Source of the DNA: Hevea brasiliensis
Taxonomy: Eukaryota; Streptophyta; Magnoliopsida; Malpighiales; Euphorbiaceae
Reading direction: 5' to 3'
Assembly: GCF_030052815.1 (NCBI RefSeq)
Contig: NC_079505.1
Coordinates: 28,598,843 to 28,662,842 of the forward strand
Length of the DNA stretch: 64,000 bases
Part shown: positions 1 to 64,000 of the stretch, piece after piece
Layout of the letters: every line of letters begins with the position of its first letter
Numbering within the stretch: position 1 is the stretch's first letter
The notes under the pieces: generated by a model
The model's input: the letters and a program-made list of their open reading frames with translations, nothing else
What the model was told of the DNA's origin: nothing
Database searches by the model: none
Made by a program: the position numbers and the translations under genes

Positions 1-253
1 TCTTCCATGTGTCCATGTTAAGGAGGTATAGATCTGACCCATCCATGTACTATCAGTTGAAGAGATTGAGGTAAATCCAGACCTCTCATATGAGGAAGAA
101 CCCATAGAAATTCTAGCATATGAGGTGAAGTAGCTAAGGAATAAACAGATATACCTGGTTAAAGTGTTGTGGAACCATCATTCAGGCCAGGAAGCTACTT
201 GGGAACGTGAAGAGGACATGAGGAGAAAACACCCACAGCTGTTCAAAAACTGA
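1..253 (+). pseudogene. Gypsy A1 pol tail (chromodomain end), truncated by window
   Basis: This is the C-terminal end of a Ty3/gypsy polyprotein. It reads FHVSMLRRYRSDPS, then an EEPIEILAYEVK block, LVKVLWNHHSGQEATWE, and ends PQLFKN-stop. The final part is the chromodomain-like tail that in this clade is thought to direct integration to heterochromatin. The copy is broken: one base is missing after the RSDPS motif (compare 58731-58745), and the Gln codon after EVK is TAG. The rest of the element lies left of the window. Family placement (Tekay/Del-like chromovirus) is from domain order and motif wording, not a tree. Confidence 0.85.
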
Positions 254-286
254 TGCCAGGTAAAATTTCGAGACGAAATTTATTTT

Positions 287-300
287 AAGGGGGGGAGAAT
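287..300 (+). other. Polypurine tract of gypsy A1
   Basis: A purine run (AAGGGGGGGGAGA) lies directly before TGTAACACCCC. It is the expected plus-strand primer site next to a 3' LTR and fixes the LTR start at 301. The same tract sits before the 3' LTRs at 6201, 48008 and 58997. Confidence 0.85.
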
Positions 301-3300
301 TGTAACACCCCTATGTTCGGTAGTGTGTTTTACTGTTCCAGTGACCAGTGTTGTCCAGACAGCTACGATGCCTAGAACTACACTCAAATATTAGTGAGGA
401 GACATAAAATAATGAAATACAAGAAAAGAAAATACAAGAAAAGTAAATGAAAAATAATAGCAACGAAATGTAACCAAGTTAAATGAGCAGAGAACCATAG
501 CGATGGGTGACCGCACCGGGAAGTTGCGGCGTGAACCGTTGACTGGCCCTAGACCGTGGGGAACCCTGGAAAATATTTTTAAGACTTAAATGAACATCTA
601 TTGAAGTATAAATGTCATTAGAAATATCAAAGAAAAATTAATAAATTAGTACAAAGAAAGACGAGAAATTGAGAAAACGATAAAACTCGGTGTTACTGAA
701 AAATCGAGAATGCAACACAAACAGGGGCATTGTGGTCATTTGACACTCCGAGTTGTCTTTTGACCTAAATTTCCATTAAAAATAAATGATATTACACTTA
801 GAAAATGTCATGAAAAATTAAAATAGTGGTACATAATCTAAATAGCAAAAGATAGGAGGAAAATGTGAAAAATTGGAAAGTTTAACATTAAAATATACTT
901 TTATTCAATTAGTGCTCCACTAACTTAATACATTTGACACATAATCAAACTTGGGACAGCCACCTCTACTAACAGCCTTCTTCCTCATCTATTCTTCTCC
1001 ATTGCCGAACCCATTTCTCCCAAGCTTCCATCCATGGCCGTCCACCATGCAAGGGCAAAACCACCATCATCATGCCATCAATCCTTCTAGGCCTCTTCAC
1101 TAAAGTTGTTCTATACAACTTGGGCAGCAATTAGGGACCAAGAAAGTTAAGTTTAGTGAGGTTTTGGTCAAGCTTCAAAAGTGGTAAGTGTGTATTTTTT
1201 ATTCTTATTTCATTAAACTTTGAGTGGATGTTGTGGTGAGTTGATTTTTGGAAGAAGTTTTGAAGTTTGATGAGTTAATGGTGGTGCACCATTTTGGTAG
1301 CTATGAAGCCTCACTATGAACAGCTTGTTCTTGCATGTAAATAGTGGTTTGAATGATGATTTAAATGTTTGATTGTATTATAGTTAATTCCATGTGTAAG
1401 GTTTGATTTGTAAGCTTGAAAAGTGAAAATGGAAATTGATGGGTATGTGTAAACTTGTGGCAGCCTCATGAAGAAGATTGAAGTGTTTGAGTTCATGAAA
1501 TATTATTGAATTATGTTGTCATTGAGGGTAGCATGTGTATATGAATAATTGTTTGAATTTGGACTTGTAAATGAGGTATGTCATGTGGTTGAATTGTTGT
1601 GAATGGGACTTTGGAAAATTATGTATTATAGTGTGTATGTTGAGAGTGGTTACAAGCTGCCAAAATGACAAAAAATGTGAAGTAAAATTTGTTAATGGTA
1701 TGGTACAACCATAATTGGCATGGAAGAGTTAACTTGGTAAGTGTTGTATGTAATTGGTAAAGGATGAACAATGTGTAGTAGGGCAGTGTATGTTTTGGCT
1801 TTGAACCTTGTGCGACTCCAATTGGCATGAGACCAATTGCAGGTGAAACTAGGCACAAAATGTGCCAACTTTCATTAAGGAAGCTTACCAAAATTCTGCC
1901 TAGAAGGTGACTTGAAAAATGACCAAATCCGGATTAGTGACTTGGAAGCCTGAAAATTGACCATTTAGGCAGTAGTTAGTTTTTTGACCATAACTTACTC
2001 AAAACAGATCCAATTGACCTGAAATTTTTACCATGAATGGTTGAGACATATATCTACAATTCTTATGAAGACACCAAAGCCCAGAAATGTCCAGAACTAA
2101 GCCAAATAGCTTGCACAAGTTCAGGTCCAAAAAGTAGCTGAACCATAAGTGACCTAAAAATGACCTAAAGTTGCAATTTTGGTACATTCTGTCCAGCATT
2201 GGTAAATTGATCATAACTTGGTCTACACAACTCAAAATGACCTGAAATTTTGTGTCGCGTGCAATAAGACATAGACCTACAAGTTTGTAGTTTGGACCGA
2301 AACCCAAAAACCAAGGAAACTAGGTTATCCGGCTAGGTCAAATTGCTATACCAAAATTCAGCAAATTGCAATAAAATGCAATATACTTGAAAATTAATTT
2401 GGTAACATGTACCAACACTAAAAGGCTATTGAATGTGATTAAATATGACATATTGGTAACATTAAACCTAATTCACCTAGAGTGCATCGAGGGTCAACAT
2501 TTTAGGTTGACTAAGGAAAATAATAGAATTCAATAAATTAATTATTAAGCCTTATTGTTAGAGACAATTTAAATGAGTACTGAAACACTTCAAATTGTGT
2601 GTTTCAGTTAGCAAAGACTCAGCAAAAGGGAAGAAAACACTGAGTCAGGGCCAAGAGACTACACTTCAGAGGTTTGTGCACAACAGTTATTTCTTTTGAA
2701 TTTTTCAATTGAAATAAATTATGATTATTTGTATGTTATTGTTTTAAATTGTGGAAAATTGTTTGAATGGATATTTGATGGATACTTATTGCTTGAAAAA
2801 CATTGTAAATGGTTTGAAATCACACCTATCATGTGTATTGATTGAATTCCTCGCTAGCTTGTCTAGTGGGACGAATTGACTTTGAATTCCCTCTCTGGCT
2901 GAAGTGTTGAGGTGTGTGCCTGTTGAGGACGAATAGAATGAGTACTCATATTATTGCTAGCTAGCTATGTTATTCCTCATTAGCCATCAGCTCTTGGGAT
3001 GAATTGGACTTTGGAACATGATTAAGCTATGTGTGTGATTTATTGATATTTATTGTGATATTGTGAAATGGAGTTTAAATTCTTTATGACATTCATTGTC
3101 TTTGAATTTAACTGTGGTTTTAAGTAACCACTATTTATATGACTTATAATTTGTGATTTAAAGTTTCATTTTGTTAATGTTGTGCACCACTGAGACATTG
3201 GCTCAGCGATAGCTTTTCCTTGCTGTCGTAGGTAGACAGACTGACAGGGCAGCAGACTAGGCTGCTAGTGCTTCATTGAGAGTTCATCGGGTATATTGAG

Positions 3301-3854
3301 TATACCATATTTTGCATTTTGTATTGTAATGTATGTTCACTGTATGTATATATTATTCTTGGTTTTGAGCAGTTGTATATTAAAATTGTATATTAAAGTT
3401 GCTAACTAAATTTGTAAATTATTTTGGTTTGTAAATATTGTGATATATTTCTTTTATCTCGTGTTTTGAAAACACTGGAAAATTATTGTGGATTGAAGTT
3501 GACAAATGTTGAGAAACTTATTGTGTTAATTGAATATTTGAGTTTGGGGATTGAACAAAATATTGGAAGTGCTTTTTACAGGTTTTTAAAGAACTGTTTT
3601 ATTCAAAATACAGATGGCACTCTGTCAAAATTCTTACAGAAATTATTAATTCTTCAAATGTGTTAGCTGTTTCACTTCAGTTCAAAAAAAAATTTTTTTA
3701 CACCTGTAAATAGTGCTCACCACTGTAAAAAGAAGTAAGAAAAGGTTTTAAATCCCTTGCAGTGTATTTAATGGGTTATCAGTAGACGAAGTTGGTAATT
3801 CATTAGGTATACTACGGGATCATGTTATGCCTTACGAAGGGGTAAGGTGTGACA
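301..3854 (+). mobile_element. 3' LTR of gypsy A1 (A-type)
   Basis: The LTR begins TGTAACACCCCTATGTTCGG and ends GGTAAGGTGTGACA, 3554 bp. It matches the LTRs of gypsy A (39103 and 58997) along its length. It holds a 5S-like block at 476-525, a donor-like GTAAGTG at 1184, a CTGAAACAC/GTGTTTCAG hairpin at 2580-2607, a second hairpin near 3190-3207 and an acceptor-like TCGTAG at 3226-3231. Small ORFs inside it are not conserved as proteins. The 3' flank (TTTTG at 3855) should be the target duplication; its partner lies outside the window. Confidence 0.9.
476..525 (+). promoter_or_regulatory. 5S rRNA-like block in A1 LTR
   Basis: The sequence reads AAGTTAAATGAGC, then AGCGATGGGTGACC and CGGGAAGT. 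It resembles box A and box C of the plant 5S rRNA gene, with about 7 nt missing between them. Similarity is read by eye; Pol III activity is inference. Confidence 0.55.
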
Positions 3855-5886
3855 TTTTGGGTTCCGGTCCAAACTATAAACTTGTAGGTCTATATCTTAT
3901 TACATGCGGGGCAAAATTTCAGGTCATTCTAAGTTGTGTAGACCAAGATATGGTCAATTTACCAATGCTGGACAGAATGCACTAAAATGGTAGGCTTAGG
4001 TCATTTTTAGGTCACTTTTGGTTCGGCCAGTTTTGGTACCCGAATTTGTGCAAGCTATTTGGCTTGGTTCTGGCCATTTTTGGGCTTTGGTGTCTCGATA
4101 AGAATTGTATATCTATGTCTAAACTATTCATGGTAAAAATTTTAGGTCATTTGGACATATTTTGAGTAAGTTATGGTCAAAACACTAACTGCTGCCCAAA
4201 TGGTCAATTTTCAGGCTTTCAAGTCACTAATCCGGATTTGGTCATTTTTCAAGTCACCTTCTAGGCAGAATTTAGGTAAGCTTCCTTCATGAAAGTTGGC
4301 ACATTTTGTGCCTAGTTTCATCTCCAATTGGTCGCATACCAATTAGAGTCACACACTTAAGGTTCTAAGCTAAAATGCACACTGCCCTGTTATACATTAT
4401 TCAAAACTTACCAATTACACATTCTATACTTACTAAACTAACTCTTTCATGCCAATTCTGATTTGGTACCATACCATTAACAAACTTAACAACACATTTT
4501 GGGCATTTTGGACAGCTTATAACTATTCTCAACAAACACATTATAACCCAGAATTTTCCAAAGTCCATTTACACAATTTAACCACATGAACATACCCCAT
4601 TTACATATCCAATTCCAATCTATTATACACATATACATGCTGCCACCACAAACAACATAATTCAATAAACCAAACCATGAAACAACGCATTTCTAACTAA
4701 ACTTTAAAGTTGCCGAATCACCTCATGAACACATCTCCTTCAAATTTGCTTTCAAGCTTCCAAAACCAAGTGCACCATTACATATACTCTTAATACACAT
4801 TGTCTAAAACATTTCTATACACATAAACACTTACATCAACATATTAAACAACCATTTACAAGTGAAAACAAGCTACACATGTTGAGTTCACATGGCTGCC
4901 GAAATGGTGTTTCACCATTAATCCATCAAACCTCAAAACTTCCTCCACAAAATAACTCACCACAACATCCACTCAAAGTTTAATGAAACAAGAATTGAAA
5001 ATACACACTTACCACTTTTAAAGCTTGACCAAAACTTCACTAAACTTCTTAAAATTGCTATCTAACTCTTCCTTGTGATGTGGGGAGCAAAGTTAATGAA
5101 GCAAGCTTTGGGGTTTAAGTTGAAAATGGTGAAGATTGTGGAGCTTTTGAAGGCTTCGGCTATGGAAGAATTTGGGACCTCATTTCGGCATGGAGAAGAT
5201 GAAGCAGAAACTGAATTGCTTAGTGGACATACACATGTCCCTTAATGAGTTTAAATACCCCTTAGTGCTCCACTATAGTTTAATTAAACAATATTATATC
5301 TTAAAGTTTTAATTATTCAAATTATACCCCATTTCTTGCACTATTATTATAATGTACCACAATTTTAATTTTTATTATATTTTCAAAGTGTGCTATCACT
5401 CATTTTTAATGGAAATTGAGGTCAAAAGGTAAATCGGGGTGTCAATTGATCACAATGCCCCTATTCGGGTTGCTTTCCTGACTTTTCGGTAACACCGAGT
5501 TTTGTCATTTTCTCGATTTCTCATTTTTCTTTGTACTAATTAAATAATTTTTCTTTGATATTTCTAATGAAATTTATACTTTAATAAGTCTTTTAATTAT
5601 GTCTCGAAACTAAATTCCGAGGGTTCCCTGCAGTCCTGGGGTCGGCTATTGCCTATGCCGTAACTTCCCTGTGCGGTCACCCATCACAGCGGTGCTGGCT
5701 CGTTTAACTTGGTTAAATTTCATTGTTATTATTTTTCCTTTATTTTTCTTGTATTTTCCTTTCTTGTATTTCATTATTTTATGTGTCCTCACTGACAATT
5801 AAATGTAGTTCTAGGCATCCTAGCTGACCGGACTGACACTAGTCACCAAAACAGTAGAACGCACTACCGAACATAGGGGTGTTACA
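3855..5886 (-). mobile_element. Partial A-type LTR, reversed
   Basis: Read on the minus strand this starts TGTAACACCCCTATGTTCGG at 5886 and follows the A-type LTR for about 2.0 kb, stopping at 3855 where it meets the end of the A1 LTR. The simplest reading is that element A1 inserted into it, so the rest should lie left of the window. Its own start abuts gypsy C pol at 5887, meaning the reversed element had inserted into C. It carries the 5S-like block (5661-5710, minus strand). Confidence 0.85.
5661..5710 (-). promoter_or_regulatory. 5S rRNA-like block in reversed A-type LTR
   Basis: On the minus strand this reads AAGTTAAACGAGCC, then GATGGGTGACCGCACAGGGAAGT. It is the same box A / box C arrangement as in the other A-type LTRs. 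Confidence 0.5.
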
Positions 5887-6143
5887 TAACGTCTTCCATG
5901 TGTCTATGTTGAGGAGGTACAGATCTGACCCATCTCATGTACTACCAGTAGAAGAGATTGAAGTGAATCCAGACCTCAAATATGAGGAAGAACCCATAGA
6001 GATTCTGGCTTATGAGGTGAAGCAGCTGAGGAACAAAGATACCGCTGGTAAAAGTGCTGTGGAACCATCATTCGGGCCAGGAGGCTACTTGGGAATGAGA
6101 GGACGATGTGAGGAGACAGCACCCACAGCTATTCAGAGACTAA
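5887..6143 (+). pseudogene. Gypsy C pol tail fragment (chromodomain end)
   Basis: The fragment encodes the end of a gypsy polyprotein (VFHVSMLRRYRSDPSH, EEPIEILAYEVKQLRNK) and is closely similar to 47705-47960. A small indel after LRNK shifts the frame, so the conserved LVKVLWNHHSG segment is scrambled. Upstream pol is missing because a reversed LTR (3855-5886) interrupts it. An ATG-started ORF can be drawn from 5879, but its first codons belong to the reversed LTR, so it is not a gene. Confidence 0.85.
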
Positions 6144-6177
6144 TACCAAGTAAAAATTTGGAGACAAATTTTATTTT

Positions 6178-6200
6178 AAGGGGAGGGGGGGGGGGAGAAT
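6178..6200 (+). other. Polypurine tract of gypsy C
   Basis: A long G run (AAGGGGAGGGGGG and further G) followed by GAGAAT lies directly before TGTAACACCCC. The G tract is longer than in the sister elements. Confidence 0.85.
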
Positions 6201-6371
6201 TGTAACACCCCTATTTGCATAGCCTGGTACATTTTACTATTCCGGTGACCGGTATCGGTCCGGACAAGTAAGAGAAGTAGAACCACATCTAAGAAACCTA
6301 GATAAGCCCTAAACAAAAATAATTAGTAATCGCCAAATAGTTAAGTATAAATAAGAAAAACAAAACACAAG

Positions 6372-6423
6372 AAGTTAAATGAGCCGGGAGTCATAGCGAT
6401 GGGTGATCTTCTCGGGAATGACT
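6372..6423 (+). promoter_or_regulatory. 5S rRNA-like block in gypsy C LTR
   Basis: Box A-like AAGTTAAATGAGCC is followed by AGCGATGGGTGATC and TTCTCGGGAATGAC. One C-to-T change sits in the box C core. Same position and spacing as in the other gypsy LTRs. Confidence 0.5.
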
Positions 6424-8950
6424 GTGGGGTCAGTCTAAACTCAAATTTCGAATTGTAAAATGTGACGTTGCGTTCCTTAGGACTATTACGAACACAGTGG
6501 AAAAGAGAAAATCACAGAAAAGAATTATTAAGTAGGTCAAATAATTAGGTCAGGGATCTAGACAAAATATTGAATTACTTGCAAACCGGATTGAACCAAC
6601 GAGGGGCAATTTGGTCAATTCACTCCTAGAACTTACTCCTGACCTAACTGTCTAATAAAATTGGAGAAAAGAAATTTCAGTACCAAGAATTAAATTAAAG
6701 AACTAATGAAAAAATAATTCAAAAAGAAAAAGAAAAAAAATGTTTATTTACATCATGCATGACATAAGCATGATGCAATAAATCTAATATTTAAAACTTA
6801 AAATTTGGGATAATTATGTCTTAATAAAGTTAAAAAAAAAAAGAGAAGAAAATTTTCATTTTATCTTCTCACTAAACCAGCTGGCACCTCTTTCTCTCCC
6901 ACTTCTGTCACCACAAACCACCATGGAAGCTTGAGATCAAGCTTGCAAACCCCCATAAAACCTCACTTTGTCCCCAAATTTCCCCACTAAAACTTATTAG
7001 ACCAACTTGAGAAAACATTTGAAGAAGAAAGAAAGAAGAGACAAGGAGTGAAATTGTAAAATTGAAAGTCAAGTGGAGGTAAGTGATTGAATTTGAAAAT
7101 CTTAGTTTATTTGTTGTGTATGTATCTCACTTAACTTTGAAATTGTGTAAAATCAAATAAAAACAAAATTTGAGGGACCAAACATGAATTTCGGCCAGCT
7201 AGGGTTATTTGAGGTGAATGAGGTGTATAGATCATGAATGTACACTTTGAAATGCATTAGATTGAACTTTATGTAATTAGGGTTTTGAGCATGTGAAAAA
7301 TTAGAAATAAATTTGAGAATTAGTCAATTGATGTAGTTGAACTTATTTGAGTTTAGAAATGGTCAATTGTAACCATTTGACCATTTGTGGTGTGTATGAA
7401 CTGTTGGAAACAAGTTCCAATTAGGATAGGTTAGGGTCAATCTGCAGGCAGCTTGACCTAAGTCCCTTTTAGGGACCAAAACTGAAAATTTACTAACCCA
7501 AATGGTGTGAGGTCAATTGGAAATGAAACTAGACACAAAATGGACCATTTTTCATTTAGGAATCATGCCTAGAAAGTGACCATAACTTAGTGAACAATTA
7601 GGCTAAATCCGGAATTGGGCACACTACCCTGTACAAAAATGACTAAATGAACAGTAGTTACGTAAATGACCATAACTTGGTCTAGGAAGGTCCAAATGAC
7701 CTAAATTTTATACCAATAGAAAGCTGAGACATAGCCCTACAACTTTCATGAAGAAAACAAACCCAAATTGTGATCATACCTATCCAAAAACTCACCTGCA
7801 TTCAATGTACAAAAATTGCCAAAATCCAAGAAATGCCCAGATTTCTGGGTAACACCATGTCTGGCCAGCCATGTTCAATTGGCTATAACTTAGGCTACAA
7901 AACTGTAAATGGAGTGATTCAAAAAGGGAAATAAAGTTAAGATAATAAGGAACAACTTCTATGAAGAAAACTTAGCCAAATTACTACAGCAACCTGATTA
8001 ATGGAATAGTGTAAAACAGGACACCAAATCTGAAATTTTAGAATTTCACCTAAGAGACTTAAGATTTGAGGAAAACAATCAAAACCAACAAATTAGGTAA
8101 CCAAAATATGGTATGTGGGTGAAATTGAAATTTCCATACCTATTAAGCATTAGAAAGTCAACAAATTGACTTAAATAGTATCATGAATAGTAACCATGAA
8201 ATACAAATTTTAAAGAACGTCAAGTTAAACACATTAAAGTTAGATATAAATAGATTTGAATTTATTTTTGGACTTATGATAAATTATGATACTGAAACAC
8301 TGTAAAATTATGTGTTTCAGTCGAAAAGAATACCGTAAAAGAACCCGAGGTATTGAGTCAAGGCCAAAAAGCGACTCACATAAGGTTTGTGCACAACATA
8401 AAGACTCGTTAAAATTCCTTTGCAAAGTGCTTAAAATGAATTGTGATTTACTTGTATTGGAAAATTGTGATTGAAATGTATGTTATGCTTTTGACTTAAA
8501 TTGTTGAAAGTTTACTAGTATTTATTTGAAATGGCAATAAATGTTTGGTAAATTGTTAAGATAGTTTTGAAACCACAGTGTCATGACCATATATTTGAAT
8601 ACCTCACTAGCATGACTAGAGGGAGGAAATAGTTTTGAATTTTGATTCCCTCTCTGGCTGAAGTGTTGAGGTGTGTGCCAGTAGAGGAAGAAATTTGAAT
8701 GGGTACCCATAGTTTGAGCTAGCTAGCCTTGTGATTTCTCATAAGCCTTCGGCTATTAAGATGAGTATTGTTCTGAATGGCATGATATAACTGTGTGTTT
8801 TTATAAAATTTGTTTTGACCTTCCTAAATGAAATTGTTTGGATTAAAAGTTTATAAATCATGTTTTGTATCTGTCTTTCATGTTCAGTTCAATATTTGAA
8901 TAAATGTGACTTGATTTATGCATAAATTGTTATTTTATTATGTTGTTTAC

Positions 8951-8994
8951 CACTGAGTCATAGTACTCAGTGATGACTTTTATTGCTATCGCAG
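8951..8994 (+). promoter_or_regulatory. Hairpin plus acceptor-like site in gypsy C LTR
   Basis: CACTGAGT (8951-8958) pairs perfectly with ACTCAGTG (8965-8972) around a 6-nt loop. About 20 nt later a T-rich stretch ends in GCAG (8991-8994), like a plant 3' splice site. The matching donor-like GTAAGT is at 7079. Function is inferred from position and conservation only. Confidence 0.4.
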
Positions 8995-9631
8995 ATATAA
9001 AGAGTAGAGGAGCAGCAGAGTGAGCTGCTGAGGATCTTGGAGCCACATCCCTGAATTTTTGTCGGGTATATTTTATACCCTGATTGTAATATTTATTTTG
9101 GTGTATGTAAATGTATGTACATGTATAAACTGGTCATGAGCAGTTGTATTGAGTTTGTAATAATATTAGTTTGGATTTTCTCATGTATATTTTAGATGAT
9201 GAATGTAATTTGATTTTACTTTAATGAAAAATGAATGAAGTTATCAATGTTGTATTTTGAAGACAATTGAAATGAGAATTATTTTGAATTTTGGAGTTGG
9301 GAAAAATTTGATGTTGAGTTTATTGTGGTAGTGTTTGATTTGATGAATGAGATATTGGAAGTGTTTTTACAGGTTTTTAAAGAACTATTTTCTTAAAATA
9401 CAAATGGCACTCTACCGAAATTTTTCCAAAATTTGCGTAAAAATTAAATGGACAAAAATTTGAACTAGTTTTTAAACTTCTATTAAATGTAAGAAAATGC
9501 TCACCACTTCCAAAAAAAAAAAAAAGAAAATGGTTTTAAAATCCCTTGTAGGGTACTTAATGAGTTATCAGTAGGTGAAGTTCGGTAGTTCATTAGGTAT
9601 TCTACGGGATCATGTTATGTCTTACAGAGGG

Positions 9632-9636
9632 GTAAG
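9632..9636. repeat. Target site duplication GTAAG (left)
   Basis: GTAAG occurs immediately before the copia LTR and again at 19401-19405 directly after the other LTR. Removing the insert and one copy restores the gypsy C LTR end GGGGTAAGGTGTGACA. Confidence 0.95.
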
Positions 9637-11740
9637 TGAAGGAACGGAAGTGTGAAAAACACAAGTTTATACCATTGAATTCAAAAATTTTCACTTAGGG
9701 TCACATGCATCATGCAAGATTTATTTTTATCTATTTGATTTCAATGATAAACAACATATTAAAACTCTTTTAATACGTTTTTGGAACTGTATTTGCCATT
9801 TAAGATTTTAAAATTAATCAGATTAATTTTAGAACCCTAGATTAAATCAAGAACGATTACAATAACCTCTTGATGCACTGCAGCGTGTCTGCGCCTTTGA
9901 GATTCGTCTTCAGGACACCAGATGTTGTCCCTCTAGCTTGTCCACACCAAGAACACCTATGGGAGCCCTTGAACAGCTTCTAAAGCTTTTTCTATTAATT
10001 AGAAATTCAAGTTCGGCCTTTTAAGAGATTAGAGATGTAAACAGGACACTAGAAACAATTTCTAATGTTCTTAATTCAAGAGATTTATGGCTAATCTCTT
10101 TGAATTGATGAGAGATGAAAAAGAATAGATGAAAAACCTGAAAGTGGCATGACAAAGGAGAGGAGTGGCTGCTGGTTGCTTTTCTTTTCATAACAGCACT
10201 TAAATAGCTAGGTTAACGCATTAAACCCTTGCCACATGTCACCCTTTGATTAGCTCTAGGTTTAAGTGACCCAATCACATTGTGCCAAGTGTCAAACCTA
10301 TATTTAATCTTTATTTTAATAATCTTACATGATTAAAAAACATTTGGCAAGCTTATGTGTAATCCCATGTGTCACCATCTCATGGTGCCACGTGCCATAC
10401 TGTGAAATGACCAAAATGCCCCTGTGTCTTAATTTTGAGTTCTTAACCCAAAATAATTATTTTTCTTCTTCTAATTAATTTATATCAAATATAAATTAAT
10501 TAATTAATCTCTATTAATTAATTTCTCATTAATTAAATTCATATTTAAACACTTTAAATATAAATTTAATTTATGCTACACATCTAATAATCTAGATATG
10601 GTTTCAAGTCATGCTAGGGACTTTGCAATTTAATTGCAAACCAAACCTATTTAATTAATCTATTAAACTCTTTAATTAATTAATTAAATCATATTTAAAT
10701 AGGTGATTACTTGTGTATGTGTGTGACTTACTAGGCTCATCACTAATTGGTAATGAGACATGATATCAACTCTTAATATCATTAGAACTCTTTCTTACCA
10801 TAAATGATTTCTCTAAATCATTTTATCAACCTCATAGACCATGGTTAACACCTAGCATAGCATGCCATGGCCACCCAATTAGTAATAAGGTTTACCTTAA
10901 ATGAACCTATAATCATATGTTACCATGCACTAGAATCTCTCTGTTACAAAATCCCAACTCAAGCTGGAGTCATGGTTTATGTCAAACTCCATTTGCTATG
11001 AATATTATATTCTCTTTTAATTCCAATTCTTGATTAAAAAAATTTTTTCATCAGAAACTCTTTTACGAATAAATCTATCTGTCTGGCAGAACTTGAAACA
11101 TCAAGAACAATTAAATGAACATAGGATTTTATCTCTATTTACTTAGAGGAATAGATTCCATCTTGATTAACACCTACCTCCATATATAACTCGTAGGAGC
11201 CAACACATGCCCATATACCCATACATAGTACAAGTATGAAAGCAGTATCAAACTCAAACTAACTATATACAAGATAACTGTGCTATCTTACGTCTAAAGA
11301 TTATATGCAATGATATGATTTATGACAAAACATTGACAAGAGTAAACTGCATGTGCTTGTCATAAGTGTCACTGGTTCCGCCTACTTATCATTTATAAGT
11401 GCCTATCATGTTTGTTATATGGCATGAGACTCACCATTCCATCTTATTTATATCTCATATAAATAACTTGGGAACAAACATGAATACAATCTTTCTGGAT
11501 AAGTCATGTCCTTATTATGAAGTATCCTCGATTGTGAAGCTATTTATAATACTTTGTGCTAGAAATATTGTCACTCATATTCTTAACAACTTAAGAATAT
11601 TATTTCTAACAAAATATCAATGGACCTTTTCTATTACGCATAAATATATTATGTAAACGGAAAAGTGGAAATGCCTTTTATTAATAAAAATATGTACAAG
11701 ATACATACTAAATGATATGCTCTAGGGCATACTACTAACA
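9637..11740 (-). mobile_element. Copia 3' LTR (left copy)
   Basis: Read on the minus strand it starts TGTTAGTAGTATGCCC at 11740 and ends CCGTTCCTTCA at 9637. It contains a strongly AT-rich patch with many TTAATTAA motifs (about 10470-10700). An 85-codon ORF on the opposite strand (11399-11656) is shared with the other copies but resembles no protein I know. Confidence 0.95.
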
Positions 11741-11752
11741 ATCTCCCACTAG
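11741..11752 (-). other. Copia polypurine tract
   Basis: On the minus strand AGTGGGAGAT precedes TGTTAGTAG of the 3' LTR. This is the usual position and composition for the plus-strand primer of a copia element. Confidence 0.7.
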
Positions 11753-11760
11753 CACTAGAG

Positions 11761-12330
11761 CTATTCATTGCAATAGCTTAGACCTATCTTCTCAAGATGT
11801 CGGTCTAACTGAGTCTGTGACATAGGCTTAGTGAATGGATTAGCTGGATTTTCAGCTGATGCTATTTTCTGCATGGCTACATCGCCTCGCCCAACTATTT
11901 CTCTGATAATGTGGTAGCGCCTTTCTATGTGTTTGGATTTACGGTGAGACCTTGGTTCCTTAGCTCAGATGATCGCTCCATTATTGTCACGGTGTAGTGG
12001 GCTGGCGACTCAATGGAAGGAACTCTTGTAAGTTACATCACGAACTTCCTTATCCAAACAACTTCCTTTGCGACATCGATGCGGAATATACTCACCTACG
12101 TAGTGGAATCTGCAGTCGTGCTCTGTTTGGAACTCTTCCAACTGACTGCACCTCCATTACAAATTAACACATATCCAGAGGTAGACTTTCTATCATCGAT
12201 ATCTGATTTGAAATCAGAATCAGTATAACCATCCAATTGCAAGTCTCCACCTCCATAAATCAAGAATAAATCATTAGTTCTTCTCAAGTACTTAAGGATA
12301 TTCTTGACAGCTATCTAGTGTTCCATACCT
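11761..12330 (-). pseudogene. Copia RNase H domain, broken
   Basis: The segment carries the copia RNase H signature: LRRTNDLFLIYGGGDLQLDG, then YTDSDFKSDIDDRKSTSGYV and GGAVSWKSSKQSTTADSTT. In life it degrades the RNA strand of the RNA-DNA hybrid. A TAG replaces the Trp codon after the MEH motif (near 12312), and the reading frame is lost after ADSTT, where copia E continues EAEYIAAADAAKEAVW. The pol stop codon is inferred at 11761-11763. Confidence 0.85.
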
Positions 12331-13484
12331 GGATTGGATTGATACCTGCTAGTCAAACTAACATCATATGCGATATCCGGCCTAGTACACAACATTGCAT
12401 ACATTAAACTTCCAATAGCCGAAGCATATGGAATCCTGGCCATCTTATCTCTTTCTTCAGGTGTCTTTAGAGACATCTTTTTAGAAAGGTGGATACCATG
12501 TCTCACTGGTAACAATCCTCTCTTGGAATCAAGCATGTTAAACCTCTTTAACACCTTTTCCAAGTATAGACTTTGAGATAAACCAATTATTCTTTTCACT
12601 ATATCTCTATAGATGCGAATCCTAAGAATATAGGTTGCCTCCCCTAAGTCTTTCATGGAGAATGTATTTGACAACCATACCTTTATAGTCGTCAACATAC
12701 CTATGTCATTACCCATCAACAATATGTCATCCACATATAAGACAAGGAAAGTGATAGCACTGTCACTAACCTTCTTATATACACATGGCTCATCCTCATT
12801 TTTGATAAAACCAAAGGATTTTATGGCTTCATCAAAACGGATGTTCCAACTCCTTGAAGCTTATTTCAACCCATAAATGGATCGCTTTAGCTTGCATACC
12901 TTGGAACCATCTTGGGATTCAAAACCCCTAGGTTGTTCCATTAAAATGTTTTCTTCAGTGTATCCATTGAGAAAAGTTGTTTTGACATCCATCTGCCAAA
13001 TCTCATAATCATAGTATGCAACTATTGCTAATAAAATCCTAACTGATTTAAGCATGGCAACAGGCGAGAAAGTCTCCTCTTAGTCGATTTCTTGCCTTTG
13101 GCGAAACCCTTTCGCTACTAGCCTTGCCTTATAGGTCTCTACCTTTCCATCAGAACCAATTTTCTTCTTGAAAACCCATTTGTTCCCTATAGGTACAATA
13201 CCTTCAGGTGGGTCAACAAGATCCCAAACTTGATTCTTATACATGGAATCAATTTCGGATTTCATAGCATCAATCCATTTTGAAGAGTCTATATCTGATA
13301 TAGCTTCTTCATAGGTAAGTGTATCATCTCCATGATCTACTTCTTCATGAGTAGACAACTCTTGTTCTTTTTCATGAAGAAAACCATATCTCACTAGTGG
13401 ATGAGATACCCTGGTTGTTCTACGAGGAACAGCTGTAGATGTTTCTTCAACGGGTATAGGTTGACTAGATGGATCTATATCCAT
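12315..13484 (-). pseudogene. Copia reverse transcriptase domain, broken
   Basis: The start of the domain is at 13080-13484 (WVFKKKIGSDGKVETYKARL and AKGF motifs). The middle segment at 12861-13055 reads WQMDVKTTFLNGYTEENILM. The catalytic YVDD box (LYVDDILLMGND) lies near 12730. The enzyme would copy the element RNA into cDNA in virus-like particles. In-frame TAA codons occur after EID (13077-13079) and after YGLK (about 12858); both look like single-base losses of sense codons when compared with copia E. Confidence 0.9.
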
Positions 13485-13601
13485 CTAATCTATTGGTTGG
13501 TCAGAATTCTCCAATTCTAACTCTATTTGCCGTCCTTTGCCTCCTTCTTGAACAAACTATTGTTCAATAAATGTAGCATCTCTACTTATCACAACCTTTT
13601 G

Positions 13602-14753
13602 TCAAGTAGGCAAATAAAAATAATATAGAAAACTATCTTTTGGATATCCAACAAATCGACCTTTTTCTGATTTGGTCTCCAATTTATCAGTGTTCAGCTT
13701 TTTGATATAAGCTGGACAACCCCAAATCTTAACATGCTTAAGACTTGGTTTTCTTCCATGCCATATCTCATAGGGTGTGGAAGAAACTGATTTTGATGGA
13801 ATCCTATTCAGAATATACAAAGTTGATTCTAATGCAAATCCCCAAAAGAAGATTGGCATATCAGTATAGCTCATCATACTACGTACCATATCCAATAGGG
13901 TACGATTTCTCCTTTCAGATACACCATTCAGCTGTGGCGTTCCTGGAGGAGTCAGCTGAGAAACAATGCCATGCTCTCTCAAGTATTCATCAAATTCAGT
14001 ACTCAAATATTCACCTCCACGATCAGATCGAAGAGCTTTAATACTCTTTCTTGTTTGATTTTCTACTTCAGATTTAAATTCCTTAAACTTTTTAAAGGAT
14101 TCATGTTTGTATTTCATCAAATACAAATACCCAAACCTTGATTTATCATCAGTAAAGGTAATAAAATAATGAAAACCCCCTCTAGCCATTTCTTTAAATG
14201 GACCACATACATCACTATGTATTAGCTCCAAAATATTTTCAGCTCTTAGCCCTTGTCTAACAAAGGGTGATCTAGTCATTTTGCCCTGAAGGCAAGATTC
14301 ACAAGTTGGAGTAGGCTCAGAGCCCAATGAGGATAGAATCCCCATTTTCTCCAGTTTTGCAATCCTATCTTCTGCAACATGACATAACCTTAAGTGCCAA
14401 ATATATTTTGAACTTGAGTTGGTTTTCACCATGGCATTGCATTCTTTTAGATCACTTGCATTCAATTTGTGTTTGTCATTATTATCCAAATAATAAAGAC
14501 CATCATTCATATAACCCGAACCAACATATTTATTTCCAAAATAAATATTGCAAACATCATCTGTGAACTGAAATTCATAGCCATTTCTAGTCAAACTAGA
14601 TATAGAAATCATGTTCTTAAAAGCATAAGGTACATATAAAATATTATCCAAACACAAAACATGTCCAAAAATGTAAAAAGATTTAGATCCTATGGCTAAA
14701 GCTTCAACAGTTGAACCATTGCCAATCCGGACTCTAATATCTTGAGAACGCAT
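13602..14753 (-). pseudogene. Copia pre-integrase and integrase domain, long open frame
   Basis: An uninterrupted 383-codon frame holds the pre-integrase zinc-binding region (WHLRLCHVAEDRIAKLEKMG, then CESCLQGKMTRSPF) and the integrase core. The catalytic Asp residues are visible in LIHSDVCGPF and in the SDRGGEYLSTEFDEYL region, with the Glu in PPGTPQLNGVSERRNRTLLD. It inserts the cDNA and makes the 5-bp TSD. The first Met shown is internal to the polyprotein, not a true start. The linker to RT (13485-13601) contains stops. Confidence 0.92.
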
Positions 14754-14860
14754 GGTACTCTTGTTTGCTAGTTCTGCATATCATTAGAAATGTGAAGCGG
14801 CACCAGTATCTAAAACCCAAGCTGTAGATGAACTATGAGTATCATCAGAATCTAAATAAC
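14754..14860 (-). pseudogene. Copia aspartic protease remnant
   Basis: The minus strand reads AWVLDTGAASHF, containing the DTG catalytic triad of the retropepsin that cuts the Gag-Pol polyprotein. Two stop codons follow directly after ASHF. In copia E this domain is absent altogether. Confidence 0.8.
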
Positions 14861-15737
14861 AAGATATGGACATACCTTCCGAAGGTGTATCCTTCTTGTC
14901 CTTCAGAGAAGCAAGATACTCTGAGCAGTTCCTTTTCCAGTGCCCATCCTTTTAGCAGTGGAAACACTTTCCTTTGCCTCCATCAGCTTTAGTCTTCCTT
15001 TTCTGTTTAGCTATTTTCTTGGAAGGACCAGGAATCTGAGGTTTCTTTTTCTTATTACCCTTCTTCTTGTTGGACTTTCTAGTAGATGAAGATGCAACCA
15101 AAGCTACCTCTTTTCCTTTATTACCTGGCATATTCTTTTGGGCAATAACCAGCATGTTGAGTAAACCAGCTAAGGTGCATTCCTGTTTAGTCATATGGAA
15201 ATTTGTCACAAAATTCCCAAAAGACTCAGGAAGGGATCAAGGATCAAATCACTTTGTAGTTGGAAATCCATGTTGAAGTCAAGATGTTCCAAGCTGCTCA
15301 ATCAGCCGAATCATCTTGTGGACATGATCCCCAACATTACATCCCTCGGACATCCTCATACGGAATAGCCGTCTAGATATCTCATACCTAGCATTCTCTT
15401 TGTGCTCACCATACAACTCTTATAGGTGAAGGAGGATCTCACTCGCACTCTGCATGTTCTCATGTTGCTTCTGTAACTCATTACTCATGGAAGCAAGCAT
15501 GTAACACTTAGCTCTCATATCATGCTCCTTCCACTTGTCCAAAGTTTCATGTTCCTCTTGTGTGGCCTCTGGACGTAAGGGACCAGGAACATTTGAATCT
15601 AGAACATATCCTATATGTTCAAGGTTTAGGACAAGTTTCAAATTTCTTAGCCAATCAGACAGATTAGGTCCTGTTAACCTATTGTGATCAAGTATGCTTG
15701 CAAGGATATTGGATGGTGGTGGTTGTTTTGTGCTCAT
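14861..15737 (-). pseudogene. Copia gag with zinc knuckle, broken
   Basis: The ATG at 15737 opens MSTKQPPPSNILASILD and then the typical copia Gag region LTGPNLSDWLRNLKLVLN. A stop interrupts it at about 15417, with frame loss near 15240. It resumes at 15209-14952 with a basic Lys-rich stretch and the zinc knuckle CFHC...DGHWKRNC, in which the Gln after CFHC has become TAA. Gag forms the particle and binds the RNA. Near-identical gag segments occur in copia E (38551-39102). Confidence 0.88.
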
Positions 15738-17280
15738 TTTTATCAGAAAATTAACTGCAGAAAATAACCAGATTAATTAGTAAATGTATCATGTAATTAA
15801 CCAAAATGATTATGGTCTTTTAATCAAATTGGTCCTCCCACTAACTTAGCAAATCATACACTTCCAAAGTAGAAAACAGAAATCCTAGTTGGATGGATTC
15901 CTAGTCGGTGATTGAATTCTTATAATTCTATTGATCATCCTCAGGTACATCCGTTATTGGAATTACAATAAACTATAATTGAGAAACTCCTTGCCCATCA
16001 CATCTCATGTGAGGTTCAATCCTTTACCTAGCCCCTAATGCTCAAAATCTCAAGTACATCCATTATTAAATTATCTTGCATTAGTTAAGTTGATCCCATT
16101 GGGCCAGTAACTATGTAAATAAATTTAATGTCCTCAGGTACATCCAATATTGGCCACCAAACCATTTACATATTTACAACATCTCATGCTTAACAATTAT
16201 TCTTAAAAAAATCTCTTAAATTAATTGTATCTTATGCAATTATTTAAAATTTCTTAAAATAATTTCCCCAATGGAGGGCCCAATTTTATAATTACTTTAA
16301 TTATAGCGTTTCCAACTTAATCATTTGTTTGGAAGATTTTATGGTCATCCTAATTACTATTAAGGTCTCACTTTGCACATTATCCATTTAGCATGCATAT
16401 ATCATATAATTGCATACATTCCCATACATCTCATGCATCCATGGATAAGCAGTAAATATGGTATGATCATGGACTTTCTAAGGGATTCAATTCTGAGCTA
16501 CCAAGAGTTGCTAAAGGAGTACATAATCAACACTTGATCTTGAATTCCTCCCACTAGTCCCACCAATGCTCTTGACCTCCATGAACTTCTTGCAATCCAA
16601 TTACATAGTTATCCTTGGCATACCAAAACGAATTCACAAGAACTTAAATAAATGAAATTACAACCCAAAAATTATTACAAACTTAATAATACATGACCAC
16701 AATAAATTAAAATAAATTAATTAATTTACAGTCCCAAAGAAATATAAAAGAAATAAATCCAATCACATTGGTCTTTTACAGTCCATGATCATCCATCATG
16801 CATATCACTATTTAACAATTAAATAAAACGTACATACTTAAATTAAATTGAATATCTCATATTCAACTTAAAAATCCAGATTTGAATATGATTCAAATAA
16901 ATTTAAAAAATCAGATTTAAATATGATTCAAACAACTTTAAAAATTCAGATTTGAATCACATTCAAACAACTTTAAAAATTCAGATTTGAATCACATTCA
17001 AACAATTTTTAAAATTCTGATTTGAATCATAATTTAATTGTGTGATTAAAAATCCTAATTAAACATTTAATTAGTCATATGATGAACCTTTCATCATGCA
17101 ACAATTGCAGAATTTAATAACAACCAGGCGCACTATGATCTTCCCAAGCCATGCGCACCATGTTGGAGTTCATCAAGCATGCCGCCACACCTCTTGATCC
17201 AACCAGCAATGAATCAATCATCTCATGATAAAATCACACAATTAAATCATATAATCAACAATCTAAATGGCAAATATAGT
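15738..17280 (-). other. Copia 5' leader (untranslated)
   Basis: About 1.54 kb lies between the PBS and the gag ATG with no coding potential. It holds three copies of a CTCAGGTACATCC-like motif (15938-15960, 16049-16068, 16131-16152), AT-rich stretches, and the 36-bp repeat array listed separately. Packaging or translation signals would be expected here but none is recognisable. Confidence 0.75.
16868..17035. repeat. 36-bp tandem repeat in copia leader
   Basis: About five degenerate copies of a unit with core CAGATTTGAATCACATTCAA, spaced about 36 bp apart. Central copies are almost identical; outer copies differ at several bases. Confidence 0.85.
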
Positions 17281-17295
17281 GGCTCTGATACCAAT
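17281..17295 (-). other. Copia primer binding site (initiator Met tRNA)
   Basis: On the minus strand ATTGGTATCAGAGCC follows the 5' LTR end. TGGTATCAGAGC is complementary to the 3' end of plant initiator Met tRNA, the standard primer for copia minus-strand synthesis. Confidence 0.93.
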
Positions 17296-19400
17296 TGAAG
17301 GAACGGAAGTGTGAAAAACACAAGTTTATACCATTGAATTCAAAAATTTTCACCTAGGGTCACATGCATCATGCAAGATTTATTTTTATCTATTTGATTT
17401 CAATGATAAACAACATATTAAAACTCTTTTAATATGTTTTTGGATCTGTATTTGCCATTTAAGATTTTAAAATTAATCAGATTAATTTTAGAACCCTAGA
17501 TTAAATCAAGAACGATTACACTAACCTCTTGATGCACTGCAGCGTGTCTGCGCCTTTGAGATTCGTCTTTAGGATACCAGATGTTGTCCCTCTAGCTTGT
17601 CCACACCAAGAACACCTATGGCAGCCCTTGAACAGCTTCTAAAGCTTTTTCTATTAATTAGAAATTCAAGTTCTGCCTTTTAAAATATTAGAGATATAAA
17701 CAGGACACTAGAAACAATTTCTAATGTTCTTAATTCAAAAGATTGATGGCTAATCTCTTTGAATTGATGAGAGATGAAAAAGAATAGATGAAAAACCTCA
17801 AAGTGGCGTGACAAAGGAGAGGAGTGGCTGCTGGTTGCTTTTCTTTGCATAACAACACTTAAATAGCTAGGTTAACACATTAAACCCTTGCCACATGTCA
17901 CCCTTTGATTAACTCTAGGTTTAAGTGACCCAATCACATTGTGCCAAGTGTCAAACCTATATTTAATATTTATTTTAATCATCTTACATGATTAAAAAAC
18001 ATTTGGCAAGCTTTTGTATAATCTCATGTGTCACCATCTCATGGTGCCACGTGCCATACTGTGAAATGACCAAAATGCCCCTGTGTCTTAATTTTGAGTT
18101 CTTAACCCAAAATAATTATTTTTCTTCTTCTAATTAATTTATATCAAATATAAATTAATTAATTAATCTCTATTAATTAATTTCTCATTAATTAAATTCA
18201 TATTTAAATACTTTAAATATAAATTTAATTTATGCTACACATCCAATAATCTAGATTTGGTTTCAAGTCATGCTAGGGACTTTGCAATTTAATTGCAAAC
18301 CAAACCTATTTAATTAATCAATTAAACTCTTTAATTAATTAATTAAATCATATTTAAATAGGTGATTACTTGTGTATGTGTGTGACTTACTAGGCTCATC
18401 ACTAATTGGCAATGAGACATGATATCAACTCTTAATATCATCAGAACTCTTTCTTACCATAAATGATTTCTCTAAATCATTTTATGAACCTCATAGACCA
18501 TGGTTAACACCTAGCATAGCATGCCATGGCCACCCAATTAGTAATAAGGTTTACCTTAAATGAACCTATAATCATATGTTACCATGCACTAGAATCTCTC
18601 TGTTACAAAATCCCAACTCAAGCTGGAGTCATGGTTTATGTCAAACTCCATTTGCTATGAATATTATGTTCTCTTTTAATTCCAGTTCTTGATTAAAAGA
18701 TTTTCTCATTAGAAACTCTTTCTGAATAAATCTATCTGTCCTGGCCAGGAACTTGAAACATCAAGAACAATTAAATGAACATAGGATTTTATCTCTATTT
18801 ACTTAGAGGAACAGATTCCATCTTGATCAACACCTACCTCCATATATAACTAGTAGGAGCCAACACATGCCCATATACCCATGCATAGTACAAGTATGAA
18901 AGCAGTATCAAACTCAAACTACCTATATACAAGATAACTGTGCTATCTCAGGTCTAAAGATTATATGCACTGATATGATTTATGACAAAACATTGACAAG
19001 AGTAAACTGCATGTGCTTGTCATAAGTGTCACTGGTTCCGCCTACTTATCATTTATAAGTGCCTATCATGTTTGTTATATGGCATGAGACTCACCATTCC
19101 ATCTTATTTATATCTCATATAAATAACTTGGGAACAAACATGAATACAATCTTTCTGGATAAGTCATGTCCTTATTATGAAGTATCCTCGATTGTGAACC
19201 TATTTATAATACTTTGTGCTAGAAATATTGTCACTCATATTCTTAACAACTTAAGAATAATATTTCTAACAAAATATCAATGGACCTTTTCTATTACACA
19301 TAAATATATTATGTAAACGGAAAAGTGGAAATGCCTTTTATTAATAAAAATATGTACAAGATACATACTAAATGATATACTCTAGGGCATACTACTAACA
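17296..19400 (-). mobile_element. Copia 5' LTR (right copy)
   Basis: 2105 bp, matching 9637-11740 almost throughout. It drives transcription towards lower coordinates. The right edge ACTACTAACA meets the TSD GTAAG at 19401. Confidence 0.95.
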
Positions 19401-19405
19401 GTAAG
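19401..19405. repeat. Target site duplication GTAAG (right)
   Basis: Partner of 9632-9636; after it the gypsy C LTR ends GTGTGACA. Confidence 0.95.
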
Positions 19406-19413
19406 GTGTGACA

Positions 19414-19682
19414 AAAATTCCCAATAAGTTGAAAGGCAAATTTTACCATACAGCCATACGACCGGCCATGTTATATGATAGTGAGTGTTAGGCACTGAAA
19501 GAGTTGTATGTGTTTAAGATAAGAGTTGCGGAGATAAGAATGTTAAGGTGGATGAGTGGTCATACTAGACTAGATAAAGTCCTTAATGAGAGTATTAGAG
19601 AAAAGGTAGGAGTGGTGCCAATTGAGGATAAGTTGAGAGAAGGGAGATTGAGGTGGTTTGGTCATGCGAAGCGTAGACATAC
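19414..19682 (+). pseudogene. RTE-type LINE, C-terminal RT tail fragment
   Basis: The frame reads KFYHTAIRPAMLYDSEC, then [38 protein letters not shown] and [14 protein letters not shown]. This is the conserved end of the open reading frame of plant RTE-class non-LTR retrotransposons. The Trp after SEC is TAG. Only about 90 codons remain, cut at the left by the gypsy C LTR and at the right by the D1 LTR. The LINE 3' end and poly(A) are not present. Confidence 0.85.
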
Positions 19683-20076
19683 TATAACACCCCGAACCAC
19701 CGAGTTATGAATAGTACCATTTTTGGGTCTGTAACTAGTACTATTCAAAGACACATTGAGGGCAAAAATAAAATGAAAATTTATTGAGATAGACACAATA
19801 AAAATTCAAGTGACCCAAAAATATAAGGACTCATCGGGAATTATGAAAAAGAGGGATTAAAACCCGATGAGGGGCATTTTGGTCAATTCACTTCAAGAGT
19901 TGACTTTTGACCAAAATGTCAATTAAATTAAATGAAAATAAAATATTAAATTATGAAGAAATTTTGAGGAAAATTAAGTGTAAATATAAAAAGAAAAGAA
20001 AGGAAATAAAAATTTAAGTTTAATGACAATTATGACACAATTAAAATTTATAATTTAAATAAACTAATTTTGGGGA

Positions 20077-20089
20077 TAAATATATATAT
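20077..20089 (+). promoter_or_regulatory. TATA-like box in D1 LTR
   Basis: ATAAATATATATA is followed by a pyrimidine-rich leader and a GGTAAGT donor-like site at 20369. The D2 LTR keeps the box at 28237-28249. Promoter role inferred. Confidence 0.35.
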
Positions 20090-20430
20090 GAGACAAGAAA
20101 AAATTGACTAAAAAATTAAAAAGCCATTTCACCTTCTTCTTCTTCTCTCTATGCTGCCACCCTACTCTCTCTCCCCCTCTCTCTTGCTCTTTTCTTCTTC
20201 ATTCTTCCATTAACAAGCCTCCTCAACCTTTGATTTCCCCATATTTCTTCCATTTATCTTCCACCAAATTGATACAAAATCCCTAATTAAACGTCAAAGG
20301 GAAGATTGGGAGAAAGAAGAATAAGAAAGAGTAAAGGAAATTCAGGTTTGGGAAAAGCTTCCTTAAAGGTAAGTTATTTCTCTAGTTTAAATTCATTGTG
20401 TATGCATAGAATTAAGGATTATTTATGGAA

Positions 20431-20435
20431 ATTTA
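20431..20435. repeat. TSD ATTTA of F solo LTR (left)
   Basis: ATTTA precedes TGTAACACCC and recurs at 27483-27487. The uninterrupted target is seen in D2 as TATGGAAATTTAACTTA (about 28576-28592). Confidence 0.93.
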
Positions 20436-20605
20436 TGTAACACCCTCACTGTAGCAATTCCATACATTCTACTATTCCAGTGATCGGTGTCAGTCCGGAC
20501 AACTAGAACGTCTGGAAAAATATTTAGACTAGAGTTATGAGCCATAAATAACTCAAATAATAATAAAAAAAATTTAGGAAAAATTTTAGAAATAAAATAC
20601 AACCA

Positions 20606-20652
20606 AGTTAAATGAGTCGGTGCCTTAGCGATGGGTAACCCAGTGGGAAGTT
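20606..20652 (+). promoter_or_regulatory. 5S rRNA-like block in F LTR
   Basis: AAGTTAAATGAG is followed by AGCGATGGGTAACC and GTGGGAAGT. It is the most divergent member of the set, yet box A-like and box C-like parts are kept at almost the same spacing. Confidence 0.45.
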
Positions 20653-21827
20653 ACGGTCTTTGCAGCTAGAAACCCTAAACCCAGGAGAAAATTTATAAAA
20701 TAATTTTTAGGACTCCAGAGAAGAGTCACTAAGGTTTCGATGGCATTAGAATGCCAAGAAAATGTTTAGAAAAATTTTTAGATCGGCATAGATGATTTTG
20801 GCTCAATAAGCCAAACGGAGGGCATTTTGGTCATTTTGTCTTCAGAGATGATTTTTGGCCGACTTGTCCAGTTAAGTAAATAATTATTATGACATAAAAT
20901 ATGAATAATTATTGCTAAAAATTTAATTGAAAATGAGTAGAAAAGAAAAGAAAAGAAAATGAAGGAAATTTGAAATTATGACATCACATGATGTCATTAA
21001 AATGCCCCCACCCAATCATACTGTGACACCTATCTATAAACTTAATTAAAAGCATAAAATGGGTAGAAAATTAACAAAGAAATTCTGTCATCTTCCTCTA
21101 TAAACCCAACCGGCAGCCCTCTTCCCCCATGTTCACCATTGTTAACCTTCACACCACTTTGCTAACTTGAATTTTACACCATAAAACCTCATCCTTCCTT
21201 CAATAAAATTAACCCTTACCACTAGATCAAGCTTGGGACAGCCATTAGAGGGAAAAATATTGAAGAATTACAAGCTCAAGTTGAGACTCAAGTAAGGTTA
21301 GAGCCATATCTCTTCCTTTTCTCTTTAAAATTGATGTTAGGAGTATGAAATGAGTTAGAAATTTAAAGAATTGAAAGAATATGTTGAGGAATTGAAAGCC
21401 ATAAATTTTGGTAGCCATGAGGAACCTTGAGGAAATTATGATTTTGATGGAATTAAATTTGATTAGTAATGTTCTTGATGAGTTGTATATGGTAGAAGTT
21501 GAATTATAAGGTCTTATGCATGAATTGAGGTATTAAAAATTAGGGTTTTGACCTATGTTAGGGTTTGGCCATATTGATGATAAATTGAAGTTCTAATGGT
21601 CAATTAGTGACCATTTGGCTATGTTTGAATAGGAAATGAAGTGATTTGTGCCATGGGAATTGAGGTTAGATGTGCTGCCTTGAGTGACCTGCAGGACTGA
21701 ATGTGAGTCTAGTAAGTTTGGGCAGCTATAACTTGAGTTGTGTAGGTTCAATTGGTGTAAGGCCCATTGGACACGAAAATTAGGCACATAATGGCACAAC
21801 ATTGATGAAGGAACTCTGTCCAAAAAA

Positions 21828-24800
21828 TGTCACACCTTACCTCTCTGTAAGGCATAACATGATCCCGTAGAATACCTAATGAACTATCGAACTTCACCTA
21901 CCGATAACTCATTAAGTACTTTACAAGGGATTTTAAAACCATTTTCTTACTTTTTAGAAGTGGTGACCATTTTCTTACATTTAATAAAAGTTTAAAAACT
22001 AGTTTAAATTTTTGTTCATTTTATTTTTATGCAAAATTTTTAAAAAATTTCGGCAGAGTGCCGTCTGTATTTTAAGAAAATAGTTCTTCAAAAAAATTGT
22101 AAAAACACTTCCAATAATTCTTTTTCATCAAACTCACTACTACTTCAACACAACTCAACATCATTTCTCAAACTCCAAAATTCAAATCAATAATTCACAA
22201 CTCAATTGTCATCAAAATAGTTCTCAATATTTCCATTCATTTTTTTTTCATTAAAGTAAAAACAAATTACATTTATCAACCACTTTACGTTAGCAAATCC
22301 AAAATAATATTATTACAAACTTTATACAACTGCTCATGACCAGTTTATACATGTACATACATTTACATATATCAAAATAAATATTAGAATCTGGGTATAA
22401 AATATACCCAACAGAACTTTAGGGGTGTAGCTCCAATATCCTCAACAGCTCACTCTGCTGCTCCTCTAGTCTCTATATCTGCGATAGCAATAATAGCCAT
22501 CGTTGAATACTATGACTCAGTGGTGCACAACATACTAAAATAACATTTATGCATAATTCAAATCATACTTATTCAAACACATTACTGAAAATGAAAGACA
22601 TATGCAAAATATGATTTATAAACTTTTAGTCCAACAATTTCATTTAGGAATTATGAAATCAATTTCATAAATACATAGTTATATTTTTCCATTCGAAATA
22701 TATTCATCTCAATAGCCAGAGGCTTATGAGAAATCACAAGGCTAGCTAGCTCAAATATATGAGTATCCACTCAAATTTCTTCTTCTACTGGCACACACCT
22801 CAACACTTCAACCAGAGAAGGAATCAAAATTTGAAACTAATTTCTCCCACTAGTCATGCTAGTTAGACATTCAAATATATGGTCATGACACTGTGGTTTC
22901 AAAACATTTGCTGACAATCAAATCACATATCATCAAATTGCCAACAATTTAAATCAAAAGCATAGTGTACATTTCAATCATTATTTTGCAATATAAGTAA
23001 ACCATAAATCATTTCATGCACTTTGCAAAAGAAGTTAAAAGGATGTTTATGTTGTGCACGAACCTTATACGAGTCGCCTCTTGGCCTTGACTCGATGCTT
23101 TGGGTTCTTTCCCGATATTCTTTTCAACTGAAATACACAATTTTACAGTGTTTTAGTACCATAAATTATCATAAGTCCAAAAATAATTTCAAATCTATTT
23201 ATATCTAACTTTAATATGCTTAACTTGACATTCTTTAAAATTTGTATTTTGGGGTTACTATTCACAATACTATTCAAGTCAATTTGTTGACTTTTTAATG
23301 CTTAATAGGTATGGGAATTCTAATTTCACCCACATACCACATTTTGGTTACCTAATTTATTAGTTTTGGTTGTTTTCTCAAACTTCAAGTCTCTTAGGCA
23401 CAAATTTCAAATTTTCAGTTTTAGTGTTCAATTTTACACTATTCCATTGGTCATGTTGCTGTGATAATTTGGCTAACTTTGCTTCATAGAAGTTGTTCCT
23501 TATTGTCTTAACTTTATTTCCCTTTTTGAATCACTCAATTTGGAGTTTTGTAGCCCAAGCTATAGTCATTTGAACATGGTTGGCCGGATTTGGTTTTACC
23601 CAGAATTCTTGGCATTTACAGGTTAATGGCAGTTTTTGTGGGTTGACTGCAGTTGAGTTTTTGGGCAGCTTATGGTCAAATTTTGGGCATTTTTTTCTTC
23701 ATGAAGGTTGTAGAGCTATGTCTCAGCTTTCTATCAGTAAAAATTCAGGTCATTTAAACCTTCCTAGACCAAGTTATGGTCATTTACGTAACTACTGTTC
23801 ATTTGGTCATTTTTGTACAGGTCTGTTTGCCATTTCCGGATTTGGCCTAATTGTTCACTAAGTTATGGTCACTTTCTGAGCATGATTCCTAAATGAAAAA
23901 TGTGCCATTTTGTGTCTAGTTTCATTCCCAATTGGCCTCACACCAATTAGGATGGTAAATTTTTAGTTTTAGTCCCTGAAATGGACCTAGGTCAAGCTGC
24001 CTGTAGATTGACCTTTACCAATCTGAATTGGAACTTGGTTTCAACAATTCATACACACCACAAATGGTCAAAATTGACCATTTCTCAACTCAAATAAGGT
24101 CAATAATATCATTTGGCTAATTCTTAAATTTTTCTTCAAATTTTCACAATTTCCAAACCCTAGTTACATGCATTTCAATTCTAATGCAAATGTAAAGTGT
24201 ATATTCATGATTTATACACTTAATTCACTTCAAATAACCATTCAAGACCATCAAACTCATTCATATCAAACCCTAAACCTAGTTGGATGAAATTCATGCT
24301 TGGTCGCTCAACAATTATTTTCTTTTGATTTTAAGTTAATATCTACGTTACTTGAGCTAAACACACAAATAAGAAATCAAAATTTTCAAAGTAAATTGCT
24401 TACCTCCACTTGAATTTCAATTCTTCAATTTCACTCCCTTATTCCCTTTCTTTCCTTCTTCTAAATCTTCCTCAAGTTGAACTAACAAGTTTTTATAATT
24501 TATTTTAGGGTCAAAGTGGATTGAAGTAGTTGGAAGAAAGCTTGAACTCAAGCTTCAATGGAGTTCTTCAATGGAGAGGTGAGGGAGAGGTGGGCTGCAC
24601 ACTAGGAAAAAGAAGACCAAAAATGATTTTTTTTCTTTTCTTTTTGGTTATTTTATGTCTCATTTAACAAGAATTGACTTAGTCAAATATATAGGGAAAT
24701 TAAAATGGATTTTGACAACATGATGATGTCATCCAATGATGTAATAAACTTTTTCTTTTTTTTTTTCTCCATTCTTCTTTAATTTAATTCTACATTCCGA

Positions 24801-25276
24801 AATTTTCATTTCTTCGATTTTATTGGACAGTTAGGTCAGGTGTCAGCTCTAGGGTAAATTGACCAAATTGCCCCTCGCTGGTTCAATCTGGTTTGCTCGT
24901 TATTCGATATTTCTTCTGGATCCCTGACCTAATTATTTGACCTACTTAACAATTCTTTTTCTTGATTTTCTCTTTTTCACTATGTTCGCAACAGTCCTAA
25001 GGACCGCAGCGTCATATTTTATGGTTCAAAATTTGAGTGTAGACTGACCTCACAGTCATTCCCGAGAAGGTCACCCATCGCTGTGACTCCTAGCTCATTT
25101 AACTTTTTGTGTTCTGTTTTTCTTATTTATACTTAACTATTTGGCAATTACTAATTGTTTATGTTCAGGGCTTATCTAGGTGTCTTAGATGTGGTTCTAA
25201 TTCTCTTAATTGTCCGAACCGACACCAGTCACCGGAATAGTAAAATATACTAGGCTATGCAAATAGGGGTGTTACA
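21828..25276 (-). mobile_element. Reversed B/C-type solo LTR inside F LTR
   Basis: On the minus strand it starts TGTAACACCCCTATTTGCAT (25276) and ends GGTAAGGTGTGACA (21828), 3449 bp, complete at both ends and without internal sequence. Flanks AAAAA (21823-21827) and GAAAA (25277-25281) are a probable TSD with one change. It carries the 5S-like block (25054-25105), donor-like AGGTAAGC near 24407 and the hairpin/acceptor pair near 22480-22530, all on the minus strand. Confidence 0.9.
25054..25105 (-). promoter_or_regulatory. 5S rRNA-like block in reversed B/C-type LTR
   Basis: On the minus strand AAGTTAAATGAGC is followed by AGCGATGGGTGACC and TTCTCGGGAATGAC, the best-kept box C of the C-type LTRs. 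Confidence 0.55.
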
Positions 25277-26284
25277 GAAAATAAATTTAGGATGCCCTAA
25301 AAATTGACCAAATGCGGGTAACCAATTCTGGACCTGGTAAAAGTGACCAAATGAACAATGTTTGTTCATTTAGTCATAACTCACTGTAGAAATGTCCAAT
25401 TGACCTAAAATTTATATCAATGGAAAGCTTAGACAATTTAGGACAACTTTCATGAAGGAAACAACTCCAAAGTTTGACCAGAACTTAATGAAATTGCCCA
25501 CCAAACTCAGGACACCAAAACTATTAGAATGGATTCTACCTAGAAATTTTGGGTACTGCCCTATCCGGCTAGTTATGGTATTTAGGCCATAACTTGAGCT
25601 AAAAAGCTCCAATTGGAGTGATTCAAAAAGGATATTAAAGAAGACACATAAAGGAACAACTTTGATGAAGAAAATTTTGCCAAATTTCCATAGTAACAAT
25701 GACCAATGAACAGTAAACTTAAGGTATGAAATCTAAAAATTTTGAATAACATAAAATGAGCTTTGAAATGGTATTGGAAATCAATGCCAACAAAAATAAA
25801 ATGCAAAATGTGGTATCTTGGTGAACTTAGGTTCAACAAATCTATTATGAATAAAAAAGTCAACATTTGAAGGGAAATGGTCAAGTGAATAGTAACCCCA
25901 ATGATATGGAAAATGATATACTAAATTAGAAAAACTATTAGGATGGTTAATATAGTTAATGTGATTAATGAAACAATTGTAATAAATTGTGATCAATATG
26001 AATGAATAATTAAATTATATTAATATATGAATAAGACATTAGTTCTCATTATGGTAAAAAGGACTAATACTTTAAGTACAATAGTATAGAAGGATAATTG
26101 ATGTGAATTGCGATCATATGAATGATCAAATGAATGTGTAAATTATAATTAGAATTTATCATTAAATAATAAAGTCATAAAACATAATATATTTAATGGT
26201 ACTATGTGCCCATGTATTACCTAGACACGTGTATTAGATTGGATAGATTGGCATGCCAATAGGGTATTGTTTTAGCAGTATTGC

Positions 26285-26415
26285 GTAAGACTTTATGCTT
26301 GTATTTATGGCTTTATGCCCGCACTTATGGCTTTTATGCCCGATTATATGTTATCATGGCTTTTAGCCATACTGATATGTTATAATGGCTCTTAGGCCAT
26401 ACTGATTACATACGT
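26285..26415. repeat. GGCTTTTATGCC-type short tandem repeats in F LTR
   Basis: Two imperfect copies of TATGGCTTTATGCCCGCACT are followed by two copies of a 29-30 bp unit (ATATGTTATCATGGCTTTTA...). Within one unit ATGGCT (26356-26361) pairs with AGCCAT (26365-26370) around TTT, so the units are small hairpins. Confidence 0.75.
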
Positions 26416-26820
26416 GGCTGATGTTTTGCATCCCATGGTATGACGGCCCGAGGCACCGCAGTGTTCAATGCCAATGACTCATTATCCAGTTTAGTTAGCC
26501 TGTCATAGGTTACTTGGGCAGTGAAATTTATTGAAATAAGTTAAGAATATTAGCAACTGAAAACATTAGCAATTAAATAAATAAGAATATTTAAAATAAA
26601 TTAGATTAGTTATTTAGCAGAAAGAATTGAAATGAATTGGAACGATATTAAAATTTAATTATTATGAAAGAATTGAGTGCTTCTGAAGAGGAATAAATTA
26701 GAACAAATGATAACTAATACTAGAAGTCTTATATGAAATTAGATTAAATTCCAGAGTATTCAAATTTTGAACCATTTCTTTTTTTATTGTATATTATTTT
26801 CTTGTTATATTATTGCACCA

Positions 26821-26864
26821 CTAAGCAGCAATGCTTAGCGCGATGCATTTGTTTCCTCACGCAG
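26821..26864 (+). promoter_or_regulatory. Hairpin with GCAA loop plus acceptor-like site in F LTR
   Basis: CTAAGCA (26821-26827) pairs fully with TGCTTAG (26832-26838) around GCAA, a GNRA-type tetraloop. The T/C-rich run TTTGTTTCCTCACGCAG follows, ending at 26864. It occupies the same place as the CTGAG-type hairpins of families A, B and C but with different stem bases. Confidence 0.45.
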
Positions 26865-27482
26865 GTACTGAAGGTAAAACCCAGTGAATATTAAACAGAG
26901 ATTGTGGAGTTCTGATCTGTAGAAGTGTCTGAAGTATTCAAGGTTGTCACCTCCTCAGCAATGCATGTAGATAGGGCCCATATAGATCATCTTTTGTATT
27001 TTGTATCAAATGCTTAGTTATTGTATTGTAATGTAGATTATGAAAAGGTAATTAATAGGAATGTGATGTAAACTAATAAATTAGCTTTTTCATATATAAT
27101 TAACTTATATATCATGTAAATTACGAAATTATATAATTATTTTGTAAATTATGGAATTTGAGCATGAATGAGATTGTATGGGTTTGAAGACAGAATTGAA
27201 ATATATAGATGATGCATGAAATGATGAGATGATTATGAGAATTATTGATGAGATTTTTATTGTAAAATAATATTAAAAATTTCAAGCAGGTGAATAGTGA
27301 ATCATGTAAAAAGTAAATAAAATAGGGAAAACTCCGTTAGTTTCTCCATAGAATATGAATTATTTTAAAATATAACGAGTTTAAAATTATTAAAGAAATA
27401 AAGTAAGATAAGATAGGGTGCTCCAGCACCGAGTGTGACATGCCTTGCTCGGCTACACTATAGTCGGGAGAGGGGTGTCACA

Positions 27483-27487
27483 ATTTA
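27483..27487. repeat. TSD ATTTA of F solo LTR (right)
   Basis: Partner of 20431-20435; D1 sequence resumes directly after it. Confidence 0.93.
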
Positions 27488-28236
27488 ACTTAAAAAAATA
27501 AAGAATCATGCTTGACACTAAAGGTAGGAAATTTTGGCCAACTTGGGAGAAATTAGGGTTTTGATGTATTTTAGTTAAATTGATTATGAATTAAAGTTTA
27601 ATTGAAGTAGTCATGATTGGATTAGTGAGATTGCATGGGATTTGCATAAATTGAAAAATGGAAGATTAGGGTTCATGAGAAATTAGGGCTTTTGTATTGT
27701 GTTATGAAATTGAGGGTTATAAAACCTAATTATGGTCATTTGAGGTTCCTTTAATTTGAATTGACATTGGGTTGATGAATGAAAGTAATGAAATGGTAGG
27801 ATTAGGGAAAAGTGCAAACTAGGGATTTAAAAAATTGGGGATGTAATACCTCGAACCTCTGAGCTCTGAATAGTACCATTTTTTATCTGTAACTTGTACT
27901 ATTCAAAGACACCTTGAGGATCAAAAATAAAATGAAAATTTATTGAGATAGACACAATAAAAATTCAAGTGACCAAAAAATATAAGGACTTACCAGGTAT
28001 ATTGAAAAAGAGAGATTATGACCGGATGAAGGGCATTTTAGTCAATTTACTTCAAGAGTTAACTTTTGACCAAAATGTGAATTAAATTAAATGAAAAATA
28101 ATATATTAAATTATGAAGAAATTTAATGGAAAAATTAAGTGTGAATGTAAAAAGAAAAGAAAATGAATAAAAATTTAAGTTTAATTAATTTTATGACGCA
28201 ATTAAAATTTTAATTTAAACAAATTAATTTTTGGGG

Positions 28237-28249
28237 ATAAATATATAAG
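28237..28249 (+). promoter_or_regulatory. TATA-like box in D2 LTR
   Basis: ATAAATATATAAG lies at the same place as in D1, followed by a CT-rich leader and, at 28528, a GGTAAGT donor-like site. Function inferred. Confidence 0.35.
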
Positions 28250-29269
28250 AGACAAGGCATTTAACTAAAAATAAAAAAGGCCATTTTCCTTCTACTTTTC
28301 CCCATTGTGCCGCTCCCATAGTTCTCTCTCTTCCTCTCTCTTTCCTCTCTTCTTCTTCACTCTTCCATTAACAAACCTCCTCAACCATTGATTCCCCACA
28401 TTTCTTCCATTAATCTTTCACCAAATTAATAGAAAAAACCCTAATTAAGTATCAAAGTGAAGATTGAGAGGAAGAAGAACAAGTAAAGAGTGGAGGAGAT
28501 TCAAATTTGGGAAAAGCTTCCTTAAAGGTAAGTTATTTCTAATTCATTGGGTATGCATGAGATTAAGGTTAATTATGGAAATTTAACTTAAGAAAATAAT
28601 AAAAAAAAATCATGCATAACACTAGAGATAGGAATTTTGGTCCACTTTTGGAAAAATTAGGGTTTAATGTATTTGAATGAAATTGATGATGAAATCAAGC
28701 TTAGTTGAAGTAGTATTCATGATTAGGGCAAAGAGATTGCATGAGATTTGCATAATTTGAATTATGGAAGATTAGGGTTCATGGGGAAATTAGGGCTTTA
28801 GTGCTAGAGAGTGAAATTGATATGTGTAGTGTTAAATTATGGTCATTTGAGGTTCATTTAGTTTGAATTGACATTGGTTTGAAGAATGGAAGTAATGAAA
28901 TGGTAGGATAGGGGAAAAGTACAAACTAGGGATTTAAAAAATTAGGGATTTTTGTGCTATGGGTGCTATGGATGTATTAATGCTAATTGATGTTGGTTAG
29001 TGGAAGTAATTGAAGAAATGAAAATTTGAACCTAGGGCAGAATTTTACACACTGAGTCCAGTGTGTTTGACAGCTCATAAGTTGAGCTACACAACTCCAA
29101 TTAGTGTGAAACTAATTGGAAATGAAACTTAAGACATAGGGCTAGAATTTTCGTGATGATACACTACCCAGAAAATGACCATAAACTGCCCTAAATGAAC
29201 CTTGAAACTAGAAGTGAAATTCTAGACCTGACAGAGTTGGACCACGTGAATAGTAAACTTTGAATTGCC

Positions 29270-30140
29270 ATAACTCACTCTAGAAAACTCCAATTTAGGT
29301 GATTCTTGAACCGATGGAAAATAAAACATATTTGAACATTTCATATGAAGAACTTAAGGCCAAATTATGGACTTAACCCAATCAACTTGCTAAGCAAAAT
29401 TGAGTCACCAAATCTACTAAAATCTAGAAATTTAAAAATTTATCAAATGAACAGTAAATTTTACAAGGCTATAACTCTCTCTAGAAAACTCTAATTCAGG
29501 TGATTCTTGAACCGATAGAAACTTAAAACATAGTAGAACATTTTGTATGAAGAACTTGAAGCCTAATTACGAACTTAACCCAACCAAATTGCTGAGCAAA
29601 ATTGAATTGATAAATCTGCCAAAACAATGAATAGTAACATAAACAGTAATATTTACGTAGCCATAACTTTCTCTAGAAAACTCCAATTTAGATGATTCTT
29701 AAACCGACGAAAACTTAAAATATAGTATAACATTTCATATGTAAAACTCGAAGCCAAATTATGAACTTAACCCAATTAAATTGCTGGTCAAAATTGAGTC
29801 AATGAATCTGTTAGCACATGAACAGTAACATAAATAGTAAATTTAAATGGCCATAACTCTCTCTAGAAAACTCCAATTTAGGTGATTCTTAAACTGATGA
29901 AAACCTAAAACATAGTAAAACATTTCATATGAAGAACTTGGAGCCAAATTATGAACTTAACCCAATCAAATTGTTAGCCAAATTTAAGTCACCAAAGCTG
30001 CTAGAATCAGCCCTATGTGAACAGTAATCACTTTTTTTGTCATAACTTGAGTTACACAACTCCAAATGAGGTGATTAAAAAAGGGAAATAAAGATGAGAC
30101 CTAGAGGGACAATTTTCATGCATAACACCTCACCAAATTA
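29270..30140. repeat. 190-bp tandem repeat, five units, in D2 LTR
   Basis: Units begin with ATAACT at 29270, 29471, 29663, 29853 and 30042 (periods 201, 192, 190, 189). Shared words are CTCTAGAAAACTCCAATTT, GATTCTTGAACCGATG, AACATTTCATATGAAGAACT and a short AACAGTAA segment. Confidence 0.88.
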
Positions 30141-31537
30141 TGATTAGAACTAGGTTAAAATTACGTTCAAAATTTGGGGCACTAAGCTATCCAAAATCCA
30201 AACTCTTTAAAATTTATAAAGCTAGTTTGGGATGCATTAGACATTCATGTAATGAGTACTTGGCAATAATTAAGATGAGTATTGAAGTATTTTATTTGTT
30301 TATTTTCGATAGAGAAAGAGGTTGGGACAGACAAGGAGAAGTAAGTAAAGATAAAGGAGTTCATTGTAGGTTTGTGGACAACTAACCTTTTTCTTTGTTT
30401 TAACCTTGTAAATTGATTTGAAAGAGTTTATTTGAATGAGTTTGATTTGAATGAGTTTATTTTGAATGAGATATAGTTTTTCTCTTGCATTTGAGAAATT
30501 TGTGTGTTGCCACCCCTTTTATGGGTTTTATGATGATTTGAATATGTTTATTATTTTACAAATGTGATTATTGCTTCAGAAACTCTTGAAAATTGTTTTG
30601 AAACCACAGTTAGTATGATAGTCCCTTTGGAACTCCCCAGTAGTAATGGCTAGTTAGGGTTTGATATTTGATATGATTATGTCCCCCCATTAATAAAGGT
30701 TAGTGGGGTGAGACTATATGAGTACTCATTAGCTAGCTAGCCCTTCCCTCATTAATAACGGTTAGTGAGGTTGAGATTGCTTTATCGTGGTGTATAACGC
30801 GGCATTGATCATGAAATTTTGTGTCATAGTCTAAACTGTTTGTTGATATTGGCAACACTTATGCTTTGTGAAAGGTGATTTGTAAAGTATGATTTCTCAT
30901 TCGAAATGTGATTTCAATAAATGATTCTTATGGACTCAGAAAGTTTTGTGATGCTATCATGATTATGCAAATATATAATTTCTTGTATTTGGACAAGTTG
31001 TGTTTTACCTTAAGTTTTAAAGTTATTAGTTGTGCACCATTGAGTGATATATTCAGCGATAGTTTATTTATGCTGTCGCAAGTAAGGGAAAGGAGAAGGC
31101 TACCGAGTGAGAGACTTGGAAGCACCATTTAGGTTTTGATTAGAGGTATACATCATAGGTATACCCCTGTAATTTCCTTTTGATGTATTTTGTACCTATA
31201 TGTATGGATGTACGGACATTGAGCAGTTTTTATTTGAAAGCATTATATTGCTATTACATTTTGAGTTTGTAAATATTTGTATTTTATTTTGAGACTTATG
31301 GAAATATAACTTTTGTAATATTTAGTCTATCATTATTTCCAATAAATGTTTACCTTGAATTTTAACTATTCCCATGTAGTTTTCCATAAAAGAATTAATA
31401 AGATAAAAAGCTATAATTTATTTAAAATCCCTTGTAGCAGAATTAATGGGTTATCAGTAGGTGTAGTTCGATAATTCATTAGGTATGCTACGGGAATATA
31501 TCATGCCTTACAAGGGAATAGGTGTGACATGTTTTAG

Positions 31538-31814
31538 TGGTCCCTTAGGCAAATCCCACATCGGCAAAGCACGGAGATGGTCTTGGGTTCAAAAAGTAAT
31601 GATATATAAAATGGGAGAACTAATCACTAGAGGTGCCTTTTGATGGAATGGCTTGGAGAGTTGGAAGAACTCTAGGGTTAAGCGTGCTCGCTTAAAAGAA
31701 ATCCTAGGATGGGTGACCTCTCGAGGAAGTTCTCCATTCCACCTATGGGATAAAACCGTGAGGCTTACGGCCAAAGCGGATAATTCCTCTAGTGGTTGGA
31801 GCCCGATCGTTACA
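31538..31814 (+). mobile_element. Cassandra 5' LTR
   Basis: It begins TGGTCCCTTAGGC, includes ATCCCACATCGG and ends GCCCGATCGTTACA. It is followed one base later by the PBS. Same length as the second copy. Confidence 0.82.
31675..31732 (+). promoter_or_regulatory. 5S rRNA-like Pol III region, Cassandra 5' LTR
   Basis: GGGTTAAGCGTGC aligns with 5S box A and AGGATGGGTGACCTCTCGAG with box C. The distance from box A to box C equals that of plant 5S rRNA, unlike the shorter version in the gypsy LTRs. In Cassandra this region is known to resemble a Pol III internal promoter. Confidence 0.8.
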
Positions 31815-31815
31815 A

Positions 31816-31829
31816 TTGGTATCAAAGTC
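31816..31829 (+). other. Cassandra primer binding site
   Basis: TTGGTATCAAAGTC follows the 5' LTR and matches the initiator-Met tRNA PBS (TGGTATCAGAGC) with one change. Confidence 0.85.
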
Positions 31830-31885
31830 GCTCACGTGTCCTCTTGGGCGATGGTGGGGCAAACCTCAAAAAGGATGCTGAGTCT

Positions 31886-31901
31886 CGAAAGGGGGGGAGA
31901 A
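31886..31901 (+). other. Cassandra polypurine tract
   Basis: CGAAAGGGGGGGAGAA directly precedes the second LTR. Confidence 0.8.
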
Positions 31902-32178
31902 AGGTCCCTTTGGTACATCCCACATCGGCAAAGTATGGAGATAGTCTTGGGTTCAAAAAGTAATGATATATAAAATGGGAGAACTAATCACTAGAGGTGC
32001 CTTTTGGTGGAATGGCCTGGAGAGTTAGAAGAACTCCAGGGTTAAGCATGCTCGCTTAAAAGAAATCCTAGGATGGCTGACCTCCCAGGGAAGTTCTCCA
32101 CTTCACCTATGGGATAAAATTGTGAGGCTTATGGCCAAAGCGAACAATTCATCTAGTGGTTAGAGCCCGATCGTTAGA
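31902..32178 (+). mobile_element. Cassandra 3' LTR
   Basis: 277 bp. It differs from the 5' LTR at scattered positions, including the first base (A for T) and a G in the final TTACA. It carries the second 5S-like region (32039-32096), where one G of the box C core has changed (GATGGCTGACC). It ends directly before GGAGA, which matches the GGGGA on the far side of D2 at four of five bases. Confidence 0.82.
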
Positions 32179-32536
32179 GGAGATTTTTGTGCTATGGGTG
32201 CTATGGATATATTAATGCTAAATTATGGTTATTTTGGGTGAGATAAATGTGAATTGATATTGGTTAGTGGGAGTAATTGAGGGAAGTAACAATTGGACCA
32301 TAGGGTAGAAATTGTGCACACTAAGCCCAGTGTGTTTGGTAGCTCATAAGTTGAGCTACACAACTCCAATTAGTGTGAAACTAATTGGAAATAAAACTTA
32401 AGACATAGGGCTAGAATTTTCATGAAGATACCCTACCCAGAAAATGACCATAAATTGCCCTAAATGAACCTTGAAACTAGAAGTGAAATTCTGGACTGAC
32501 AGAGTTGGACCACGTGAACAGTAAAATTTGAATTAT

Positions 32537-33220
32537 CATAAATCACTCTATAAAACTCCAATTTAGATGATTCTTGAACCAATGGAAACCTAAAACATAT
32601 AAAAACATTTCATTTGAAGAACTTAAGGCCAAATTATGAACTTAACCTAATCAAATTGCTAAACAAAGTTGAGTCACCAAATCTGCCAAAATCTAGAAAT
32701 CTGCAAATTGACCATATGAATAGTAAATTTTGCAAGTCCATAACTTTCTCTAGAAAACTCTGATTTAGGTGATTCTTAAACTGATGGAAACCTAAAACAT
32801 AGTAGAACATTTCATATGAAGAACTTGAAGCCTAATTATGAACTTAACCCAACCAAATTACTAGCCAAAGTTGAGTCAATGAATCTGCCAGAACATGAAT
32901 AGTCACATAAATACTAATTTTTGCATGGCCATAACTTTCTCTAGAAAACTCAGATTTATGTGATTTTTAAACCAATGGAAATATAAAACATATTAGAATA
33001 TTTTATATGAAGAATGTAAGGCCAAATTGTGAACTTAACTCAATCAAATTGTTGGATAAATCTAAGTCACCAAATTTGCCAGAATCAGCCTCACGTGAAT
33101 AGTAATCATTATTTTGGTCATAACTTGAGCTACACAACTCCAAATTTGGTGATTCAAAAATGAAAATAAATTTAAGACCTAGATGAACAATTTTCTTGAA
33201 GAACACCTAACCAAATTATT
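32537..33220. repeat. 190-bp tandem repeat, four units, in D1 LTR
   Basis: Units begin at about 32537, 32740, 32931 and 33120 (periods 203, 191, 189). Same unit as 29270-30140 in D2, with one unit fewer. Confidence 0.82.
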
Positions 33221-33611
33221 ATTGGAACTAGGTAAAAATTTGGTTCAAAGATTTGGACACCAAGTTGTCCAAAGTTCCAAACACTTTGAAATTTGCCAAT
33301 CTAACTTAGGGAGGCATTAGACATTTATGAAATGAGTTTTTGGCAATAGTTAAGATGAATATTGAAACATTCTAATTGCATATTTTCAGTAGAAAAAGAG
33401 GTTGAAACCATAGTTAGCATGACAGTCCCTTTGGAACTCCCCAGTAGTAACGACTACTTGGGGTTTGATATTTGATATGATTATGTCCCCCCATTAATAA
33501 CGGTTAGTGGAGTGAGACTATATGAGTACTCATTAGCTAGCTAGCCCTTGCCTCATTAATAATGGTTAGTGAGGTTGAGATTGCTTTGTCATGGTGTACA
33601 ACACGACATTG

Positions 33612-35869
33612 TGTAGGAGCGGAAGCATGAAAAACACAAGTTTATACCATTGAATTCAAAAATTTTCACCTAGGGTCACATGCATCATGCAAGATTTATT
33701 TTTATCTATTTGATTTCAATGATAAACAATATATTAAAATACTTTTAATATGTTTTTGGAACTGTATTTGCCATTTAAGATTTTGAAATTAATCAGATTA
33801 ATTTTAGAGCCCTATATTAGATCAAGAACAAATATACTAACCTCTTGATGCACTACAGTGTATTTGTGCCTTTCGGATGCGTCTTCAGGACACCAGATGT
33901 TATCCTTCTAGCTTGTCCACACCAAGTTCACCTATGGCAGCCCTTGAACAGCTTCTAAAGATTTTTCTATTAGTTAGAAAATCAAGTTTTGCCTTTTAAG
34001 AGATTAAAGATGTAAATAGGACACTAGAAACAATTTCTAGTATTTTTAATTCAAGAGATTGTTTGCTAATCTCTTGGAATTGATGAGAGATGAAGAAGAA
34101 GAGAAGAAATGGCAGCCCATTATGTTTTCTTTTCAAAACAACACTTATATAGCTATGTCACCACTTAAAACCCTTGCCACATGTCACCTTCTGATTAGCT
34201 CTAGGTTTAATTGACCCAATCACATTGTGCCAAGTGTTAAACTTGTATTTAATCTTAATTTTAATCATCTTACATGATCAAAAGACATTTGGCAAGCTTA
34301 TGTGTAGTGCCATGTGGCACCATGAGTGCCATGTGTCACTATCTCATGGTGCCACATGTCACCCTGTGAAATGACCAAAATGACCCTGTGTCTTAATTTT
34401 GAGTCCTCAACCCAAAATAATTATTTTTCTTCTTCTAATCAATTTATATCAAATATAAATCAATTAATTAATCTTTATTAATTAATTTCTCATTAATTAA
34501 ATTCATATTTAAACACTTTAAATATAAATTTAACTTATACTATACATCCAATAATCTAGATTTGGTTTCAAGTCATGCTAGGGACTTTGCAATCTAATTG
34601 CAAACCAAACCTATTTAATTAATCAATTAAACTCTTTAATTAATTAATTAAATCATATTTAAATTGGTGATTACCTGTGTATGTGTGTGACTTACTAGGC
34701 TCATCACTAATTGGCAATGAAATATGATATCAACTCTTAATATCATCAGAACTCTTTCTTACCATAAATGATTTTTCTAAATCATTTTATGCACCTCATA
34801 GACCATGGTTAACACCTAGCATAACATGCCATGGCCACCCAATTAGTAATAAGGTTTACCTTAAATGAACCTATAATCATATGTTACCACGCACTAGAAT
34901 CTCTCTGTTACAAAATCCCAACTCAAGCTGGAGTCATGGTTTATGTCAAACACCATTTGCTATGAATATTATGTTCTCTTTTAATTCCAGTTCTTGATTA
35001 AAAAGATTTTCTCATTAAAAACTCTTTCGGAATAAATCTATCTATCTTGGCCAGGAACTTGAAACATCAAGAATAATTAAATGAACATAGAATTTTATCT
35101 TTATTTACTTAGAGGAACAAATTCCATCTTGATCAACACCTGCCTCCATATATAACTAGTAGGAGCCAACACATGCCCATATACCCATACACAGTACAAG
35201 TATGAAAGCAGTATCAAGCTCAAACCACCTATATACAAGATAACTGTGCTATTTCAGGTCTAAAGATTATATGCACTAATATGATTTATGACAATGCATT
35301 GACAAGAGTAAACTTCATGTGCTTGTCATAAGTGTCACTGGTTCGGCCTACTTATCATATATAAGATAACTGTGCTATCACCTATATACCACCTATATAC
35401 AAGATAACTGTGCTATCTAAGGTCTAAAGATTATATGCACTAATATGATTTATGACAATGCATTGACAAGAGTAAACTCCATGTGCTTGTCATAAGTGTC
35501 ACTGGTTCGGACTACTTATCATGTATAAGTGCCTATCATGTTTGTTATATGGCATGAGACTCACCATTCTATCTTATCTATATCTCATATAAATAACTTG
35601 GGAACAAACATGAATACAATTTTTCAGGATAAGTCATGTCCTTATTATGAAGTATCCACGATTGTGAACCTATTTATGATACTTTGTACTATAAATACTG
35701 TCACTCATATTCTTAACAACTTAAGAATAAAATTTCTAACAAAATATCAATGGACCTTTTCTGTTACACATAAATATATTATGTAAACGGAAATGTGGAA
35801 ATGCCTTTTATTAATAAAACATGTATAAGATACATATTAAATGATATGCTCTAGTGCATACTACTAACA
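33612..35869 (-). mobile_element. 3' LTR of copia E with internal duplication
   Basis: 2258 bp against 2104-2105 bp in the sister copia. The extra length is mainly a 164-bp tandem duplication: CTATATACAAGATAACTGTG occurs near 35228 and again near 35392, each followed by the same TCTAAAGATTATATGCACTA segment. The left end reads TGTAGGAGCGGAAGC in place of TGAAGGAACGGAAG. Confidence 0.9.
35228..35560. repeat. 164-bp tandem duplication in copia E LTR
   Basis: Two consecutive copies with a short scrambled junction (35358-35394). The 11300-11400 and 18940-19060 regions of the sister LTRs have a single copy. Confidence 0.85.
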
Positions 35870-35884
35870 ATCTCTCACTAGCAC

Positions 35885-36489
35885 TAGAGCCATTCATTAC
35901 AATATCTTAGACCCATCTTCTCAAGATGTAGGTCTAACTGTGCTTGTGACAAAGGCTTAGTGAATGGATTAGCTGTATTTTCAGCTGATGCTATTTTCTG
36001 CATGGCTATATCGCCTTGCCTAACTATTTCTCTGATAATGTGGTAGCGCCTTTCTATGTGTTTGGATTTCTAGTGAGACCGGGGTTCCTTAGCCTGTATG
36101 ACTGCTCTATTGTTGTCACAGTGTAGTGGAACTGCTGACTCAATGGAAGGAACTACTGTAAGTTCTGTCACGAACTTCTTTATCCAAACAGCTTCCTTTG
36201 CAGCATCTGCTGCAGCAATATACTCAGCCTCGGTAGTGGAATCTGCAGTCATGCTCTGTTTTGAACTCTTCCAACTGACTGCACCTCCATTACAAATGAA
36301 CACATATCCAGATGTAAACTTTCTATTATCGATATCTGATTGAAAATCAGAATCAGTATAATCATCCAATTGCAAGTCTCCACCTCCATAGATCAAGAAT
36401 AAATCCTTAGTTCTTCTCAAGTACTTAAGGATATTCTTGACAGCTATCCAGTGTTCCAAACTTGGATTGGATTGATACTTGCTAGTCAA
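35885..36489 (-). pseudogene. Copia E RNase H domain
   Basis: It encodes WIAVKNILKYLRRTKDLFLI, YTDSDFQSDIDNRKFTSGYV and KQSMTADSTTEAEYIAAADA, the copia RNase H with its Asp/Glu catalytic surface. The frame stops at 36070 after KEPRSH, and the remaining end (KHIERRYHIIREIV region) is read through a stop. It is better kept here than in copia 9637-19400. Confidence 0.85.
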
Positions 36490-36519
36490 ACTAACAGCAT
36501 ATGCGATATCCGGCCTAGT

Positions 36520-37500
36520 TCACAACATTGCATACATTAAACTTCCAATAGCCGAAGCATATGGAATCCTGGCCATTTTATCTCTTTCTTCAGGTATCTT
36601 TAGAGATGTCTCTTTAGAAAGATGGATATCATGTCTCACTGGTAACAATTCTCTCTTGGAATCAAGCATGTTAAACCTCTTTAACACCTTTTCCAAGTAT
36701 AGACTTTGGGATAAACCAATTATTCTTTTCGCTCTATCTCTATAGATGCGAATCCCAAGAATATAGGTTGCCTCCCCTAAGTCTTTCATGGAGAATGTAT
36801 TTGACAACCATACCTTTACAGTTGTCAACATACCTGTGTCATTACCCATCAACAGTATATCATCCACATATAAGACAAGGAAAGTGATAGCACTGTCACT
36901 AACCTTCTTATATATACATGGCTCATCCTCATTTTTGATAAAACCAAATGATTTAATGGCTTCGTCAAAACGGATGTTCCAACTCCTCGAAGCTTGCTTC
37001 AACCCATAAATGGATCGCTTTAGCTTATATACCTTGGAACCATCTTGGGATTCAAAACCCCAAGGTTATTCCATGAAAATGTTTTCTTCAATATATCCAT
37101 TGAGAAAAGCTGTTATGACATCCATCTGCCAAATCTCATAATCATAGTATGAAGCTATTGCTAATAGAATCCTAATTGATTTAAGCATGGCAACAGGCGT
37201 GAAAAATCTCCTCATAGTCAATTTCTTGCCTCTGGCAAAACCCTTTCGCTACTAGCCTTGCCTTATAGGTCTCTACCTTTCCATCAGAACCATTTTTTTT
37301 TTCTTGAAAACCCATTTGTTCCCTATAAGTACAATACCTTCAGGTGGGTCAACAAGATCCCAAACTTTATTCTTATACATGGAATCAATCTCGGATTTCA
37401 TAGCATCAATCCATTTTGAAGAGTCTATATCTGATATAGCTTCTTCATAGGTAAGTGGATCATCTCTATGATCTACTTCTTCATGAGTAGACAACTCTTA
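36520..37500 (-). pseudogene. Copia E reverse transcriptase domain, broken
   Basis: An open stretch 36520-37002 carries QASRSWNIRFDEAIKSFGF and LVLYVDDILLMGND, the YVDD active site. The N-terminal part lies at 37273-37494 (VWDLVDPPEGIV, GNKWVFKKK), with frame errors between 37060 and 37300. Stops include TAA for Gln near 37065 and TGA for Cys after SLMYAML. Confidence 0.88.
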
Positions 37501-37699
37501 TTCTTCTTCATGATGGAAATCATATCTCACTGGTGGGTGAGATACCCTGGTTGTTCTACGAGGAACAACTATAGATGTTTCATTAATGGTTGTAGGTTGA
37601 CTAGATGGATCTATATCCATCTGATCTATTGGTTGGTCAAAATTCTCCAATTCTAACTCTATTTGCCTTCCTTTGCCTCCTTTTTGAACAAATTGTTAT

Positions 37700-38550
37700 T
37701 CAAGAAATGTGGCATCTCTACTTATCATAAACTTTTGTGAAGTAGGCAAATAAAAATAATATCCAAAACTATCTTTTGGATATCCAACAAATTGACCTTT
37801 TTCTGATCTAGTTTCCAATTTATCAATGTTTAGTTTTTTGATATAAGCTGGACAACCCCAAATCTTAACATGCTTAAGACTTGGTTTTCTTCCATGCCAT
37901 ATCTCATAAGGTGTGGAAGAAACTGATTTTTATGGAATCCTATTCAGAATATACAAAGCTGATTCTAATGCAAATCCCCAAAAGGAGATTAGCATATCAG
38001 CATAGCTCATCATACTACGTACCATATCCAATAGGGTACGATTTCTCCTTTCAGATACACCATTCAGCTGTGGCATTCCTGGAGGAGTCAGCTAGGAAAC
38101 AATGCTATGCTCTCTCAAGTATTCATCAAATTCAATACTCAAATATTGTCCTCCACGATCAGATCGAAGAGCTTTAATACTCATTCCTGTTTGATTTTCT
38201 ACTTCAGATTTAAATTCTTTGAACTTTTCAAAGGATTCATGTTTGTATTTCATAAAATACAAATACCCAAACCTTGATTTATCATCAGTAAAGGTAATAA
38301 AGTAATGAAAACCACTTCTAGCCATTTCCTTAAATGGACCACATATATCACTATGTATTAGCTCTAAAATATTTTCAGCTCTTAGCCCTTGTCCAACAAA
38401 GGGTGATCTAGTCATTTTGCCCTGAAGGCAAGATTCACAAGTTGGAGTAGGCTCAGAGCCCAATGAGGATAGAATCCCCATTTTCTCCAATTTTGCAATC
38501 CTATCTTTTGCACCATGACATAACCTTAAGTGTCAAATATATTTTGAACT
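37700..38550 (-). pseudogene. Copia E integrase domain, broken
   Basis: An open stretch at 38092-38490 has CESCLQGKMTRSPF, LIHSDICGPFKEMA, TDDKSRFGYLYF and ALRSDRGGQYLSIEF. A stop precedes the PPGT segment, and the rest of the core continues towards 37700 with further stops. The pre-integrase HLRLCH region at about 38500-38550 follows a stop at 38548-38550. Confidence 0.87.
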
Positions 38551-39102
38551 TTAGTTGGTTTTCACCATGGCATTGCACTCTTTTAGATTGCTATACTTTG
38601 GGCAGTTCCTTTTCCAGTGCCCATCCTTCTGACAATGGAAACACTTTCCTTTGCCTCCATTAGCTTTACTCTTCCCTTTCTGTTTAGCTATTTTCTTAGA
38701 AGGACCAGGAATCTGAGGTTTCTTTTTCTTATTGCCCTTCTTCTTATTGGACTTTCCAGTAGAAGAAGATGCAATCAAAGTTACCTCTTTTCCTTTATTG
38801 CCCAGCATATTCTTTTGGGCAATAACCAGCATGTTGAGTAAACCAGCTAAGGTGCATTCCTATTTAGTCATGTGGAAATTTGTCACAAAATTCCCAAAAG
38901 ACTCAGGAAGGGATAAAAGGATCAAAATCCGTCTGTAGTTGGAAATCCATGTTGAAGTCAAGATGTTCCAACAGCTCAATCAGCCGAATCATCTTATGGA
39001 CATGATCCCCAACATTCTGTCCCTCAGACATTCTCATGCGGAACAACTGCCTAGATATCTCATACCTAGCATTCCTGCTGTGCTCACCATACAATTCTTG
39101 TA
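38551..39102 (-). pseudogene. Copia E gag, fused to pre-integrase by deletion, split by gypsy A
   Basis: It encodes MSEGQNVGDHVHKMIRLIEL, a Lys-rich segment and an intact zinc knuckle CFHCQKDGHWKRNC. Directly after the knuckle the frame runs PKYSNLKECNAMVKTN, which in the sister element lies about 455 bp further on. The protease and start of the pre-integrase are therefore missing. At its N-terminal side it is cut by the gypsy A insertion, resuming at 62602. Confidence 0.87.
39098..39102. repeat. TSD TTGTA of gypsy A (left)
   Basis: TTGTA precedes the gypsy A 5' LTR and recurs at 62597-62601. The joined sequence restores the copia gag seen at 15411-15450. Confidence 0.95.
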
Positions 39103-39277
39103 TGTAACACCCCTATGTTCGGTAGTGCGTTCTACTATTCCGGTGACCAGTGTTGTCTAGACAGCTAGGATGCCTAGAACTACATTTTTATATGAGGGAG
39201 GAGACATAAAATAATGAAATACAAGAAAAGAAAATACAAGAAAAACAAAGGAAAAATAATAGCAAAGAAAGGTAACC

Positions 39278-39328
39278 AAGTTAAGCGAGCCAAGAACCCT
39301 AGCGATGGGTGACCACACCGGGAAGTCA
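39278..39328 (+). promoter_or_regulatory. 5S rRNA-like block in gypsy A 5' LTR
   Basis: AAGTTAAGCGAGCC (box A-like) is followed by AGCGATGGGTGACC and CCGGGAAGTCACGG (box C-like). The box A core AAGTTAAGCG is identical to the plant 5S consensus. Confidence 0.6.
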
Positions 39329-39534
39329 CGGCGTGAACCGTTGACTGGCCCTGGACTGCGGGGAACCCTGGAAAATATTTTTAGGACTTAAAGAGACCCC
39401 TATTGAAGTATAAATATCATTAAAAATATCAAAGAAAAATTAATTAATTAATTAGTATATAGAAAAGTGAGAAATCGAAAAACAGACAAAACCCGGTGTT
39501 ACCGAAAAATCGGGAATGTAACCCGAACAGGGGC

Positions 39535-39539
39535 ATTGT
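39535..39539. repeat. TSD ATTGT of gypsy B (left)
   Basis: ATTGT recurs at 50966-50970. The intact target is seen at 59420-59424 in the 3' LTR of gypsy A. Confidence 0.95.
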
Positions 39540-39709
39540 TGTAACACCCCTAGTTGCATAGCCTGGTATATTTCACTTTACGGTGACCGGTGTCGGTCTG
39601 GACAATTAAGGAGATTAGAACCACACTCAATACAACTAGAAAAGCTATAAACACAAATAATTAGTAATGTCCAATTAGTTAAGTATAAACAAGAAAAATT
39701 GAACATAAG

Positions 39710-39760
39710 AAGTTAAACGAGCTGAGAGTCACAGCGATGGGTGACCTTCTCGGGAAGGAC
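39710..39760 (+). promoter_or_regulatory. 5S rRNA-like block in gypsy B 5' LTR
   Basis: AAGTTAAACGAGC, then GAGAGTCACAGC, then GATGGGTGACC, TTCTCGGGAAGGAC. The box C part differs from the plant 5S sequence by one substitution and one inserted base over about 20 nt; GAGAGT matches the start of the 5S intermediate element. Confidence 0.6.
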
Positions 39761-42500
39761 TGTGAAGTCATTTTAAACTCAAATTTCGAACCGTAAAAAG
39801 TGACGTTGCGGTCCTTAGGACCCTTATAAACATAGTGGAAAAGAGAAAATCACGAAAAAGATCTGTTAAGCCAGTCAAATAATTAGGTCAGGGAGCCGGA
39901 AGAAATATCAAATTAATTGCAAATCGGGATGAACCGGCGAGGGGCAATTTGGTCAATTGACCCCGAGAGCTGACTCCTGACCTAACTGTTAAATAAAATC
40001 GGAGAAAAGAAAATTTTGTAATTGAAAATTAAATTAAAGAACTAATAGAAAAATAGAAAAAAATAAAAAGAAAATGAAAAAAGGAAAAGTCAAAAGGTGA
40101 TGACATCATGCATGACCTCATGCATGATGCCATAAAGAATATAATTTATTTATTTATTTATTTACATTTTTGGTCTTCCATAAGACTTAAAAATTCATAA
40201 AAAAAAAAAAGAAAATCACTTCTTCTTCTTAAAAAAAAACGTTTTCATCTCTCTCTCACTTTTCTCTCTCAAGGTTCCTCCATTAACAAGCTTTTAAAGC
40301 TTGAAAAACTTAGTTCTTCCCCACAAGTTTCAACCCTAAACCCTAAAAAGCTTCTAAGTTACCCTAGAAAAGAAGATTAAAGAAGAATAGGAGGGAAGAA
40401 AAGTGAAGGAAAATAAAACTTGGCAATTCAAGAAAATTTGACAAGTGAGGTTAGTACTTGTTTCCCTTTCTTTTCTTCTTTAAGCTTTGAAATTAAGTTA
40501 AGATGAGTCTAAATTGCATGAAAAGTTAAAGAAAATGATAAGTTATGAAAGGACAAGAAATTTGGCAGCCATGAGGGTTGGGGGAAAGTGATATGTTTCA
40601 CTTCAATAAATCATGCATGCAAGTCAATCTAAGTGGGTAGGTGTTAGTGCCACACTTTAAATTGCATGAATGGAACAAATATGTGAATTAGGGTTTTGAA
40701 CATTAGGGTTTAGAGACCAAAAATGTGAAAAACTTGTAAATGGTGTCTTTGACCTAATGTGAAGTGAAAAATGGTCATTTTTGAGCAAATGAGGTGTGTT
40801 AGAAATGTTGGAATTAAAAGCCAATTCGGATTGGATAAGGTCATGTGCTGGCAGCATGACCAAAACCTCCTTTGAGGGACCAAAAATGAAATTTTACAAG
40901 TCCAATGGATATGGGACCAATTGGGGATGAAAATAGGCACTAAATGACACAATTTTCATTTAGGAAGCCTGCCCAAAAAGTGACTAAAACCTAGTGAACA
41001 AAGTGGCCGAAGTCGGAAAATCGCAGGCTGCCTCTGCACAAACTGACCAAATGAACAGTGTTTGTTCATTTGGTCATAACTCGAGCTAGGCAGGTCAAAA
41101 TGACCTGAAATTTTACCAGGGGTTAGATGAGATATAGATCTAAAACTTTCATGAAGAACACCAACCCAAATTATGCCATTAACCCAATCAAATTACTGAG
41201 CAAATTTGGTGACCTGAATCTGCAGAACTGCAGATTGCCATATGAACAGTAAAGTTTCAATGGCTATAACTCTCTCTAGAAAACTACGATTTAGGCGATT
41301 CTTGAACCGATGGAAACATAAGACATAGTAGAACATTTCATATGAAGAAAATTAGATCAAATTATGGACTTAACTTGATCAAATTACTGAATAAAGTTGG
41401 ATCAACAAATCTGCAGAACCAAATTCTGCAGCATGAATAGTAATAGTAATTTGCTTATAACTTGAGCTAAAAAACTCCAATTGGGGTGATTCAAAAAGAA
41501 GAATAAACTTAAGACAATAAGGAACATTTTCTATAAAGAAATTTTTACCAAATTCCAATAGTAAACTGACCAATGAAACAGTATAATTAAGGACACCAAA
41601 ACTGAAAATTTGGCAATTTTGCCTAAAAGACCTAAGTTTTGAGAAAATGACCAAAACCAACAAGTTTGGTGACCAAAATGTGGTATGTGGGTAAAGTTGG
41701 AATTCCCATACCTATTAATCCTTAGAAAGTCAATAATTTGACTTGAATAGTGCAGTGAATAGTAACCCGAAACACAAAATTTCAGGAACGTCGAAGTTAC
41801 CACGTTAGAGCTAGGTAAAAGTGAAATTAAATTTATTTTTGGATTTATGTTAAATTATGGTACTGAAACACTGTAAAATTGTGTGTTTCAGTTGAAAGGA
41901 ATACTGAGAAAGAACCCGAGGAATTAAGTCTAGGCCAAGAGGCGACTCGCTTGAGGTTTGTGCACAACGTATACTTTTTATAATCATCTTTTGCATACTG
42001 TTTTGAATAATGTCAAATATTGGATGATGGCTTTCTTATGATGTTTGATCTAAATTGTTGAAAGTTATTATGTATATTTGAAATGACAATGTTTAGTAAA
42101 TTGTTAAGATAAGTTTTGAAACCACAGTGTCATGACCATATATTTGAACACCTCACTAGCACGACTAGTGGGGGTAATTAGTTTCGAATTTTGATTCATT
42201 CTCTGGAGAAGTATTGAGGTGTGCCAGTAGAAGAGGATGTGAATGGATATCCATATATTTGAGCTAGCTAGCCTTGTGATGTGATTTCTCTTTAGCCTCC
42301 GGCTATTGAGATTCTATTTGTTTCGAATGGCATGATCTAACTGTGGGTTTTATGAAATGTGTTTTGACACTTTGAAATGAACTTGGTTTGCATTTAAAAT
42401 CTCATAATGCATGATTTGTACTTAATTCTCATGTTCAGCCAAATTTTTGAATAAATGTGATTTAAGTTTTGGATAAAGATTATTTTAGCATGTTGTGCAC

Positions 42501-42544
42501 CACTGAGTCCTAGTACTCAGCGATAGCTTTTATTGCTGTTGCAG
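42501..42544 (+). promoter_or_regulatory. Hairpin plus acceptor-like site in gypsy B 5' LTR
   Basis: CTGAGT (42503-42508) pairs with ACTCAG (42515-42520). TTTTATTGCTGTTGCAG follows, ending at 42544. With the donor-like site at 40450 it would define an intron of about 2.1 kb. No transcript evidence. Confidence 0.4.
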
Positions 42545-43122
42545 ATTTAGAGAATAGAGGAGCAGCAGACTGAGCTGCTAAGGTGTGAGGAGCTATCAGC
42601 TTAAAGTCATCGGGTATAATTTATACCCTAATTGTAAATATTTCTTTTGATGTATGTATTGCATATAAATGTATGGACATGTAAAAATGGGTCTTGAGCA
42701 GTTTGTGTAAAATTTGTATAAAGTTGTAATATATATTGTAATTTGAAAGTTGATAAATGTGTTGAGAAATTGATTGAGATTGAGTATGAAATTGAAGCAG
42801 TTGTTAAGAAAATTTTTTAGAAGTGCTTTTTATAGGTATATGAAGAACTGGTTTCTCAAAATACAGAGGGGAATCTGTCAAAATTTTTATAAAATTTCCA
42901 TAAAAATAAAATGGGCCAAAAATATTAACTAGTTTTAATTTTAACTAAATGTTTTAAGTACTTATTAGAAAATGCTCACCACTTGTCAAAAACAAGAAAA
43001 TTGTTTTAAAATCCCTTGTAGGGTACTTAATGAGTTATCGGTAGGTGAAGTTCGGTAGTTCATTAGGTATTCTACGGGATCATGTTATGCCTTATAGAGA
43101 GGTAAGGTGTGACATGTTTTAG

Positions 43123-43134
43123 TGGTATCAGAGC
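43123..43134 (+). other. Primer binding site of gypsy B
   Basis: TGGTATCAGAGC, exact complement of the initiator-Met tRNA 3' end, lies 8 bp after the 5' LTR (spacer TGTTTTAG). Confidence 0.93.
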
Positions 43135-43302
43135 AAATTTTTGAAGTATGTTTTAACCTATGAATTTGTGTCTTTCGTTGTTAAGTACAACTGCTCAATG
43201 TCCATAATTGTTACGTACAGTGCATTACATCATGAATATGAACTAACGGGGGGAAATCTCCATCTGTTATTTGTTCAGGTGATACCCTAACTTCAGATTG
43301 AA

Positions 43303-44213
43303 ATGGAAAAAGGGGATCGCTCGGTGAAGCGATCTTTGTTGAAGCCGAGGCACAAGAGGAAGCCCGGCTTTCTTGAATGTCGATGGGTCAAGAGCACCAC
43401 CACCAAATGTCGCGATTTCTGCCACGGTTTACCTGACATATGGCTGTGATGTTTCAACAAATGGCTGGGGGTATGCCTGTTCAAGCTCCACCCCAACCAC
43501 CTGTGGCGCACCTACTGCCTCCAGCCAGAGAGTATGATAAATTATTGAAGTATGGGGTTGCAGAATTTAAGGGTATAGTGGACCCTTTAGAGGCAGAGCA
43601 ATGGCTTGAAAGAATGGACAGAGTATTTAAGAAGCTGCACTGCCAAGATGAATTGAAGTTTGAATACTCTGTGTCGCTACTGCAAGGGGATGTGTATGAT
43701 TGGTGGAAGACCATCCCCCACAGCTTGGTTGAACCACCAGTGCTGACCTGGGATGACTTCATCAGAGAGTTCAGACAGAAATACATCCCAGATGCATATG
43801 TTGATCAAAAGTTACAAGAGTTTCTGAGTTTAAAACAAGGCAGCAGATCAGTGGTAGAGTATGAGAGGGAGTTCTCCCGCCTGAGTCACTATACGGGGAG
43901 TCTCCTTACTACCAGCAAGGCAAGGTGCAAGAGATTTGAGACGGGTTTGAAGCCCAGTATAAGGATGCAAGTTGTGGGATTTCGACACAGTAACTTCTCA
44001 GAGCTTATGTCTCAAGCACTTGAACTGGAGAGAATTGAATCAGAAGCAACCCCAGTGAAAGAAAAATCAAAAAAAGCTCAGAAATCAGAAAAAGACAAGG
44101 GGGAAAAATCAGTTGAACAGAGTTCTAGTGCTACCTCTGGAAAGAGAAAGAAATTTAGTGGACCCAGCAGGGGTCGAGGTGGAAGATTTGGTAGGGGCAG
44201 ATTTTTTGGATAG
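43303..44213 (+). pseudogene. Gypsy B gag
   Basis: The ATG at 43303 aligns with the gag start of gypsy A at 54364 (both begin ATGGAA) but loses frame before 43440. From 43440 a long open frame holds the retrotransposon Gag domain: EYDKLLKYGVAEFKGIVDPL, EQWLERMDRVFKKLHC, WWKTIPHSL and EFRQKYIPDAYVD. A basic Gly/Arg-rich end follows. A TAG at 44211-44213 stops it; the same frame continues into the zinc knuckle. Gag packages the RNA in cytoplasmic particles. Confidence 0.9.
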
Positions 44214-44549
44214 AGACCCCCTAGGTCTGGTCAACATTCGAGCAGGGGTTCACATTCTGCCCGCCGCTGTGAGACTTGTGGCAAGATTCATGGGGGGGAG
44301 TGTTATTGGGCCACTAGAGCCTGCTTTAACTGTGGAGGCAAGGGTCATTTAGCAAGAGACTGCACTAGTGCTCCGTCTTCGAGATATGGTCCAGCTCCTA
44401 CTACTGCCGAGGGATCTATTCAGAGTCCTGCTCCTAGAGGTTCACAGTCAGTTGGCAGAGGAAGAGGTAGAGGTAGAGGCACTACTTCAGGTAGTCAGGG
44501 CACAGTTGGTCAATCGGCACAAGGGAGTGCTTCAGTCAGGGTTTATTCA
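44214..44549 (+). pseudogene. Gypsy B gag zinc knuckles and linker
   Basis: In frame with gag after the TAG. It encodes CETCGKIHGGECYWATRACF and CGGKGHLARDC, two Cys/His zinc-binding motifs for RNA binding (about 44270-44365), then a GRGRGRG-rich linker leading to the protease. Confidence 0.85.
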
Positions 44550-45100
44550 ATGAGACAGCGAGAAGAGGCTGAGACTTCTGATGTGGTAGCTGGTACATTC
44601 TCTATCTCTGATCAAGAAGTATTTGTATTGTTTGATCTGGGTTCAACCCATTCATATGTTAGTGCTAGCATAGTCAGTTCACTTGCTGTTCCATGTGTGC
44701 AAATGGGTTTTGAAGTGCTAGTAACTAGTCCGTTAGGACAAGAGGTCCGGGTCAACAGAATTTATAGAGACTGTCCTTTGGTGATCCAAGGACATGTTTT
44801 CCTGTCAGACTTGATTGAAATGCCCTTCAGAGAGTATGATATCATCTTGGGCATGGATTGGTTAGCCAGGCATCACGCCATGATTGACTGTAGACTGAAG
44901 ACAGTCACTTTTGGTCTCCCTTTGTACGGTGATGTGCTAATACATGGGGAGAGGCATTTACTGCCATCAAACATCATTTCGGCTGCACTAGCCAGAATAA
45001 TGATCAGAAAGGGGTGTGAAGCATACTTGGCACATGTAATAGACACCCAAGTGGGGAGTCCAGCACTGAAAGACATCCCTACTGTATGTGACTTTTCGGA
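44550..45100 (+). pseudogene. Gypsy B aspartic protease
   Basis: It encodes VFVLFDLGSTHSYVSASIV with the D-x-G-S active site, and IILGMDWLARHHAMIDCR, the typical second half of the plant gypsy protease. It would cut Gag-Pol into its parts. The frame is open through this part and into the first RT residues (FSDVFPDELPGLPPEREV). Confidence 0.88.
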
Positions 45101-45944
45101 TGTATTTCCTGATGAATTGCCAGGATTACCTCCAGAAAGAGAGGTGCAGTTTGAAATTGATGTTATGCCTGGTGTGGACCCAATCTCCATAACACCATAT
45201 AGAATGGCACTAGCAGAATTGAAAGAGTTGAAAGTGCAATTACAAGAATTACTTGACAAGGGCTTTATCCGCCCTAGTGTGTAACCTTGGGGAGCGCCAG
45301 TGTTGTTTGTAAAGAAGAAAGATGGCACTCTCCGCTTGTGTATTGATTATCAGCAGTTGAACAAGGTGACAATAAAGAATAGATATCCATTGCCCCGCAT
45401 TGATGACTTGTTTGATCAGTTGAGGGGTGCAGCTGTGTTCTCCAAAATTGACCTAAGATCAGGTTATTATCAGCTGAAAGTACAAGAGCAAAGTATTCCT
45501 AAAATTGCCTTCAGAACCCGTTATGGCCATTATGAGTTCTTGGTCATGCCATTCGGGTTAACTAATGCTCCGGCTGCTTTTATGGATCTGATGAACACTA
45601 TTTTCAGACCATACCTCGACCAGTTTGTTGTGGTATTCATTGATGATATATTGGTCTATTCGAGGAATGCAGAAGAGCATGATAGACATCTGCGGATTGT
45701 ACTGCAGACTTTGAGGGAGAAACAGTTATATGCCAAATTGTCGAAGTGTGAATTTTGGCTGAAGGAAATATCTTTCTTGGGGCATGTAGTATCAGAAGAG
45801 GGCATTAAAGTAGATCCAAGTAAGATTGAAGCTGTCCTTAATTGGAGGCCACCCAGAAATGTCACAGAAATTCGTAGTTTTCTGGGTTTAGCTAGATACT
45901 ACTGTAGATTTGTGAAGGGATTCTCCATGTTGGCATCTCCATGA
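45101..45944 (+). pseudogene. Gypsy B reverse transcriptase, broken
   Basis: It carries [59 protein letters not shown] and the catalytic [13 protein letters not shown] at 45282-45284 replaces Ser (gypsy A has TCA at this site). The frame is lost near 45942 by one missing base just before the RNase H junction. Confidence 0.92.
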
Positions 45945-46513
45945 CCAAACTGCTTAGAAAAGATATAAAATTTCAGTGGACGGACAAATGCCAGCAGAGT
46001 TTTGATGAATTGAAGAGATGTTTGACTAAAGCTCCAGTCCTGACTTTACCTACTCCGGGTAAAGAATATACAGTATATAGTGATGCTTCTCACAATGGGT
46101 TAGGCTGTATGCAAGATCAAAATGTCATTGCCTATGCATCACGCCAGCTAAAACCGCATGAGAGGAATTATCCAACACATGATTTGGAGCTTGCAGCTAT
46201 TGTGTTTGCTCTTAAGATCTAGAGGCACTATTTGTATGGGGACAAGTGTTACATCTACACAGATCATAAGAGTTTAAAGTATTTGGGAACCCAGAAAGAG
46301 ATGAATTTGAGACAGAGGAGATGGTTAGAGTTGATAAAAGACTATGATTGTCTGATAGACTATCAGCCAGGAAAAGCTAATGTTGTGGCTGACGCCTTAA
46401 GTCGCAAGACTATGGCAAGTCTACAGGTTACTCCTTTGTCTTTGATACATGAGTTGAGATCATTACATGCCAGCTTAGAGATTAATGATGAGGGGCAGAC
46501 AGCAGTTGCATAA
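45941..46513 (+). pseudogene. Gypsy B RNase H, broken
   Basis: It encodes [56 protein letters not shown] and [11 protein letters not shown], the gypsy-type RNase H. Two codons are missing after GLGC. TAG at 46220-46222 and TAA at 46511-46513 both replace Trp by comparison with related copies. Confidence 0.9.
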
Positions 46514-46525
46514 CATGTACAGCCA

Positions 46526-47285
46526 GTGTTGATTGATCAAATTAGAATGGCCGCTCATAATGATCAGAAGTATCAGAAGCTGTTGGAAGAAGTCCGGCAG
46601 GGCAAGAAACCAGAATTCTCAATAAGAGATGATGGTCTACTGCTACACCAGGGCATAATATGTGTTCCTAATGATGTTGAATTGAGGAAGATCATTTTGA
46701 AGGAAGCACATAAGTCTCCTTTTGCCATGCACCCTGGTGGCACAAAAATGTATAGAGGGCTAAAGGAGCATTACTGGTGGATGGGTATGAAAAGAGATGT
46801 GGCAGAGTTTGTATCCAAATGCCTAACTTGTCAGCAAGTGAAGGCAGACCATCAAGTACCCACTGGGTTGTTACATCTACTACCAGTACCAGAATGGAAA
46901 TGGGAAAGAATAACAATGGATTTTGTAATGGGACTTCCAAGGACATTGAAGAGTCATGATGCAGTATGGGTCATTGTGGATAGACTGACCAAGTCTGCTC
47001 ATTTTCTGCCAGTCCGAATGGACTACAGTTTGGACAGATTGGCTAGGTTGTACATTGATGAGATTGTGAGACTGCATGGAGTGCCAGTATCCATCGTATC
47101 AGACAGAGATCCTAGGTTCACTTCTAGATTCTGGGGTAGTCTTCAGAGAGCCCTAGGAACTAGATTGAATTTCAAGATCGCATTCCACCCACGCAGACGG
47201 ATGGCGATGCGAAAGGGTAATTCAGATCTTGAATGACATGCTACGGGCTTGTGTGATTGAATTTGAAGGCAGTTAGGATACACAC
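46526..47285 (+). pseudogene. Gypsy B integrase, broken near the catalytic Glu
   Basis: The zinc-binding HHCC part reads [27 protein letters not shown] and [15 protein letters not shown]. The core shows [12 protein letters not shown] (first Asp) and [13 protein letters not shown] (second Asp). Around 47190-47215 the usual QTDGQSERV segment is frameshifted, so the catalytic Glu is not read in frame. The same lesion is present in gypsy A. Confidence 0.9.
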
Positions 47286-47960
47286 TTGCCTTTGATTGAG
47301 TTTGCTTACAACAACAACTACCAATCAAGCATTGGGATGCCTCCATATGAAGCTTTGTATGGCAGAAAATGTAGAACCCCGTTGTGTTGGGATGACGTGG
47401 GTGAAAGAAAGATGATTGGACCCGAAATTGTTCAGCACACTGAAGAGAAAATCAGGGTGATCCGAGATCGACTTAAGACTGCATCAGACCGTCAGAAGTC
47501 CTATATTGATTTGAAGAGAAAAGATATTGATTATGCAGTGGGTGAGAAATTTTTCCTCAAAGTTTCTCCTTGGAAGAGAATTATGAGATTCGGCAGAAAG
47601 GGGAAACTGAGTCCTCGCTTCATTGGGCCATATGAGGTTCTGGAAAGAGTGGGTCCTTTGGCATATCGTTTGGCACTACCTCCAGAGTTGGAGAAGATAC
47701 ATAATGTCTTCCATGTGTCTATGTTGAGGAGGTATCGATCAGACCCATCTCATGTACTACCAGTAGAAGAAATTGAAGTGAATCCAGACCTCACATATGA
47801 AGAAGAACTCATAGAGATTCTGGCTTATGAGGTGAAGCAGCTACGGAACAAGCAGATATCGTTGGTGAAAGTGTTGTGGAACCATCATTCGGGCTAGGAG
47901 GCTACTTGGGAACGTGAGGAGGACATGAGGAGACAGTACCCACAGCTGTTCAAAAATTGA
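47286..47960 (+). pseudogene. Gypsy B integrase C-terminus and chromodomain
   Basis: After the frameshift the frame is open: LIEFAYNNNYQSSIGMPPYE, DLKRKDIDYAVGEK (GPY/F-type region with RFIGPYEVLERVGPLAY), then VFHVSMLRRYRSDPSHVLPV and the chromodomain-like tail ILAYEVKQLRNK / LVKVLWNHHSG. TAG at 47895-47897 replaces Gln; the natural TGA stop is at 47958-47960. Confidence 0.9.
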
Positions 47961-47993
47961 TACCAGGTAAAATTTCGAGACGAAATTTATTTT

Positions 47994-48007
47994 AAGGGGG
48001 GGAGAAT
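47994..48007 (+). other. Polypurine tract of gypsy B
   Basis: AAGGGGGGGAGAAT lies directly before the 3' LTR start TGTAACACCCC. Confidence 0.9.
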
Positions 48008-50965
48008 TGTAACACCCCTAATTGCATAGTCTGGTATATTTCACTTTCCGGTGACTGTGTCGGTCCGGACAATTAAGGGGATTAGAACTACACTCAAGAC
48101 AACTAGAGAAGCTATAAACACAAATAATTAGTAATGTCCAATTAGTTAAGTATAAACAAGAAAAATAGAACATAAGAAGTTAAACGAGCCGAGAGTCACA
48201 GCGATGGGTGACATTCTCCGGAAGGACTGCGAAGTCATTTTAAACTCAAATTTCTAACCGTAAAAAGTGACGCTGCGGTCCTTAGGACCCTTATAAACAT
48301 AGTGGAAAAGAGAAAATCACGAAAAAGATCTGTTAAGCAAGTCAAATAATTAGGTCAGGGAGCCGGAAGAAATATGGAATTAATTGCAAACCGAGATGAA
48401 CCGGCGAGGGGCAATTTGGTCAATTGACCCCGAGACCTGACTCCTGACCTAACTGTCAAATAAAATCGGAGAAAAAAAAATTTTGTAATTGAAAATTAAA
48501 TTAAAGAACTAATAGAAATATAGAAAAAAAATAAAACGAAAATGAAAAAAGGAAAAGTCAAAAGGTGATGACATCATGCATGACCTCATGCATGATGCCA
48601 TAAAGAATATAATTAATTTATTTATTTATTTACATTTTTGGTCTTCCATAAGACTTAAAAATTCATAAAAAAAAAAAAAGAAAATCACTTCTTCTTCTTC
48701 AAAAAAAACGTTTTCATCTCTCTGTCACTTTTCTCTCCCAAGGTTCCTCCATTAACAAGCTTTTAAAGCTTGAAAAACTTAGTTCTTCCCCACAAGTTTC
48801 AACCCTAAACCCTAAAAAGCTTCTAAGTTACCCTAGAAAAGAAGATTAAAGAAGAATAGGAGGGAAGAAAAGTGAAGGAAAATAAAACTTGGCAATTCAA
48901 GAAAATTAGACAAGTGAGGTTAGTACTTGTTTCCCTTTCTTTTCTTCTTTAAGCTTTGAAATTAAGTTAAGATGAGTCTAAATTGCATGAAAAGTTAAAG
49001 GAAATGATAAGTTATGAAAGGACAAACAATTTGGCAGCCATGAGGGTTGGGGGAAAGTGATATGTTTCACTTCAATAAATCATGCATGCAAGTCAATCTA
49101 AGTGGGTAGGTGTTAGTGCCACACTTTAAATTGCATGAATGAAACAAATATGTGAATTAGGGTTTTGAACATTAGGGTTTAGAACATTTCATATGAAGAA
49201 AATTAGATCAAATTATGGACTTAACTTGATCAAATTACTGAATGAAGTTGGATCAACAAATCTGCAGAACCAAATTCTGTAGCATGAACAGTAATAGTAT
49301 TTTGCTTATAACTTGAGCTACAAAACTCCAATTGGGGTAATTCAAAAAGAAGAATAAACTTAAGACAATAAGGAACATTTTCTATGAAGAAAGTTTTACC
49401 AAATTTCAACAATAAACTGACCAATGAAACAGTACAATTAAGGACACCAAAATTGAAAATTTGGTAATTTTGCCTAAAAGACCTAAGTTTTGAGAAAATG
49501 ACCAAAACTAACAAGTTTAGTGACCAAAATGTGGTATGTGGGTAAAGTTGGAATTCCCATACCTATTAATCCTTAGAAAGTCAATAATTTGACTTGAATA
49601 GTGCAGTGAATAGTAACCCGAAACACAAAATTTCAGGAACGTCAAATTTAGCATGTTAGAGCTAGGTAAAAGTGAAGTTAAATTTATTTTTGGATTTATG
49701 TTAAATTATGGTACTGAAACACTGTAAAATTGTGTGTTTCAGTTGAAAGGAATACCGAGAAAGAACCCGAGGAATTGAGTCTAGGCCAAGAGGCGACTCG
49801 CTTGAGGTTTGTGCACAACGTATACTTTTTATAATCATCTTTTGCATACTGTTTTGAATAATGTGAAATATTGGATTATGGCATTCTTATGATGTTTGAT
49901 CTAAATTGTTGAAAGTTATTATGTATATTTGAAATGACAATGTTTAGCAAATTGTTAAGATAAGTTTTGAAACCACAGTGTCATGACCATATATTTGAAC
50001 ACCTCACTAGCATGACTAGTGGGGGTAATTAGTTTCGAATTTTGATTCCTTCTCTGGAGAAGTGTTGAGGTGTGCCAATAGAAGAGGATGTGAATGGATA
50101 TCCATATATTTGAGCTAGTTAGCCTTGTGATGTGATTTCTCTTTAGCCTCTGGCTATTGAGATTCTATTTGTTTCGAATGGCATGATCTAACTGTGGGTT
50201 TTATGAAATGTGTTTTGATACTTTGAAATGAACTTGGTTTGCATTTAAAATCTCATAATGCATGATTTGTACTTAATTCTCATGTTCAGCCAAATTTTTG
50301 AATAAATGTGATTTAAGTTTTGGATAAAGATTATTTTAGCATGTTGTACACCACTAAGTCCTATTACTCAGCGATTGCTTTTATTGCTGTTGCAGATTTA
50401 GAGAATAGAGGAGCAGCAGACTGAGCTGCTGAGGTGTGAGGAGCTATCAGCTTAAAGTCATCGGGTATAATTTATACGCTAATTGTAAATATTTCTTTTG
50501 ATGTATGTATTGCATATAAATGTATGGACATGTAAAAATGGGTCTTGAGCAGTTTGTATAAAATTTGTATAAATTTGTAATATATATTGTAATTTGAAAG
50601 TTGATAAATGTGTTGAGAAATTGATTGAGATTGAGTATGAAATTGAAGCAGTTGTTGAGAAAAATTTTTAGAAGTGCTTTTTATAGGTATTTGAAGAACT
50701 GGTTTCTCAAAATACAGAGGGAAATCTGTCAAAATTTTTATAAAATTTCCATAAAAATAAAATGGGCTAAAAATATTAACTAGTTTTAATTTTAACTAAA
50801 TGTTTTAAGTACTAATTAGAAAATGCTCACCACTTGTCAAAAACAAGAAAATTGTTTTAAAATCCCTTGTAGGGTACTTAATGAGTTATCGGTAGGTGAA
50901 GTTCGGTAGTTCATTAGATATTCTACGGGATCATGTTATGCCTTACAGAGGGGTAAGGTGTGACA
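48008..50965 (+). mobile_element. 3' LTR of gypsy B, with a 617-bp deletion
   Basis: 2958 bp against 3575 bp for the 5' LTR. The missing segment corresponds to about 40714-41331; at the join (about 49182) GGGTTTAGA runs straight into ACATTTCATATG. Otherwise the two LTRs differ at scattered bases. It keeps the 5S-like block (48177-48228, one change in GATGGGTGACA), donor-like GTTAGT (48919) and TGTTGCAG acceptor-like site (about 50397). Confidence 0.93.
48177..48228 (+). promoter_or_regulatory. 5S rRNA-like block in gypsy B 3' LTR
   Basis: AAGTTAAACGAGCC, GAGAGTCACAGC and GATGGGTGACATTCTC, GGAAGGAC; a slightly eroded copy of 39710-39760. Confidence 0.5.
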
Positions 50966-50970
50966 ATTGT
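50966..50970. repeat. TSD ATTGT of gypsy B (right)
   Basis: Partner of 39535-39539; the gypsy A LTR resumes with GGTCATTTGACACC. Confidence 0.95.
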
Positions 50971-51066
50971 GGTCATTTGACACCCCGATTTGTCTTTTGA
51001 CCTAAATGTCCATTAAAAATAAATAATATTACACTTGGAAAATATAATGAAAAATTAAATTGGTGG

Positions 51067-51074
51067 TATATAAA
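51067..51074 (+). promoter_or_regulatory. TATA-like box in gypsy A 5' LTR
   Basis: TATATAAA lies about 350 bp before the donor-like GTAAGT at 51421. Kept at 59521-59528 in the 3' LTR; the A1 LTR has a degraded form. Promoter role inferred. Confidence 0.35.
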
Positions 51075-54000
51075 GTAAATAGCAAAAATTATGGATTTAA
51101 TGTGGAATAAATGAAAATTAAACATATAAAATGAATTAAATTGTGTAAGTGGACCACTATGGAATAAATTAAGGACTAAATGGGCAGGTATACACCCATT
51201 ATACAATCTGCAACTTCATCTTCAAGCTTGGGATTCACCATGGCCGAATGAACTCCAACAAAACCTCCCATGGCCGCCCACCTTCAAACCTTAACAATTC
51301 CAAGATCAAGCCTTCTTTTCCCACACCTATCTTCATTAAAATTTATCCCCACATCACAAGGAAGAGTTTGATAACAATTTCAAGAAGTTTTAGTGAAGAT
51401 TTAACAAGTCCTAACAATAGGTAAGTTTGTATTTTTGAATATTTCTTTGTTAAAGTTTGTAAGCATGTTATGGGTGTTTGCTTTGTGAAGAAATTTTAAA
51501 GTTTGAGAAGTTATTGACACATCCAATTTCGGACAGCCATGGAGTTGTATATTTAATGAAATATTCATACATATATTTGATGGGAATTCATGTTGAGTAG
51601 GGTGATTTAATGTCCTAGTAAGTTAATCCCACATGTATATGGTGATTGTGCACTTGAAATGGAAGTTGACAAAATCATGGGAAACTTTGGCAATGGGGAG
51701 CATTTCGGCAGCCTTGGGACTTCTTGATGAATGTTTAAATTTATGAAGATATTGGGTGAATTGTGACATTGAGGATTGATGAATATGTATATAAATTGGT
51801 TGTGGAAATTGTATGTAATAATTAGGAGTGTTTATGTGTACATATTGTTTTATTTGGACTTTGTGAATTAGTGTTTCATTTGGTGTATCGAGGATATTGT
51901 ATTCTGCCCAAAGTGACTTTATTGTGAAGTGATAAATGGTTTTGGTAATATACCAAATCAGAAGTGGGAAGAGAAGTGGACTTATAGCAAGTAAATGTGC
52001 AATTGATAGATGTTAAGCAATATATTTAAGGACAGTATGCATTTTAGCCTATAACTTTAAGTGTGTGGCTCCAATTTGTATGAGACCAATTGGAGGTGAA
52101 ACTAGGCACAAAATGTGCCAATTTTCTTGAAGGAAGCATACCAAAATTCTGCTTGCAAGGTAGCTTGAAAAATGACCAAATCCGGATTAAGTGCAAGTGA
52201 GGCCTGAAAACTGACCATTGGGGCAGTAGTTAGTGTTTAGGCCATAACTCACTCAAAACAGGTCCAATTGACCTGAAATTTTAACCATGAATAGTTAAGA
52301 CCCATATCTACAAGTCTTATGAAGACACCAAAGCCCAAAAATGACCATAAGCAAGTCAAACAGCTTGCACAAATTCGGGTCCAAAAACTGGCCGAACCAA
52401 AGTTGACCAAAATTAACCTAAAATGACCAAATTTGATGCCATTTGACCAGCAATAGTAAAATGACCATAACTTGGTCGACATAACTCAGAATGACCTGAA
52501 ATTTTGCCCCGCGTTCCATAAGACATAGATCTATAAGTTTGTAGTTTTGACCGAAAACCGAGGGAACTAGGTCGTCCGACTAGTTCAAACTAGTATCCCG
52601 GAATCCAGCAAGTTGCAATAAAATGCACTAAACAAGGAAATGAAATTGGTAACATGTACCAACCCTAAAAGACTATCGAATGTGACATATTAGTAACACT
52701 AAAACCTAATTTACCTAGAACGCATTGAGGGTCGATATATTAGGTGATTAAGCAAATAATAGCTTTCAGTGAACTACTTATCAAGCATTATCGATAGAGA
52801 CAGTTTAATATAGTACTGAAACACTTCAAATTGTGTTTCTCAGTTTGTAAAGACTCAGGGAAAGGGAAGGAAACACTGAGTCGGACCAGAGACGATTATC
52901 GAGGTTTGTGCACTGTGACTATTTCTTTTGAATTATTTTCAGTTGAAATAAATTTTGACTATTTGTATATTATTGTTTTAAATTGTGAAACTGTGAAAAA
53001 ATGTTTGAATGATATTTGATGGATACTTGTTGATTGAAAAGCATTGTAAATGGTTTAAAACCATAGCTATCATGTATATTGATTGTATTCCTCGCTAGCT
53101 TGTCTAGTTGGACGAATTGAATTCTCTCTCTGGCTGAAGTATTGAGGTGTGTGCCTGTTGAGGACAAATTGGATAAGCACTCATATTTTTGCTAGCTAGC
53201 TATGTTATTCCTCATTAGTCATCGACTTTTGGGACGAATTGAATACCTCATTAGGCATCGGCTTTTGGGACGAATAGAACTTTGGAACATGATTAAGCTG
53301 TGTGTGATTTATTGATTTGTATTATGAGATTGTGAAATGGAGTTAAATCCTTATTGACATTTACTGTCTTTTGAAGTTAACTATGTTTTGATCTCTGAAA
53401 TTTATTGTGATATTGTGTTAAATTCCTTCTGACACTCATTGTCTTGAATTTAACTATGATTTTACATATCCATCACTAAAATGATTTATGAATTGTGATT
53501 TAAAGTTGTATTTGGTTAATGTTGTTGTGCCATCGAGACATTATCTCAAATGATAGCTTTCATAGCTGTCGCAGGTAGACAGACAGACAGGGCAGCAGAC
53601 TAGGCTGCTAGTACCTCTAGCGAGAGATTTTCAGGTATAACGAGTATACTACATTTTGCATTTTGTACTGTAATGTATGTTCACTGTATGTACATATTGT
53701 TTTTGATTTTGAGCAGTTGTAAATTCAAATTGTACCTTGAAGTTGTAAAATAATTATGAGTTATTTTGGCTTGTAAAAATTGTATTATATTTCTTGTATC
53801 GCAGTCTTTGAAAAATCACTGTGGATTTGAGTTGAGAAACATGTTGTGTTGAGAAATATGTTGGAGTTGAGATTTGGAAAAATATTGAAGTACTTTTTAC
53901 AGGTTTTCTGAAGAACTGTTTTATCCAAAATACAGATGGCACTCTGCCAAAATTTTTTTCAGAAATTCCAAATAATTCAAATGTGTTAGTTTTATCACTT

Positions 54001-54182
54001 CAGTTCAAAAAGGTTTTTAACACCTGTAAATAGTGCTCACCACTGTAAAAGAAGTAAGAAAAGTTTTTAAAATCCCTTGTAGTGTATTTAATGGGTTATC
54101 AGTAGACGGAGTTGGTAATTCATTAGGTATACTACGGGATCATGTTATGCCTTACAGAGGGGTAGGGTGTGACATGTTTTAG

Positions 54183-54194
54183 TGGTATCAGAGC
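54183..54194 (+). other. Primer binding site of gypsy A
   Basis: TGGTATCAGAGC, 8 bp after the 5' LTR, again matching initiator-Met tRNA. Confidence 0.93.
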
Positions 54195-54363
54195 TTGTTT
54201 TTAAATTATGTTTTCACCTGTTATTTGAATATTCTTTCTTCATCTTACAACTGCTCAACATGATTGTTTGATACATACAGTACATTACATTATAAATATG
54301 CACTAACGAGAGGAAATCTCCTTGTGTTATTTGTTCAGGAGATCTAAAATCCTCGCATTGACT

Positions 54364-55440
54364 ATGGAAGAGGGTGATCGTTCAGTCGATCAATCTATTG
54401 AGGCTGAGGTGCAAGGGGATGCCCCAGGCCTACACAATGTCAGTGGTTCAGAACACCACCCCTGCAGATCTGCGATTTCTGCTCGATTCGCTCGTGGATG
54501 GCTGCAATGTTCCAACAAATGGCTGGTAATGTGCCTACTCAAGTCCCAATACAGACACCAGTGGTACAACCACAATCTCCTACTAGGTAGTATGACAAAT
54601 TGATGAAGTATGGGGCTACAGAGTTCAAGGGGACAGTAGATCCTCTAGAGGCTGAACAGTGGTTAGAAAGGATGGATAGGGTATTCAAGAAACTGCATTG
54701 CACAGAAGAGCTCAGATTCGAATACTCTATATCTTTGTTCTGAGGATGCTTATGGTGGTGGAAAACCATTCCCCACGATGCAGTAGAACTGCGGTGCTAA
54801 CATGGAATGACTTTCTTAGGAATTCGGGCAAAAGTATGTCCTCGATGCTTATGTAGACCGAAGCTACAAGAGTTCCTAAGTCTCAAAGCAGATCGGTCGG
54901 TGGTAGTCTGAAGAGAATTTTCCCGCCTGAGCCATTATGCAGTGAGTTTACTTGCTACCAGCAGGGAGAGATGCAAGAGGTTTGAAACCGGCTTAAAGCC
55001 CAGTATCAGACTATAAGTAGTCGGATTCAAACACACTAATTTCTCTGAACTTGTTTCTCAAGCCCTAGAGTTGGAAAGAATTGAGTTTGAAGCTGCTCCT
55101 GAGAAAAAGAAATCAGAGAAGACAGAGAAAGAGGGAAAATTAGTAGAACAGAGTTCGGTGGTCCCTCCGGAAGAGGAAGAACCATGGGGACACAGCAGAG
55201 GTGGCAAGAAATGCAGTAGGGAAGATATTCGGGATGAAGCCTCCCCTATCAGTCGTGAGTACCAGAGGTTCCTATCCTCCCCGCCAATGTGAAACTTGTG
55301 GAAGAAATCATGGTGGGATATGCTACAAGGCTATTGGAGCCTGTTATAATTGTGGAGGCACAGAACACTTTGCCAAGGACTGTACCAGTAATTGCAGAGT
55401 TGGACCACCTCCTACTACTGCAGAAGGGTCAGTTTAGAGC
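54364..55440 (+). pseudogene. Gypsy A gag with zinc knuckles, many indels
   Basis: The ATG at 54364 opens MEEGDRSVDQSIEAEVQGDA. Recognisable pieces in several frames are EFKGTVDPLEAEQWLERMDR (about 54620-54680), WWKTIPHDAVE (54757-54790), REFSRLSHYAVSLLATS (about 54913-54964) and FETGLKPSIR. The zinc knuckles CETCGRNHGGICY and CYNCGGTEHFAKDC lie at 55289-55384. Numerous 1-4 bp losses between 54700 and 55000 destroy the frame. Confidence 0.87.
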
Positions 55441-55555
55441 CCTGTCACTAGAAGTTCACAACCACCCAGCAGAGGTAGAGGCAGGGGTAGAGGTAGCCCA
55501 GCAGGCATCCAAGGTACAGTGAACACAATCAGAGCAAGACAGTGCTCCAGTCAGA

Positions 55556-56125
55556 ATGTATGCAATGAGACAGAGGGAAGAGGTCGAGACATCTGATGTT
55601 GTGGCTAGTACCTTCTCTACTTTTAATCAGAATGTGTTTGTGTTATTTGATCCGGATTCTACCCATTCTTATGTGAGTGCTAGCATCATTGATTGCGTTG
55701 CTGTCCCAGGTATACAAATGGACTTTGAGGTGCTAGTAACAAGTCTACTAGGATAGGAAGTCAGGGTTAATAGAATATATAGAGATTGTCCTTTGGTGAT
55801 CCAAGGACACACTTTTCTGTCTGATCTCATTGAAATGCCCTTCAGAGATTATGATATCATCTTTGGCATGGATTGGTTAGCTAGGCATCAGGCCATGATT
55901 GACTGTAGGCTGAAGATAGTCACTTTTGGCCTTCCTCAGTACAGTGATGTGGTAATACATGGGGAAAGGCAGTTATTGCCATCAAACATCATTTCAGCTG
56001 CACTAGCCAGAAAAATGATCAGAAAGGGGTGTGAAGCCTACTTGGCACATGTGGTAGACACCCAAGTGGGGAGTCCAGCATTGAAGGACATCCCTACGAG
56101 ATATGACTTTCGGATGTGTTTCTGA
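55556..56125 (+). pseudogene. Gypsy A aspartic protease, broken
   Basis: It encodes VFVLFDPDSTHSYVSASII; the Gly of the active-site D-x-G-S has become Asp. A TAG follows LVTSLLG (about 55754-55756), then the frame continues with FLSDLIEMPFRDYDIIFGMD and WLARHQAMIDCRLK. The frame is lost after ALKDIPTRYDF. Confidence 0.87.
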
Positions 56126-56161
56126 TGAATTGCGTGATTACCTCGGAAAGAGAAGTGCGAT

Positions 56162-57420
56162 TTGAAATTAATGTTATGCAGTGTGGAACCAATCTCCATA
56201 ACGCCATACAGTAATGGCACCAGTGAGTTGAAGGAGTTGAAGATACAATTGCAAGAACTACTTGAAAAGGGCTTCATCCGCCCTAGTGTGTCACCTTGGG
56301 GAGCACCAGTGTTGTTTGTTAAGAAGAAGGATGGTACTCTCCGCTTATGTATAGATTATCGGCAGTTGAATAAGGTGACAATAAAGAACAGATATCCATT
56401 GCCCCGCATTGATGATCTGTTTGAACAGTTGAAGGGTGCAGCTGTATTCTCCAAAATTGATTTGCGATCTGGTTATTATCAGTTGAAGGTGCAAGAGCAG
56501 AGTATTCCAAAAATTGCTTTCAGAACTCGGTATGGCCACTATGAGTTTCTAGTAATGCCATTCGGGTTAACAAATGCTCCAGTTGCTTTTATGGATCTGA
56601 TGAACACTATCTTCAGACCATGTCTTGATAAATTTATGGTGGTGTTTATTGATGACATTTTGATATATTCAAGGAATGCAGAGGAGCATGACAGACATCT
56701 GCGGATTGTACTGCAAACTTTAAGGGAGAAACAACTATACGCCAAATTGTCGAAGTGTGAATTTTGGCTGAAAGAAATCTCCTTTTTGGGACATGTTATG
56801 TCAGCTGAAGGGATCAAGGTAGATTCCATCAAGGTAGAAGCTATCCTTAATTGGAAGCTGCCCAGGAACATCACAGAAATTCGTAGTTTTCTGGGTTTAG
56901 CTGGATATTACCGCCGGTTTGTGAAGGGGTTTTCTATGTTATCTTCTCCACTGACCAAACTGCTTCGGAAAGATGTAAAATTTCAGTGGACTAATAAATG
57001 CCAGCAAAGTTTTGACGAGTTGAAGAGGTGTTTGACTGAAGCTCCAGTCCTCACTTTACCTACTCCGGGTAAAGAATACACAGTTTATAGTGATGCTTCT
57101 CACAATGGGTTAGGCTGTGTACTGATGCAAGATCGGAATGTCATTGCTTATGCATCATGCCAGCTGAAACCGCATGAGAGGAACTACCCAACACATGATC
57201 TGGAGCTAGCGGCTATTGTTTTGCTCAAGATCGGAGACACTATTTGTATGGGGAGAAATGCTACATTTACACGGATCACAAGAGCTTGAAGTACTTAGGC
57301 ACCCAGAAAGAATTAAATTTGAGGCTGAGGAGATGGTTAGAACTCATCAAAGATTATGATTGCTTAATAGACTATCACCGGGGAAAGCAAATGTAGTGGT
57401 GGCGCCTTAAGTCGTAAGAC
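56162..57420 (+). pseudogene. Gypsy A reverse transcriptase and RNase H, mostly open
   Basis: The longest open frame of this copy (to 57289) carries [69 protein letters not shown] and the FIDDILIYS active site, then the RNase H start [18 protein letters not shown] and [13 protein letters not shown] one-base loss before KIGDTICMG throws the end of RNase H out of frame. Pieces of [14 protein letters not shown] follow in another frame. Confidence 0.92.
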
Positions 57421-57479
57421 TATGGCAAGTCTCGAGTTTCGCCTTTGTCCATGGTATATGAATTGAAAGCCTGACATGC

Positions 57480-58403
57480 GGTTTAGAGATTGATGATGAG
57501 GGACAGACAGTAGTTGCATGGCATGTACAGCTAGTGTTGATTGATCAGATCAGAATGGCTGCTCAGAGTGATGAAAAATATCAGAAGCTAATGAAAGAAG
57601 TCAAAGAGGCAAGAAACACGAATTCTCTGTGAGAGATGATGGTTTATTGCTACATCGAAGCGAGAATGTGCGTTCCTAATGATCTTTGAATTGAGATAGA
57701 TCATTATGAATGAAGCACATGAGTCTCCATTTTCTATGCACCCTGGTGGAACTAAAATGTACAGAGGGCTGAAAGAGCATTAGTGGTGGATGGGCATGAA
57801 GAGGGATATAGCTGAGTTTGTTTCCAAATGCCTAACTTGTCGACAAGTAAAGGCGAACATCAAGTTCGGTGGTTTGTTACATCCTTTGTCGATGCAGTGG
57901 AAATGGGAACAATTACTATGGATTTTGTTACAGGACTTCCAAGGACACGAGTAGTCATGATGCGGTATGGGTTATAGTTGATGATTGACCAAGTCTGCTC
58001 ACTTTTTGCCGATTTGGATGGACTATAGCACGGAAAGATTGGCGGATTGTACATATATGAGATTGTAAAATTGCATGGAGTGCAGATCAATTGTATCCGA
58101 GAGATCCTAGGTTCACTTCTAGATTAGGGTAGTCTTGAGAGAGCCCTAGGAACTAGATTGAACTTCAAAGACAAGATTCGCCCCGCAGACGGATGGCGAT
58201 GCGAGAGGGTTATTCAGATATTGGAGGATATGCTACGGGCTTGTGTGATTGAATTTGAAGGTAGTTGGGATACACACTTGCCTTTGATTGAGTTTGCTTA
58301 TAACAACAGCTACCAATCAAGCATTGGGATGCCTCCATATGAAGCTTTGTATGACAGAAAGTGCAGAACTCCCTTATGTTGAGATGAAGTAGGTGAAAGG
58401 AAG
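57480..58403 (+). pseudogene. Gypsy A integrase, heavily damaged
   Basis: Short matches to the gypsy B integrase are scattered over three frames: [33 protein letters not shown], and DPRFTSR. The segment 58158-58382 reads DMLRACVIEFEGSWDTHLPL and IEFAYNNSYQSSIGMPPYE before a TGA. Small deletions occur every few dozen bases between 57380 and 58180. The frameshift next to the catalytic Glu (about 58184-58206) is the same as in gypsy B. Confidence 0.85.
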
Positions 58404-58949
58404 ATGATTGGGCCAGAAATTATTCAGCAGATAGAGGAAAAGATCAGATTGATTAGAGATAGACTCAAGGCTGCATCAGACCGTCAGAAGTCCTATGTTG
58501 ATTTGAAAAGAAGAGATATTGAATATGCAGTGGGTGATAAGGTATTCCTCAAAATTTCTCCTTGGAAGAGGATTATGAGATTTGGCGAAAGGAAAGCGAG
58601 TCCTCGTTTCATCGGACCATATGAGGTTCTGGAAAGAGTGGGTCCTTTGGCATATCAGTTGGCATTACCTCTAGAGCTAGCAAGGATACACAGTGTCTTC
58701 TATGTGTCCATGTTAAGGAGGTACAGATCCGACCCATCTCATGTACTATCAGTTGAAGAGATTGAGGTAAATCCAGACCTCTCATATGAGGAAGAACCCA
58801 TAAAAATTCTGGCATATGTGGTGAAGCAGCTAAGGAATAAACAGATACACCTGGTTAAAGTGTTGTGGAACCATCATTCAGGCCAGGAAGCTACTTGGGA
58901 ATGTGAAGAGGATATGAGGAGACAGCACCCACAGCTGTTCAGAGACTAA
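58404..58949 (+). pseudogene. Gypsy A integrase C-terminus and chromodomain
   Basis: A 181-codon open stretch runs from MIGPEIIQQIEEKIRLIRD through DLKRRDIEYAVGDKVFLKI, RFIGPYEVLERVGPLAYQLA and MLRRYRSDPSHVLSVEE to the chromodomain-like tail (ILAYVVKQLRNK, LVKVLWNHHSGQEATWECEE) and ends HPQLFRD-stop at the natural end. This is the only complete chromodomain end in the window. Confidence 0.9.
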
Positions 58950-58980
58950 TGCCAGGTAAAAATTTCGAGACGAAATTTAT

Positions 58981-58996
58981 TTAAGGGGGGGAGAAT
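58981..58996 (+). other. Polypurine tract of gypsy A
   Basis: TTAAGGGGGGGAGAAT directly precedes the 3' LTR. Confidence 0.9.
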
Positions 58997-59171
58997 TGTA
59001 ACACCCCTATGTTCGGTAGTGCGTTCTACTGTTTCGGTGACCAGTGTTGTCCGGACAGCTGGGATGCCTAGAACTACATTTTTATATGAGGGGGGAGACA
59101 TAAAATAATGAAATACAAGAAAAGAAAATACAAGAAAAACAAAGGAAAAATAATAGCAAAGAAAGGTAACC

Positions 59172-59222
59172 AAGTTAAGCGAGCCGAGAACCCTAGCGAT
59201 GGGTGACCGCAACGGGAAGTCA
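59172..59222 (+). promoter_or_regulatory. 5S rRNA-like block in gypsy A 3' LTR
   Basis: AAGTTAAGCGAGCC, then CCTAGCGATGGGTGACC and AACGGGAAGTCACGG. Box A core identical to 5S; box C core GATGGGTGACC identical; GGGAAGTC also kept. Confidence 0.6.
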
Positions 59223-61950
59223 CGGCGTGAACTGTTGGTAGCCTGGATCGGGAACCACGGAAAATATTTTTAGGACTTAAAGAGACCCCTATTGAAGTAT
59301 AAATATCATTAGAAATATCAAAGAAAAATTAATTAATTAGTACAAAGAAAAGTGAGAAATCGAAAAACGGACAAAACCCGGTGTTACCGAAAAATCGGGA
59401 ATGCAACCCGAACAGGGACATTGTGGTCATTTGACACCCCGAGTTGTCTTTTGACCTAAATGTCCATGAAAAATAAATAATATTACACTTGGAAAATATA
59501 ATGAAAAATTAAATTGGTGGTATATAAAGTAAATAGAAAAAATTATGGGTTTAATGTGGAATAAATGAAAATTAAACATATAAAATGAATTAAATTGTGT
59601 AAGTGGACCACTATGGAATAAATTAAGGACTAAATGGGCAGGTGTACACCCATTATACAATCTGCAACTTCATCTTCAAGCTTGGGATTCACCATGGCCG
59701 AATGAACTCCAACAAAACCTCCCATGGCCGCCCACCTTCAAACCTTAACAATTCCATGATCAAGCCTTCTTTTCCCACACCTCTCTTCATTAAAATTTAT
59801 CCCCACATGATAAGGAAGAGTTTGATAACAATTTCAAGAAGTTTTAGTGAGATTTAACAAGTCCTAACAATAGGTAAGTTTGTATTTTTGAATATTTCTT
59901 TATTAAAGTTTGTAAGCATGTTATGGGTGTTTGCTTTGTGAAGAAATTTTAAAGTTTGAGAAGTTATTGACATATCCAACTTTGGACAGCCATGGAGTTG
60001 TATATTTAATGAAATATTCATACATATATTTGATGGGAATTCATGTTGAGTAGGGTGATTTAATGTCCTAGTAAGTTAATCCCACATGTATATGGTGGTT
60101 GTGCATTTGAAATGGAAGTTGACGAAATCATGGGAAACTTTGGCAATGGGGAGCATTTCGGCAGCCTTGGGACTTCTTGAGGAATGTTTAAATTCATGAA
60201 GATATTGGGTGAATTGTGACATTGAGGATTGATGAATATGTATATAAATTGGTTTTGGAAATTGTATGTAATAATTAGGAGTGTTTATGTGTACATATTG
60301 TTTTATTTGGACTTTGTGAATTAGTGTTTCATTTGGTGTATTGAGGATATTGTATTCTGCCCAAAGTGACTTTATTGTGAAGTGATAAATGGTTTTGGTA
60401 ATATACCAAATCAGAAGTGGGAAGAGAAGTGGACTTATAGTAAGTAAATGTTCAATTGATAGATGTTAAGCAATGTATTTAAGGACAGTATGCATTTTAG
60501 CCTATAACTTTAAGTGTGTGGCTCCAATTGGTACAAGACCAATTGGAGGTGAAACTAGGCACAAAATGTGCCAATTTTCATGAAGGAAGCATACCAAAAT
60601 TCTGCTTGCAAGGTAGCTTGAAAAATGACCAAATCCGTATTAAGTGCAAGTGAGGCCTGAAAACTGACCATTTGGGCAGTAGTTAGTATTTAGGCCACAA
60701 ATCACTCAGAACAGGTCCAATTGACCTGAAATTTTAACCATGAATAGTTCAGACCCATATCTACAAGTCTTATGAAGACACCAAAGCCCAGAAATGAACA
60801 TAAGCAAGTCAAACAGCTTGCACAAATTCGGGTCCAAAAACTGGCCGAACCAAAGTTGACCAAAATTGACCTAAAATGACCAAATTTGATACCATTTGAC
60901 CAGCAATAGTAAAATGACTATAACTTGGTCTACATAACTCAGAATGACCTGATATTTTGCCCCGCGTTCCATAAGACATAGATCTACAAGTTTGTAGTTT
61001 TGATCGAAAATCGAGGGAACTAGGTCATCCGAATAGGTCAAACTAGTATCCCGGAATCCAGCAAGTTGCAATAAAATGCACTAAACAAGGAAATGAAATT
61101 GGTAACATGTACCAACCCTAAAAGATTATCGAATGTGACATATTAGTAACACTAAAACCTAATTTACCTAGAACGCATCGAGGGTCGATATATTAGGTGA
61201 TTAAGCAAATAATAGCTTTCAGTGAACTACTTATCAAGCATTATCGATAAAGACAGTTTAATTTAGTACTGAAACACTTCAAATTATGTTTCTCAGTTAG
61301 TAAAGACTCAGGGAAAGGGAAGCAAACACGAGTCGGACAGAGAGACGATTATCGAGGTTTGTGCACTGACTATTTCTTTTGAATTATTTTCAATTAAAAT
61401 AAATTTTGACTATTTGTATATTATTGTTTGAATGATATTTGATGGATACTTATTGATTGAAAAGCACTGTAAATGGTTTGAAACCACAACTATCCTGTAT
61501 ATTGATTGTATTCCTCGCTAGCTTGTCTAGTGGGATGAATTGAATTCCCTCTCTGGCTGAAGTGTTGAGGTGTGTGCTTGTTGAGGACGAATTGGATGAG
61601 TACTCATATTTTTGCTAGCTAGCTATGTTATTCCTCATTAGTCATCAACTTTTGCAAAGAATTGAATACCTCATTAGCCATCGGCTTTTGGGACGAATTG
61701 AACTTTGGAACATGATTAAGCTGTGTCTGATTTATTGATTTGTATTATGAGATTGTGAAATGGAGTTAAATCCTTATTGACATTTACTGTCTTTTGAAGT
61801 TAACTATGTTTTGATCTCAGAAATTTATTGTGATATTGTGTTAAATTCCTTCTGACACTCATTGTCTTGAATTTAACTATGATTTTACATATCCATCATT
61901 TAAATGATTTATGAATTGTGATTTAAAGTTGTATTTGGTTAATGTTGTGC

Positions 61951-61996
61951 ACCACTGAGACATTGTCTCAGCGATAGCTTTTTATTGTTGTCGCAG
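61951..61996 (+). promoter_or_regulatory. Hairpin plus acceptor-like site in gypsy A 3' LTR
   Basis: CTGAGACA (61955-61962) and TGTCTCAG (61964-61971) are perfect inverted copies. GATAGCTTTTTATTGTTGTCGCAG-type T-rich sequence follows, ending in AG at 61996. The donor-like site is at 59874. Confidence 0.4.
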
Positions 61997-62596
61997 GTAG
62001 ATAGACAGACAGGGCAGCAGACTAGGCTGCTAGTACCTCCAGCGAGAGATTTTTATGTATAACGAGTATACCACATTTTGCATTTTGTATTGTAATGTAT
62101 GTTCACTGTATGTACATATTGTTTTTGATTTTGAGCAGTTGTAAATTCAAATTGTACCTTGAAGTTGTAAAATAATTATGAGTTATTTTGGCTTGTAAAA
62201 ATTGTATTATATTTCTTGTATCGCAGTCTTTGAAAAATCACTGTGGATTTGAGTTGAGAAACATGTTGTGTTGAGAAATATGTTGGAGTTGAGATTTGGA
62301 AAAATATTGAAGTGCTTTTTACAGGTTTTCTGAAGAACTGTTTTATCCAAAATACAGATGGCACTCTGCCAAAATTTTTTTCAGAAATTCCAAATAATTC
62401 AAATGTGTTAGTTTTATCACTTCAGTTCAAAAAGGTTTTCAACACCTGTAAATAGTGCTCACCACTGTAAAAGAAGTAAGAAAAGTTTTTAAAATCCCTT
62501 GTAGTGTATTTAATGGGTTATCAGTAGACGGAGTTGGTAATTCATTAGGTATACTACGGGATCATGTTATGCCTTAAAGAGGGGTAGGGTGTGACA

Positions 62597-62601
62597 TTGT
62601 A
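62597..62601. repeat. TSD TTGTA of gypsy A (right)
   Basis: Partner of 39098-39102. Confidence 0.95.
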
Positions 62602-62631
62602 GGTGAAGGGGGATCTCACTCGCACTCTACA
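62602..62631 (-). pseudogene. Copia E gag, 30-bp remnant between two LTRs
   Basis: GGTGAAGGGGGATCTCACTC and the following bases continue the copia gag from 39102, matching 15424-15453. It shows that gypsy A and the reversed LTR both entered the same gag within 35 bp. Confidence 0.9.
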
Positions 62632-64000
62632 TGTCACACCCTACCCCTCTGTAAGGCATAACTTGATCCCGTAGTATACCTAATGAATTACCAATTCCAT
62701 CTACTGATAACCCATTAAATACACTACAAGGGATTTTAAAAACTTTTCTTACTTCATTTACAGTGGTGAGCACTATTTACAGGTGTTAAAAACTTTTGTG
62801 AATTGAAGTGATAGAACTAACACATTTGAATTATTTGGAATTTCTGTAAAAATTTTGGCAGAGTGCCATCTGTATTTTGGATAAGCGATTCTTCGAAAAC
62901 TCAGAAAGCACTTCAATAGATTTCCAAATCTCAACTCCAACATATTTCTCAACACAACATATTTCTCAACTCAAATCCACAGTGATTTTTCCAAGACTGA
63001 GATAAGAGAAATATAATATAATTTTTACAAGCGAAAATAACTCATAATTATTTTACAACTTCAAGGTACAATTTGAATTTACAACTGCTCAAAACCAAAA
63101 ACAATATGTACATACAATGAACATACATTACAGTACGAAATGCAAAATGTTGGTATACTCATTATACCCGGTAATCTCTCATTGGAGGTACTAGCGACCT
63201 TAGTCTGCCTGTCTGCTCATCTACTGCGACGAGAATAAAAAGATATCGTTGAGACAATGTCTCAGTGGTGCACAACATTAACCAAATACAATTTAAATCA
63301 CAATTCATAAATCATATAAATAGTGGATACTTAAAACCATAATTAATTTCATGACAGCAATTGTCAACAAGAATTTAAACTCCATTTCTCAATATCACAA
63401 TAAATTTCAATAAGTCAGATCATGGATGAATTCAAAAGACAGTATATGTCAATAAGAGTTTAAATCCATTTCACAATCTCATAATACAAATCAATAAATC
63501 ACACACAGCTTAATCATGTTTCAAAGTTCAATTCGTCCCAAAAGCTGATGGCTAATGAGGTATTCAATTCGTCCCAAAAGTCGATGACTAATGAGGAATA
63601 ACATAGCTAGCTAGCAAAAATATGAGTACTCATCCAATTCGTCCTCAACAGGCACACACCTCAACACTTCAGCCAGAGAGGGAATTCAATTCGTCCCATT
63701 AGACAAGCTAGCGAGGAATACAATCAATATACATGATAGCTATGGTTTCAAACCATTTATAGTGCTTTTCAATCAATCAGTATCCATCAATATCATTCAA
63801 ACAATTTCTCACAGTTTCAAATTATTTACAATGCTTTTCAAGAATTAAATATCCATTCAAACACATTTCCCCAATTTAAAACAATAATTTACAAATAGTC
63901 ATAATTCATTTTAATTGAAAAATTCAAAAGAAATAGTTGTTGTGCACAAACCTCTGATAACTGTCTCCTGGTCTTGACTCAGTGTTTCCTTCCCTTTTCC
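62632..64000 (-). mobile_element. Reversed A-type LTR, cut by window end
   Basis: It starts TGTCACACCCTACCCCTCTG, the reverse complement of an A-type LTR end, and follows that LTR backwards for 1369 bp to the window edge. The preceding CTACA (62627-62631) is the expected TSD. The hairpin/acceptor region lies near 63220-63270 on the minus strand. Whether it is a solo LTR or part of an element cannot be seen. Confidence 0.9.

Follow-up and report, generated by a model that had tools for sequence, protein, structure and literature searches.

The core of the 5S rRNA gene has been discussed as a module that non-autonomous elements can acquire (available passages of PMC10853983). One known carrier is Cassandra, in whose long terminal repeats (LTRs) the 5S boxes were placed 18 nt apart and whose partners were given as unknown (available passages of PMC7215508), and the accessible portions of PMC4717578 describe 5S sequence in no TRIM family besides Cassandra. 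The excerpts of PMC10886601 available to us argue that autonomous partners require Pol II and that extended LTR sequence is probably not common to them and the TRIMs; they also describe the partner that mobilises Cassandra as being without indication.

The window, by which we mean the whole 64,000-nt stretch of DNA that was analysed, contains a Cassandra element of its own. The initial annotation had placed it there with full 5S spacing, and we found it as described:

31538-32178, plus strand: Cassandra TRIM, separate from the gypsy elements, with a 44-nt span from box A to box C

Nine further 5S-like blocks lie within gypsy LTRs of the same window. As an observation on sequence, the resemblance of this block to a 5S internal control region with a shortened middle is confirmed. 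The best explanation that we can offer overall, which we hold tentatively and at a little short of even confidence, is that the block is a captured 5S-type module that may act as a DNA docking site for a TFIIIA-type factor.

Blocks and host elements in the window

All nine blocks reported by the initial annotation were recovered in the sequence (9/9) by pattern matching of box A plus box C. They are the following:

476-512, plus strand: 5S-like block in LTR A (LTR start 301), at LTR position 176
5675-5710, minus strand: 5S-like block of 36 nt in the LTR starting at 5886, at LTR position 177
6372-6408, plus strand: 5S-like block in LTR C (LTR start 6201), at LTR position 172, one change in box C
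20605-20640, plus strand: 5S-like block of 36 nt in LTR E (LTR start 20436), at LTR position 170, one change in box C
25069-25105, minus strand: 5S-like block in LTR C (LTR start 25276), at LTR position 172
39278-39314, plus strand: 5S-like block in the 5' LTR of element 2, at LTR position 176
39710-39746, plus strand: 5S-like block in the 5' LTR of element 1 (the block of the original finding), at LTR position 171, aligned to nt 48-102 of the genome's own 5S gene with a score of 37
48177-48213, plus strand: 5S-like block in the 3' LTR of element 1, at LTR position 170, one change in box C
59172-59208, plus strand: 5S-like block in the 3' LTR of element 2, at LTR position 176

Six of the start coordinates given earlier were exact, whereas 5661 and 25054 proved to be the far ends of blocks on the minus strand and 20606 was off by one. 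The blocks began 170-177 bases from the first base of the LTR in 9/9 cases, which agrees with the depth of about 170-180 bp first proposed, and the window LTRs that hold a block begin with TGTAACACCC. Counted from the first base of box A through the last base of box C, the block was 36 or 37 nt long in the nine window copies, and its span was 36-38 nt among 57 copies (48 chosen by motif plus the nine of the window). Box C carried one change in three of the nine window blocks (at 6398, 20630 and 48203). The distance from the start of box A to the start of box C, for which 26 nt had been claimed, was indeed 26 nt in seven of the nine blocks but 25 nt in the other two. The corresponding distance in the genome's own 5S genes, where the box A to box C span is 44 nt, was 33 nt; the gap in the gypsy block is thus 7 or 8 nt shorter, and the shortening of about 7 nt originally described was borne out.

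The nine blocks represent at most seven insertions, because those at 39278 and 59172 belong to the same element and those at 39710 and 48177 to a second element nested in it. The features of these two hosts are as follows:

39103-62596, plus strand: element 2, with target-site duplication TTGTA at 39098-39102 and 62597-62601
39103-39539 and 50971-54174, plus strand: 5' LTR of element 2, split by element 1
54183-54194, plus strand: primer-binding site TGGTATCAGAGC of element 2
58997-62596, plus strand: 3' LTR of element 2, 3.3% mismatches to its own 5' LTR
39540-50965, plus strand: element 1, nested in the 5' LTR of element 2, with target-site duplication ATTGT at 39535-39539 and 50966-50970
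39540-43114, plus strand: 5' LTR of element 1
43123-43134, plus strand: primer-binding site TGGTATCAGAGC of element 1, after an 8-nt spacer
43437-47897, plus strand: gag-pol region of element 1, in separate open stretches
43437-44213, plus strand: gag of element 1
44214-45284, plus strand: zinc knuckle and protease of element 1
45285-45944, plus strand: reverse transcriptase of element 1
46514-47236 and 47277-47897, plus strand: integrase pieces of element 1
48008-50965, plus strand: 3' LTR of element 1, 2.9% mismatches to its own 5' LTR

Both elements are young, and all four of their LTRs hold the block. Between the LTRs, the reading frames are interrupted and contain domains of gag, zinc knuckle, RVP_2 protease, RVT_1, RNase H and integrase type, and one of the two integrase ends gave a weak match to Chromo (PF00385, E 0.0025, below the cut-off). 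The length and type of their LTRs make both elements candidate members of the Tekay/Del lineage. The same 8-nt spacer, TGTTTTAG, separates the LTR end from the primer-binding site at 43115-43122 and at 54175-54182. The primer-binding site itself also occurs in a Copia element of the window, and hence is not diagnostic.

Other arrangements were seen elsewhere in the window. A gypsy LTR at 301-3854 meets, 3' side to 3' side, an oppositely oriented LTR at 5886-3855 that belongs to its family and is shortened at the 3' side. Inspection by eye further suggested that a minus-strand Copia element (9634-19400) interrupts the gypsy LTR starting at 6201 within its final bases, because the missing end of that LTR reappears beyond 19400. 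When two Copia LTRs of the window were compared with 5S on either strand, they scored 17-22 (shuffles: mean 17.4, maximum 31), and these two were rejected as carriers of the block on account of their shuffle-like scores.

Each box alone, with up to two mismatches allowed, matched the window at close to chance frequency (14 matches versus 9.3 expected for one box, and 34 versus 28.2 for the other), so that significance rests on the pair of boxes. When the two exact boxes were required to be 12-22 nt apart, the pair was found at 18,404 + 18,196 = 36,600 places in the 1.88-Gb assembly; a reversed two-box control pattern gave 0 matches in the same assembly. By their flanks, 91 copies split into two superfamilies, B/C (58 copies) and A/F/E (33 copies).

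The first rival to the docking-site explanation is that the block is a true type-1 Pol III promoter. A short RNA would then start roughly 48 nt upstream, near LTR position 123, would end at the first run of T, and would serve the element as a decoy, a primer or a regulator. In keeping with this, box A, box C and the tail stand in 5S order and in sense orientation, and the first run of four T residues falls nearer than it does at control points (median 99 nt after the start of box A versus 183, and at most 120 nt in 64 of 91 copies), although kinship of the copies makes this figure non-independent. Runs of five T residues, however, were not enriched downstream (median 439 versus 371 at control points, 91 copies). 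The 7-8 nt missing from the spacer also count against a working promoter: Cassandra holds 44 nt in all 38 of the cores examined, and its spacing seems mandatory according to the available passages of PMC10853983. We therefore regard such a promoter as unlikely. Synthesis of the genomic RNA by Pol III is unlikely as well, since the run of four T residues arrives at a median of 99 nt past box A. Of the original interpretation, the presence of a 5S-like segment in several gypsy LTR families is supported; a working Pol III promoter would be putative at most.

Likeness of the block to the 5S rRNA gene

We sampled LTRs by their purine tract and LTR start, and not by the block; this combination had 15,706 exact places genome-wide. 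The first 55 of 100 places listed were taken, of which 15 were scored by the coordinates of the exact block and 40 were fetched. The block was present in 49 of the 55 LTRs, comprising the 15 scored by coordinates and 34 of the 40 fetched. With up to three changes per box allowed, the rate of 34/40 in fetched LTRs compared with 34/4,000 in dinucleotide shuffles. Five of the six misses held decayed blocks when judged by eye, and one LTR (L066) held none.

One of the genome's own 5S genes (at least 47 matches of 109-110 bits, 46 of them on C16) served as the reference. Local alignment of the 40 motif-independent LTRs to this reference gave a median score of 27.5, compared with 17.2 ± 2.1 and a maximum of 30 for shuffles. 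The best 5S match started at LTR positions 150-230 in 39 of the 40 LTRs; with each of 60 decoys in place of 5S, 2.1 of the 40 LTRs did so on average and never more than 9. Among the 57 copies that were chosen by motif or lay in the window, the best 5S match overlapped the block in 56, and the remaining copy (39278) matched the block of the nested element instead. Individually, 35 of these 57 copies scored no higher against 5S than the best of 5,700 shuffles. Taken together, the motif-independent LTRs did score better than shuffled LTRs, the comparison that the initial annotation had put forward as able to overturn the 5S link. Chance origin was ruled out by the genome-wide pair counts, the shuffle comparison and the decoy position test.

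The covariance model RF00001 found no match in the window, either at the gathering score or at E values up to 10, and this included Cassandra. Because even Cassandra was missed, we consider the Rfam 5S model insensitive to promoter fragments.

A second rival to the captured-module explanation is convergence, in which an unrelated conserved Pol II control motif came to resemble 5S by accident. A blind profile search, run with 27 + 7 motif-independent LTRs against 6.4 Mb of shuffles plus the targets, leaves some room for this. For superfamily B/C, 5S was the top match (E 0.16); for A/F/E, one shuffle (0.11) ranked above Cassandra (0.22) and 5S (0.65). The support from this search for a 5S likeness thus appears marginal, and because it puts a shuffle above 5S, the case for A/F/E leans on the likeness of this superfamily to B/C. 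Four of 301 decoy pieces also reached the mean 5S score. In addition, 52/58 copies of B/C have a TATA[A/T] motif 16-31 nt ahead of box A, which fits Pol II, and 0/33 copies of A/F/E have one there; because its position is confined to B/C, no common start site can be assigned.

Against convergence stand three or four colinear 5S segments. The best alignments extend from 5S nt 39 to about nt 104, with a 5-nt gap following box A and a 3-nt gap ahead of box C. The GGGAAG tail that had been claimed after box C was found with at most one mismatch in 80/91 copies and in 25/34 motif-independent ones, compared with 2.5% of shuffles; importantly, this tail lies outside both boxes and played no part in the selection of copies. 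The motif CGAGAG, which from its coordinates we take to be the intermediate element of a type-1 promoter, was exact in 41/58 copies of superfamily B/C and in 0/33 of A/F/E. We judge accidental resemblance to be improbable, and descent of the block from a 5S-type sequence, as opposed to convergence, to be likely.

Conservation, descent and predicted function

In the five LTRs of the window that were aligned, no 40-nt stretch in the first 2.2 kb was better conserved than the block (0.81 versus a mean of 0.48); higher peaks exist in this alignment further 3' than 2.2 kb. Across the 91 copies, 751 pairs with flank identity below 0.55 gave a block identity of 0.73-0.75, a value that is inflated because 48 of the 91 copies were chosen by exact motif. 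In the motif-independent sample, 346 poorly matching pairs showed an identity of 0.59 at LTR positions 156-215, compared with 0.53-0.55 in the neighbouring stretches and 0.65 at the LTR start. When the block was aligned on itself (194 pairs from 34 LTRs with poor flanks), identity was 0.69 versus 0.46-0.58 in four neighbouring pieces. Comparison of these sequences suggests that conservation of the block above its surroundings is real but moderate.

These values bear on a third rival, that the block is a neutral remnant, left by an inserted 5S or Cassandra sequence and without function. The deletion in the spacer, the absence of CGAGAG from A/F/E and the modest peak in windows set by position (0.59 versus 0.53-0.55) would all fit a relic. 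The peak of 0.81 versus 0.48 in the window LTRs and the value of 0.69 versus 0.46-0.58 for the block aligned on itself would not, and we consider a functionless relic quite improbable. Selection on the block at the DNA level seems rather likely.

Position 59 of 5S, which is T in the genome's own 5S genes and in Cassandra, was A in 34/34 motif-independent copies and in 9/9 window copies; in the other 48 copies this A was forced by the search pattern. GC stood ahead of GATGG in 73/91 copies. The common A at position 59, the GC before GATGG and the short spacer suggest one capture, and we think it probable that an ancestor of these gypsy elements took up the module a single time. As for the donor, 5S outscored Cassandra in 46/58 copies of B/C and in 7/33 copies of A/F/E, so that these scores favour neither a 5S gene nor Cassandra as the donor across both superfamilies. 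Two two-box patterns had no exact match in IMG/VR, and for relatives by reverse transcriptase in that collection there were 13 pattern matches, none of which was confirmed. Searches with the reverse transcriptase and with the Copia integrase gave at least 120 matches each; those with a named source came mostly from eudicots, and three bacterial names appeared in the integrase set.

That the block instead works as RNA, as a packaging or dimerisation hairpin, is very improbable: folding predicts an upstream pairing partner for the GTGAC in box C in 46/58 copies of B/C, with a median folding-energy z of -1.2, but in A/F/E such pairing is predicted in 4/33 copies and the median z of 0.0 is shuffle-like, so that a hairpin as a basis common to both superfamilies is disfavoured by the A/F/E folding.

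A DNA site is favoured because the RNA fold is not common to both superfamilies. In the docking-site explanation, an ancestor of these gypsy elements would have captured a 5S-type sequence once, and the block would since have worked as DNA, as a predicted docking site for a TFIIIA-type factor. The docked factor would then help to hold the LTR open and transcribed, through recruitment or through opening of chromatin. The main contact of TFIIIA is box C, so a shortened spacer could be tolerated. Binding of TFIIIA to the block is a prediction that we make with some doubt.

Cassandra fusions and comparison with known systems

We fetched 20 Cassandra loci, among them the window copy (L099), for inspection of their junctions. 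At four of the 20, Cassandra directly followed a gypsy LTR end and its 8-nt spacer, the latter complete or nearly so (L099, at window positions 31519-31540; L102, L107 and L117), and at two of the 20 it directly followed an inverted gypsy LTR start (L111 and L113). Unlike these six terminus-joined loci, L108 had Cassandra at a random LTR position. The joins between Cassandra and gypsy termini could reflect end joining of cDNA or a target preference.

A different kind of junction was seen in L106 (1094-1775), where a B-type LTR with its spacer and primer-binding site is continued by the Cassandra internal part and then the 3' LTR. Similar fusions to Cassandra were present in L103 (the same place as L132) and L115, with other LTR ends that looked gypsy-like by eye, and in L138 the sequence beyond a gypsy-type LTR end, spacer and primer-binding site is the beginning of a related TRIM. 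The junction TTTAG-TGGTATCAGAGC-CGCTC occurred at 118 places genome-wide, and all places with TGGTATCAGAGC-CGCTC numbered 3,478. A sample of 20 of these 3,478 comprised three Cassandra loci, two fusions and 15 loci of a second abundant TRIM family that has a Cassandra-like LTR end and primer-binding site (L120-L122, L124-L131 and L133-L136). Strand transfer between molecules packaged in the same particle would produce fusions of this kind, which suggests co-reverse-transcription and a gypsy helper for Cassandra, in a count that covers only the gypsy-type donor junction and is uncontrolled for donor abundance.

The genome's own 5S genes (L009-L018) mostly carried GTTAAACGTGC and CTAAGATGG, and the Cassandra cores (L099-L118) mostly carried GTTAAGCGTGC and CTAGGATGG. 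Judged from these motifs, Cassandra apparently did not follow the change in the host 5S genes here.

A broader proposal would join several of these points. A chromodomain gypsy lineage of autonomous type would run on a compressed 5S promoter of box A, intermediate element and box C near the start of its LTR. With TFIIIA, and perhaps Pol III, drawn to LTRs numbering in the tens of thousands per genome, it would titrate the 5S machinery, and it would act as the helper of Cassandra by reverse-transcribing it in shared particles. Taken as a whole, we think this proposal improbable.

Among the papers listed by full-text literature searches, the titles, abstract openings and passages covered contained no report of a 5S block in the LTRs of coding gypsy elements. 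Del/Tekay chromoviruses resemble the hosts described here in having gag-pol with protease, reverse transcriptase, RNase H and integrase, long LTRs and a chromodomain, to which one of the two integrase ends in the hosts has a weak match (available parts of PMC4029996 and PMC3605345). The main text of PMC4029996, a paper on Del LTRs, contains neither '5S rRNA' nor 'polymerase III', and in the available text of PMC3605345 '5S rRNA' occurs only in a reference and 'Pol III' does not occur.

The internal control region of the 5S gene shares with the gypsy block the order of box A, box C and GGGAAG, and most B/C copies have CGAGAG as well. The block differs from the gene in being 7-8 nt shorter, in its changed position 59 and in having no match to RF00001. 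Pol III promoters are also present in TRIMs such as Ajax, and the likeness to the gypsy block is confined to a 5S promoter part (box A, intermediate element and box C) in the LTR; Ajax is a TRIM from two nemerteans, unlike the coding gypsy hosts found here (Kojima 2024, available passages of PMC10886601). Cassandra and the gypsy LTRs both hold a 5S box A and box C in sense orientation, and both elements use the primer-binding site TGGTATCAGAGC. In contrast, Cassandra is about 640 nt long here and non-coding, whereas the gypsy hosts have gag-pol and LTRs of about 3-3.6 kb; the span is 44 nt in Cassandra (38/38 cores examined) and 36-38 nt in the gypsy blocks (57 copies).

If coding elements carry tens of thousands of 5S modules, 5S factors may meet far more sites in LTRs than in 5S genes, and the presence of the module in such elements ties 5S control to retrotransposon activity and to Cassandra in a way that can be tested. 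5S promoters in small non-coding LTR elements such as Cassandra and Ajax were already known; to our knowledge, a 5S-type module in the LTRs of protein-coding gypsy elements is new.
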